From contig CAIMSU010000216.1 in NCBI GenBank assembly GCA_903844155.1, positions 1-40,459 on the forward strand: DNA of 40,459 nucleotides. Direction: 5' to 3'. Shown here piece after piece: positions 1 through 40,459 of the stretch. The position numbers and the translations under genes are program-made. How positions within the stretch are numbered: the first letter of the stretch is position 1; every line of letters begins with the position of its first letter. The notes below the pieces were generated by a model. That model searched no databases, was not told where the DNA came from, and worked only from the letters and a program-made list of their open reading frames with translations. The DNA comes from an uncultured Pseudomonadota bacterium (lineage in GTDB: Bacteria > Myxococcota_A > UBA796 > SXON01).

Positions 1-1
1 G

Positions 2-145
2 GACTTGAACGAGTGCTCGGTGAAGATCCGCGACGGTGGACCAGAAGACGCACCGGAGGATCTCGACCGGCCGGTGTGGGCTGGCTACATACCGATAGTC
101 GAGTCCTTCGGCGCGCCGGTGGCAGCCGCCGGGGCGGCACGGTAG
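2..145 (+). CDS. pyridoxamine 5'-phosphate oxidase family protein, C-terminal fragment
   Basis: Only the last 47 codons lie in the window; the gene starts upstream. The frame reads DLNECSVKIRDGG, then an acidic stretch, then DRPVWAGYIPI, and stops at TAG 143-145. A 'S.K.R.G.P.D...D...PVWAG..P' tail is typical of FMN-binding split-barrel proteins related to pyridoxamine 5'-phosphate oxidase. These bind FMN (or F420 or haem in some branches) and act in the cytoplasm. The FMN-binding part is not visible, so substrate and cofactor cannot be told. The next gene, a lipoprotein, follows within 10 nt or overlaps the end, depending on its start. The family call rests on this short tail only. Confidence 0.6.
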   Translation, partial: DLNECSVKIRDGGPEDAPEDLDRPVWAGYIPIVESFGAPVAAAGAAR

Positions 146-153
146 CTGCCCGC

Positions 154-705
154 GTGATCCTCCTCGGCTCCTTCCTCGCCGCCTGCTCCACGCCGTCCGC
201 CCAGCCCTTCACCTGCGCGAACGCCGCTTCCCAGCTTGGCCATCCCAACGCCACGGTCGAGGGGTGCGACCCCGCGCCGCACCTTCCTGAGATCCTCCAG
301 GTGGCGCTCAAGGGTGGCGACCTGCAAAAGACCACGATCATCGCCGTCCACCTCGCCGACGGCAAGCGCGACCCGTCCACCGGGAACGCAGCCCTGGCCA
401 CGTTCCTTGACGGACTCGGCGCCCGCCGCGATGCGTTGACGATGCCCGACATGATCGCGGTCCTTCGGGCGTTCAACAGCTTCCCGAAAGGCATCGACGG
501 CTCATCGTCGATGTTCGACATGCCCAACGTCGGAAAGAGCAGCTTCGTGGCTACCCCCTTCGTTCTGGAGCTCTACAACGGCGACCCACCCAACCCCGGC
601 TTCTTCCGCGACCGCCTCGCCGGACCGCCGTGGACGTGGACGCACGGCACCCTCGCTGATGGCGCCACCACCTGGCAGGACGGACCCGCCACCCCGCTGC
701 GCTGA
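154..705 (+). CDS. lipoprotein of unknown function
   Basis: A 183-residue protein from GTG 154. It begins VILLGSFLAACS, where LAAC is a lipobox, so the mature protein should be lipid-anchored at the Cys. From this start the signal is unusually short and has no charged n-region. An in-frame GTG at 76 would add a basic N-terminus (RVLRRAGGSRRGG) but would overlap the previous gene by about 70 nt, so the start is uncertain. The mature part has two Cys residues (FTCANA, EGCDPA) that could form a disulphide, and no domain I recognise. It ends at TGA 703-705 and converges on the heparinase-like gene with 24 nt between them, a G/C-rich stretch without a convincing terminator. Confidence 0.7.
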   Translation: MILLGSFLAACSTPSAQPFTCANAASQLGHPNATVEGCDPAPHLPEILQVALKGGDLQKTTIIAVHLADGKRDPSTGNAALATFLDGLGARRDALTMPDMIAVLRAFNSFPKGIDGSSSMFDMPNVGKSSFVATPFVLELYNGDPPNPGFFRDRLAGPPWTWTHGTLADGATTWQDGPATPLR

Positions 706-729
706 CACCCCGAACCCCGGGGGGGACGT

Positions 730-2487
730 TCAGCGCACCTCGAAGCTGCTGACGAGCTCCACCGCGGCCTCAAGACCACCGCTCCCGAGCAGGCACGGCG
801 CCGGCGCGCCGTTCACCCAGCCCGCCGGAGACGGCGACGCCCGGCCGACGACGACCTCCCACGACAACGCCGACGGGAGCTGGATCACCAGCGTCACGCC
901 CGCCTGCTTCGCAACCCAGTTGTCGCCGTCCCGCGCCACCTCCCAGCCCGGCCCAAGCTGCCAGCGCAACGCGACGGCGTGCCGGCCAGTCGGCTTACCC
1001 ACCGCGCCCTGGAGCCGGTCGGTCACGATGCACCGCGCCTGGTTGTAGAGGACGTCCCGCTCGTGATCCAGCGCGATCCCGATCGTCCGCCAGCCGCCAT
1101 AGCGTCCCTCAATCCGGACCTTCTTCCCGTCAACCCGCCCGACCAGCAGCTCCGCGGCGACATCCTCCGGAGGCTCGCGCCCGTCCAGCAGCAGGGCGCT
1201 GTGGCTTGGCACCGCGCGTGCGTCGGCCTCACGACCCGGCGTCCAGAAGGCAGGGCCGGGGTCAGCAAAAACGGTCCACTCCCCCACGTCCCAGAGCAGA
1301 TGCATCGGCACGGGGTGGGTGAGCGGGCTCTTGCGTCCGACGGTGCCGAACCAGGCGGACGCGCGCGAGGGTCGGTTCTTGATCTTGTTTTCCGCAAGCG
1401 CAACGCCGCCTTCGCGCCAGACGCGCAGCGACCACGCCTTCGGCGCCTCGGGCCGAGCTGCTGGCGATGGCACGCCGAGCCACCCCAGCCGTCCCGGACT
1501 CGCGATCGCGGCGGGCTCGCCCGTTTCCAGGCCCCAGCCCAACGCAGCGTCCCAAAGCGCCGCGGCTACGCTCTCGTCGTTGGAGAGCACAGGAGCGACG
1601 GGCGCCTCGCCGACGGCGGGGAGGCGGGCGTCGGAGGCGCCGAGGCGTTCCAGGAAGCGGGCGGCGCGCGCAAAAGCGGCGTCGGCCACTGCGGGCACGC
1701 CGGCCCCGTTGCCCGCGGCGACGGCTCTGGCGAGCGCGACCTGCCAGAGCGCGTCCGCGAGGGCGAGCGGGGCCGCGTCGCGGGGAGAGCCGTCCGCGAA
1801 GGTGAGCGCCGGAAGGTCGTGCTTCAACCCCGTCAGTCCCGTGCTCCACGCACGCTGGGCGTTGACGATCTCGGGGAACGTGAACCCAGCGACGATGAGA
1901 CCCGAATGGTGGACAACCCGACGCAGCACGTCGCGCTCCCCAGCCGGCATCCGTGCGAGCAGGTGGTCGACATGCCACACGGCACTCCCCGCCATCGCCT
2001 CTCTCAGCTCTTCCGGCACAGCGCCCGCGCGTGACAGCCACGACAAGCCGGCATGCCAGTGGACGAGGCGCACCGCGAGATCCGTCGGGTGTGCCCACCC
2101 CAACCCCTGTCCCGGAATGTCCTGTCGCAACCAGGACAACATGCCATCGACCGCCCGTGCGCGCGCAGCGGGGTCACCCCGGCCCGCCGACCACGCGTCC
2201 GCAGCAAACCACCCGTGCCGCTGACCACGCCGGGCGTTGGCAAACTCAAACGGTCCAACCTGGACATTCGGCCCCGTCGGCAGCAACCCGCCCGTGTCAG
2301 GGCACACCGCCCAGTCCAGCGGTGCCGATTCGGCGATCGGACCGACCGGACCAAGGTGCAGCGCCAGGGTGCCGAGGCGCGACGCCACCGGTGCCGCCGC
2401 GCGGGGCGACACGGGCGCGACCACCGCCGGGGAAACGCGCTGGACGAGTTTTCCGGCTTGCGCGCGGAGGGTTTGCATCACGTTCAT
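730..2487 (-). CDS. heparinase II/III family protein
   Basis: A 585-residue protein that fits the heparinase II/III-like polysaccharide lyases. These have an alpha/alpha-toroid followed by a beta-sandwich and cleave uronic-acid polysaccharides by elimination. The toroid part shows 'HPTDLAVRLVHWHAGLSW' near residue 133 and 'RRVVHHSGLIVAG' near 190. The C-terminal half contains 'HSALLLDGREP' and 'ERDVLYNQARCIVTDRL', which resemble the sandwich core. I see no signal peptide, which is common for members in capsule and polysaccharide loci. It lies 8 nt downstream of the RpoH-like sigma gene and is probably co-transcribed with it. Substrate is unknown; the family call is fairly secure, lyase activity is inference. 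Confidence 0.75.
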   Translation of the reverse strand: MNVMQTLRAQAGKLVQRVSPAVVAPVSPRAAAPVASRLGTLALHLGPVGPIAESAPLDWAVCPDTGGLLPTGPNVQVGPFEFANARRGQRHGWFAADAWSAGRGDPAARARAVDGMLSWLRQDIPGQGLGWAHPTDLAVRLVHWHAGLSWLSRAGAVPEELREAMAGSAVWHVDHLLARMPAGERDVLRRVVHHSGLIVAGFTFPEIVNAQRAWSTGLTGLKHDLPALTFADGSPRDAAPLALADALWQVALARAVAAGNGAGVPAVADAAFARAARFLERLGASDARLPAVGEAPVAPVLSNDESVAAALWDAALGWGLETGEPAAIASPGRLGWLGVPSPAARPEAPKAWSLRVWREGGVALAENKIKNRPSRASAWFGTVGRKSPLTHPVPMHLLWDVGEWTVFADPGPAFWTPGREADARAVPSHSALLLDGREPPEDVAAELLVGRVDGKKVRIEGRYGGWRTIGIALDHERDVLYNQARCIVTDRLQGAVGKPTGRHAVALRWQLGPGWEVARDGDNWVAKQAGVTLVIQLPSALSWEVVVGRASPSPAGWVNGAPAPCLLGSGGLEAAVELVSSFEVR

Positions 2488-2495
2488 GGGTCGGC

Positions 2496-3566
2496 TCAGT
2501 CCCCTTCCGGCATGGCGAATTCGAAGGCAATCTCCTCGCCGAGCTCCGCCTGCAGAAACTGCTTGAGCCGCTTCTTCACGCGCACCTCGATCTGCCGGAT
2601 CCGCTCCTTGGAGACGTCGTACCGGTCGCCAAGATCCGAGAGGCTGGCCGGCTCCGCTGCGACGAGACGCTCGGTCCAGATCGCGCGCTCGCGCTCGTCC
2701 TCGAGCGTTTCGGCGAAGGCCTTGAGTTTTTCACGGACGATCGAGCCAAGCTCGGTGCTGGCCATCTGCATCTCGGGGTCCTGCGCGTCGTCATCCGGCA
2801 CCAGCTCGCCGAGCGTGCGACCCTCCGGATCGCCGCTAGCCGGGGCGTTCAGGGACATCGCGGGGGCGCGCATGTGCTGGTCGACCGCGATGATCTCGCT
2901 CTCGGGCACCGAGAGGCGCTCGGCGAGCTGCGCGACGGTGGCCGGCTGCCCTTCGCGCAAGAGCCGCTCGCGCTCCTTCTGCAGTTGGAAGAACAGCTTT
3001 CGCCCGTTTCGGGTCGACCCCAGCCGCACAAGCCGGAAGTTGTCCATCAAGAACCGCAGGATCATCGCCCGGATCCAGTACTGCGCATAGCTCGAGAACC
3101 GGATGCCCCGGTACGGATCGTAGCGGGAGAGCGCCTCGACGAGCCCGACGTTCCCCTCCTGGATCAGATCCAGCACGTTGGACCATTGCCGGTGGTACTG
3201 GAACGCGATCTTCACGACCAGACGCAGGTTCGCGGTGACCAGTCGCTCCGCGGCGCTCGCATCGCCCCCCTCGTAATACCGGAGCGCAACCTCGCGCTCC
3301 TCCTCCGGATCCAGTAGGGTGTACCTGCGGATCTCGGCGAGGTAATGGGTCAGCAGGTCGCCCGAGCCCCGGGACTGGGCCGACCGGGCGCCCGAGAGCG
3401 CCGGGAGCTTCGGTACCTTGTTCCGTCGCTCGTTGCCGAGCGGGTCGAGGAGCTCCCCGGATGCGTCGAACAAGCCATCCTCGCTGGCCTCGCCCTCGGC
3501 TCCGTCGGCAGCCTCCGCGGTCTCGCCGGGTTCCTGGTCGTCCTGTTCGCGGTCTCGGCTGGGCAT
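2496..3566 (-). CDS. rpoH: RNA polymerase sigma factor, RpoH (sigma-32) type
   Basis: A 356-residue sigma-70 family factor. An acidic leader of about 65 residues is followed by region 1.2/2.1 (GDLLTHYLAEIRRYTLLDPEEE) and region 2.2-2.4 ('NLRLVVKIAFQYH', 'DLIQEGNVGLVEALSRYDP', 'RFSSYAQYWIRAMI'). Next comes 'GSTRNGRKLFFQLQKE', close to the RpoH box QRKLFFNLR, which argues for a sigma-32 type. Region 4 ends with a helix-turn-helix ('SLSDLGDRYDVSKERIRQIE'). RpoH factors direct RNA polymerase to heat-shock promoters. I chose ATG 3566 because longer starts run into the IMPase gene, which ends at 3607; GGA lies just upstream of this ATG. It sits between the IMPase and heparinase-like genes on the same strand. 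Confidence 0.85.
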   Translation of the reverse strand: MPSRDREQDDQEPGETAEAADGAEGEASEDGLFDASGELLDPLGNERRNKVPKLPALSGARSAQSRGSGDLLTHYLAEIRRYTLLDPEEEREVALRYYEGGDASAAERLVTANLRLVVKIAFQYHRQWSNVLDLIQEGNVGLVEALSRYDPYRGIRFSSYAQYWIRAMILRFLMDNFRLVRLGSTRNGRKLFFQLQKERERLLREGQPATVAQLAERLSVPESEIIAVDQHMRAPAMSLNAPASGDPEGRTLGELVPDDDAQDPEMQMASTELGSIVREKLKAFAETLEDERERAIWTERLVAAEPASLSDLGDRYDVSKERIRQIEVRVKKRLKQFLQAELGEEIAFEFAMPEGD

Positions 3567-3606
3567 TTTCGTTCCGTGCTCGGGGGAGGGGCGGGCGAGC
3601 GGCGCT

Positions 3607-4416
3607 TCAGAGGGGTTGGAGGGCACCGCGAGCGAGAAGGCGGTCCACCACGGCAGGGATCCCGGCCACGAAGGCGGAGCCTGCGTCGGCGAGGAAGCGC
3701 AGGGGGGCGCCATCGGGGAGGCGTCGAGCGACACCACCGACGGCCTCTATCAGCCCGAGCCCCGTCGCGACATCCCAGGGCTGCCACTCGGGGCCGACGA
3801 GAACGGCGGCGGCCGCCCCCCGCGCCACGAGCGCGAGGTGCGCAGCGGTACCGCCGAGGCAGCGCGCCTTTCCCTCCCAGCCCAGGCGGGCCCCCCGGTG
3901 CAGCCCCGAGGGGACGTACATGACGCCCGGTCCCGCGCCGTCGTTCCCGAGCTTCGGGAGGACCGTCCAGGCGCCCGCCAGACCCCGTCGAAAAAGCGCC
4001 CGACCGGCCACGACAATCCAGGTCTCGGCCAGCCTTGGCAGGCTCGTGATGCCAAGCAGGACGTTGCCCTCAGCGTCGAGCCGCGCGAACGTCGGGCCCC
4101 AGTGGGCGAGACCTTCGACGAGGGCGCTGGTGCCGTCGATGGGATCAACCACCCACCGGCAGCCCGACGTGAGCGTCGCGTGCGTTGGCCCAACGGGACC
4201 GCGCTCCTCGCTCCACAACGAATCGAGCGGAAACAACGCCTGGATCTCGGCGATGAGCATGGCCTCGCAGGCGTGATCGGCGTTCGTGACGGGCGAGCCG
4301 TCCGCCTTGCGATGTACAGCGAGGCCGCCGGCAAAGTGCGCCAGCGCGACCGCGTCCACCGCTGCCACCGCCGCAAGGAGCGCGATCACGCCGCTGTTCT
4401 CAAAGGGGTCGGACAC
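3607..4416 (-). CDS. inositol monophosphatase family protein
   Basis: A 269-residue member of the Mg2+-dependent phosphatase family that includes inositol monophosphatase, HisN-type histidinol phosphatase and CysQ. The family motifs are in order: 'DGSPVTNAD' (residues 39-47), the metal ligand in 'WSEE' (68-71), 'DPIDGT' (91-96) and 'PEWQPWDVATG' near 205-215. Length is normal. It should hydrolyse a small phosphate monoester in the cytoplasm; the exact substrate cannot be read from the motifs. It starts with GTG at 4416 and heads a minus-strand set with the sigma factor (41 nt downstream) and the heparinase-like gene. A -10-like CGGATT lies 11 nt before the start codon, and there is no Shine-Dalgarno sequence. 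Confidence 0.9.
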   Translation of the reverse strand: MSDPFENSGVIALLAAVAAVDAVALAHFAGGLAVHRKADGSPVTNADHACEAMLIAEIQALFPLDSLWSEERGPVGPTHATLTSGCRWVVDPIDGTSALVEGLAHWGPTFARLDAEGNVLLGITSLPRLAETWIVVAGRALFRRGLAGAWTVLPKLGNDGAGPGVMYVPSGLHRGARLGWEGKARCLGGTAAHLALVARGAAAAVLVGPEWQPWDVATGLGLIEAVGGVARRLPDGAPLRFLADAGSAFVAGIPAVVDRLLARGALQPL

Positions 4417-4479
4417 GGCCGGCGCGTAATCCGAAACCCGGGGGCGCGAGCGTGCTATGGTGCCGCGCCGGAGAGTTCT
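4417..4479. promoter_or_regulatory. divergent promoter region, IMPase / pseudokinase
   Basis: This 63-nt spacer separates two divergent genes. On the minus strand CGGATT (4433-4428) sits 11 nt before the IMPase GTG. On the plus strand TATGGT (4456-4461) is a -10-like hexamer, and GGAGAG at 4470-4475 is a Shine-Dalgarno match that fixes the pseudokinase GTG at 4480. The promoter calls are pattern matches only. Confidence 0.35.
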
Positions 4480-6708
4480 GTGGGTAAAGCGTCCCTGCGC
4501 CTGCTCGGGCCGTACGCGGCGTGGTCACCCGCCGTGCGCGAAGCGGTCTACACCCGCGACGGTGCGCCGGACGCGCAGATGCTCGTGCGCGTGGACGGCC
4601 CGGCCGTGTCCGAAGAGGCGATGGCGCGGGCCCGGACCGAGGTGAAGCTCCTCTCCCGATTGCGCCACGATCACGTGCTCCGCATGGATTTTGTGAGCGC
4701 TGTGGGCGGGCGCGTCGGGCAGGTCTACGAGCACCCTGGCGGCGCCGGACTTTCCCGGGTGTGCAACGCCGAGCTGGCCATGGGGCGGCCGTTTCCGCTC
4801 CGGGTCACGGTTGAGATCGCGGCAGGCGTGGCGAGCGCTCTCGATGAGGCCTGCCGGGTGCAGCAGGGGACGATGCGGGTCGACCATCCCGGGCCGGAGC
4901 TTCAGGACCTGCTCATCGAACGCTCCGGACGGACCAAGCTGGCGGGCTTCGTCGTCACGGAAGCCGGCCAGGTTCCGGGCCTGACCCGCCGGCGTGGGTT
5001 CAGCCCGCCCGACGGGGGCGAAGGGACGCCCGCCACGATGACGTGGATGGCGGCCCAATTCTTGAGCACGCTGATCCGCACGACCGGTCGTGAAGGCGAG
5101 GTGACACCGTCCCTGGCCGCAGCGCTGAAGTCCGCGTTTGACACCAACGCGTCGATCCGCCCGGGACCGGGGCAATTCGCCAAAATGCTCCGTGAGATCG
5201 CCGGTACGATGCCCGGTCAGTCGATCCGCGTGTGGGCCGACATCCCGGTCCGCGAGGCGCTGACCAGCGGCCGGAACGCCGACGCCGACGTCGAGACCCT
5301 CCGCGTCGCCCCCGAGCAGCCTGTGATCGCGGGCGGGCCGACGATCGTGCCCGACATGGAGACGGAGGAACCCCCGATCACCGGCCCGGAGCGAACAGCG
5401 GTCCGCGGTTTCCCGGCCTCCCACGGCACCATCGTGCCCGAGATGCTCGACATGGAGACCGAGGAGCCCGGGGTTTCGGCGACGGGGTCCCGCGCGCGGA
5501 TCCCCTCCGCACGCGCGCCGGCGACGCTCCCCGTCCAGCCGCTGCCCATCAGCGTTGGCCCAAGCGGGGGCACGATAAGCGGGGCGACGGTCGTGGACGA
5601 TCCCAGGCCGCCTGCAACCGCACGACCTTCGGCGTCGGCAACGTTGCCGCCGGGGGCGTTCTGGGGCCCGGCCAACCAATCCGGCATGCACCCGTCGGTC
5701 ACCTCGCGGCTTTCGACAGGTGGGCCGACCTTTCCCACGATCACGTCGGAGCAGCCCGTGCAGGTGGGGCGAAAGGGCCCACCCCTGGAGGCCGAGCCAG
5801 GGTTCAACGGGCCCGCGGTGGGCTCGCCGGTGCCGGGATTGGGCGCACCCCCGCTGAGCGGGACCGGCCCGATGCCTGGAGGCCCCGGGCCAGCGATCTC
5901 CCCGTCCGACCCGCTCACGCCACGTCGCGTGGAGCCGATGAGCGATGGGCCGCGCGTGGACCTCGCGATGGACGGCTCGGGGCTCGACCTCCCCGAGCAG
6001 GACCCGGCGCCTCCCTCGCGTACGGGGCTCTACATCGCCGTTGGCGCGGTCCTCGGGCTCTGCCTCGTCGGCCTGATCGCGGCTTGCGGGCTCGTATGGT
6101 GGTACGAACAGCGCGCCGAGACCATCGTCGTCACGCCACCTCCCGCCGGCCTCGCCGACACGCCGAGCGATGCGCCGGTCGCGCCGTCCACGCCCGCAGC
6201 AACGCCTTCCACGCCCCCGGCGACCCCGTCAACGCCCGCGGCCACCCCCCCGGCTGCCCCTGCCTCCGTCCCCGCCACAACGCCCTCGGCCGCCCACCCG
6301 CCGGCCGAGTCGCCCCACGCGCAGCCCTCCAGGCCGGCGACGACCGCCGCGTCACCCGCGGACACCGAGCCCGCGCGGATCACCGGGACCCCTGCGGCCG
6401 ACAGCCGCATCGCCCCGTCCACTGCCCCCCCGGTCACCACGCCACCGCCCCAAGCCCCGGCCGTGCCGGAAGCGCCCGGCCCGTTCGACGTGAGCTTCAA
6501 GCCCGCGGACGGCGACGTGACCTCGCTCGAGGTCCGCTGTGGCTCCGAGTCCGGCTCTGGCGTGATCGTCGACTTGAATCAGGTCCCGAAGGGCACGGCC
6601 TGCAAGGTGACCGGCCTCGGGGGCGCCGCGCCGCTCCAGACGCTCGTCACCATCAGCGCCGCGCGCACCTACACCTGCTTTGCGGGCGGCACCCGCGCCT
6701 GTCGGTAG
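4480..6708 (+). CDS. membrane-anchored protein pseudokinase
   Basis: A 742-residue protein with four parts. Residues 1-250 follow the order of a bacterial Hanks-type kinase, but the catalytic residues are replaced. The VAIK lysine position reads MLVRV (34-38), HRDLKPEN reads HPGPELQD (136-143), and DFG reads LAGF (154-157). The alpha-C Glu context (ARTEVKLLSRLRHDHVL) is kept. Residues 260-510 are a Pro/Gly-rich linker with two copies of a TIVP...METEEP motif (288-297, 317-330). One transmembrane helix lies at about 516-542 (GLYIAVGAVLGLCLVGLIAA). A Thr/Pro/Ala-rich stretch and a roughly 70-residue domain with four Cys residues follow, presumably outside the cytoplasm. This suggests a non-catalytic scaffold or sensor. 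It is followed 63 nt later by the CHAT-like lipoprotein. The start is GTG 4480 with GGAGAG upstream. Confidence 0.75.
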   Translation: MGKASLRLLGPYAAWSPAVREAVYTRDGAPDAQMLVRVDGPAVSEEAMARARTEVKLLSRLRHDHVLRMDFVSAVGGRVGQVYEHPGGAGLSRVCNAELAMGRPFPLRVTVEIAAGVASALDEACRVQQGTMRVDHPGPELQDLLIERSGRTKLAGFVVTEAGQVPGLTRRRGFSPPDGGEGTPATMTWMAAQFLSTLIRTTGREGEVTPSLAAALKSAFDTNASIRPGPGQFAKMLREIAGTMPGQSIRVWADIPVREALTSGRNADADVETLRVAPEQPVIAGGPTIVPDMETEEPPITGPERTAVRGFPASHGTIVPEMLDMETEEPGVSATGSRARIPSARAPATLPVQPLPISVGPSGGTISGATVVDDPRPPATARPSASATLPPGAFWGPANQSGMHPSVTSRLSTGGPTFPTITSEQPVQVGRKGPPLEAEPGFNGPAVGSPVPGLGAPPLSGTGPMPGGPGPAISPSDPLTPRRVEPMSDGPRVDLAMDGSGLDLPEQDPAPPSRTGLYIAVGAVLGLCLVGLIAACGLVWWYEQRAETIVVTPPPAGLADTPSDAPVAPSTPAATPSTPPATPSTPAATPPAAPASVPATTPSAAHPPAESPHAQPSRPATTAASPADTEPARITGTPAADSRIAPSTAPPVTTPPPQAPAVPEAPGPFDVSFKPADGDVTSLEVRCGSESGSGVIVDLNQVPKGTACKVTGLGGAAPLQTLVTISAARTYTCFAGGTRACR

Positions 6709-6745
6709 CACCAGCACGTGATGAGCGCGGGGTGCTTCCCCCGAC

Positions 6746-6765
6746 GATGGTTTCTAGATACCATC
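6746..6765 (+). promoter_or_regulatory. inverted repeat with -10-like hexamer before the CHAT lipoprotein gene
   Basis: GATGGT (6746-6751) and ACCATC (6760-6765) form a perfect 6-bp inverted repeat around a TAGATA hexamer at 6755-6760. The hexamer ends 11 nt before the ATG at 6772. It could be a promoter with an operator over it or a small hairpin. No Shine-Dalgarno sequence is seen here. Confidence 0.35.
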
Positions 6766-6771
6766 TGCGTC

Positions 6772-9720
6772 ATGACACCTCCAGTGCTCCTCTCCCGCCC
6801 GCTGCTCGCCGGCCCTACCCGCCCGCTGCTCGCCGGCCCTGCCCGCCTGCTGCTCGCCGCCCCGGCACTTCTCTTCGTGCTCTCGATGGGCGGCTGCGAC
6901 CAGATCAACGCCCTCATGGGCAAGCCGCCTCCGGCGCCCCCAAAGCCGGTCGTGACGACGCCCGTCGCGCCGCCGAAGCCAAAAGTGGTGGTCACGCCGT
7001 ACTCCTCCGGCAAGTTCGCGGACGCCCTCCCGGATCTCGAAAAAGCGCTCGCCGCCACACCGACGGACGACGCCGCCTGGGACAACGTCGAGATCGCAGC
7101 GGTTCGGGGTGGCCAGGGCGCAGCGCTGCTCGATCGGCTGGCGGCGGACACCGCGATTGGTGGCCGTGTCGACCGCCATCAGGCCCTGCGCGCCGAGCTG
7201 GCGTTGGGGGCGTCGCGCGCGCCTGACGCACTGGCGGCGGCCCGCCTGCTGGAGACGGTCAGCCCCGGTGACGCCGCGGCGCTCACCGTGCGGGCGATCC
7301 GGGCGGGAGCGCCGAAGCCCGACGGCCTGACTCCCGTGGAGGAGGCGCTCCTCAAGGTCGCGGCCGAAAAACCCAGCGCGAAGGTCGCGGGAACGGCGCT
7401 GTCCGCTGATATCGAGGCGCTTCCGGGCGCCCGCGCGGCGCTGCTGCGCGCCGAGATCAAGGCGGCGAGGGGCGACGTTGCCGGGGCGCTGGCCGAGGTG
7501 GCCGCCGCGAAGGCGACAGGGCTGCTCGGCGAACAGGTCGCGATCGCGCAGATCCAGTGGGAGCCGGACGCGGCGAAGGGCTGGGCGGCGACGACGACCG
7601 CGGCGGAGGCCGCATCCAAAGCCCTCGATTTTGTCGGTGCAGCGCGGATCCTGGACGCTGGTCGGGTTCACGCGCTCAGGCAGTGGAAGGCAGGCGCACT
7701 GCTGGAAGCCGCCACGGCAGGCGTGAAGTCGGCCGGCGAACAGACGAACACCGAGGCGATCGCGTGGTACTCCGCCGTTCAGGCAGCCGCAGACCTGCAC
7801 CTTGGCTTGCCCGGGGACGCCAAGACCGCGGCGACGCTCGCGGCCGCGACTCCCTCGTCGGCATCCGTCGGAAAATGGCGATTGGCCCTTGCAGAGTCGA
7901 TGCTTGGGGACCAGCGTGCCGTTGCGGCGGCGGCAGCCGGGCTGCCCGAAGCGGACGCCAAGCCCATCACGGACCTCGCCTCCGCGATGTCCGGGGGCAC
8001 CGCACCGCTCCCCACCGCTACGCTCACCGGCGACGATGCGGCGTGGCAGGCGATCCTCGGCGCAGGATGGGTCGCTGACCGGACGGGCACGGCAGCTCGG
8101 GCAGCCGCCGTCGCGACATCCCCCGACCTCAAGCTCTGGGGCCAGCTCTGGGCGAGCCACGACCCGCTCACCGGCGGGCCCGACACGCCCCAGATGGCGT
8201 CCGAGAACGCCGTTCGCGCGTTCGTCAAGGACGGCACGCCGGGCGCCGTGCTGGACAACGGTCATCCCTACGCCGCCCACTGGCGCGCGGCGCTCTCACA
8301 CGGCACCGCGGCCCCGAGCGACGGCGACATCGGCGCGTTCACCAGGCTCGTCGCGTCCGTGGACGGTGCGTTTGCCGATCAGGCCGGAAACGAGATGAAC
8401 GACCTCTCCGCGGTGCTGCCGGATTGGCGGTCCGGCCCGCTCGCCCCCGTGAGCGAGATGGACGGCCCGCGCGCAGCGGAGATCGAGCGCATCGTCGTCG
8501 CGCCAAGCCGACTCACCGAAGAGGATGCGCTGCCCCTCCGCGCGACCTGGCATGCGTGGCGCCAGCGCGACGAGGACCGGACCCGGCTTTGGACCCACGG
8601 CGTCTCCCCGGTCCCCCCTGCCCTCGGCACGCCGGAGCGCCTGGCAGCGCTCTGGGGTGGTGTCGCCAAGCAGCGGGCGGGTGTGCTCGCGTGGCTCGGC
8701 AACTCCGGCCCGTATCCGACAGGAACCGCAGCGGACATCGACAACGTGGCCGTCGAGCTCAAGCTCCTCCCCCGCAAGGCCGGCACGCTCGCCGATCTGC
8801 GCGACCTCCTCGGACACTCCGCTGCGCTCTCCTTCGTCCCCGCCAGCGACGGTGGCATCGATGCCCTGTACCTGACCGACCACGGCGGCGAGCACAAGCA
8901 CCTGGACGCGAAGATCGCCAAGGATGTCGCCGACTACTCCGCTGGCCTGGAGAACGGGAAAGCGCCGGTTTCGCTCGGCAACAAGATCCGCGCTGAGATC
9001 ATCGACCCCGCTGTGGACGTGTTGACGGGCTACGGCAACTACTTCGTCCTCGGCCCGCCCCCGCTCGGCGCGCTGCCGGTGGACGCCCTCCCCGAGCAAG
9101 AGGAGGGCTTGCGCTTTCTCGCCGCCATCCGCCACACCTTCTACTACCCGACGTTCGCGGCGATGGAGCAGCCCACGTTCACGGACAACGACTTTGTCAC
9201 CACCATGCTCGCTGTCGTTGGCGACGCTGCGGCGGGCGATGCCGTGAAGCGGATCTTTCCGGACGCCGTCATCCTTTCGGGCAAGGAAGCCACGCGCGAC
9301 GCCTGGCTCAAGGAGGCCCCCCGCGCGCGCTTCCTGCACTTCGAGGGTGTGGCGAACACCGCATCGGGCGGTTTTGTGATGCCGGGCGGAGGCACGCTTG
9401 AGCTCGCGGACATGGCCTCGACGCCGCTCGTCGCTCGGACAGTCGCCGTGATCGGGCCCAGCAGCAACGACCTCTCGCTCGCCCGCCTGAGCGCGTTCCG
9501 GGCGGCCGGGGCCGGGGACTTCTTTGCGACCGGAGTCGGCGCAAACACCGCATTCAATGGCAAGATCAGCGAGAAGTTCTGGGACGCCACCAACAAGCGG
9601 CTGCCCGTCTGGAAGGCGGTCGGCGAGCGCGCCCAGGTCGGCGTGGACATGCTCGGTGAAAAGGGCGGCACGTCCCCGGGCCTGTGGGGGGCGCTGCTGA
9701 GCGCCGGCCGGCTGCAGTAG
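6772..9720 (+). CDS. lipoprotein with helical repeats and a degenerate CHAT-like domain
   Basis: A 982-residue lipoprotein. The long N-terminus carries a triple RPLLAGPA-type repeat, then 'LLFVLSMGGC' with the lipobox Cys. A Pro/Lys/Val-rich spacer and about 550 residues rich in Ala-containing helices follow (TPR-like: 'YSSGKFADALPDLEKALAATPTDDAAW'). From about residue 675 the order matches CHAT, the caspase-HetF-associated protease domain: 'SFVPASDGGIDALYLTD', 'NYFVLGPPPLGALPVDAL' (near 755), 'RARFLHFEGVAN' (852-862, where active CHATs read LHFATHG) and 'ARTVAVIGPSSND' (889-900, where active CHATs have SAC). The mature protein has no Cys except the lipobox, so it cannot be a Cys protease. 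I chose ATG 6772 because it gives a sensible signal peptide. It lies between the pseudokinase and RHS genes. Confidence 0.65.
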   Translation: MTPPVLLSRPLLAGPTRPLLAGPARLLLAAPALLFVLSMGGCDQINALMGKPPPAPPKPVVTTPVAPPKPKVVVTPYSSGKFADALPDLEKALAATPTDDAAWDNVEIAAVRGGQGAALLDRLAADTAIGGRVDRHQALRAELALGASRAPDALAAARLLETVSPGDAAALTVRAIRAGAPKPDGLTPVEEALLKVAAEKPSAKVAGTALSADIEALPGARAALLRAEIKAARGDVAGALAEVAAAKATGLLGEQVAIAQIQWEPDAAKGWAATTTAAEAASKALDFVGAARILDAGRVHALRQWKAGALLEAATAGVKSAGEQTNTEAIAWYSAVQAAADLHLGLPGDAKTAATLAAATPSSASVGKWRLALAESMLGDQRAVAAAAAGLPEADAKPITDLASAMSGGTAPLPTATLTGDDAAWQAILGAGWVADRTGTAARAAAVATSPDLKLWGQLWASHDPLTGGPDTPQMASENAVRAFVKDGTPGAVLDNGHPYAAHWRAALSHGTAAPSDGDIGAFTRLVASVDGAFADQAGNEMNDLSAVLPDWRSGPLAPVSEMDGPRAAEIERIVVAPSRLTEEDALPLRATWHAWRQRDEDRTRLWTHGVSPVPPALGTPERLAALWGGVAKQRAGVLAWLGNSGPYPTGTAADIDNVAVELKLLPRKAGTLADLRDLLGHSAALSFVPASDGGIDALYLTDHGGEHKHLDAKIAKDVADYSAGLENGKAPVSLGNKIRAEIIDPAVDVLTGYGNYFVLGPPPLGALPVDALPEQEEGLRFLAAIRHTFYYPTFAAMEQPTFTDNDFVTTMLAVVGDAAAGDAVKRIFPDAVILSGKEATRDAWLKEAPRARFLHFEGVANTASGGFVMPGGGTLELADMASTPLVARTVAVIGPSSNDLSLARLSAFRAAGAGDFFATGVGANTAFNGKISEKFWDATNKRLPVWKAVGERAQVGVDMLGEKGGTSPGLWGALLSAGRLQ
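6796..6867 (+). repeat. three tandem 24-bp units in a signal-peptide coding region
   Basis: Units at 6796-6819, 6820-6843 and 6844-6867 encode RPLLAGPT, RPLLAGPA and RLLLAAPA. Units 1 and 2 differ at one base; unit 3 is more diverged. The copies keep frame, so gain or loss of a unit would change the length of the lipoprotein signal region without breaking the gene. Confidence 0.85.
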
Positions 9721-9835
9721 GCGCCCGACGCTGGCGCTGTCGCTGCTCCTCGGCCCGCTCGGCTGGTCTCGACTCGGGCCCTCACTCGCGGATGGCGAGA
9801 AGATCTGGTTTGACACGGATACCTGCGCCATCCAC

Positions 9836-12800
9836 GTGCGCGCCACCGACCTGGTCGGGCAGGAGCCGGGCCTGGACCTCGTGCGCGAGTGGGACGGCGC
9901 GCGCTGGGTGTACGACGGGGACCTCGGCCTTCCTCCGCGAGCAACCTCGCCCGCACTGGACGTCGGACACCTCCTGACCTCGTTCGTCCTGGACGGGCGT
10001 CTCACCACCGTCCTCCGCGATGGCACGACCTTCACCGGTCTCGGCCGCGACACCGCCCGGATCGAGCGCGTCGCCAGCCGGCCCGCGCTCGACGAAAAGG
10101 GGCACCCCGTGGGCGTTGATGACCGCTGGCTCACGCCGGGCGGAACGGCCACGCTCCGGTGGGCTGGCGGGGCGCTCACGTCGGCCACGACCGCGCACGG
10201 GAAGACCATCTACACCTACGCCACAGGCGGGCTCTCCGGGATCCAGACGGCCGACGGCACCGGCGCGACGCTCGGCCCGGGCCGGATCACCACCGGGGCT
10301 TCCGACTGGCGGTGCACGCGCACGGGCGACACCACGGTCGTCGAGGTCGACGGCGCAAGGTGGCAGGTGACGGGATCGCGACGAGGCCCGCGGTCCGAGG
10401 AGCGCGTCATCGATCCCGGCGGTGGCATCACGCGCACCGAGTGGGTCGACGGGGTCCTCGCGGGCTGGACCGACGTCGCGGGGCGGACCACCACCCTGCG
10501 ATGGGACGAGGGGCACCTGACCGGCGTCCACGACGCTGAGCGCGACTGGACGTTGGCCTGGCACGGCGAGGCCCTCGCCAGCATCGGCGGGGCGGACAGC
10601 GCCTCGCTGGGGTACGATGCCGCGGGCAACCTGGCACAAAGCGCGGACGGGGACGGGGCGCTGACGCCCTGGAACGGGAGCCACGGTCTGGTGACTGACT
10701 GGGGCCCAAGCTCGGAGCGGCGCTCGCTCACCCGCGACGGCACCGGCGCCGTGACGGCGATCAACGACGGCGGGCGCATCAGCATCGCGCGCGACAGCAC
10801 CGGGCGGATCGTGGGTGTCACCAACCCGGCTGGCGGGCAATGGCGGCTGGCGCGCGACGACACGGGCCGGGTCACGGACGTGGTGAACCCCGCCGGGGCG
10901 CACTGGCGACTCTCCTGGGACAGCGTTGGGCGGCCCGCCGCCCTCACCGACCCGACCTTGCGGGAGACGCGCTGGGACCGCGATGAGACGGGGCTGGTGT
11001 CCTACCGGGTCAACGACGAGGCGTGGGTGTTTGGCCGCGACGCTCTACGTCGGGTTCGCACCGTCGAGGACCCCTGGGGCCGGCGCTGGCAGGTCGCTCA
11101 CGACGCGCTCGGCCGCGTGACCGAGCTCGTCCGCCCGGACCTGAGCACCTTCCGGATGACCCGCGACAAGGCCGGCGACCTCGTCGCAGTGGACGACTTC
11201 ACGCTCACGCGCGACGGCGTCGGCCGTCCGACGGCCTGGTCGCGGGGGCACGCATCCGGCACCTGGCGATGGTCAGCGGCGGGGTGGACCTCCGTGCAGG
11301 GCCCCGGCATCACGTTTTCGCTGACCCGCGACGCGGCAGGGCGGGTGAGCGGAGTGGCGTTGGACAGCGGCGAGGCGTGGACGCTCGATCGCGACGAGGT
11401 CGGCCGGGTGACGTCCGTGAACGGCCCGGGCGCCGTCCAGATCGCCCGTGACAGCGCCGGGCGGGTGAGCGGGCTCGCGGGGCCAGCCGGCACGATGCGC
11501 GTCCAGCGCGACGGCCGGGGCCTCGTCACTCGGATCGACGTCGGCGACCGCTGGTGGGTCTACAAGCGCGACGCGGCGGGGCGCGTGCTCACCCTGGAAG
11601 CGCCTGCGGGCGTCCGGCTCGGGATCGACCGCGACGACGCCGGACGGCCCCTACTCGCGCGTTTTGAGGACGGTTCCCTCGCCAAGTACGCCTGGGACGC
11701 CTCCGGCGTCGGCATCCTCCTGCAGGACGCTGGTGATGCGCTCGCCGCCGTCTCGGGCTGGACGACCGACGGGCTTGGACGGGTGACGCGGCTGCGCGGC
11801 GAGATCCCGACCTTGCTGCAGCGCGACCCGCTCGGCGTGCTGACGGTCCAGGAGGGCGCGCAGGTCTGGAGCAGCGCCCCGGACGGCGTGGAGGGGCCGG
11901 ACGGCGCGTCGTTGACCTGGGACGGCACCGGCAGGCCGTTCCACGGGCAGATCCCCGTCGGCGCGCCCCCGCTCTGGGGGGTGGGCGACGTGCAGGTGAG
12001 CTGGGTGACGGAGACGGATGGGACGTTGCGGGCGGTGGTCGGGCAGCGCGGCACCGTCACGCTCGCGCACGACGCGCTGGGACGCCTGGTGAGCTGGACG
12101 CAGGAGGCGCCGGCGACGGGCGCCGCAGGGGCACAGCAGACCCTCATCGCCCGCGATGCGCTCGGCAGGCTGGTCTCCGTCGGCGGGCTGGAGGCGCTCG
12201 GGTGGGAGGGGCTGATGGCGTGGGCGGGCTCTCCGCGCGCCAGCGTCGCGGACGTTGGGGAGTCGAGGCCAGGCGGGGGCGTCGTCGTCGACGCGCGGGG
12301 TGTGCCGCTGCTGACCGCGCCCGGCGGGCTCGTCGGCCTCGCCCCGTCCGGACTTCCCCTCACCGCCGCGACCGGTGATGTCGGCGTCGGTGGCCGGTTC
12401 CAGCCACTCGTGGGCGGACCCCTGCTCGGCCTGGACGACGCGATCGACCCCCTCGCCGGTCAAGCGACGGCCGCACCCTGGCCGATCCCCGGTCGTGAAC
12501 GGGGCTGGGAAGCGCCGGCGGGGAGCGATCCCTGGCCCGACCCCGACAGCGCCGCGCACCCCGACTGGGATCCAGCGCCGTGGGCATCGGACTCGCCGTT
12601 CGCCGATCCCCTCGCCCTGCTGGTCGCCGTCGGCGTCCTCCCCGACGGCGGTCCACGCGCCGCCCACGCGCCGGGCCTCCCCTGGCTGCCCGCGAGCGCC
12701 TCGGCCCACCTCTCCGCGCCGGTCCGCGACCCCGATGCCGTCGACCTCCACCTCGATCCCGTCGACGCCTGGGTCATCGCGCACGCGCGAGCGCCCGTCC

Positions 12801-12943
12801 AGCCACCCGCGCCCGGCGATCTCGCCGCGTTTCTCCTCGACCTGGAGGTCGGCGGTGACGCGACATCCGGCGCCGCCCTCGGCTCCGGCAGCGACCCCGT
12901 CACCTCCACCCTGCTCTTCGCACCCCCCACCTATCAAAACTGA
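9836..12943 (+). CDS. RHS/YD-repeat secreted protein
   Basis: A protein of at least 1035 residues with dozens of degenerate YD repeats of the kind 'RDSTGRIVGVTNPAG', 'YDAAGNLAQSADGDG' and 'HDALGRVTELVRPD'. RHS repeats wind into a beta-sheet shell, often around a toxic C-terminal tip. Near 12385 'VGGRFQPLVGG' weakly recalls the RHS core end, but the last 150 or so residues are Pro/Asp/Ala-rich with no toxin motif I know, and no immunity gene follows. The open frame extends upstream to 9701 and encodes a clear signal peptide (RRPTLALSLLLGPLG at 9719-9763) without any ATG, GTG or TTG. GTG 9836 is therefore only the first conventional start and is probably not the real one. The gene ends inside the first terminator hairpin. 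Confidence 0.8.
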   Translation: MRATDLVGQEPGLDLVREWDGARWVYDGDLGLPPRATSPALDVGHLLTSFVLDGRLTTVLRDGTTFTGLGRDTARIERVASRPALDEKGHPVGVDDRWLTPGGTATLRWAGGALTSATTAHGKTIYTYATGGLSGIQTADGTGATLGPGRITTGASDWRCTRTGDTTVVEVDGARWQVTGSRRGPRSEERVIDPGGGITRTEWVDGVLAGWTDVAGRTTTLRWDEGHLTGVHDAERDWTLAWHGEALASIGGADSASLGYDAAGNLAQSADGDGALTPWNGSHGLVTDWGPSSERRSLTRDGTGAVTAINDGGRISIARDSTGRIVGVTNPAGGQWRLARDDTGRVTDVVNPAGAHWRLSWDSVGRPAALTDPTLRETRWDRDETGLVSYRVNDEAWVFGRDALRRVRTVEDPWGRRWQVAHDALGRVTELVRPDLSTFRMTRDKAGDLVAVDDFTLTRDGVGRPTAWSRGHASGTWRWSAAGWTSVQGPGITFSLTRDAAGRVSGVALDSGEAWTLDRDEVGRVTSVNGPGAVQIARDSAGRVSGLAGPAGTMRVQRDGRGLVTRIDVGDRWWVYKRDAAGRVLTLEAPAGVRLGIDRDDAGRPLLARFEDGSLAKYAWDASGVGILLQDAGDALAAVSGWTTDGLGRVTRLRGEIPTLLQRDPLGVLTVQEGAQVWSSAPDGVEGPDGASLTWDGTGRPFHGQIPVGAPPLWGVGDVQVSWVTETDGTLRAVVGQRGTVTLAHDALGRLVSWTQEAPATGAAGAQQTLIARDALGRLVSVGGLEALGWEGLMAWAGSPRASVADVGESRPGGGVVVDARGVPLLTAPGGLVGLAPSGLPLTAATGDVGVGGRFQPLVGGPLLGLDDAIDPLAGQATAAPWPIPGRERGWEAPAGSDPWPDPDSAAHPDWDPAPWASDSPFADPLALLVAVGVLPDGGPRAAHAPGLPWLPASASAHLSAPVRDPDAVDLHLDPVDAWVIAHARAPVQPPAPGDLAAFLLDLEVGGDATSGAALGSGSDPVTSTLLFAPPTYQN

Positions 12944-12991
12944 CGACGTCAGTTTTCATACATATGAAAACCGACGACGTCGGTTTTCATA
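12936..12991. terminator. two tandem A/T-flanked hairpins between convergent genes
   Basis: Hairpin 1 (12936-12956) pairs AAAACTGA with TCAGTTTT around CGACG. Hairpin 2 (12963-12991) pairs TATGAAAACCGA with TCGGTTTTCATA around the same loop. The A-run before and T-run after each stem suit termination in both directions. The RHS stop codon lies in hairpin 1, and the FG-GAP gene on the other strand ends at 12994. The two share the pattern AAAACnGACGACGTCnGTTTTCATA, so one may be a duplicate of the other. Confidence 0.8.
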
Positions 12992-12993
12992 CG

Positions 12994-14874
12994 TCAGGGG
13001 CAGTACGGGCCGACGAGCACGACCTCATCGTCATCCGCAACGCACTCCAGGCTCGACGGCGTGATCCGGGCGATGAGCTTTTCCGTTGGTCCAACGCCGT
13101 GCTCATCGAAGACGAGCGAGTCTGCGAAGGCGCCAGCTGGCAACGCGGCCAAGGTCTTCGTCTCCAGCAACGTCTCGATCCCGCCGTTCACGCCGTAGAG
13201 TGACACTGTCGACCCAGGCCCTTCCTCGACCGCCCCCGTATTTCCCGGGTAGATCCACACGACCAGCCTTCCCTCGGCGCAATCGGTTTCACACACGTCG
13301 CCGGGCGACAAGGTTGGATTGGGCTCGGCGACGCCAAAGCCAGTCGCAGGGTCGCCGCTGCGAAAATTGTTGTAGGACGCCCAGTTTAGCGCTGTGACCC
13401 GCGGGATGGACAGGTCGTCGTTGACATTGGTGATCGAGTACGCGTGCTGGTTCCAGACGGGCCGGCCGGGGCGCCAGGACCGGGCGGCGTCGCCGATGAC
13501 GTGAATGCCGTTCCAACCCGGGTAGTAGCTGTTGTTGCTGCCAAGCACGATGTCGGCGGAGCCGTCGCTGTCTACGTCCGCGATGACGGGGTACTCAAAC
13601 GCGGTGGCCGAGGCGTGGTCGGTGTCCTGGAGCTCCACGGCGCCGGTCGCGCCCGAGAAAACCCAGAGCGTGTGTTCGTCCGCGTAGACGACTTCGGCAG
13701 CCCCGTCGCCCTCAAAATCGAAGACGGAGGAGCCGGTCATGTTGGACGAGACGTCGGAGACGGGCATCTGCCATAGTGTGGAGCCGTCCCGCCTCAGCAC
13801 GGTGTAGAAGTTGGCGCCGGCAACGCCGATCTCCGGCTCGCCGTCGCCGTCAAAGTCCGCGACCGTCGGCGGACCGCCGTAGCCCCCAAAGTTGGGATTC
13901 ACGGTCCATAGGGAGCGACCGTCCGTGTCTGTCAGCGTGACCGTGCCGCCCGACACCTTCACGACCTCGGGCAGCCCGTCGTCGTCGAAGTCCGCGACCG
14001 CTGGGAACCCGTCGGGCCCGCCGTCGTTCCACAGGACAGACCCGTCCATGCGATAGACCGTGTTCCCGGCGACGATGTCGAGCACGCCGTCGTCGTCCAT
14101 GTCTGCTGCGAATGACAAGGCGGTGTCCGTGCCGTCCCACCACGCGTTCTGGCTGCCCTTGCCGCCCGCGCCGACGCTCAAGACGTTGCCGTCGGCGTCG
14201 AACACCTGGCGTCCGAGGATGACTTCGGCGCGACCGTCACCGTCCAGATCCGCGATCGCGGGAGCGCCGTAGTGCGAGGCTTCGGTGCCGGCCGCCCACT
14301 CAAACGAGCCGTCGCTCGCGAGGCACACGAGCGCCGCTGAGTCCGATGGCACGCAGATCTCCGGCGAGCCGTCGCCGTCGAGATCGCCGAGCGCCACGCC
14401 CGCCGCACCCTGGAAGTGGTGGCCGCCGGCCTGCGCCAGGTCAAACTTCACACCGGAGCCATCGCCCGAGAGGGCGACGAGGTCGCCGGTGCCGTTCCAA
14501 TTCTCACCGGTGAAGGCGGTGAAGACGATGTCGGGGATGCCGTCGCCATCAATGTCACCGACCGCGGGCGTCGCCATCACCTGCGCGTAGCCCGGAAAAT
14601 CGGCGTTCTCCGTCCAGGACCACTCGACGACCGGGTCAAAGGTCCCAACCACGGGGGCCGCCGCGCAGGTCTCGTCCGAGGAGCCGGGGAAGCCAGGGAG
14701 GACGCCCGAAGGGCAGCTTTCTACGGTGCTATCGCCGGCGCCGGTGTCCGCGAGCGTGCTGCCGGTGTCAAACGGCGTGGACCCGTCCGAGCTCCCCTTG
14801 AAGTGGTAGTCTGTGCAAGCGGCCAATGGCAAGAGTATTGACGCAAGCGCCACTACTCGCCGGGCGCGGGTCAC
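12994..14874 (-). CDS. FG-GAP/VCBS repeat lipoprotein
   Basis: A 626-residue protein starting VTRARRVVALASILLPLAAC, a lipoprotein signal with a basic n-region and lipobox LAAC. A short Ser/Thr/Asp/Gly linker follows. The main body holds at least eight FG-GAP/VCBS units with Ca2+-binding loops of the form DxDxDGxxD: DIDGDGIPD, DLDGDGSPE, DLDGDGRAE, DMDDDGVLD, DFDDDGLPE, DFDGDGEPE, DFEGDGAAE and DVDSDGSAD. Such repeats form a beta-propeller. The last 200 or so residues ('RPVWNQHAYSITNVND', 'GRLVVWIYPGNTG') form a further module. It presumably acts at the outer membrane or cell surface in binding. GTG 14874 overlaps the lysyl oxidase stop by 4 nt, so the two proteins are probably made together. 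Confidence 0.88.
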   Translation of the reverse strand: MTRARRVVALASILLPLAACTDYHFKGSSDGSTPFDTGSTLADTGAGDSTVESCPSGVLPGFPGSSDETCAAAPVVGTFDPVVEWSWTENADFPGYAQVMATPAVGDIDGDGIPDIVFTAFTGENWNGTGDLVALSGDGSGVKFDLAQAGGHHFQGAAGVALGDLDGDGSPEICVPSDSAALVCLASDGSFEWAAGTEASHYGAPAIADLDGDGRAEVILGRQVFDADGNVLSVGAGGKGSQNAWWDGTDTALSFAADMDDDGVLDIVAGNTVYRMDGSVLWNDGGPDGFPAVADFDDDGLPEVVKVSGGTVTLTDTDGRSLWTVNPNFGGYGGPPTVADFDGDGEPEIGVAGANFYTVLRRDGSTLWQMPVSDVSSNMTGSSVFDFEGDGAAEVVYADEHTLWVFSGATGAVELQDTDHASATAFEYPVIADVDSDGSADIVLGSNNSYYPGWNGIHVIGDAARSWRPGRPVWNQHAYSITNVNDDLSIPRVTALNWASYNNFRSGDPATGFGVAEPNPTLSPGDVCETDCAEGRLVVWIYPGNTGAVEEGPGSTVSLYGVNGGIETLLETKTLAALPAGAFADSLVFDEHGVGPTEKLIARITPSSLECVADDDEVVLVGPYCP

Positions 14875-15791
14875 GGCATGCACACAGGAGGCGAGGTCGG
14901 GTCGGGCAGGGTCACGGTCACGCTGGAGGTGTTGTTGGTGTCGTCGAGCTCGCGGAGCTGGTTGTTCGGGTCCACCGTGACACTCAACGTGTAGTCGCCC
15001 GCGGGCACCCCGGTCACATCGATGAATTGGCAATCCAGGGCACTCTGGTAGATGTCCGTCCACCCAATCGAGAGGCCCTCATCCCCGCAGGTGTAGTAGG
15101 GCAACGGCGTGGCGTCCGGGCCAACGGGCGCCGAGTCCATCAGGCAGAACGCCTGCTTTCGGCCCGTCATCGTCGTCGCACCGGAGCTGTCGAGCAGGGC
15201 GTAGGAGGCGTAGCCCGAGTAGTGGTAGTGTTGGTGGCAGTCGGACCACTCAAACTCGTCCGGATGATCCTCGGGAACACCGAGCGTTAGGGCGCCGGTG
15301 CCAAGGTTGGGCGTGGAGACGCTGAAGCGCAGCACGCGGCGAACCCCGGTGGTCGTGATGCAGCCCTCGATCACGGCACAGTCGGTGTCGGCGAACGTGT
15401 CGTCCTCGACGACCCATGAGTTGGCGATCAAGCCGCCGTCGACTGTCAGGTCCGGGAGCGGACAGGTGCCGTAGATGTCGGGATCGGTGCATTCGGCGAC
15501 GGCGCCTTCCTCGCAGCAAGGGGTGCAGCAGATCTGCGTCGCGTCGCAGGCAGAGGGGTCGTCGGGGTTGCAGGGCACGGGGGCGGTGTCGCCGGTGTCG
15601 CCCGAGTCCGGCTGTGTGTCGCTGTCGAAAGCCGAGTCAGCGGTGTCGGACTGTGTGTCCGTGTCGGTCGTCTGTGTGTCGGTGTCCGTGTCGACCGACG
15701 AGTCCCCAGCCGGCTTCCCCGGACATCCGACCAGCAGCCCCGTGAGCAGGGGAAGGGTGAGCGCGGGGGACATGCGGGGAGTGCTCAACAC
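14871..15791 (-). CDS. lysyl oxidase lipoprotein
   Basis: A 306-residue protein from GTG 15791. The N-terminus VLSTPRMSPALTLPLLTGLLVGC has a lipobox Cys at 23, then a Thr/Asp repeat linker (34-70) and a Cys-rich stretch (74-110). The C-terminal half matches animal lysyl oxidase: copper motif WSDCHQHYH (182-190), the Lys of the quinone cofactor in GRKQAFCLMD (K212), the Tyr partner in GWTDIYQSALDCQFIDV (Y248), and the ending 'ELDDTNN'. Lysyl oxidases use copper and lysyl-tyrosylquinone to oxidise lysine side chains to aldehydes that cross-link. Here it would act on the cell surface. GTG 15791 gives a charged n-region and has a -10-like CGGATA 10 nt upstream; ATG 15773 is the alternative. The FG-GAP lipoprotein follows with a 4-nt overlap. 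Confidence 0.88.
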   Translation of the reverse strand: MLSTPRMSPALTLPLLTGLLVGCPGKPAGDSSVDTDTDTQTTDTDTQSDTADSAFDSDTQPDSGDTGDTAPVPCNPDDPSACDATQICCTPCCEEGAVAECTDPDIYGTCPLPDLTVDGGLIANSWVVEDDTFADTDCAVIEGCITTTGVRRVLRFSVSTPNLGTGALTLGVPEDHPDEFEWSDCHQHYHYSGYASYALLDSSGATTMTGRKQAFCLMDSAPVGPDATPLPYYTCGDEGLSIGWTDIYQSALDCQFIDVTGVPAGDYTLSVTVDPNNQLRELDDTNNTSSVTVTLPDPTSPPVCMP

Positions 15792-15836
15792 GCCGTCCCC
15801 ATATCCGCCGATCCGGTTTCTTGATACCCCCGGGCG
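15792..15836. promoter_or_regulatory. divergent promoter region, lysyl oxidase / YggS
   Basis: A 45-nt spacer with a -10-like hexamer for each direction: TTGATA (15821-15826), 10 nt before the YggS ATG, and CGGATA on the minus strand (15807-15802), 10 nt before GTG 15791. Neither gene has a good Shine-Dalgarno sequence, so both transcripts may be nearly leaderless. No strong -35 is seen. Confidence 0.4.
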
Positions 15837-16589
15837 ATGTCCATCGCCGACAACCTCGCGCTGGTGCGCGCAACCATCGACGCCGCCTGCACGACTGCGG
15901 GTCGGAACACCGCCGATGTCGTGCTCATCGCGGTGTCGAAGACCCGCCCGCTGGCCGAGATTCGCGAGGCCGCCGCGGCGGGACAGAGCGACTTCGGGGA
16001 GAATTACGCGCAGGAGCTTCGCGACAAGGTCGACGAAGCCGCCGGCGGCGCGAGCGTCGGGCTGCTGCTCACGTGGCACTACATCGGCTCGTTGCAGACG
16101 AACAAAGCCAAGTACGTGGCGACGCGCGCGGCGCTCGTCCACGATGTCGACCGGCTGGAATTGGCCGAGGAGCTGGGGAAGCGGGCGCGAGTCGCGCGCT
16201 GGACGGGCGACGCGCCCACCCCGCTCGGTCTGCTCGTCGGCGTGAACATCGGCGAGGAGCCGCAGAAGTCCGGAGTCATGCCCCGGGATGCCCTGGTGTT
16301 TGCCGCGGCGATCGCCCGGATTCCCGGCGTCGCCCTCCGCGGGTTGATGTGCATTCCGCCAGCCGATGCAGACCCGATCCCTCACTTTGAGCGGCTCCGG
16401 GCGCTGCGAGACGACGGCCTCGCGCGCGGTCTCCCGCTCCGGGAGCTTTCGATGGGGATGAGCCACGACTACCCACAGGCCATCGCGGCTGGCGCGACGT
16501 TTGTGCGTGTTGGAACTGCGATCTTTGGCGCGCGAAGTCTCCGTGGGTTGGCGCCGGCTGGGCAGGCCCCGGACGGGGCGCCGGCGTGA
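15837..16589 (+). CDS. yggS: YggS family PLP homeostasis protein
   Basis: A 250-residue protein of the YggS/PLPBP family, single-domain TIM-barrel proteins that bind pyridoxal 5'-phosphate and keep its free level in balance. Visible motifs are 'LIAVSKTRPLAEI' with the PLP lysine at 35, 'DFGENYAQEL' (52-61), 'WHYIGSLQTNK' near 80-90, 'GLMCIPP' and the C-terminal 'LSMGMSHDYPQAIAAGATFVRVG', which holds the phosphate-binding site. It is slightly longer than average because of an Ala/Pro-rich tail. It leads a five-gene plus-strand chain in which every junction is a 4-nt overlap. A TTGATA hexamer lies 10 nt before the ATG. Confidence 0.95.
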   Translation: MSIADNLALVRATIDAACTTAGRNTADVVLIAVSKTRPLAEIREAAAAGQSDFGENYAQELRDKVDEAAGGASVGLLLTWHYIGSLQTNKAKYVATRAALVHDVDRLELAEELGKRARVARWTGDAPTPLGLLVGVNIGEEPQKSGVMPRDALVFAAAIARIPGVALRGLMCIPPADADPIPHFERLRALRDDGLARGLPLRELSMGMSHDYPQAIAAGATFVRVGTAIFGARSLRGLAPAGQAPDGAPA

Positions 16590-17170
16590 ACGCGCCGCCC
16601 CGCGCCGCGATCCTCGGGGTCCCGATCGTCATGGGCACGGCGGTGATGGTCGGCGGGCTCGCCTGGATCGTGGCGATCCAGTTCACAAGCGGCAAAGCGA
16701 CCGGTGGGCGTGTCCATGCGTCCGTCACCGCGACGTGCGAAGCCGTTCCCACCCTCGTCGCCCGCCTTGACGATCTTGGCCTCGAACCAAAAGTTTCTGG
16801 CGACGGCATCGATTTCGTCCTCCCCGGCCTCGCCGACGACCGCACCCACATGCCGGGGGTCCTCACCGCAATCGGGCGCCTGTCCGTCGACGGCGCGGAC
16901 GTGGTCCCCAACCACGCTGGCGTCCAACTCTCGCTACAGGGCGGCGCCGTCACCATCCTGACCCTCGATCATGCCGTCACCGCCAACCCCGTCGTGACCA
17001 TCGACGGCGTGACTGCCCAGGTCGTCCAGGCCAATGGCGGCGAATTGCAGCTCGCCGCCGACGCGTCCAACAGCTCCGACGCGCTCCGCCTCGCCACCGA
17101 CCACGCCATCGCCTTGCGCCATCCCCTCCCCTGTCCCGTGACCCTCGGCCCTCTCGGAGACGTGCTGTGA
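16586..17170 (+). CDS. membrane-anchored protein of unknown function
   Basis: A 194-residue protein starting at GTG 16586, which overlaps the YggS stop by 4 nt. One hydrophobic helix at residues 8-32 (AILGVPIVMGTAVMVGGLAW) is followed by a soluble part, so it is probably anchored with its bulk in the periplasm. The soluble part has 'LDDLGLEPKVSGDGIDFVLPGL', which faintly recalls the 'v..d...i.vqLPG' strand pattern of the SecD periplasmic region, but the match is too weak to name a family. The position in a chain with YggS and a CoA-binding protein resembles the yggS neighbourhoods of other bacteria, where small membrane proteins are common. No function is assigned. Confidence 0.7.
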   Translation: MNAPPRAAILGVPIVMGTAVMVGGLAWIVAIQFTSGKATGGRVHASVTATCEAVPTLVARLDDLGLEPKVSGDGIDFVLPGLADDRTHMPGVLTAIGRLSVDGADVVPNHAGVQLSLQGGAVTILTLDHAVTANPVVTIDGVTAQVVQANGGELQLAADASNSSDALRLATDHAIALRHPLPCPVTLGPLGDVL

Positions 17171-17643
17171 TCCTGACTGATCCCGTGATCCTCCGCGAAC
17201 GTCTGGCCTCGGCGCGCACGATCGCAGTCCTCGGCGCGCACAGCGAACCCTCACGACCCGCGTTCTACGTGCCGGATTACCTGTTCCGGCAGGGGTACCG
17301 CGTCCTCCCCGTAAATCCTGCGCTCACTGGCGCGGCGCTCTGGGGCGAGGGCGTCGGGGCGACACTATCGGCGTTTGAGCAGGACGATGTCGACATCGTG
17401 GACGTGTTCAGGCGGGGCGAGGCGCTCCCGGGGCACGTCGACGAGGTCCTCGCGTGCACGGCCGCGCAGGTGGCGCGCGGGAGAGGCGCGCCGCTCGTGT
17501 GGTTCCAGCAGGGGATCGTCAACAACGCTGTAGCGAACCAGCTTTCAGCCGCGGGCGTCGACGTTGTACAGGACCGCTGCACGCTGGCCGACCACCGCGC
17601 GTGGGGGATCGCCCGCATCGTCAAGCCCGAGCGACGGCCATGA
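17167..17643 (+). CDS. CoA-binding domain protein (YccU-like)
   Basis: A 158-residue protein with a single Rossmann-type CoA-binding domain as in YccU and the N-terminal part of acyl-CoA synthetases (ADP-forming). Features are 'RTIAVLGAHSEPSRPAFYVPDYLFRQGY' (18-45), 'VLPVNP' (46-51), 'VDIVDVFRRGEALPGHVDEVLA' (74-95), 'LVWFQQGI' (109-116) and 'VVQDRCTLADH' (133-143). Length is normal for the stand-alone family. These proteins bind CoA or an acyl-CoA; the cellular role is not established. It starts at GTG 17167 in a GTGA overlap and ends in an ATGA overlap with the next gene. Confidence 0.88.
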   Translation: MILTDPVILRERLASARTIAVLGAHSEPSRPAFYVPDYLFRQGYRVLPVNPALTGAALWGEGVGATLSAFEQDDVDIVDVFRRGEALPGHVDEVLACTAAQVARGRGAPLVWFQQGIVNNAVANQLSAAGVDVVQDRCTLADHRAWGIARIVKPERRP

Positions 17644-18152
17644 ACTGGGCCGATGTCGCGGGGCGTGTTGTGGTAGAGGCGTGCCGCCCCGACCCGCAGG
17701 ACCACGCGATCGTGCTTGGTTGGACGCCAATTGTCGAGGAGCTGGCGCCCCTCGTCGCGAGCGTGGTCGTGGTGGACGAGGCCGCCGACCGGCCGCTGCC
17801 ACCCGGCGCGCGCTGGCACCGTGCTCCCCTGGATCAACCCCCCGATCTCGGGACCGCGTCGATCGTCGTCGCGCACTGGACCTGGCGGACGCTGCCCCCG
17901 GATCGCCAACGCGCTCTGGCGTCGCGGCTCGGCGCGGGCCTGCGCGAGCGCGCCCTGCTGGTCATCGGCGACGTGATCTGGAGCCTCCCCGCCGATTCTA
18001 TCGACGAGCCCGAGCAGTTCGGCGACCGCCTCGCGTTTGCACCAACCGACGCCGCGCTGACGGGCATGCTGCGAAACGCAGGCTTTCTCCCTGATCTTCA
18101 CCGCTTCGGACCGGCCGTGGGCGTGATGATCGCGCTGCGGGCAAACCGGTGA
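17640..18152 (+). CDS. SAM-dependent methyltransferase-like protein
   Basis: A 170-residue protein. The start of a class I methyltransferase fold is suggested by 'HAIVLGWTPIVEELAPLVASVVVVDEA' (a strand-turn-helix and the acidic residue ending strand 2), then 'ASIVVAHWTWRTLP' at the strand 4 position and 'LLVIGDVIWSLP'. The usual GxGxG is replaced by LGWTP, a variant seen in some small methyltransferase-like proteins. It is short for the fold and may lack part of the C-terminal half. ATG 17640 overlaps the previous stop by 4 nt. Substrate is unknown, and it could be a non-catalytic member of the fold. Confidence 0.5.
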   Translation: MNWADVAGRVVVEACRPDPQDHAIVLGWTPIVEELAPLVASVVVVDEAADRPLPPGARWHRAPLDQPPDLGTASIVVAHWTWRTLPPDRQRALASRLGAGLRERALLVIGDVIWSLPADSIDEPEQFGDRLAFAPTDAALTGMLRNAGFLPDLHRFGPAVGVMIALRANR

Positions 18153-19021
18153 GCAGTCCAAGCCTCTTCGTGACTGGCGCGTCCAGCTTCGTCGGTGCGC
18201 ATTTTTGCCGGTTGGCGGCGGAGAGAGGGTGGCACGTGCGGGGGCTGTGGCGCAACACGCCGCTCGCCCTGGCCGGGGTGGAGGCTGTTCACGGCGACGT
18301 AGCGGACATCGCGGACCCTGAGGCAGACGTGGTGGTGCACCTGGCCGCGAAGGTGATGGCGGACGATGCGCCGGCGCAGAACCGGGCGATGCTCGATCAC
18401 GTGCTCGCCTGGCGTCGCCCGCTGGTGTACGCGTCGAGCACCGTCGTCAATTGGCCGACCAACGTGGCTTATGCGCGGTCCCGGCGCGAGGACGAGGCCC
18501 GGGTCCAGGCGAGCGACGTGCCCTGGGTCATCGTTCGTCCGTGCGCGCCGTACGGGCCGAAGGTGACCGGGCACAACCCGGCGCACAAGGAGAGTTTTCA
18601 CACGCTCGTGGAGTGGGTCCGAAAGCTTCCAGCCGTCCCGGTCATCGGCAACGCGCGCTACCGCCGCCAGCCCGTGCACGTCGATGATTTCAACGGCGCG
18701 ATCCTCGGCTTGATCGCCCGTTTTGAGGACCACGGCGCGTCGCCCGTCTGGAATCGCGCCTACGACGCCGGCGGGCCGGACGCCCTGACGATGCGCGAGG
18801 TCATCCAGACCCTTGGCGACCACGCCGGTCGCCTGTGGACGCCGCTGCTGCGCATCCCCACCCGCGCCGCGTGGCTGGCCGCGCACGCGATCCCGAGCAT
18901 GCGCCCCGAGCTCATCGCCACGTTCGCGATGGACGACGCCGTCGACCCAGCGCCCCTCGCTCGCGCTTCGGGTGTTTCACCGCGGACGTTTGAGGTCGGG
19001 AGCCTGGATTTGTTCGGCTGA
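18149..19021 (+). CDS. NAD(P)-dependent epimerase/dehydratase family protein
   Basis: A 290-residue extended short-chain dehydrogenase/reductase. The nucleotide-binding turn is 'FVTGASSFVGAHF' (7-19), with one Gly of GxxGxxG replaced. Other motifs are 'DVVVHLAA' (60-67), 'PLVYASSTVV' (91-100) and 'VIVRPCAPYGP'. The catalytic YxxxK position reads Y108-A-R-S-R112, so the Lys is Arg. This may weaken or remove catalysis, and the protein may bind rather than turn over its ligand. It is the last gene of the five-gene chain, starting at GTG 18149 in a 4-nt overlap, and its stop lies 4 nt from the convergent esterase gene. The substrate, likely a nucleotide sugar or similar, is not known. Confidence 0.82.
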   Translation: MSSPSLFVTGASSFVGAHFCRLAAERGWHVRGLWRNTPLALAGVEAVHGDVADIADPEADVVVHLAAKVMADDAPAQNRAMLDHVLAWRRPLVYASSTVVNWPTNVAYARSRREDEARVQASDVPWVIVRPCAPYGPKVTGHNPAHKESFHTLVEWVRKLPAVPVIGNARYRRQPVHVDDFNGAILGLIARFEDHGASPVWNRAYDAGGPDALTMREVIQTLGDHAGRLWTPLLRIPTRAAWLAAHAIPSMRPELIATFAMDDAVDPAPLARASGVSPRTFEVGSLDLFG

Positions 19022-19024
19022 GCC

Positions 19025-19699
19025 TCACCTCTTGAACAAGAACTTCAGCGCCTTCGGAAGCCGCCGCCGCCAGTGCCGTTCATTGTGACAGCCGCGCTTG
19101 TCCAGCCGCCAAAGCACGTTCACGCCGCGCTCCTCCAGGAGCTTCGCCATCCGGCCCGCGTGCAACTGCATGGCCGCGCTCTCCTTCCCGCCAACGTCCA
19201 TGTAGATGCGCGCGGTCTCGGCGATCGGCCGCCTGCGCACCTCAGCGAAGATCGCCGGCTGCGCCATCCAGAACGACGGCGACATGCAGAGCGCCGACCG
19301 GAACACGTCGGGATGGCGAAGCAAGCCGACGAACGCCGCAAGTCCGCCCATCGACGAGCCGCCGATGACACAGCCGGGCTCGATGGGAACCCGCTCCGCC
19401 AGCGCGGGCAGCACGTCATGCGCGATGCAGTACAGCAGCGGATCGAGGCCGGCCCAGAGCTCGTGGATCCGCGCGCCGCCGCCGTTGTCGACGCCGACCA
19501 CGATGGGCCGACGCACGTTCTTTGGGAGGTTCCCGACGGCGTCGTCTGCGTACCAGCCGCCGGAATAGCTGCCTTCGTCGCCGAAGATGTTCTGACCGTC
19601 GAACATTACGAGCACGGGGGCTGGGTGCTCCACGTGCTCGGGCACGTACACGCGCACGCGTCGCTCGCCATGGAAGGGGACGGTGAACGCGGGGTACAC
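19025..19699 (-). CDS. alpha/beta-hydrolase esterase (esterase D / enterochelin esterase-like)
   Basis: A 224-residue protein of the alpha/beta-hydrolase fold related to the esterase D group. 'VLVMFDGQNIFGDEGSYSGG' (29-48) is typical of the family. The nucleophile elbow is G-S-S-M-G (114-118) with Ser116. 'IYMDVGGKES' gives an acidic residue, and the His is probably in 'GCHNERHWRRRLP' near the end. No signal peptide is seen. The start is GTG 19699. TACGTT on the minus strand upstream could be a -10 element, but this is weak. Substrate is unknown. Confidence 0.85.
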   Translation of the reverse strand: MYPAFTVPFHGERRVRVYVPEHVEHPAPVLVMFDGQNIFGDEGSYSGGWYADDAVGNLPKNVRRPIVVGVDNGGGARIHELWAGLDPLLYCIAHDVLPALAERVPIEPGCVIGGSSMGGLAAFVGLLRHPDVFRSALCMSPSFWMAQPAIFAEVRRRPIAETARIYMDVGGKESAAMQLHAGRMAKLLEERGVNVLWRLDKRGCHNERHWRRRLPKALKFLFKR

Positions 19700-19813
19700 C
19701 CCAGAACGTAGCCCGTACCGCGCGCCCGCAACGGCGGTCGGATGATCGTGGTAGCCTGAGCCACGCTGTGAGCCTGTGACCTTGGTCTACCTCCCGCCCC
19801 GCACCCCGATCGC

Positions 19814-20659
19814 ATGGTGACCCACGACGTGCGCGGCGTCCCCGTCCCCGCCCTGCTGTACGGGACCGCGTGGAAGGAGGACCAGACCGAGGCACTGACG
19901 ACCGCGGCGTTGAACGCCGGATTTACAGGCATCGACACGGCGAACCAGCGCAAGCATTACCACGAGGCGGGCGTCGGGCGCGCCGTCATCGCCTGGACCC
20001 AGGCCGGCGGTAAACCGCCGTTCCTGCAGACCAAATTCACGTACAGACGGGGTCAGGACGACCGCCTGCCCTACGACCCCTCCGCACCCGTCGACGAGCA
20101 GGTGCGCCAGTCGTTCGCGAGCTCGCTCGCCCATCTAGGCGTGCCCACGATCCACTCGTACGTCCTGCATGGACCCGAGCTCGACCGCGGCTGGAGCCCG
20201 ACCGACCAGCTCGTCTGGCGAACGATGGAGTCCCTCCACGATGCAGGCCTGGTGCGGCTCCTCGGCGTCAGCAACGTGCGGCTCGACCAGCTCCGTGCGC
20301 TCATCGACACCGCGCGCATCCTCCCCGCGTTCGTCCAGAACCGCTGCTACGCCTCGACGGGGTTCGACCGGGAGATCCGAGCGGTCTGCGCGGGCTTTGG
20401 CCCCGAGAACCGGATGATCTACCAGGGGTTCTCCCTGCTCACCGCCAACCGGGAGCTCTGGGGGAATCGCGCGCTCCACCCCATCGCCCGGCGCATCGGC
20501 GGCACCCCCGCTCAGGTGCTGCTGCGCTACGCGATGCACCTCGGCATGATCCCGCTCACCGGCACGACGGACCCCACACACATGCGCGCGGACCTCGCCT
20601 GCGCGATCTTGGAGCTCTCGGACGAGGAGCAGGCGACCATCGCGCGACTGGCGGTGTAG
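19814..20659 (+). CDS. aldo/keto reductase
   Basis: A 281-residue NADPH-dependent aldo/keto reductase of the (alpha/beta)8-barrel family. The catalytic tetrad can be placed: Asp41 in 'GIDTANQ', Tyr49 in 'RKHYHEAGVG', Lys74 in 'LQTKFTY' and His119 in 'SYVLHG'. Cofactor-binding features are 'LLGVSNV' (248 nt upstream half) and, near the end, 'IPLTGTTDPTHMRADL'. It should reduce small aldehydes or ketones in the cytoplasm; the substrate is not known. It starts at ATG 19814, divergent from the esterase across 114 nt, and is followed 28 nt later by a barrel-like protein. I see no clear Shine-Dalgarno sequence. Confidence 0.92.
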   Translation: MVTHDVRGVPVPALLYGTAWKEDQTEALTTAALNAGFTGIDTANQRKHYHEAGVGRAVIAWTQAGGKPPFLQTKFTYRRGQDDRLPYDPSAPVDEQVRQSFASSLAHLGVPTIHSYVLHGPELDRGWSPTDQLVWRTMESLHDAGLVRLLGVSNVRLDQLRALIDTARILPAFVQNRCYASTGFDREIRAVCAGFGPENRMIYQGFSLLTANRELWGNRALHPIARRIGGTPAQVLLRYAMHLGMIPLTGTTDPTHMRADLACAILELSDEEQATIARLAV

Positions 20660-20687
20660 CCAGCAGCCAGGTGGGTTAGGGCCCGAA

Positions 20688-21248
20688 ATGCCCGCGCACG
20701 CCCTCGCTTTTGGTGCCTCCCTGCTCGTCGGACCCGCGCTGACCCTCCCCGCGACGGTCACAGCGACCGCGACGAACAGCCGTGGGCAAGTCACCACCGA
20801 CACCGTCACCTTCCACCCCGTCGCGGGGCCGCTCGGCGAGGTGCAGCTCGAGCTGGGTGATCGCTTCATCTCAAGCTTCGTCGGTGATTTGTCGACCGTG
20901 CCCATCAACGCAGACAGCAACGGCGTGCACGCGACCGGCCGGGAGACCCTGATCCTCGCCGGGTACCGGTTCACGTTTGACCTGTTCGGGCGGTCGGGCA
21001 AGCCCCCGATCAGCCCCTACGTCGGCCTCGGCACCCTCGGCGGCCTCGGCAGCGTGGCGGTTTCGGCCACGAACGGCGGGCAGACCGCTGTGGCTTCCGG
21101 GTCGAAGTTCACCCTGGAATTCGACGCAGTTCTCGGCGCACACTGGCGGTTGAACGAGCACTTCGGGCTGCGTGCCGAAGTTGGGGCCAGCACGTACGGC
21201 GGGGTTGGCGCCATCGAGCCGCGCCTGGGCGCGTATGCGACCTTCTGA
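20688..21248 (+). CDS. outer-membrane beta-barrel-like protein
   Basis: A 186-residue protein. The N-terminal 20 residues (ALAFGASLLVGPALTLPA) could be a weak signal peptide. The rest alternates polar and hydrophobic residues in strand-like runs: 'LILAGYRFTFDLFG', 'ISPYVGLGTLGGLGSVAVSA', 'FTLEFDAVLGAHWRLNEHFGLRAEVGAST'. It ends in Phe (RLGAYATF), as outer-membrane barrels often do. The ~185-residue length fits a small eight-strand barrel. No specific family is recognised and no partner is evident. It follows the aldo/keto reductase by 28 nt; the next gene starts 1 nt after its stop. Confidence 0.6.
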   Translation: MPAHALAFGASLLVGPALTLPATVTATATNSRGQVTTDTVTFHPVAGPLGEVQLELGDRFISSFVGDLSTVPINADSNGVHATGRETLILAGYRFTFDLFGRSGKPPISPYVGLGTLGGLGSVAVSATNGGQTAVASGSKFTLEFDAVLGAHWRLNEHFGLRAEVGASTYGGVGAIEPRLGAYATF

Positions 21249-21249
21249 G

Positions 21250-21663
21250 ATGCTCCTCGCCCTGATCCTCGCCAGCCGCCACGCCGAAGGAGCCTCGATC
21301 GTCGCGCCAACGCCGAGCCAACTCGCCGACCACGATGGCCGAAAAGCACACATTCGCGGCTGGGTCCTCCCCACGCTCGCGCTCGGTGCGGTCACCATGG
21401 GTGTCGGGGCCGCGGACGTCGAATTGGCGACGTTGGCGGCGGGTTGCGACACGTGCAGCCAGCAACAGCCGCTGAACGAAGCGCAGGTCCAAGCCGGGGA
21501 TGGCATCGCGGTCGGCGGGGGCGTGGTGATGCTCGCCGGCATCGTCGCCGGGACGTACGCGGTCGTACATGAAAATCACCGGTTCAACGAGGCGTTGTCG
21601 GGACGGGTGACGGCCGCATGGTTCGTTGGGCCAGGCACGGTCGGCGTCGCCGGCACGTTCTAG
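21250..21663 (+). CDS. small membrane protein, tandem paralogue 1
   Basis: A 137-residue protein beginning MLLALILAS, with a short hydrophobic N-terminus, then two hydrophobic segments (GWVLPTLALGAVTMGVGA and GIAVGGGVVMLAGIVAGTYAVV) joined by a loop containing CDTC and many Gln residues. It ends 'ENHRFNEALSGRVTAAWFVGPG' then 'TVGVAGTF'. The next gene has the same plan and the same kind of end, so the two are tandem paralogues. The protein is probably an envelope protein, but no family is recognised. ATG 21250 was chosen because it begins 1 nt after the previous stop, and the longer frame overlaps the barrel gene. Confidence 0.65.
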   Translation: MLLALILASRHAEGASIVAPTPSQLADHDGRKAHIRGWVLPTLALGAVTMGVGAADVELATLAAGCDTCSQQQPLNEAQVQAGDGIAVGGGVVMLAGIVAGTYAVVHENHRFNEALSGRVTAAWFVGPGTVGVAGTF

Positions 21664-21700
21664 GGCGCGGGGTCCATGCCGAGGATGTTATCGGCGGGAG

Positions 21701-22099
21701 ATGCTCCTCTTCGTCACCCTCGCCCTCGCCGCCGAGCCGGATCCCGCCACGGTGAGCCCGCTGCTGCTTGAACGTCACCAGGATCGGGACGACCAGATCC
21801 GCGGCGTTCGCTCGTTGACCTTGAAGGTGGCCGCGGCGGTGGCAGTGTGCGGCGGCCTGGAGTGGGGCGTGATGCAGTTGCCCCTGGGCTCCTCGATCGG
21901 GCCCGACCCGGGACAGACCGAGTTCACGCTCGGAATGGTGGGCGCTGGCGCCACCCTCGCGCTCGGGAGCGTCATCGGCGCCGGGATTGCCCTCGGGAAC
22001 GAGGAGCACCGGTACGAATCGGCCGCCGCGGAGCGCAATGCGGTGTCGGCGACCCTCACCATCGGACCGGGCGCTGTGGGCATCCGCGGCACATTCTAG
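21701..22099 (+). CDS. small membrane protein, tandem paralogue 2
   Basis: A 132-residue protein with the same plan as its upstream neighbour: a hydrophobic start (MLLFVTLALAAEP), a charged stretch (LLLERHQDRDDQIRG), two hydrophobic segments (LTLKVAAAVAVCGGLEWGV and GMVGAGATLALGSVIGAGIAL), and the end 'EEHRYESAAAERNAVSATLTI' then 'GPGAVGIRGTF'. The shared '(E/N)HR(F/Y)...GPG.VG..GTF' tail and order of segments show common ancestry, although identity is low overall. GGGAG lies directly against the ATG, too close for a normal Shine-Dalgarno, with GAGG further upstream at 21681. It converges on the barrel-like protein gene, with 17 nt between the stops. Confidence 0.65.
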   Translation: MLLFVTLALAAEPDPATVSPLLLERHQDRDDQIRGVRSLTLKVAAAVAVCGGLEWGVMQLPLGSSIGPDPGQTEFTLGMVGAGATLALGSVIGAGIALGNEEHRYESAAAERNAVSATLTIGPGAVGIRGTF

Positions 22100-22116
22100 C
22101 CGGGATCGGCGGCCCC

Positions 22117-23256
22117 TCAGAGGCCTACGGACAGGCTGATCCGCATCGCCCCGAGCGCGATCGGGCTCGGCGGCAGGGCCCATGGCACGAGCGCGCCCGC
22201 CACGGACGCTACCCCCGACGTCACCGTCCGACCGAGCCCGAGCGCACCGCCGAGGCTGACGCCGATCGATCGCGCGTCGTGCCGCGACGTGATCGCGACC
22301 TCACCCGCGGGCCCCACACCCCAGGCCGGGAGGTACAGGCGCGCCGCACCGCCGCACGCTGTCGTCGGGCACATTCGCGGCACGCCCTCGATGAGCGTGA
22401 CGTCCCCGCCGAATTGCGCGCGCACCGCAAGCCCGGACGCCAGCGGGCGCTCCAGGGCCAGCGCGATCCCGCCCGCGCCCGCCCACGGCGAGACCACGGC
22501 GCGGCCCTCGTCCGTCACGTAGGCCACCGGCGCCCAGCGCAAGCTCCCGGCGAGGCGAAGTGCCCCCGCCGACGCTGCCAGCGGCCCGTCCAGCGTCACC
22601 GCAAACGTCCCCCCGCGGCCCGCCGCCGACGGACTCGCGACGAATTCGACGCCGATCTCGCCCTGGATCCGCAGCGCCCGCAGCGCGCCGAGGCCGCCCA
22701 GCCCGGCGGCATCCCCGGCGAGCGTCACCTTCGCCGTCTGGCCTGCGATGACCGTGACGGTCGCGCCATTGACGCGCCAGGCGCCGGCCGGCAGCGCAAC
22801 ACGGGTCGGCAGCGCCTGGGGCGCCTGCAGCCGCTGTGCGACGGCCGCGGCGATCCGCTTCTGCTCGGGGTCGACGACGGGGGTCTCGGGCGCGAGGTCC
22901 AGTGCGGCACGCGCAACCGGCCCAGCAACCACGACCCAGCCCCAGGTCGCGGCGACGGTGTCGTGGCGTGCCTGCCAGGCGTCATGCGCGTCCGCGTCGA
23001 GCGCCAGATCGGCGGCCTGAGCGCTCCAGACCAGCACGTGGTCGATATCGCCAAGCTCCCACGCGGCGTCGACCCCGATGCTGTACAGCGCGAAGGCATC
23101 GCCCGACGACGGGTCCGCGAGCCCGGCGTCCACCTCCGCGACTGCGTCTGAAAAATAGCCGCGATGAAGGAATATCGAAGCTTGATCGACGTGAATGGAT
23201 CCCGCCCTCGCCACGCCAACCAGGGCCAGGGCAGCGAGAGCGAGCGGCACCATCAC
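22117..23256 (-). CDS. secreted protein with helical N-terminus and barrel-like C-terminus
   Basis: A 379-residue protein with a signal peptide (MMVPLALAALALVGVARAGS). Residues 20-130 are helical and contain a TPR-like stretch ('YFSDAVAEVDAGLADPSSGDAFALYSIG'). Residues 200-379 alternate in strand-like fashion ('GIALALERPLASGLAVRAQFGGDVTLIEG', 'SIGVSLGGALGLGRTVTSG') and end 'MRISLSVGL', which suggests an outer-membrane barrel. 'MCPTTACGG' supplies two Cys residues. It is the last gene of the ABC-transporter operon, starting at GTG 23256 (or ATG 23253), with a 4-nt overlap with the fused permease-ATPase gene. No family is recognised; its place suggests an outer-membrane step for the same substrate. 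Confidence 0.6.
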   Translation of the reverse strand: MMVPLALAALALVGVARAGSIHVDQASIFLHRGYFSDAVAEVDAGLADPSSGDAFALYSIGVDAAWELGDIDHVLVWSAQAADLALDADAHDAWQARHDTVAATWGWVVVAGPVARAALDLAPETPVVDPEQKRIAAAVAQRLQAPQALPTRVALPAGAWRVNGATVTVIAGQTAKVTLAGDAAGLGGLGALRALRIQGEIGVEFVASPSAAGRGGTFAVTLDGPLAASAGALRLAGSLRWAPVAYVTDEGRAVVSPWAGAGGIALALERPLASGLAVRAQFGGDVTLIEGVPRMCPTTACGGAARLYLPAWGVGPAGEVAITSRHDARSIGVSLGGALGLGRTVTSGVASVAGALVPWALPPSPIALGAMRISLSVGL

Positions 23257-25403
23257 CCCGCCGCCAAAAGGTCGCGGGTGTAGGGGTGTCGCCCCGGATC
23301 GTCGGCCTCTGAGGGCGAGAACACGTCGACACAGCGCCCCTCATGGAGCACGTACACCCGGTCGCACGTCGGGAGGACGAGGACGAGGTCATGACTGGCG
23401 ATGACCACGCCGCCGGTCTCCCCGACGAGATCGCGCAGAAGATCGAGCGCCTCGAGGGAACGTTGGGCGTCCAACGCGGCGCTTGGCTCGTCAGCGAGCA
23501 CCAGGACCGCGCCGGCCAGCCAGACCTGGGCGAGCGACACGCGCCGTCGCTCCCCGCCGGAGAGCTCGTCGGGCACTGCGTCTGCCTGGGTGAGCAGGCC
23601 GACCCGGCGCAGCGCCTCGTCAACCGTACGGTGGCCCTGGCCAATCGCCGCGGAGATCGACAGGATCTCGCGAACCGTGAGGGCGGGGTCGAGCGACGTT
23701 CCCGGGTCCTGCCACAACAGTTGGACGCCCTTCGGTCGCGCGCTTCGCGGGTCCACGCCAAGTACGTCGAGGGTGCCAGACGACGCGCAGAGCCCCGCAA
23801 ACGCCCGCAGGAGCGTCGTCTTCCCCACGCCGCTCTCGCCGATCAGCCCCACCGTCTCGCCACCGCGCACGTCGACCGAGAGCCCCGTGAGGATCGGTGG
23901 CGCCGCGGGGTAGGCAGGGCGGCGCGTCAGGCCGGCGACGACGCTGAGCCCCTCGGCGTGCAGAAGGACAGGACCGGGCGACGGGCGAACGCGGGGTGCC
24001 AACGCGGGCGGCGCAGGGCGAGCCCCGTCCATCTCGACGATCGCGTCCGCGAAGCCCGGGAGTAGTCGGCGGTCGTGCGTGACGAAGACGACGGCTGGAC
24101 CGCTCGGCGCCCTCGCAACCGTCAGCAGCGTGCGGACCAGCGCTCGTCGGGCGCGCGGATCGAGCCCCGTGGTCGGCTCGTCCGCGAGCAAGAGCCCCAC
24201 GCTCGGCCCGCTCAACACGCACAACAGGGCCGCGCGCTGGGCTTCTCCGCCGGACAGCTCGTGTGGCCACGCGTCCAGACGATCCGCCGGAAACCCTGAC
24301 CGCGCCAGCGCCGCTCCGGGGTCCGGCGCCTGCTCCCGGATGCGCAGCAACGGGTCCAGGCTCGAGCGGCCGTCTTGCGCGATCCATGCCAGCGCTGGCC
24401 GTGTGAGCCGGCCCGTCGCCCGCAGCCCGTCGGGCAGGATTCGCGCGATGGCACGAAGAACCAGGGATTTCCCCACACCGCTGACGCCGAGCAGCGCGGT
24501 GACCGTCCCCGGCGGCGCACCGAGCTCGGGCAAGCGCGCGACCACGCGATCAGCCGACCGGATCTCCAGCGCCCTGACGTCAAGCGCCCCGGGCGCGGCG
24601 ACGATGTCCTCGCCCGGCGCCAGCCTCGGCACGCCAAGCGCCAGCCCCCACAGCCCCGCGCTGACCACGGCCACGGCGACGGCGGGCGCGATCCACGCTG
24701 CTGCGTTCTGGCTGCTCCCCGCCGAGAGCGCCATCGCCAGCATGTTCCCCCAGCTCGGCTGGGGCTCGGCCACCCCCGCCCGCCCGAGGTACGAAAGCGC
24801 CGTTTCCATCGCCAGAAAGCCGGCCAACACCCGCGCCGACCACGTCCGCAGCTCGGTTCGCGCGTTGTTCCAGACGAGATGCACGGCGACCGCGCGCCAC
24901 TCGGGAATGCCGTGGGCGACCAACGCCAGCAGCCGCTCCTCGCGCCGGAGCGCGTCGACACGCTGGTAGAGCGCCTGCAGCACGCCCGGCGCCATCGCGA
25001 CCCCCCAAGCGAGGCCGAGCGGCACCGCGCCGTGACCGACGACCAGCCCGAGCAGGAGCACGAGCGGGATGGCCGGGAGCGACGAGACGGCGAGGCCAAA
25101 ACCGCGGATCCACCTGGACCAGATCCCGCCCCGAGCCCCCGCGAGCGCGCCAAGCGGGACACCGAGCAGCAGCGCGATGGCCAGAGCCGTGCCGCCTCCG
25201 ATGACCAGGGGCCGCACCGCCGCGAGCAACCGCAAGCCAACGTCGCGACCAACCGCGTCCGTGCCAAGCGGGTGGGCGATCGACGGTCCCAGCCCGACGA
25301 TATCGGCGTTTACGGCTGGATTATAAGGCAGCGCCGCGATCGTGGCGACGACGAGCAGGGCGACGAGAGGCCCCCTGGACGCACGCCGGCCGCGACCGCT
25401 CAC
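23253..25403 (-). CDS. oligopeptide-type ABC transporter: permease fused to two ATPase domains
   Basis: A 716-residue protein that joins three parts usually made separately. Residues 1-260 are a DppC/OppC-type permease with the family start 'HPLGTDAVGRDVGLRLL' (44-60) and an EAA-like loop ('ALVAHGIPEWRAVAVHLVWN', 160-179). Residues 275-465 are ATPase 1: Walker A GVSGVGKS (306-313), Q343, LSGGE (383-387), Walker B LLLADEP (D408, E409), H443. Residues 478-716 are ATPase 2: GESGVGKTT (522-530), Q565, LSGGE (614-618), LVLADEP (D638, E639), H671, and the family tail 'HPYTRDLLAAG'. All ATPase motifs look intact. GTG 25403 overlaps the DppB-type permease stop by 4 nt. It sits in the inner membrane and powers import with the DppB-type partner. 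Confidence 0.92.
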   Translation of the reverse strand: MSGRGRRASRGPLVALLVVATIAALPYNPAVNADIVGLGPSIAHPLGTDAVGRDVGLRLLAAVRPLVIGGGTALAIALLLGVPLGALAGARGGIWSRWIRGFGLAVSSLPAIPLVLLLGLVVGHGAVPLGLAWGVAMAPGVLQALYQRVDALRREERLLALVAHGIPEWRAVAVHLVWNNARTELRTWSARVLAGFLAMETALSYLGRAGVAEPQPSWGNMLAMALSAGSSQNAAAWIAPAVAVAVVSAGLWGLALGVPRLAPGEDIVAAPGALDVRALEIRSADRVVARLPELGAPPGTVTALLGVSGVGKSLVLRAIARILPDGLRATGRLTRPALAWIAQDGRSSLDPLLRIREQAPDPGAALARSGFPADRLDAWPHELSGGEAQRAALLCVLSGPSVGLLLADEPTTGLDPRARRALVRTLLTVARAPSGPAVVFVTHDRRLLPGFADAIVEMDGARPAPPALAPRVRPSPGPVLLHAEGLSVVAGLTRRPAYPAAPPILTGLSVDVRGGETVGLIGESGVGKTTLLRAFAGLCASSGTLDVLGVDPRSARPKGVQLLWQDPGTSLDPALTVREILSISAAIGQGHRTVDEALRRVGLLTQADAVPDELSGGERRRVSLAQVWLAGAVLVLADEPSAALDAQRSLEALDLLRDLVGETGGVVIASHDLVLVLPTCDRVYVLHEGRCVDVFSPSEADDPGRHPYTRDLLAAG

Positions 25404-26359
25404 GCCTCCGCCCGAAGCCGCGGGTCCCACGCCCGGCGCAGCAGGTCCAACGCGGCGCCGACGACCACGGTTGTACCGGTCAACGCGACGACTACGCCTG
25501 TTGCAACCGGTATATCTCGGGCTTCGACCGCCCGCCACAGCAGGTCACCCGCGCCCGGCAAGGCACACAGGCGCTCGACCACCACCAGCCCGCCGACGAT
25601 CGGGGGAAAAGCCGCTTGCGCACCCTCAATGAGCGGAACGACCCGGTGTCGCCACTTCAGGGATCGCAGCGCGCTGACGGTCATTCCCCGCGCTCGCGCC
25701 GCCAGCACGAACCCGGACGCGTCAATCCGGGCGTCCGCCTCCGCCAACCGCGCGGCCACGGCAGCCACCCCAGCCGACCCGACGCCCAGCGCGACGAGAG
25801 CGAGCGCGTCCCGCACCACCCCGCCCTCCATCGGCAACGCGAAGAACGCGGGCCGACCCCACCATCCCGCCGACATCCCAGCCCAGACCGCGGCGTTGAT
25901 CCCCTCGATCGCGCCGAGCGCCAGCAGGACGACCGGCAGGGTGGAGAGGCCGACGACGACCTTCTCGCCCCACCCACGCCCCCGAACCGCCGCCCCAAGG
26001 CCCACCGCCACCGCCCAGGCCGCCACCAGCATCGGCGCCGACGCACCCATCGCCGTCGCCACGAGACCACCGACCGAATCGCCCGGCCTCACCGTCCACG
26101 AGCTGCCCCACGCGCCGATCAGCGCATGCCATGTGCCCGCGATCACCCGCGTAGCGAGCGGGCCGCCCAGACCCCATTCGGCAGTGAGCTGCGCCCGAAG
26201 GCCCGGATCCGGGAGCGTGTCGATCGCGTCGCCCGGCGCCAGGGCCACCAGGATCTGCACCAGGACGATCGCCCCCACCCACGCGAGCAACCATCCGGAC
26301 AACCGTCCCAACCAGGTCTGCGCGAACGCTCGCGCCCGGATGCCCGGGGCGTCGGTCAC
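25400..26359 (-). CDS. oligopeptide-type ABC transporter permease, DppB-like
   Basis: A 319-residue integral membrane protein. It starts VTDAPGIRARAFAQTWLGRLSGWLLAWVG, has several membrane segments (GWLLAWVGAIVLVQILVALA, MLVAAWAVAVGLGAAV, VVVGLSTLPVVLLALGAI), and shows the DppB/OppB-type loop 'FVLAARARGMTVSALRSLKWRH' before 'IVGGLVVVERLCALPGAGDLLWRAV'. GTG 26359 overlaps the binding-protein stop by 4 nt; a GTG 12 nt upstream is less likely. It would pair with the permease half of the next gene to form the channel of a peptide importer. It is shorter and less conserved at the N-terminus than typical DppB. Confidence 0.88.
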   Translation of the reverse strand: MTDAPGIRARAFAQTWLGRLSGWLLAWVGAIVLVQILVALAPGDAIDTLPDPGLRAQLTAEWGLGGPLATRVIAGTWHALIGAWGSSWTVRPGDSVGGLVATAMGASAPMLVAAWAVAVGLGAAVRGRGWGEKVVVGLSTLPVVLLALGAIEGINAAVWAGMSAGWWGRPAFFALPMEGGVVRDALALVALGVGSAGVAAVAARLAEADARIDASGFVLAARARGMTVSALRSLKWRHRVVPLIEGAQAAFPPIVGGLVVVERLCALPGAGDLLWRAVEARDIPVATGVVVALTGTTVVVGAALDLLRRAWDPRLRAEA

Positions 26360-27909
26360 TGCATCTGCCACTCGGGCGCCCAGGTAAAGAACGCGAAGGG
26401 GTGCACCGTCACCCCGCGGACCTTCGTGGAGAGGGCCGCGTAGCTGTCCAGCGTCCAGAGGAAGACCATGGGCAGGTCGTCGTGGATCTTCTGGTGCGCG
26501 GCGCGTAACGCGGTCTTTCGAGCGATCGGATCGTTGGCGTCCCGGGCGGCGTCCAGCAGCTTGTCGACGTCCGGGTCCTTCAGGCCCATGAGGTTGCGCG
26601 AGCCGGTGGAGTAGAACTGCTCGCGGATGTCCTCGTTGCGGTCAAAGGTCCATTGCGACAGGACAACGTCGTAGTTGCGATCGGTCCACACCTGCTGGCG
26701 CCACGCCGGCTCGTCCAGAAAGTCGATGGTGACGTCGATGCCCTGCGCCTGGAGCTGGCTTTGCAGGTTGATGGTCACCTCCTGCGCGCTCTCCAGGGCG
26801 CGGTGGGCACTCACGGTGATCGCTAGCTTGCGACCGGCCTTGTACCACCCATCGGCGTCCTTCTGATAGCCGGCGGCGGTGAGCAGCGCGCCGGCTGCCG
26901 CCGGATCGTGGGGCCATGGCGGCGTGTCGTGGTTGTAGAACGGGCTGGACGGCACGTACGGCCCGGTGATGAGGTCGCCGGTGCCGACGGGCGCCAGCAT
27001 GTTCGGTACGTCCAGCATCTCGGCCAGCGCCTGCCGCACGCGCGGGTCCGTGAACGGCGCACGGGCGAGGTTGAAGCCGGCATACCACCAGGAGTTGGTC
27101 TGGTACGGGTAGAGCTCCACCTTGCGATTGGATTGCAGCATCGCGAGGTCGCGGGGGAGCACTCGCACCAACGCGTCGATGCTCTCATAGAGCAGGAGCT
27201 TTGCCTGATAGTTCTTGTCGGCGACCTCTTTCATCGTGATCTGGGCGATGCCGACGTCGTCCTTGCCGTCCGGGCCCTTGTAGCCGGGGTTGGCGGAGAA
27301 GCTGACCGAATTGTCGTCGTTGTACTTCACGAGGGACCAGGGCCCGGTGCCGATGGGCGCGAGGTGGAAGGCGTCGGTGCGCTTGACGGGCAGGCCCGCG
27401 AACGCGGCAGCCGGGAGGATCTTGAACGTCAGCTTGTCCTCGGGACGCAGCTCCGGCCGCACGAAGTCAAACTGCACAGCGTGATCGCCGACTTCCCGGC
27501 AATCGCTGATGAACTGCGCCCGACCGGCCTCCGTGGACGCGGTGGCCGGATCCTTCATCGCGTGCACGGTGAAGACGACGTCCTTCGCGGTGAATGGCGA
27601 GCCGTCCTGCCAGTTCACGCTGTCGCGCAGCCGCACCGTCATGTGCATGCGGTCGGTGGACAGCTCCCCGGACTCCGCGAGCTGCGGGACGGAGGCGAGC
27701 GTGTGATCGTCCGCATACAAGCTCTGGAAGACGAGCTCGCCAACCCGGGTCTCCGCCATCGACGTCGTGAACAGCGGGTTCACGATCGCCGGGGCCTGGT
27801 CCTCCGCGTACCGAAGCTGCGCCGCGGCCGCCGTGCCGAGGACAAGGGCGCCGAGGGGCGCCAGCGCGAGCAACCAGGGGAGCGGGAGATGACGAGGGGA
27901 GCGAGCCAT
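26356..27909 (-). CDS. oligopeptide-type extracellular solute-binding protein, family 5
   Basis: A 517-residue periplasmic protein with a signal peptide (MARSPRHLPLPWLLALAPLGALVLGTAAAA). Family 5 (DppA/OppA) marks are 'ESGELSTDRMHMTVRLRDSVNWQDGSPFTAKDVVFTVHAM' (split over residues about 71-110), 'IGTGPWSLVKY', 'VRQALAEMLDV' and 'YDVVLSQWTFD'. Family members deliver peptides, nickel complexes, opines or other ligands to the permeases; the substrate here is not known. Length is typical. It lies 38 nt after the lipoprotein gene stop and overlaps the DppB-type gene by 4 nt, which makes it the binding protein of this operon. Confidence 0.92.
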   Translation of the reverse strand: MARSPRHLPLPWLLALAPLGALVLGTAAAAQLRYAEDQAPAIVNPLFTTSMAETRVGELVFQSLYADDHTLASVPQLAESGELSTDRMHMTVRLRDSVNWQDGSPFTAKDVVFTVHAMKDPATASTEAGRAQFISDCREVGDHAVQFDFVRPELRPEDKLTFKILPAAAFAGLPVKRTDAFHLAPIGTGPWSLVKYNDDNSVSFSANPGYKGPDGKDDVGIAQITMKEVADKNYQAKLLLYESIDALVRVLPRDLAMLQSNRKVELYPYQTNSWWYAGFNLARAPFTDPRVRQALAEMLDVPNMLAPVGTGDLITGPYVPSSPFYNHDTPPWPHDPAAAGALLTAAGYQKDADGWYKAGRKLAITVSAHRALESAQEVTINLQSQLQAQGIDVTIDFLDEPAWRQQVWTDRNYDVVLSQWTFDRNEDIREQFYSTGSRNLMGLKDPDVDKLLDAARDANDPIARKTALRAAHQKIHDDLPMVFLWTLDSYAALSTKVRGVTVHPFAFFTWAPEWQMQ

Positions 27910-27947
27910 GGCAGAGCCGATGTTCAGAGTTTTCGTAGGGTCGACGG

Positions 27948-29087
27948 TCAGTTCTCGCGCGAGAGGCCCGTGCGGTCGAGGCCCTGCTGGACCGCGAGGT
28001 CGCCGATCGTCTCGATAACGCCGGCTGCCTCGGGGAACGCCCCGCGCAACGGCGCGAGCGCGTCCAAGGCCTCCCGAACGTGGCCGGACTCGACGTTTGC
28101 CGCGGCGATCACCGCGAAAACCGTGGGGCTGTTGACGGGTGAGATCGCCCGGGCATCGGCGTGATCGAGCGCTTGCTCCGCGTAGTAGAGCGCGCACGCG
28201 TCGTGGTGGCGCCCGAGCGCGTCCACCGCGAGCCCGGCCAACGTCCGGGACCGGCCAACCTGAACGAGCTGCAGGTCGTGAAGGAGCGCCGCGCCATCCG
28301 TCGTCGCCCCCTGGGCAAGCTTGGCCGACCAGGCGTCCAGGCGCGTGTCCATCCCGCTGACCAGGGTGTGGCACGCCTCGACGTCGTCCGTGGACGGGCG
28401 CGCAGCCATGACCGCCTCAGCGATCGGCCCGAAAAGGTCCTCCGGGAGCCCGACGCCCATGACATTCGACGCGTTGGCCTTGTACCGCTGCTGAAGCGCC
28501 GCTGGCCCTGTCGCATCCCAGAACGACCCCAACTGACCGTTGTCCACGGCTGCCCCCACGCACGTCCGGATCGCGTCGATCGTGAGCGTGGGAGGCTGAT
28601 CGTAGGCGAAGGGCTTCGGATTCGCCTCGTCGAACACGATGCCGGCGGCGTTGGCCTGAGCCCGCCACTTCTCGGCGGTCGGTGCGTCGCTGCGAAGCTC
28701 GGCGACACGCTGGGCGCTGGCCAGAAGCCACTTCGGGACCGGTTGATCGGGAGAATGCTTCGCCCAGCCCTCCGCGAGCGTCAACAACGCGTCGCCCTGG
28801 GCGCGGTCGAGGACCCCCTCGAACACCGACAGCTCGGCCCAGGCCCGATGCTCGGCCACGCTTGGGACCGCACCTTGCGCGTCCGCCGCGACGGGGGAGC
28901 GGACATTCAGCCAGTCCCCCCGGTGGAAGGCCTGCCATGCCTCCCTGCCGCCGTTCTGCTCGAGGGTCGAGGAGAAGTGCGCAGGCTCACGCACGACGTT
29001 CGCGATCCACGACACGTCCAGCGGCTCGGGCGGTGGCGGCGCTGCCGGGCGACAGGCGAGGAGCAACGACACCAGCAGAACGGTCAT
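27948..29087 (-). CDS. lipoprotein with helical repeats, ABC operon
   Basis: A 379-residue lipoprotein. MTVLLVSLLLACRP has a lipobox Cys at 12 and an unusually short signal with no charged n-region. A Pro-rich tether follows, then mostly helical sequence, with TPR-like stretches near the C-terminus ('ALGRHHDACALYYAEQALDHADARA', 'SGHVREALDALAPLRGAFPEAAGV'). No known family is recognised. ATG 29087 overlaps the preceding carboxypeptidase-regulatory-like gene by 4 nt, and the binding-protein gene follows 38 nt later. This placement suggests a role in the periplasm or at the outer membrane for the same transport system. It could assist delivery to the binding protein, but this is inference. Confidence 0.65.
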   Translation of the reverse strand: MTVLLVSLLLACRPAAPPPPEPLDVSWIANVVREPAHFSSTLEQNGGREAWQAFHRGDWLNVRSPVAADAQGAVPSVAEHRAWAELSVFEGVLDRAQGDALLTLAEGWAKHSPDQPVPKWLLASAQRVAELRSDAPTAEKWRAQANAAGIVFDEANPKPFAYDQPPTLTIDAIRTCVGAAVDNGQLGSFWDATGPAALQQRYKANASNVMGVGLPEDLFGPIAEAVMAARPSTDDVEACHTLVSGMDTRLDAWSAKLAQGATTDGAALLHDLQLVQVGRSRTLAGLAVDALGRHHDACALYYAEQALDHADARAISPVNSPTVFAVIAAANVESGHVREALDALAPLRGAFPEAAGVIETIGDLAVQQGLDRTGLSREN

Positions 29088-29545
29088 TCGCCCTCGTAGG
29101 AGCCGCCGCCCTGGGCGTTGGTGTCAGCGGCGTTGGCGGGGTCCACGTCCGTAGCCGAGGCACGAACGGAGATTGTGTCCGGGGCGAGGGCGACGGGGTC
29201 GAGCTCCAGCTCCCCGTGCTTGTAGTCCACGTCCGCCTTGGCGAGCTGAAAGCCAAGCTTGTACATCTCAAAGGTGTACGTCGTCCGACGCGTGAGATGG
29301 GTGCGGTTCCCCGCGGCATCGCGCAGGTAGTCGATCGTGAATTTGCCCTGATCGTCCGTGACGATCTCGACGTTTCCGGGGACCACCCGCACGTTCACCC
29401 GGGACATCGGCTGCCCGGTGCGGTCGGTCACGGTCCCATGGATCGCCGCCTTCGCCAGCGCAGCCGGCACCATCCCGGCCCCGAGCAACAGCACGAAGAT
29501 CGCCCGGAGGGCCGGGATCCGTGGGGAAGGCGCGCGCGAGGACAC
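29084..29545 (-). CDS. secreted carboxypeptidase-regulatory-like domain protein
   Basis: A 153-residue protein from GTG 29545. A signal peptide (VSSRAPSPRIPALRAIFVLLLGAGMVPAALA) precedes one carboxypeptidase-regulatory-like beta-sandwich: 'IHGTVTDRTGQPMSRVNVRVVPG' then 'TDDQGKFTID', with a charged helix and strands after it. Such domains often sit at the N-terminus of TonB-dependent receptors or act alone as surface binding modules. The C-terminus is acidic. A TTG at 29560 extends the frame but overlaps a TTGATA hexamer that better fits a -10 element 9 nt before GTG 29545, so I prefer the GTG. It is the first gene of the six-gene ABC operon, with a 4-nt overlap with the lipoprotein. Confidence 0.75.
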   Translation of the reverse strand: MSSRAPSPRIPALRAIFVLLLGAGMVPAALAKAAIHGTVTDRTGQPMSRVNVRVVPGNVEIVTDDQGKFTIDYLRDAAGNRTHLTRRTTYTFEMYKLGFQLAKADVDYKHGELELDPVALAPDTISVRASATDVDPANAADTNAQGGGSYEGE

Positions 29546-29587
29546 GGGGGCTGGTATCAAGGACAGAGGTCGAACGTCGCCGACGAC

Positions 29588-30637
29588 CTACGCCTCACCC
29601 GGCTCGGGCAGCGGCATCCCGCGCAGGTCCCGGATCCCGGACTGGTCGCGCAGCCGCAGGAGCGCCTCGCGCTCGATCTGCCGAACGCGTTCGCGAGACA
29701 ACCCCATCTCCTTGCCAACCTCGGAGAGCGTCCGGAATTCGCCGTCCTCCAGGCCGTAGCGGCGGGTGAGCACAAAGCGCTGCCGCTCGGACAAGACGTT
29801 GTTGAACGCCTTGTTCATGCGAGTCAGCTCCTGGACGTTGATGGACTCCTCGTCCGGGCTGACGGCGTCCTCATCCGAGAGGAACCGCTCAAGCGGGCGC
29901 GGGCGTGGGCCGTCGTCGACCGGCTGCTCGAGCGAGATCGTGTTGCCTTGCGACAGCAAAAGCTCCGCGCGCTCCTTGTCGATCCCGACCTCTTCGGCCA
30001 GATCGGCAACGTTGTACTCGATGCCCGCGGCCTCAAACCGCTTCATCGCCTTGCGCAGGTTGCGGGTCTGCTCGACCGCGCAGCCGGGGAGGCGCACGGG
30101 GCGCCCCGTGTGGTCGATCGCGCGCGTCATCTGGGCGCGCACCCACCACCGCGCATACGTGGAGAACCGGATGCCCCGGTCCGGGTCAAAGCGCTTGGCC
30201 GCGCGCAAGAGGCCGATGTAGCCCTCCTGCACGAGATCCTCTTCGTCCATGAACGGACCGGCGAGCTTCCGAGCCTCGCCATGGGCGATGCGACGGCCGG
30301 ACATCGCAAGGCGCCAGCGGAGCTCCTCGGCCTGCTGCCACGCGCCCTGCGCGCGACGCGCGTGGGTCTTGACGGTGTCATCCTTGCGCGACGCCTTGGA
30401 GACCGCGCGGACGGCCTCCTCCAGCCGGTCGACGGCGCCCGCACGCGTGCGCTCGGCCCGATCCGGACGACGACGGAGGATGTTCTCCGCCGCGTCGATG
30501 CCGGCGACGGCCTCGCGCGCGGCCTGCTCCGCCTTGCGGATCTCCCGGGCGATGGTCTTCTCCTCCTCGGCGGTCAGTCGCTCAGAGCGACGACGGGCTC
30601 CATCAGCGGAACCAGAGCTGCGAATGCGCAAGGTCAT
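29588..30637 (-). CDS. RNA polymerase sigma factor, RpoD-like
   Basis: A 349-residue sigma-70 family factor. Its N-terminal 120 residues are a highly charged helical stretch. Region 2 is recognised by 'MDEEDLVQEGYIGLLRAAKRFDP', 'GIRFSTYARWWVRAQMTRAIDH' and 'RPVRLPG'. Region 3 follows ('NVADLAEEVGIDKERAELLL'), and region 4 carries the helix-turn-helix ('RTLSEVGKEMGLSRERVRQIEREALLRLRD'). The usual 'NLRLVV' of region 2.1 is replaced by 'LRWRLAMSGRRIA', so it is divergent, likely an alternative group 2 factor. ATG 30637 has AGGAGAG five nucleotides upstream. Two TTGACA copies (30741-30736 and 30730-30725, minus strand) and TATAAA (30703-30698) lie upstream. Its target genes are unknown. Confidence 0.88.
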   Translation of the reverse strand: MTLRIRSSGSADGARRRSERLTAEEEKTIAREIRKAEQAAREAVAGIDAAENILRRRPDRAERTRAGAVDRLEEAVRAVSKASRKDDTVKTHARRAQGAWQQAEELRWRLAMSGRRIAHGEARKLAGPFMDEEDLVQEGYIGLLRAAKRFDPDRGIRFSTYARWWVRAQMTRAIDHTGRPVRLPGCAVEQTRNLRKAMKRFEAAGIEYNVADLAEEVGIDKERAELLLSQGNTISLEQPVDDGPRPRPLERFLSDEDAVSPDEESINVQELTRMNKAFNNVLSERQRFVLTRRYGLEDGEFRTLSEVGKEMGLSRERVRQIEREALLRLRDQSGIRDLRGMPLPEPGEA

Positions 30638-31024
30638 GGGCTCTCCTCTTCGAGTGCGGTCGAAAGATGGGGGGAGGCGGTAGAGGTCGGGAGACGCTTT
30701 ATAGGCGCGGTCGGGGAGGAAAGTTGTCAAGAACATGTCAAGACACGGTCGCGTGACGAAATCGGCATCTCAGAAAGCAGCCAACATCCTAAGTAAATAC
30801 AAATCGTTAAGGAAAAGCCGGCGAACGAAGGCTGCACGTCGGCTGCACACTCCCTGCGTTAGGTCACGGCGCGCGAAAAAAGCTGGCCTCCGACCGTGAC
30901 GGAGTGTGGCAACCCACGCCGCAACCGGTCTATTCCCTCAATCGCGAATACATCGCTGGGTCAACGGCAGGTTGGCGCACAGCCCCGGCACCGGGTTATC
31001 CGCCGCCGTTTCCCGGAAACCGGC
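30638..31024. other. 387-nt divergent intergenic region, sigma factor / secG
   Basis: No gene is seen here. On the minus strand, two TTGACA hexamers 11 nt apart (30741-30736, 30730-30725) lie 21 nt before TATAAA (30703-30698), longer than a standard spacer. An AT-rich stretch at 30789-30816 stands out from its surroundings and may be the promoter core for secG or an upstream element for the sigma gene. GTCACGG (30863-30869) and CCGTGAC (30894-30900) form a 7-bp inverted repeat. GTTTCC (31008-31013) and GGAAAC (31015-31020) form a tight hairpin ending 4 nt before the secG ATG. I see no tRNA or known small RNA. Confidence 0.5.
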
Positions 31025-31507
31025 ATGTATCCGTTCGTGTTGACCATTCACGTCATCCTGTCCCTGCTGCTCATCATCATCATCCTGATGCAGCCCGGAA
31101 AGGGCGCGGACATCTCCTCGGCGTTCGGCGGGGGCGGGGGCAGCCAGCTCTTCGGCGCTTCCGGCCCCGGTAATTTCCTGACGCGCGGCACCGGTACGAT
31201 CGCGTTCCTGTTCATGGTCACCAGCGTTTCCCTGGCGCTCATGGGCACCGGCGGCACGGGAACTGCCACCGGCGCCATCAAGGACGTTGGCGCAGACGAA
31301 GAAGGCGCCGGGTTCGGGAACAGCAAGCCGAAGGACGCGACGCCGGCGCCGGGCCCCGAGCTTCCGAACCCTCCGACGGCACCCGGGCCGGTCGCGCCCG
31401 ACCAGCCCCCCGCGCCGGCCCCCGCGGCACCCGAGACAGCCCCCGCTGCGCCCGAGACCGCCCCCGCTGCGCCCGAGACGGCCCCCGTCGCACCGGGGCC
31501 CAGGTGA
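31025..31507 (+). CDS. secG: preprotein translocase subunit SecG
   Basis: A 160-residue SecG, the small partner of SecYE in the inner-membrane Sec channel. The family pattern is clear: a first helix 'FVLTIHVILSLLLIIIILMQ', the conserved 'PGKGADISSAFGGGGGSQLFGASG', then the second helix 'TIAFLFMVTSVSLALMG'. Typical SecG is 75-120 residues; here an extra Pro/Ala/Glu tail follows, with three AAPETAP copies. A perfect inverted repeat ends 4 nt before ATG 31025. The next gene, TfoX-like, begins in a GTGA overlap with the secG stop. Confidence 0.95.
   Translation: MYPFVLTIHVILSLLLIIIILMQPGKGADISSAFGGGGGSQLFGASGPGNFLTRGTGTIAFLFMVTSVSLALMGTGGTGTATGAIKDVGADEEGAGFGNSKPKDATPAPGPELPNPPTAPGPVAPDQPPAPAPAAPETAPAAPETAPAAPETAPVAPGPR
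31427..31489 (+). repeat. three tandem 21-bp units in the secG tail
   Basis: Units at 31427-31447, 31448-31468 and 31469-31489 each encode APETAPA/V-type heptads (APETAPA, APETAPA, APETAPV). They keep frame, so copy-number change would lengthen or shorten the tail of SecG. Confidence 0.8.
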
Positions 31508-31881
31508 ACCTGCCCCTCTCCAACCCCGAGACGGTCGAGCGCCTCAAGCGCATCGTCGCCGACCTGCCCGGCGCGTCAACGCGCGCGATGTTCGGGCAGA
31601 CCGCCGTGTTCGTGGGCGGCAACATGGCGGGAGGCAGTTGGGGGAGCACATTCAACCTCCGCTTGTCGTCCTCAGACCGCGTCGCGGCAGACGCAGCGGG
31701 CTTCACCCCGTTTGACCCGATGGGCGGGCGACCGATGTCCGAGTACCGGGTGCTCCCTGTCGACCTGCCAGATGCCGAGGTGGTCGCGTGGTTCCAGCGG
31801 TCGATCGCGTACACAGCCTCGATCCCGCCGAAGGCGGAGAAGGCCGCCAGGAAGCCCGCGAAGAAAGTCAGCCGGTCGTAG
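31504..31881 (+). CDS. TfoX/Sxy N-terminal domain protein
   Basis: A 125-residue protein that matches the TfoX/Sxy N-terminal domain: 'RLKRIVADLPGASTRAMFGQTAVFVGGNMAG' (split across residues 13-43), 'STFNLRLS', 'FTPFDPMGGRPMSEYRVLPVD' and 'DAEVVAWFQRSIAYTAS'. The family takes its name from the competence regulator TfoX/Sxy, but stand-alone N-terminal domain proteins are widespread and their roles are mostly unknown. A Lys/Ala-rich tail ends the protein. GTG 31504 overlaps the secG stop by 4 nt. Confidence 0.85.
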   Translation: MNLPLSNPETVERLKRIVADLPGASTRAMFGQTAVFVGGNMAGGSWGSTFNLRLSSSDRVAADAAGFTPFDPMGGRPMSEYRVLPVDLPDAEVVAWFQRSIAYTASIPPKAEKAARKPAKKVSRS

Positions 31882-31896
31882 CTCGGAGCCGGCCCG

Positions 31897-32310
31897 GTGG
31901 ATCTTTCGGGCAAGGCCCTCGCGCTGCGACTCACGTTTTGGTGCGCGATCTTCGCGTGGGCGGTCTGGAAGATCCACAACAACGCCGACATCGCCGCCGG
32001 GGCGGCCATCGCTGTAGCCCCGGAGATGCGGTCGCTCGTGCGACCGCCGAACACCCGCGTACCCGCCGAGAAGCACGGCATCATCGACATCGAGGCGGTC
32101 CTGGAGGGGATGGCGGCGGCGAAGTCCGCGGCTGCGGGCTGCGAGGCGCACGGGGCGACGCTGCACGTCACCGTTGGCACCCACGGCCTTGAGCACGCCG
32201 AGCTGGACGGGCAGATCGCCGACCCGGCCGCTGCCTGCCTGACCGCTGCGATCTGGCAGCTCCCCTGGCCCGCCGGCGACGGGGAGATGGAGGCGGACAA
32301 GCCCCTTTGA
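31897..32310 (+). CDS. anchored protein with AgmX/TonB-like C-terminal domain
   Basis: A 137-residue protein from GTG 31897. One N-terminal hydrophobic helix (LALRLTFWCAIFAWAVW) is followed by a linker and a C-terminal part that follows the AgmX/TonB C-terminal pattern: 'GCEAHGATLHVTVGTHGLEHAELD' then 'DPAAACLTAAIWQLPWPAGDG'. The paired Cys residues and the 'C...I...W.P' order agree with that family, in which the domain contacts partners across the periplasm. It is much shorter than true TonB or AgmX. It lies 15 nt after the TfoX-like gene and converges on dnaJ with 7 nt between stops. The domain call is moderate. Confidence 0.55.
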   Translation: MDLSGKALALRLTFWCAIFAWAVWKIHNNADIAAGAAIAVAPEMRSLVRPPNTRVPAEKHGIIDIEAVLEGMAAAKSAAAGCEAHGATLHVTVGTHGLEHAELDGQIADPAAACLTAAIWQLPWPAGDGEMEADKPL

Positions 32311-32317
32311 CCGGTGC

Positions 32318-33361
32318 CTAATCCTTCTCCGGGTTGAGATCACGCACCCGCGTGAGGAGCTCACGGCTCTGATCGTCGAGGTGTTTCGGCACCACGATCC
32401 GCACCTCGGCGACGAGGTCGCGCCCCCGCCCGTGCAGGTCCGGGGTGCCCTTTCCCCTCAGCCGGAACTTGGCGCCCGACGACGTGCCCGCGGGCACCGT
32501 GACACGCACGGAGCCCGTCGCTGTCTGCACCTTCACCGAGCCACCGAGCAACGCCGCGAACACGTCCACATCCACCCGGACCTGCTCCTCGCCCACCGGC
32601 GCCGCGGGGCGAGGGGGTGCGTCCTTCTCATCCGTGTCCTCGTCCTGCAGCGGATCCTGCCGTGCCGCCTCGGGCATCTTCATCCGTCCGCTCGGCGCCC
32701 TCGCTTTCGGCTCTACCAGGGAGATATCGGCGATCAAGTCGCCGTAGGTGCCGCCGTTGACCCCAGCGTCGCCCATCTTTGGCACGCGCAACGTCGCCCC
32801 GTGAAGGACGCCGGGCGGGATCTTGAGGTCATGGATCTCCTCGACGCGCGAGAGCGCCCGGGCGCCGTCGTGGCGCTTGAGCCGCGAGTACGTGACCGCC
32901 ACCGAACCCCCCGTCTCCACCATGCTGATCGGCACGTTGACGAAAACGGGAATGTCCCGGCCCGGCGTGGGCGTCTCCGCCCGGGGCGTGGCGCGGGTGC
33001 TGCCTTTGCGGCCGAAGCCAAAGTCGGCGCCACCGGAGAAATCGTTGAAGATGTCCTCCAGATCAAGGTCGGAAGGGGCCTGCACACCCGCGGGCTGGGA
33101 GACGGGCGGGGGGCGGTAGAAGCCGAGGCCTGAACCGAGCCGAACCCGCTCGCCACGCCGATCATAGCGGGCGCGCGCGTCCACGTCACCGAGCACGTCG
33201 TAGGCGTCCTTGGCGTCCTTGAACTTCTGTAGCTTCGCGGCGTCCGTGCCGACGACGTCCGGGTGATTCTCTTTCGCGATCCTACGGAACGCCCTCTTGA
33301 TGTCGTCGGGCGACGCGTCCTTCGGGACGCCGAGGGTGTCGTAGTGATCGGCTCCGGCCAT
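32318..33361 (-). CDS. DnaJ-family co-chaperone, CbpA type
   Basis: A 347-residue J-domain protein. The J domain at residues 5-70 has the DnaK-stimulating HPD motif (33-35) in 'KENHPDVVG'. A Gly/Phe-poor linker ('DLDLEDIFNDFSGGADFGFG') and two C-terminal peptide-binding domains follow, the second with 'LLGGSVKVQTATGSVRVTVPAGTSSGAKFRLRGKGTPD'. The CxxCxGxG zinc-finger repeats of true DnaJ are missing, which makes it CbpA-like. It assists DnaK in the cytoplasm. ATG 33361 has TTGATA 11 nt upstream on the minus strand, and no Shine-Dalgarno sequence. The gene faces the ETHE1-like gene. Confidence 0.92.
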   Translation of the reverse strand: MAGADHYDTLGVPKDASPDDIKRAFRRIAKENHPDVVGTDAAKLQKFKDAKDAYDVLGDVDARARYDRRGERVRLGSGLGFYRPPPVSQPAGVQAPSDLDLEDIFNDFSGGADFGFGRKGSTRATPRAETPTPGRDIPVFVNVPISMVETGGSVAVTYSRLKRHDGARALSRVEEIHDLKIPPGVLHGATLRVPKMGDAGVNGGTYGDLIADISLVEPKARAPSGRMKMPEAARQDPLQDEDTDEKDAPPRPAAPVGEEQVRVDVDVFAALLGGSVKVQTATGSVRVTVPAGTSSGAKFRLRGKGTPDLHGRGRDLVAEVRIVVPKHLDDQSRELLTRVRDLNPEKD

Positions 33362-33461
33362 CCGCGCGGGAGTATCAAGGCTGGGGAGTGGAGGCAGAAA
33401 GCTTCCATCTGACCGCGCCCGACCCCTGACCGTCGAGCGGGTTTTCTGGATATCTCAACAC
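33362..33461. promoter_or_regulatory. divergent promoter region, dnaJ-like / ETHE1-like
   Basis: A 100-nt spacer. On the minus strand TTGATA (33378-33373) ends 11 nt before the dnaJ-like ATG; on the plus strand TGGATA (33447-33452) ends 9 nt before the ETHE1-like ATG. Neither start has a clear Shine-Dalgarno sequence. I do not see a sigma-32 type -35/-10 pair for the chaperone gene. Confidence 0.4.
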
Positions 33462-34169
33462 ATGTTCTTCCGTCAGTTCCTCGAAGCGCAGAGCTCCACC
33501 TGGACTTACCTCCTCGCCGACCGCGAGACGGGCGACGCCGTCATCATCGACCCGGTGCTCGACACCATCGAGCGTGACCTCGGGCAGATCGTTGACCTCG
33601 GGCTGACCCTGCGCTGGACGGTTGAAACCCACGTCCACGCGGACCACATCACCGCAGCGGCGGCGCTCAAGGACCGAACCGGGTGCCGAACGGTCGTTTG
33701 CAAGCACGCTGGCATCGGCTGCGTGGACCGGGCGGTGGGCGACGGAGACCGCATCGAATTCGGACGCTACGGGCTCACCGTCATCGAGACGCCCGGCCAC
33801 ACCAATTGCAGCGTCTCCTACGTCACGGACGCTGGCCTGCACGCACCGCACCGCGTCTTCACGGGCGATGCCCTCTTGATTCGCGGCTGCGGACGCACCG
33901 ATTTTCAACAAGGCGACGCGCAGGCCCTCTACCGCGCCGTTCATGCCCGGCTCTACACCTTGCCGGACGACACCATCGTCCACCCCGCGCACGACTACAA
34001 CGGGCGTACCGCCTCGACGATCGGCGAAGAGCGCCGGCTCAACCCACGGTTGACGAAGGACGAGACCAGCTTCGTCGCGTTGATGGCGAACCTCAACCTG
34101 CCTCGCCCGAAGCAGATCGACGTCGCCGTCCCCGCCAACCTGCTCTGTGGTCGCACTCCGCCCGCCTGA
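33462..34169 (+). CDS. ETHE1-like persulfide dioxygenase (metallo-beta-lactamase fold)
   Basis: A 235-residue protein of the ETHE1 group. The metal-binding motif is THVHADH (56-62), with further ligands His113 ('TPGHTNCSVSY'), Asp136 ('FTGDALLI') and His177 ('VHPAHDYNG'). The string 'GCGRTDFQQGD' (142-152) and 'STIGEERRLNPRL' are diagnostic of ETHE1 rather than glyoxalase II. Persulfide dioxygenases use non-haem iron to oxidise glutathione persulfide to sulfite. This fits with the rhodanese and ArsR genes 5.6 kb away. It converges on the second radical SAM gene with 19 nt between the stops. TGGATA lies 9 nt before the ATG. Confidence 0.92.
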   Translation: MFFRQFLEAQSSTWTYLLADRETGDAVIIDPVLDTIERDLGQIVDLGLTLRWTVETHVHADHITAAAALKDRTGCRTVVCKHAGIGCVDRAVGDGDRIEFGRYGLTVIETPGHTNCSVSYVTDAGLHAPHRVFTGDALLIRGCGRTDFQQGDAQALYRAVHARLYTLPDDTIVHPAHDYNGRTASTIGEERRLNPRLTKDETSFVALMANLNLPRPKQIDVAVPANLLCGRTPPA

Positions 34170-34188
34170 CTACTCGGCTTTCTCGCCC

Positions 34189-35370
34189 CTACTTGGCGTG
34201 CGCCGCAGCCCCGGCAGACGGATCGGACCGCGCCCACGCTCGGGCCTCCGGCCAGGTCACGCCTACGCGCGCCTTGGGCCTAGCCGCCATCTGGGCCGTC
34301 TCAAAAAAGCCCTCCAACGTCCGGAACATGAAGCTCGTGTCGATCCAGCACGCGCGCATGCACCCCTCGCACGACCCCGCCTCCATCTGCCGGCGCCGCT
34401 CGAAGATCTGGCTGTGCCAGTACTCCTCGAACTTGGGGTCGAGGAAATGGAGGTGCTGCTGCTCGGTGCGATGGCAGATGGTGAACTGGCCGTTCGGTGC
34501 GACGGAGAAGTAGAGCCGGCCGGCATCGCAGCCCTCGGACGGGAACCGACCGGTCTTGAGGTAGGTGCGGCTCGCCTGGAGGTAGGGCGTGCTGTTCAGG
34601 ATCGGCCAGCCCTCCTTCTTCATGCGGATCAACGTGTCATACGCGGCGTCGATGCGGGTGTTGACGTTCTCCGCGTTCGTGTCGACGGCCATCTCGGGCC
34701 GGTAGCGCACGAACCGCGCCTCCCAGTTGCGCACGCCGTCCTTGGGGTCGGCGAGCAGTTCGACGGGCAGGAAGCTCACATGGAAGCCGATCGCCTTCGC
34801 AAAACGGACGATGTCCGGGAGTTCTTCGAGGTTGAGATTGGAGACGACGCAGTTGATGCTCGGGAGGCCGTGCTCCCCGCCCTTCGTCTCGGCGAGCAGG
34901 CGCGAGATCAGCGCCATCGAGCCGACGGCGTCGTCCCAGCTCCCCTCCTTCTCGCAGATGTAGTCAAAGCGCTCGCGGTACATGGAGTCGAGCGAGATGG
35001 AGAAGTTCCGAACTCCGTTTTTCACGCACTTCTCGATGCGCTCCGGCCCGACGCCAACCCCATTGGTGAGCACGCGTACGTTCAGCCCCGCCTTCACGAA
35101 CAACCCCGCTGCATCCTCCAGATACTCGCAGGAGAACGGCTCGCCGCCGCCGATCGAGAGCTGCACGACCCCCATCCGCGCCATCTTCTTGGCCATCTCG
35201 TCGATCTGGTCGAGGTCCAGCTCCTCCTTGCGGTTGCCGTAGCGCCAGATGCCGCACATCTTGCACGTGAGGTTGCAGCGGTGCGTGATGCCAAAGTGGG
35301 CGTATACCGGTACTTTTCGGCCGAGAAAGGCGCGTGCGACGCGGGTGTATTGCGAGGTTCCGAGCTTCAT
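34189..35370 (-). CDS. radical SAM protein with SPASM-like C-terminus
   Basis: A 393-residue radical SAM enzyme. The iron-sulfur cluster motif is C32-x3-C36-x2-C39 ('HRCNLTCKMCGIW'). The SAM-binding GGE-type motif is 'GGGEPF' near 94. The C-terminal region has 'GCDAGRLYFSVAPNGQFTICH' (about 298-318) and then 'CEGCMRACWID', a Cys pattern like a SPASM or twitch domain with an auxiliary cluster. Such enzymes often modify peptides, but some act on lipids or sugars. ATG 35370 overlaps the first radical SAM gene by 4 nt, and an aminotransferase lies upstream, so these three proteins probably act in one pathway. The product is unknown. Confidence 0.85.
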   Translation of the reverse strand: MKLGTSQYTRVARAFLGRKVPVYAHFGITHRCNLTCKMCGIWRYGNRKEELDLDQIDEMAKKMARMGVVQLSIGGGEPFSCEYLEDAAGLFVKAGLNVRVLTNGVGVGPERIEKCVKNGVRNFSISLDSMYRERFDYICEKEGSWDDAVGSMALISRLLAETKGGEHGLPSINCVVSNLNLEELPDIVRFAKAIGFHVSFLPVELLADPKDGVRNWEARFVRYRPEMAVDTNAENVNTRIDAAYDTLIRMKKEGWPILNSTPYLQASRTYLKTGRFPSEGCDAGRLYFSVAPNGQFTICHRTEQQHLHFLDPKFEEYWHSQIFERRRQMEAGSCEGCMRACWIDTSFMFRTLEGFFETAQMAARPKARVGVTWPEARAWARSDPSAGAAAHAK

Positions 35371-36428
35371 GCGGCGCTCCCGAGTGGCGTGCGGACCCGA
35401 CCCAGGCGCGCGATGACCGCGTGCCGGTTCAGGTTCAAAAGATAGTTGTACTCTACCAGCGGCGCGACCGCGCACGCACGACAGGGCTGCTCGCGGAGGA
35501 GGGCGAACGCTGCGCCAAAACCGCCGTCGCGAACGTTCGGGGCCGCGCTCGCGCCTGCAACGGACACCCGCACGACGCACGGGATCACGCTGCCATCGGC
35601 ATCAACGACGCAATGCAGGTTCCCGGCGCTGCAGTGCACGTCCTCGTGCGGGGCTGTGCTGGCGATGCCGTCCGCGTGCGGCCACGTCGAGAGATACTGC
35701 AATGTCTTCGCGGAGATTCCGACGGCTCGGCCCTTCGCCTGCGCCCGCATGACCCAGTCCAGCGCGGCCCGTGCCTCTTCTGGCTTCAGCCGAAGGCGTC
35801 GGGCGGAGCGAGAGGCGAGCGGCAGCTCCGAGTGCAGGAGCTGGAACATGGCGGTTCCACCCAGCGCTTCAGCGGATCGGAGCGCGGCGTCGAGCTGCTC
35901 CGGGTCCTGGTTCTTCGTGCAGAGCGTCGTGACGGTGCTGACGGCGATGCCCGCGGCGCGCGCGGCTTGAAGTCCGGCAATCGCGCGATTGTAGCTACCA
36001 GGCTCGCGGATCGCGTCGTGGACGGCCTCGTCACCCTCGACGGGCACCAGGACCTGTCCCAGGGACCGGAGGAACCGCGCGCGCTGGACGAGCCCGGCGC
36101 CGTTCGTCTCCAGCGTCGTCGCCATGCCCAGCGAGGCGCACCTGTCGACGAGATCGCCAAGATCATCGCGGAGGAGTGGCTCACCGCCGGTGAAGCACAC
36201 GCGCACGCAGCCGAGCGTGGACGCCTCGTCCAGCACGCGGACCCACTCGGTCGTCGTCAGCTCGGGCCTGGCGACGTTCGGCATACCGCACGCCGCACAG
36301 AGCGCATCGCAGCGCCAGGTGACGCGGGCGGTGAGCGCCAGCGGCATGCGGTGACCGGTCAGGCGATAGCGCAAAGCGCCGATTGCACCACGCACGTAGG
36401 GACCACGGGGGGCGGTGCCAGCCGTCAC
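35367..36428 (-). CDS. radical SAM protein
   Basis: A 353-residue radical SAM enzyme with cluster motif C40-x3-C44-x2-C47 ('WRCDALCAACGMPN'), then 'CFTGGEPLLRDDLGDLVDR' (GGEP motif), 'LETNGAG' and 'VPVEGDEAVHDAIREPGSYNRA'. The C-terminal part has 'VHCSAGNLHCVVDADGSVIPCVVR' (split near 267-289) and 'CRACAVAPLVEYNYL', again a SPASM-like Cys pattern. It has no signal peptide and should act in the cytoplasm. GTG 36428 overlaps the aminotransferase stop by 4 nt. The enzyme is distinct from its downstream neighbour, so the operon codes for two different radical steps. The substrate is not known. Confidence 0.85.
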   Translation of the reverse strand: MTAGTAPRGPYVRGAIGALRYRLTGHRMPLALTARVTWRCDALCAACGMPNVARPELTTTEWVRVLDEASTLGCVRVCFTGGEPLLRDDLGDLVDRCASLGMATTLETNGAGLVQRARFLRSLGQVLVPVEGDEAVHDAIREPGSYNRAIAGLQAARAAGIAVSTVTTLCTKNQDPEQLDAALRSAEALGGTAMFQLLHSELPLASRSARRLRLKPEEARAALDWVMRAQAKGRAVGISAKTLQYLSTWPHADGIASTAPHEDVHCSAGNLHCVVDADGSVIPCVVRVSVAGASAAPNVRDGGFGAAFALLREQPCRACAVAPLVEYNYLLNLNRHAVIARLGRVRTPLGSAA

Positions 36429-37735
36429 GCCGACCGCCCCAGCTCAAGGCACGCGGAGCGAACGGCTTCGACCATGTGCGAGAGATCGCGCGCGTCGAGG
36501 GAGGGGTGGACAGGGATGTGGAGTTGCTCGCGCTTGATGGTCGCGGCGTTCGGGCAGGGACGACGAAACTCGGGGAACAACGGGTGATCCGAACAGTCAT
36601 TCATGTAGCCGGTGGTCGTGTCCACCCCCCGCTTCCGCAAGAGGGCGCAGAGGTCGTCGCGCCGCGAATGATGGACGACAAAGCTCATGTAGATGGGCTC
36701 GGCGCCCTCGGGGTACTCGGGGACGATCAGCCCGGGCACAAACGCCAAGTGTTCGTCCAGAAAGCGACCGTTCTTCGCCCGTGATGCGTTCAGGCCGTCC
36801 ACGCGCGCAAGCTGCTGGAGGCCAACCGCCGCCTGCACCGCCCGCGGGCGGTTGGACAGAAAACTCTTCGGAAGCTCCTCGTAGAGCACCTCCGCCTCGC
36901 CAAAGGGCTCGTGGATCGGGTCCTTTCCGAGCTTGTTGCCGATGACGATGACGGGATGCAGCGTGAGCGGGTAGACGAACGGGTGCGTCGCCAGCTTCAT
37001 CGCGAGGCCCGTGACGGCCTCCTTGCGCGCGCGGGTGAGCGCGGCCGGCGTGCTGGCGTCGATGGCCTTGCGGACGCTGTCGGCGACGGTATCGTCGTTC
37101 GTGGTGACCATGGCGCCGGTGAGCGTGGTCATGTTCTTTGTCAGGCCGAAGGTGTAGTAAGCGGCGTCGCCGAACGACCCGACGCGGTGGTCGGTACCGC
37201 CTGCGCCGGGTGAGCCGGGCGGCAGCTTCGAGCGGTACCGGGCGCCCGTCGACTGAGCGCAGTCCTCGATGACCTTGATGCCGTGCTTGCGGGCGATGGT
37301 GCCGATGGCGTCGAGGTCGCAGGGGGTGCCGTAGAGGTGCGTGGGGATGACGGCGCGGGTGCGGGGCGTGATCGCGGCCTCAAAAGCCGCGGGGTCGAGC
37401 ACGTGCGTCCGAAGGCCGACGTCGGCGAAGACCGGGCGTACACCCGCCGTTACCGCGATGGACGGGATGGCAAAATAGGTCAGACCGGGGATGACGACCT
37501 CGTCAGCGCGGTCGGGCGCATCGCCGATGCCGTAGGCCTTGAGGATGAGGTAGCAGGCGTAGCGCGCGCTCGGCGTCATCACCGCGTGCTTCACCCCGAT
37601 GAACCGGGCGAACGCCTGCTCAAACTCGTGGACCTTCGGGGCGTCCTCGGGCGGGCGGGCGATCAGCCGCGCGGACGTGACAGCGTCCTTCAGCGAGAAG
37701 CTGGGGCTGAAGCGGGGGATGCGGCCGAAGTACAT
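36425..37735 (-). CDS. DegT/DnrJ/EryC1/StrS family aminotransferase
   Basis: A 436-residue PLP-dependent enzyme of the DegT sugar-aminotransferase family. 'AVMTPSARYACYLIL' (51-65) is the phosphate-binding entry, 'PVFADVG' (101-107) and 'VIEDCAQSTGA' (155-165) hold the Asp that pairs with the pyridine, and Lys200 in 'SFGDAAYYTFGLTKNMTTLTGAM' should form the Schiff base. Family members usually aminate keto-sugar nucleotides but some act on other ketones. It is longer than the usual 370-400 residues by an internal stretch near 225-275. It heads the three-gene minus-strand operon with two radical SAM genes. TAGGCT on the minus strand upstream is a possible -10, and no clear Shine-Dalgarno is seen. 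Confidence 0.9.
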   Translation of the reverse strand: MYFGRIPRFSPSFSLKDAVTSARLIARPPEDAPKVHEFEQAFARFIGVKHAVMTPSARYACYLILKAYGIGDAPDRADEVVIPGLTYFAIPSIAVTAGVRPVFADVGLRTHVLDPAAFEAAITPRTRAVIPTHLYGTPCDLDAIGTIARKHGIKVIEDCAQSTGARYRSKLPPGSPGAGGTDHRVGSFGDAAYYTFGLTKNMTTLTGAMVTTNDDTVADSVRKAIDASTPAALTRARKEAVTGLAMKLATHPFVYPLTLHPVIVIGNKLGKDPIHEPFGEAEVLYEELPKSFLSNRPRAVQAAVGLQQLARVDGLNASRAKNGRFLDEHLAFVPGLIVPEYPEGAEPIYMSFVVHHSRRDDLCALLRKRGVDTTTGYMNDCSDHPLFPEFRRPCPNAATIKREQLHIPVHPSLDARDLSHMVEAVRSACLELGRSA

Positions 37736-37844
37736 GCCGATGACCGGGACGGAGAGGGGGACACGTACAGCCTACGATCTTGGCGCGCAGCGGTCTATGG
37801 ACGGGGAGGGTGCGACAGCAAGGGCGGTAACGACGGGTACGCGG

Positions 37845-37916
37845 TCAGGCGGGATCGGGCGTCGGCAGGTTGGCGAGGTCGTCGAGACCCTTCGGTCGTC
37901 CGGCCAGCTCCCTCAC
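37845..37916 (-). pseudogene. C-terminal remnant of a nucleotidyltransferase-type gene
   Basis: A 23-codon frame from GTG 37916 (4-nt overlap with the preceding small gene) to TGA 37845-37847. It reads 'VRELAGRPKGLDDLANLP'. This resembles the end of minimal nucleotidyltransferase-like proteins ('...KRAAGRPKDLADIEAL') that usually follow small proteins like the one at 37913-38107. The rest of the expected gene, well over 100 codons, is absent, which suggests an internal deletion. The call is moderate because the match is short. Confidence 0.5.
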
Positions 37917-38107
37917 CGCAAGCGCCTCCTGATCCCCTGCCACTCCGGCCCCGCCTCACGGACGTCCGGGCAATCGCTCCCGTACACAGCAAGCACGAGC
38001 TGGCGCGCGAGGATCAGACGTTCCAACGGTGTCATCGCCCAATACTGCTCGCGGGTGCGCTGGTCGGCCTCGGCGAACGAGCGCGACACGGTGACGATTC
38101 GGTCCAT
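37913..38107 (-). CDS. small protein usually paired with a nucleotidyltransferase
   Basis: A 64-residue protein from ATG 38107: 'MDRIVTVSRSFAEADQRTRE' then 'QYWAMTPLERLILARQLVLAVYG' and a basic end (IRRRLR). The 'SF.EAD..dr.y....tp.eRL' pattern is common in small bacterial proteins encoded next to minimal nucleotidyltransferase-like genes. That arrangement has been considered a toxin-antitoxin-like pair in some genomes, but I cannot confirm it here. In this window the partner survives only as a 23-codon remnant. CGGATG lies 10 nt before the ATG. A longer frame upstream overlaps the divergent VOC promoter region and is unlikely. Confidence 0.7.
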   Translation of the reverse strand: MDRIVTVSRSFAEADQRTREQYWAMTPLERLILARQLVLAVYGSDCPDVREAGPEWQGIRRRLR

Positions 38108-38152
38108 GCCCGCACTGCATCCGAGCGGATACCGTGCATCGCTGGAGTCCCG

Positions 38153-38575
38153 ATGTCCCACACCCCGCCCGCCCACAACACGCTTTCACCCTACCTCGTC
38201 GTCCGCGACGCCTCCGCCTTCGTCGCCTTCATGGCCGAGGTGCTCGGTGCCGTCGAGCTTGGGCGGCTGACCACCCCGGACGGCAAGATCGGGCATTGTG
38301 AGGTGCGGATCGGCGACACCGTCGTCATGGTCGGCGACCAGCCCGACGGCGCCGAACCGTCGACCGCCATGCTCCACGTCTACGTCCCCGACGTCGACGC
38401 CTGCCACGCCCGCGCCCTCGCGCACGGCGCTGTCTCAACCCGCGCACCCGCCGACCAGTTCTACGGCGACCGGACCGCGATGGTCACCGATTCGTGGGGC
38501 GTCCGCTGGGCTTTTGCGACGCACCTGCGCGAAGTGTCGATGGAGGAGATGCAGGCGGCGGTGGCGAAGGGGTGA
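38153..38575 (+). CDS. VOC family protein (PhnB/glyoxalase-like)
   Basis: A 140-residue protein of the vicinal-oxygen-chelate fold. The PhnB-type start 'LSPYLVVRDASAFVAFMAEVLGAVE' is followed by 'IGHCEVRIGDTVVMVGD' with the first metal-side His, 'MLHVYVPDVDACHARALAHGA' and 'QFYGDRTAMVTDSWGVRWAFATHL', the typical second half. Such proteins bind small ligands or catalyse isomerase, dioxygenase or resistance reactions; the exact role is unknown. ATG 38153 has GGAG upstream (38143-38146) and CGGATA at 38125-38130. A hypothetical anchored protein follows with a 4-nt overlap. Confidence 0.9.
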   Translation: MSHTPPAHNTLSPYLVVRDASAFVAFMAEVLGAVELGRLTTPDGKIGHCEVRIGDTVVMVGDQPDGAEPSTAMLHVYVPDVDACHARALAHGAVSTRAPADQFYGDRTAMVTDSWGVRWAFATHLREVSMEEMQAAVAKG

Positions 38576-39036
38576 CGAGGAGGACAGTCGGGCTGATCAT
38601 CGGCGCCGTCGCCGGGATCGGCATCCTCCACACCGTGGCGACCCGATCAGGGACGACGTTGCCAGCGGCGTTGGAGTCGACCACGCAGGCGTCAACGCCA
38701 TCGTCGCCTATAGCGCCGTCCGAATCGTCGGGTACGGCGGCAGTGGGCGGGACCGGAGCCCAGCCGAGCGAGCGCGACCGCGCCATCCTCGCCAAGCTGA
38801 ACCAATCCGAAGCGGACCATCCCTATCACGGCGAGGATCTGCCCGATCCCGTCCGGGCGGTCAAGCAGCTCGGCTGGGAAGCACCGAAGTTCTACGGTGT
38901 CTGGTGCCAGAGCTTCGGAGAGCACGCGTCCTTCGCCACCCTGCTGGCCAGGCACCACCTGCCGCCGGACGATGACACCAGGCGCATGCTCGCCTCCCCC
39001 TACGCGCCGGTCTGCCTCTGGCTCTACCCGCCCTGA
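38572..39036 (+). CDS. membrane-anchored or secreted hypothetical protein
   Basis: A 154-residue protein from GTG 38572, which overlaps the VOC stop by 4 nt. It starts VTRRTVGLIIGAVAGIGILH, a basic start with a hydrophobic segment (residues 5-20) that may be a signal or an anchor. A Ser/Thr/Ala-rich linker (28-65) leads to a compact C-terminal region with two Cys residues ('FYGVWCQSFGEHASFATLLARH' and 'PVCLWLYPP'). No family is recognised. It is the last gene before the ArsR operon, from which it is separated by 38 nt. Confidence 0.6.
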   Translation: MTRRTVGLIIGAVAGIGILHTVATRSGTTLPAALESTTQASTPSSPIAPSESSGTAAVGGTGAQPSERDRAILAKLNQSEADHPYHGEDLPDPVRAVKQLGWEAPKFYGVWCQSFGEHASFATLLARHHLPPDDDTRRMLASPYAPVCLWLYPP

Positions 39037-39040
39037 CCGC

Positions 39041-39084
39041 TTGCCGTGCTCGACTCGGTTCTTACATATCGAATATGAGATATG
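39041..39084 (+). promoter_or_regulatory. promoter and operator of the ArsR operon
   Basis: CATATC (39065-39070) and GATATG (39079-39084) form a perfect 6-bp inverted repeat with an 8-nt centre, AT-rich against a G+C-rich background. The right half covers codons 2-3 of arsR. TTGCCG (39041-39046) and ACATAT (39064-39069) are a -35/-10 pair 17 nt apart, so the inverted repeat covers the -10. This is the expected layout for autorepression by an ArsR protein. The promoter is a pattern match; the inverted repeat is directly visible. Confidence 0.55.
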
Positions 39085-39389
39085 AACTCCCCGAGCGCCT
39101 CACCGCGCAGCAGCTCAGCGCGGCCGCCGCGGTCTTCGCCGCCCTCGCCCACCCCGTCCGTCTGCGGATCGTGTCCGGATTGCTCGACGGTCGCTGCTCG
39201 GTAGGGCCGATGACCGAGTGCCTCGGGCTGCCACAGGCGTATGTGAGCCGCCATCTCAGCATCCTACGGAAGGCCGGCGTGGTCAGCAGCAGCGTGGAGG
39301 GCCGACAGCGTGTGTACCGGGTGTCGCACCCGGCGGCGGCGGCGCTCGTCGACCTCGTCCAGCAGCGGTTTCCCGGGGAGGGCGCATGA
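39075..39389 (+). CDS. ArsR-family transcriptional regulator
   Basis: A 104-residue winged helix-turn-helix repressor: 'AAVFAALAHPVRLRIVSGLLDGRCSVGPM' (split, about 18-46), recognition helix 'LPQAYVSRHLSILRKAGVV' (52-70) and wing 'SSSVEGRQRVYRVSHP' (71-86). Cys41 and Cys49 are the only cysteines. The ELCVCDL arsenic box and the SmtB-type C-terminal metal site are not visible. The neighbourhood, with rhodanese and a damaged osmC, suggests a sulfur or peroxide cue rather than metal, but this is inference. ATG 39075 lies in the operator, so the start codon is part of the dyad region. The rhodanese gene overlaps the stop by 4 nt. Confidence 0.9.
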   Translation: MRYELPERLTAQQLSAAAAVFAALAHPVRLRIVSGLLDGRCSVGPMTECLGLPQAYVSRHLSILRKAGVVSSSVEGRQRVYRVSHPAAAALVDLVQQRFPGEGA

Positions 39390-39733
39390 CTCCGGACGCG
39401 CTGTGGTGGGGCGGGATGGCGGCGATCATCGCGTACGTGGCCTGGGGCCGGTTCGCGGGGAAGACGTCCTCATCGGGGGCGCGTGCGATGGTCGCGTCGG
39501 GCGCGCGGTTGCTGGACGTCCGGACGCCCGGCGAGTTCGCCGGTGGCCACCTCCCCGGCGCGGTCAACATCCCCCTCGGCGAGCTATCCAAGCGGACTTC
39601 CGAGGTTGGAGGCCCGGAGAGCGCCGTCGTCGTCTACTGCCTGAGCGGGATGCGCAGCGGTCAGGCCGCGCGACTGCTGAAGCAGGCGGGCTTCCGCCAA
39701 GTCGCCGACCTCGGCGCCATGAGCCGGTGGTGA
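39386..39733 (+). CDS. membrane-anchored rhodanese-like protein
   Basis: A 115-residue protein with an N-terminal hydrophobic helix (7-20, WWGGMAAIIAYVAW) and one rhodanese domain: 'LLDVRTPGEFAGGHLPGAVNIP' (42-63) and active-site loop C85-L-S-G-M-R-S ('VVYCLSGMRSGQAARLLKQAGF'). The catalytic Cys is intact. Rhodaneses move sulfane sulfur from thiosulfate or persulfides to acceptors. Anchoring by a single helix would place the domain at the inner membrane. ATG 39386 overlaps the arsR stop by 4 nt, so it is under the same promoter. It is followed by the damaged osmC. Confidence 0.92.
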   Translation: MTPDALWWGGMAAIIAYVAWGRFAGKTSSSGARAMVASGARLLDVRTPGEFAGGHLPGAVNIPLGELSKRTSEVGGPESAVVVYCLSGMRSGQAARLLKQAGFRQVADLGAMSRW

Positions 39734-39773
39734 CCCCGCGCGAATCGAACCCTTCAACCCTCGGAGAACCTCA

Positions 39774-40209
39774 ACGACCTTCACCATCGAGAGCGCCGGC
39801 GGCGTGGCCGGCCAGGCCCACGTCGACGCCCACACCCTGACCTTCGACCAGCCGGTCGCCGCCGGGGGGGGCGGACGCCGGCCCGTCGCCGCTCGACGTG
39901 ATGGTGGCGTCCGTCGGGGCCTGCGCGCACTCCTTCGCCGCCGCCTTCCTCCGCGCCCGCAAGTACCCCGTCGCCGGGCTGACCGTGACGATCCACGCCG
40001 AGAAAGCCGCAGAGGGACCCCGCCGCCTCGCGACGGTCCGCATCGTCGTCACTCTCCCGGACGGCGTGCCCGCCGAGCTGCTACCGAGGATCGAGCAGGC
40101 AGTCCGCGGCTGGCCAACCCAGAAGGCGCCGAACTTGCCCCCGCGAGTTCGGTGCCTTCGATCAGGGTTGGCCACGGGAGGGCCTGCCTCGTTGACCGTG
40201 AATCCTTGA
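39774..40209 (+). pseudogene. OsmC family protein, disrupted
   Basis: Three defects are visible in one OsmC/Ohr-like gene. The expected start codon reads ACG (39774-39776), 6 nt after a good GGAGA (39763-39767). Next comes 'TFTIESAGGVAGQAHVDAHT' and 'LTFDQPVAAGG', then a run of 8 G (39864-39871) shifts the frame by one. The continuation 'DAGPSPLDVMVASVGACAHSF' to 'AVRG' is in the next frame. Removing one G restores one reading frame. Finally, the frame enters a repeat at 40111, so the usual second Cys motif ('CPVHRTL') is missing. Intact OsmC proteins reduce organic hydroperoxides. The gene follows rhodanese, probably once in the same operon. The G-run could also be a sequencing error. Confidence 0.75.
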
Positions 40210-40459
40210 CGCGTCAAAAAAGTCATGAACACGCCCGAATCCCGGAATTGGCAGGCCCGACCCCGGAGAAACAACCGAACCGGGAGCGGCAGCGACCGGA
40301 TCGGTTGGCCAACCCAGAAGGCGCCGAACTTGCCCCCGCAAGTTCGGTGCCTTCGATCAGGGTTGGCCACGGGAGGGCCTGCCTCGTGGATGCCGAATGG
40401 TTGACGGGTCAAGGACGTCACGAACAGATCAGAAACCCGAAATTGGCAGGCCCGACCCA
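40111..40459. repeat. tandem 195-bp palindromic repeat, two copies, second cut by the window end
   Basis: Copy 1 starts at 40111 and copy 2 at 40306 (154 nt visible). The first 82 nt of the copies differ at one base. Each has an outer inverted repeat TGGCCAACCC / GGGTTGGCCA (40111-40120 with 40165-40174; 40306-40315 with 40360-40369) around an inner stem GGCGCCGAACT / AGTTCGGTGCC. A second pair, GGGCCTGCC / GGCAGGCCC, brackets the later part. Copy 1 also holds the palindrome TTGACGCGTCAA (40206-40217), altered in copy 2. No transposase is seen. It looks like an extragenic palindromic or MITE-like element, and the right end may continue beyond the window. Confidence 0.85.

Follow-up and report, generated by a model that had tools for sequence, protein, structure and literature searches.

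Three consecutive genes on one strand

The window (the whole stretch of DNA analysed, 40,459 nucleotides, about 70% GC) is the entire contig C216 of an 8.1-Mb genome assembly in 375 contigs (G000). Its plus strand carries three consecutive, co-directional genes. They encode a pseudokinase (4480-6708), a lipoprotein with a CHAT domain (6772-9720), and an RHS protein (about 9722-12943). The first two genes are 63 nt apart. An earlier note on this DNA had described three consecutive genes on the same strand, and the open reading frames confirm that description. (When the window's own three proteins were compared to Pfam, the only matches were to RHS repeats; the pseudokinase and the CHAT lipoprotein had none.)

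We compared the locus across a class sample of 71 genomes, in which families f1, f2, f4, f5, and f6 account for 42 genomes and a sixth family, f3, for 21. A wider comparison used a sample of 284 genomes from the phylum. Scanning genome contigs with a single protein returned no relative; an alignment of eight rows, used as the query, returned 10 named loci. The relatives with names are environmental MAGs, deposited under the labels Myxococcales, Deltaproteobacteria, or "uncultured proteobacterium," and several of their titles bear the names of lakes. (A record labelled Bifidobacterium breve, L077, also has the cluster, with 64% identity for the CHAT protein. This label is almost certainly wrong.)

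A pseudokinase and its active sister

The first gene has a GTG start codon and encodes a protein of 742 amino acids. AlphaFold predicts a confident kinase fold at residues 1-275 (positions 4480-5304; pLDDT mostly above 90), a single membrane helix at residues 515-546 (6022-6117) that is flanked by disordered, proline-rich linkers, and a C-terminal beta domain at residues 668-742 (6481-6705), which is predicted to be periplasmic. The matches that Foldseek found for the model are kinases, and 10 of 16 relatives match Pkinase in Pfam, so both sequence relatives and structure point to a bilobal kinase fold. The residues expected of an active protein kinase are missing, however. The window's protein lacks the VAVK lysine and the aspartates of the HRD and DFG motifs. 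Among the 30 relatives that can be aligned at the catalytic positions, none has either aspartate, and the position of the VAVK lysine is mostly arginine. Thus, a kinase fold without catalytic residues, as the earlier note had proposed, is found both in the window and across the family. The note's single crossing of the inner membrane agrees with the one helix in the model. Sequence and model together identify this protein as an inner-membrane pseudokinase.

The C-terminal domain has four cysteines (C26, C47, C72, and C80) that are invariant in 23 sequences. A second kinase, present in most of the order's genomes (also in f3), ends in this four-cysteine domain too. The second kinase retains the Lys, HRD, Asn, and DFG residues in 9 of the 10 cases that we examined. 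In the window's own genome, it is an active-looking Ser/Thr kinase on another contig (C234, 3-2585; L107). Because the two proteins have a common architecture and share the four-cysteine domain, the pseudokinase looks like a sister of an active receptor kinase. (In one f3 genome, at L118, 8619-10481, the second four-cysteine kinase likewise lacks the catalytic residues.)

Pseudokinases of this type are also present at the same site in 6 of the 11 loci from f3 that we read, and none of the 11 has the CHAT or RHS genes. Hence, the pseudokinase predates the trio, or is at least independent of it.

A lipoprotein with an inactive CHAT domain

The second gene encodes a protein of 982 amino acids. 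The lipobox cysteine (residue 42; 6895-6897) is nearly invariant in the family. Residues 70-660 (6979-8751) form TPR-like helical repeats in the AlphaFold model, with weak matches to TPR profiles. The C-terminal part (residues 683-980; 8818-9711) is predicted, at lower confidence, to be an alpha/beta domain. We assigned this domain to the CHAT family (PF12770) via its relatives: 9 of 25 match the family, with a best E value of 4.6e-18, while the window's protein has no match. A CHAT protease would have a His-Cys dyad, but when we aligned 33 relatives to the HMM, not one had the catalytic histidine or cysteine at the corresponding position. The earlier note's account of a lipoprotein with helical repeats and a CHAT fold that lacks the cysteine nucleophile therefore holds, and sequence and model agree in making this protein a lipoprotein.

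An RHS protein without a variable toxin

The third gene encodes a YD-repeat shell protein. All 24 of the RHS proteins that we compared to Pfam match RHS_repeat, which places them in the RHS/YD-repeat family, and the YD-repeat core is homologous to shells of solved structure. Rhs polymorphic toxins have a variable toxin domain after the core, but these proteins do not. In the window, the DPLAG motif is followed by a tail of 160 amino acids (12461-12940). Every RHS protein with a complete 3' end has a homologous tail, which after the corresponding motif (DPxxG) is 142-172 amino acids long in 26 of the 27 proteins that we measured. (The exception, L067, with 245 amino acids, contains a run of unread bases.) Pfam identified no toxin or PAAR domain in the RHS proteins.

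The start codon is ambiguous. The reading frame opens at 9701 and has no ATG, GTG, or TTG before 9836, yet an N-terminal motif that is conserved in the relatives (LLGPxGWxxLGP) begins upstream of 9776. So, either translation begins at a non-canonical codon or an indel is present in the contig at this point. (In three genomes of the same genus, L053-L055, the RHS frame starts with a valine codon shortly past the stop codon of the CHAT gene.) Many relatives have hydrophobic, signal-like N-termini. The earlier note had described the RHS protein as large and secreted; secretion is clear from these N-termini of the relatives, but not from that of the window's own protein.

The trio is conserved across an order

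In 22 genomes, drawn from five families, a single contig carries the pseudokinase, CHAT, and RHS genes one after another, with protein identities down to about 25%. A recurrence this wide, at this divergence, is more than chance. The earlier note had proposed looking for the same gene order in related genomes, with the prospect that homologues might turn out to be scattered and the genes adjacent only here; 22 contigs from five families clearly show otherwise. The conserved cluster is real, and its members lack catalytic residues or a toxin.

Within f1, f2, f4, f5, and f6, the CHAT gene is present in 35 of 42 genomes (with a partial match in G018) and the RHS gene in 38 of 42. Neither was found in any of the 21 genomes of f3, and CHAT was not found in the rest of the phylum sample of 284 genomes. 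The RHS gene occurs once per genome, and the genes of the trio are single-copy and vertically inherited. Single lineages lack just one part each: the pseudokinase is missing from the site in G022 and G043, RHS in G008 (which has the pseudokinase and CHAT), and CHAT in G047 (which has the pseudokinase and RHS). This implies that none of the parts is strictly needed by the others. In G028, the pseudokinase has neither CHAT nor RHS beside it. Overall, comparison of the genomes gives good support to the view that the three genes are one vertically inherited, lineage-specific system.

We also considered the correlation of evolutionary rates as a sign of physical coupling, and rejected it. Across 11 genomes, after removing the distances for the sigma factor and the phosphatase (described below), the correlations among the three families were 0.16-0.40, which is not above the correlation of CHAT with the phosphatase. 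Most of the correlation is shared phylogeny.

The site and its neighbours

Two divergent neighbours on the minus strand are conserved with the trio: a gene of the inositol-monophosphatase family (3607-4416) and a gene for a sigma-32/RpoH-like sigma factor (2496-3566). RpoH is the nearest match to the sigma factor, with a score below the curated cut-off (240.5 vs. 323.1 bits). The trio occupies a fixed site: where the contigs reach, the order is the sigma-32-like and inositol-phosphatase genes, then the trio, and then, in many genomes, tig-clpP-clpX-lon. Genes for tRNA-Lys and tRNA-Leu, mostly with tRNA-His as well, lie between the trio and tig in the loci that we scanned. In the window's genus (g1), tig-clp-lon does not adjoin the trio in the stretches that we read.

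The sigma factor gene also adjoins the site in f3, so its proximity to the trio may be positional inertia. Three of the 11 f3 loci that we read (L142, L143, and L146) have the phosphatase gene and then tig directly. For instance, L142 (G042, 5200-6350) has neither the trio nor a detected pseudokinase, and the phosphatase gene is followed by tRNA-His/Lys/Leu and tig.

We made three other observations about these surroundings. Just downstream of the trio, on the minus strand (12994-16466), the window encodes FG-GAP repeat and lysyl-oxidase family proteins in overlapping frames; a lysyl-oxidase match also lies downstream of RHS in L052, L053, and L055, which are from the same genus. Positions 22001-26000, which span an ABC-transporter-like open reading frame, have a strong AT skew (0.18-0.28), unlike the rest of the window. 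Finally, L044 has pieces of a sigma factor on both strands at the end of its contig (1-1051), which is probably an assembly artefact.

What might the three proteins do?

Given that the trio has been kept together across five families, its proteins very probably work as one system. We infer that they act together, as a non-catalytic sensor or scaffold that spans the envelope. The earlier note had suggested an envelope assembly that uses enzyme folds as binding modules; such a putative assembly is compatible with all of our findings.

Our best explanation, which we put at somewhat less than an even chance, is that the three proteins are disarmed binding parts, with the pseudokinase sensing the state of the envelope and passing a signal inward. 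Each protein would lack the catalytic or toxic part of its fold and would serve to bind. The RHS shell, once exported, and the lipoprotein with its TPR and pseudo-CHAT parts would function at the outer membrane or within the periplasm. Through its four-cysteine periplasmic domain, the pseudokinase would sense their state (the folding of an envelope client, its load, or its integrity) and relay it through the inner membrane to its own kinase-fold domain. Binding would be the probable mode of action of that domain, which might, for example, regulate the active sister kinase or the sigma-32-like pathway next to the trio. Several kinds of evidence led us to this explanation. First, the gene order recurs on 22 contigs, with the distribution of CHAT and RHS described above. 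Second, the near-invariant lipobox cysteine and the signal-like N-termini of the RHS proteins point to the envelope, as do the helix and four-cysteine domain of the pseudokinase. Third, the catalytic loss is family-wide, there is an active paralogue of the pseudokinase, and the RHS tail is constant. Fourth, DdvA (discussed below) is the solved structure that most resembles the CHAT lipoprotein, and an RpoH-like gene lies next door where the contig reaches.

An alternative that we think possible, if doubtful, is a module for structure or biogenesis. In this view, the RHS shell and the TPR lipoprotein would assemble a surface structure or act as its chaperones, with the pseudokinase as a non-signalling anchor in the inner membrane. 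That all three proteins are non-catalytic, that the RHS protein is toxinless with a fixed tail, and that the genes are single-copy and vertically inherited would all fit this. But the pseudokinase has the architecture of an active receptor kinase and occurs without CHAT or RHS in f3; a role in signalling would explain this better than one as a dedicated anchor.

Two other possibilities seem unlikely to us. One is wholly disarmed trans-envelope signalling, in which RHS and the pseudo-CHAT protein are the sensor, the pseudokinase controls its sister kinase via the common four-cysteine domain, and the output is heat-shock-type transcription and proteolysis. The other is a serious rival: three functionally unrelated genes might have been kept at a slowly evolving site by inertia. 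The sigma-phosphatase and tRNA-tig-clpP-clpX-lon blocks around the trio are conserved too, and each gene of the trio can be lost alone. Inertia does not readily account for the tight spacing on one strand, however, and it is weakened by two other results: CHAT and RHS are jointly present or absent in nearly all genomes, with both absent from f3, and the trio stays together in g1, where it has no adjoining tig-clp-lon block.

RHS proteins are commonly toxin carriers, and with RHS_repeat in all 24 relatives, we considered an antibacterial or anti-eukaryote toxin system in which the CHAT protein and the kinase are accessories. This is very improbable: instead of varying, the C-terminus is homologous throughout the family and nearly constant in length, Pfam finds no toxin or PAAR domain, and there is just one RHS gene per genome. 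We rejected the toxin reading because of the constant tail. Least credible is a CHAT-type immune system, with a protease acting on gasdermin or another effector: CHAT proteins do occur in immune systems of the protease-effector type, but here the catalytic dyad is in 0 of 33 relatives, the protein is anchored as a lipoprotein, the genes are stably and vertically inherited at one site that is not a defence island, and we rejected the defence reading because CHAT and RHS have no match in PADLOC.

To our knowledge, descriptions of RHS shells are almost confined to toxin carriers and teneurins, those of CHAT domains to proteases, and those of kinase folds to enzymes. An order-wide conserved system of three disarmed folds would show that such folds can be recruited as binding parts of the envelope. 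A receptor kinase and a pseudokinase with one common periplasmic domain would also allow allosteric signalling by a bacterial pseudokinase to be tested directly, and the toxin-less RHS shell would have a possible bacterial role.

Comparison with known systems

The earlier note knew of no system that joins a dead kinase, a dead CHAT protein, and an RHS protein, and neither do we. PADLOC does not place the trio in a defence family: it has no match for CHAT or RHS, and the pseudokinase has only a match with E = 0.008. Our search of the open-access literature on CHAT with RHS, pseudokinases, or lipoproteins turned up no description of the trio.

No useful link between the CHAT lipoprotein and solved CHAT structures came from sequence searches. 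Its best Foldseek matches are to DdvA, a transmembrane anti-sigma factor (PDB 8rot and 8rw5; E = 1.5e-4 and 2.0e-4). These alignments cover nearly the whole chain, but the TM-scores are low (0.23-0.29), and at the sequence level the protein does not match 8rot. In Myxococcus xanthus, the ECF sigma factor DdvS is under the control of DdvA (PMC4374960). A DdvA-type anti-sigma factor combines an anti-sigma domain and a membrane helix in a TPR-like protein, but the window's protein has a lipobox at its N-terminus, and neither a membrane helix nor an anti-sigma part is apparent in the model. DdvA is nonetheless a precedent: its overall fold is similar, and it is an envelope protein that governs a sigma factor, although the window's protein lacks DdvA's defining features.

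Lower in the Foldseek list, again with low TM-scores, are separase and Csx29, in which helical repeats are likewise followed by a CHAT or caspase-like domain. Csx29 has one pseudo-caspase domain and one active caspase domain (PMC10028731). The window's protein differs in that it lacks the catalytic histidine and cysteine, is anchored in the envelope, and has no Cas7-11 or cohesin-type partner among its neighbours.

The RHS protein has a YD-repeat core that is homologous to the shells of Tse5, Tre23, and the teneurins. It differs from them in that its family has a conserved, non-toxin tail of near-constant length and, in many relatives, a signal-like N-terminus. Similarly, the pseudokinase is laid out like the PknB-type receptor Ser/Thr kinases of bacteria, with a cytoplasmic kinase fold, one membrane helix, and an extracytoplasmic sensor domain. 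Unlike those kinases, it lacks the catalytic residues, its sensor is a four-cysteine domain instead of PASTA, and it has an active sister kinase elsewhere in the genome.
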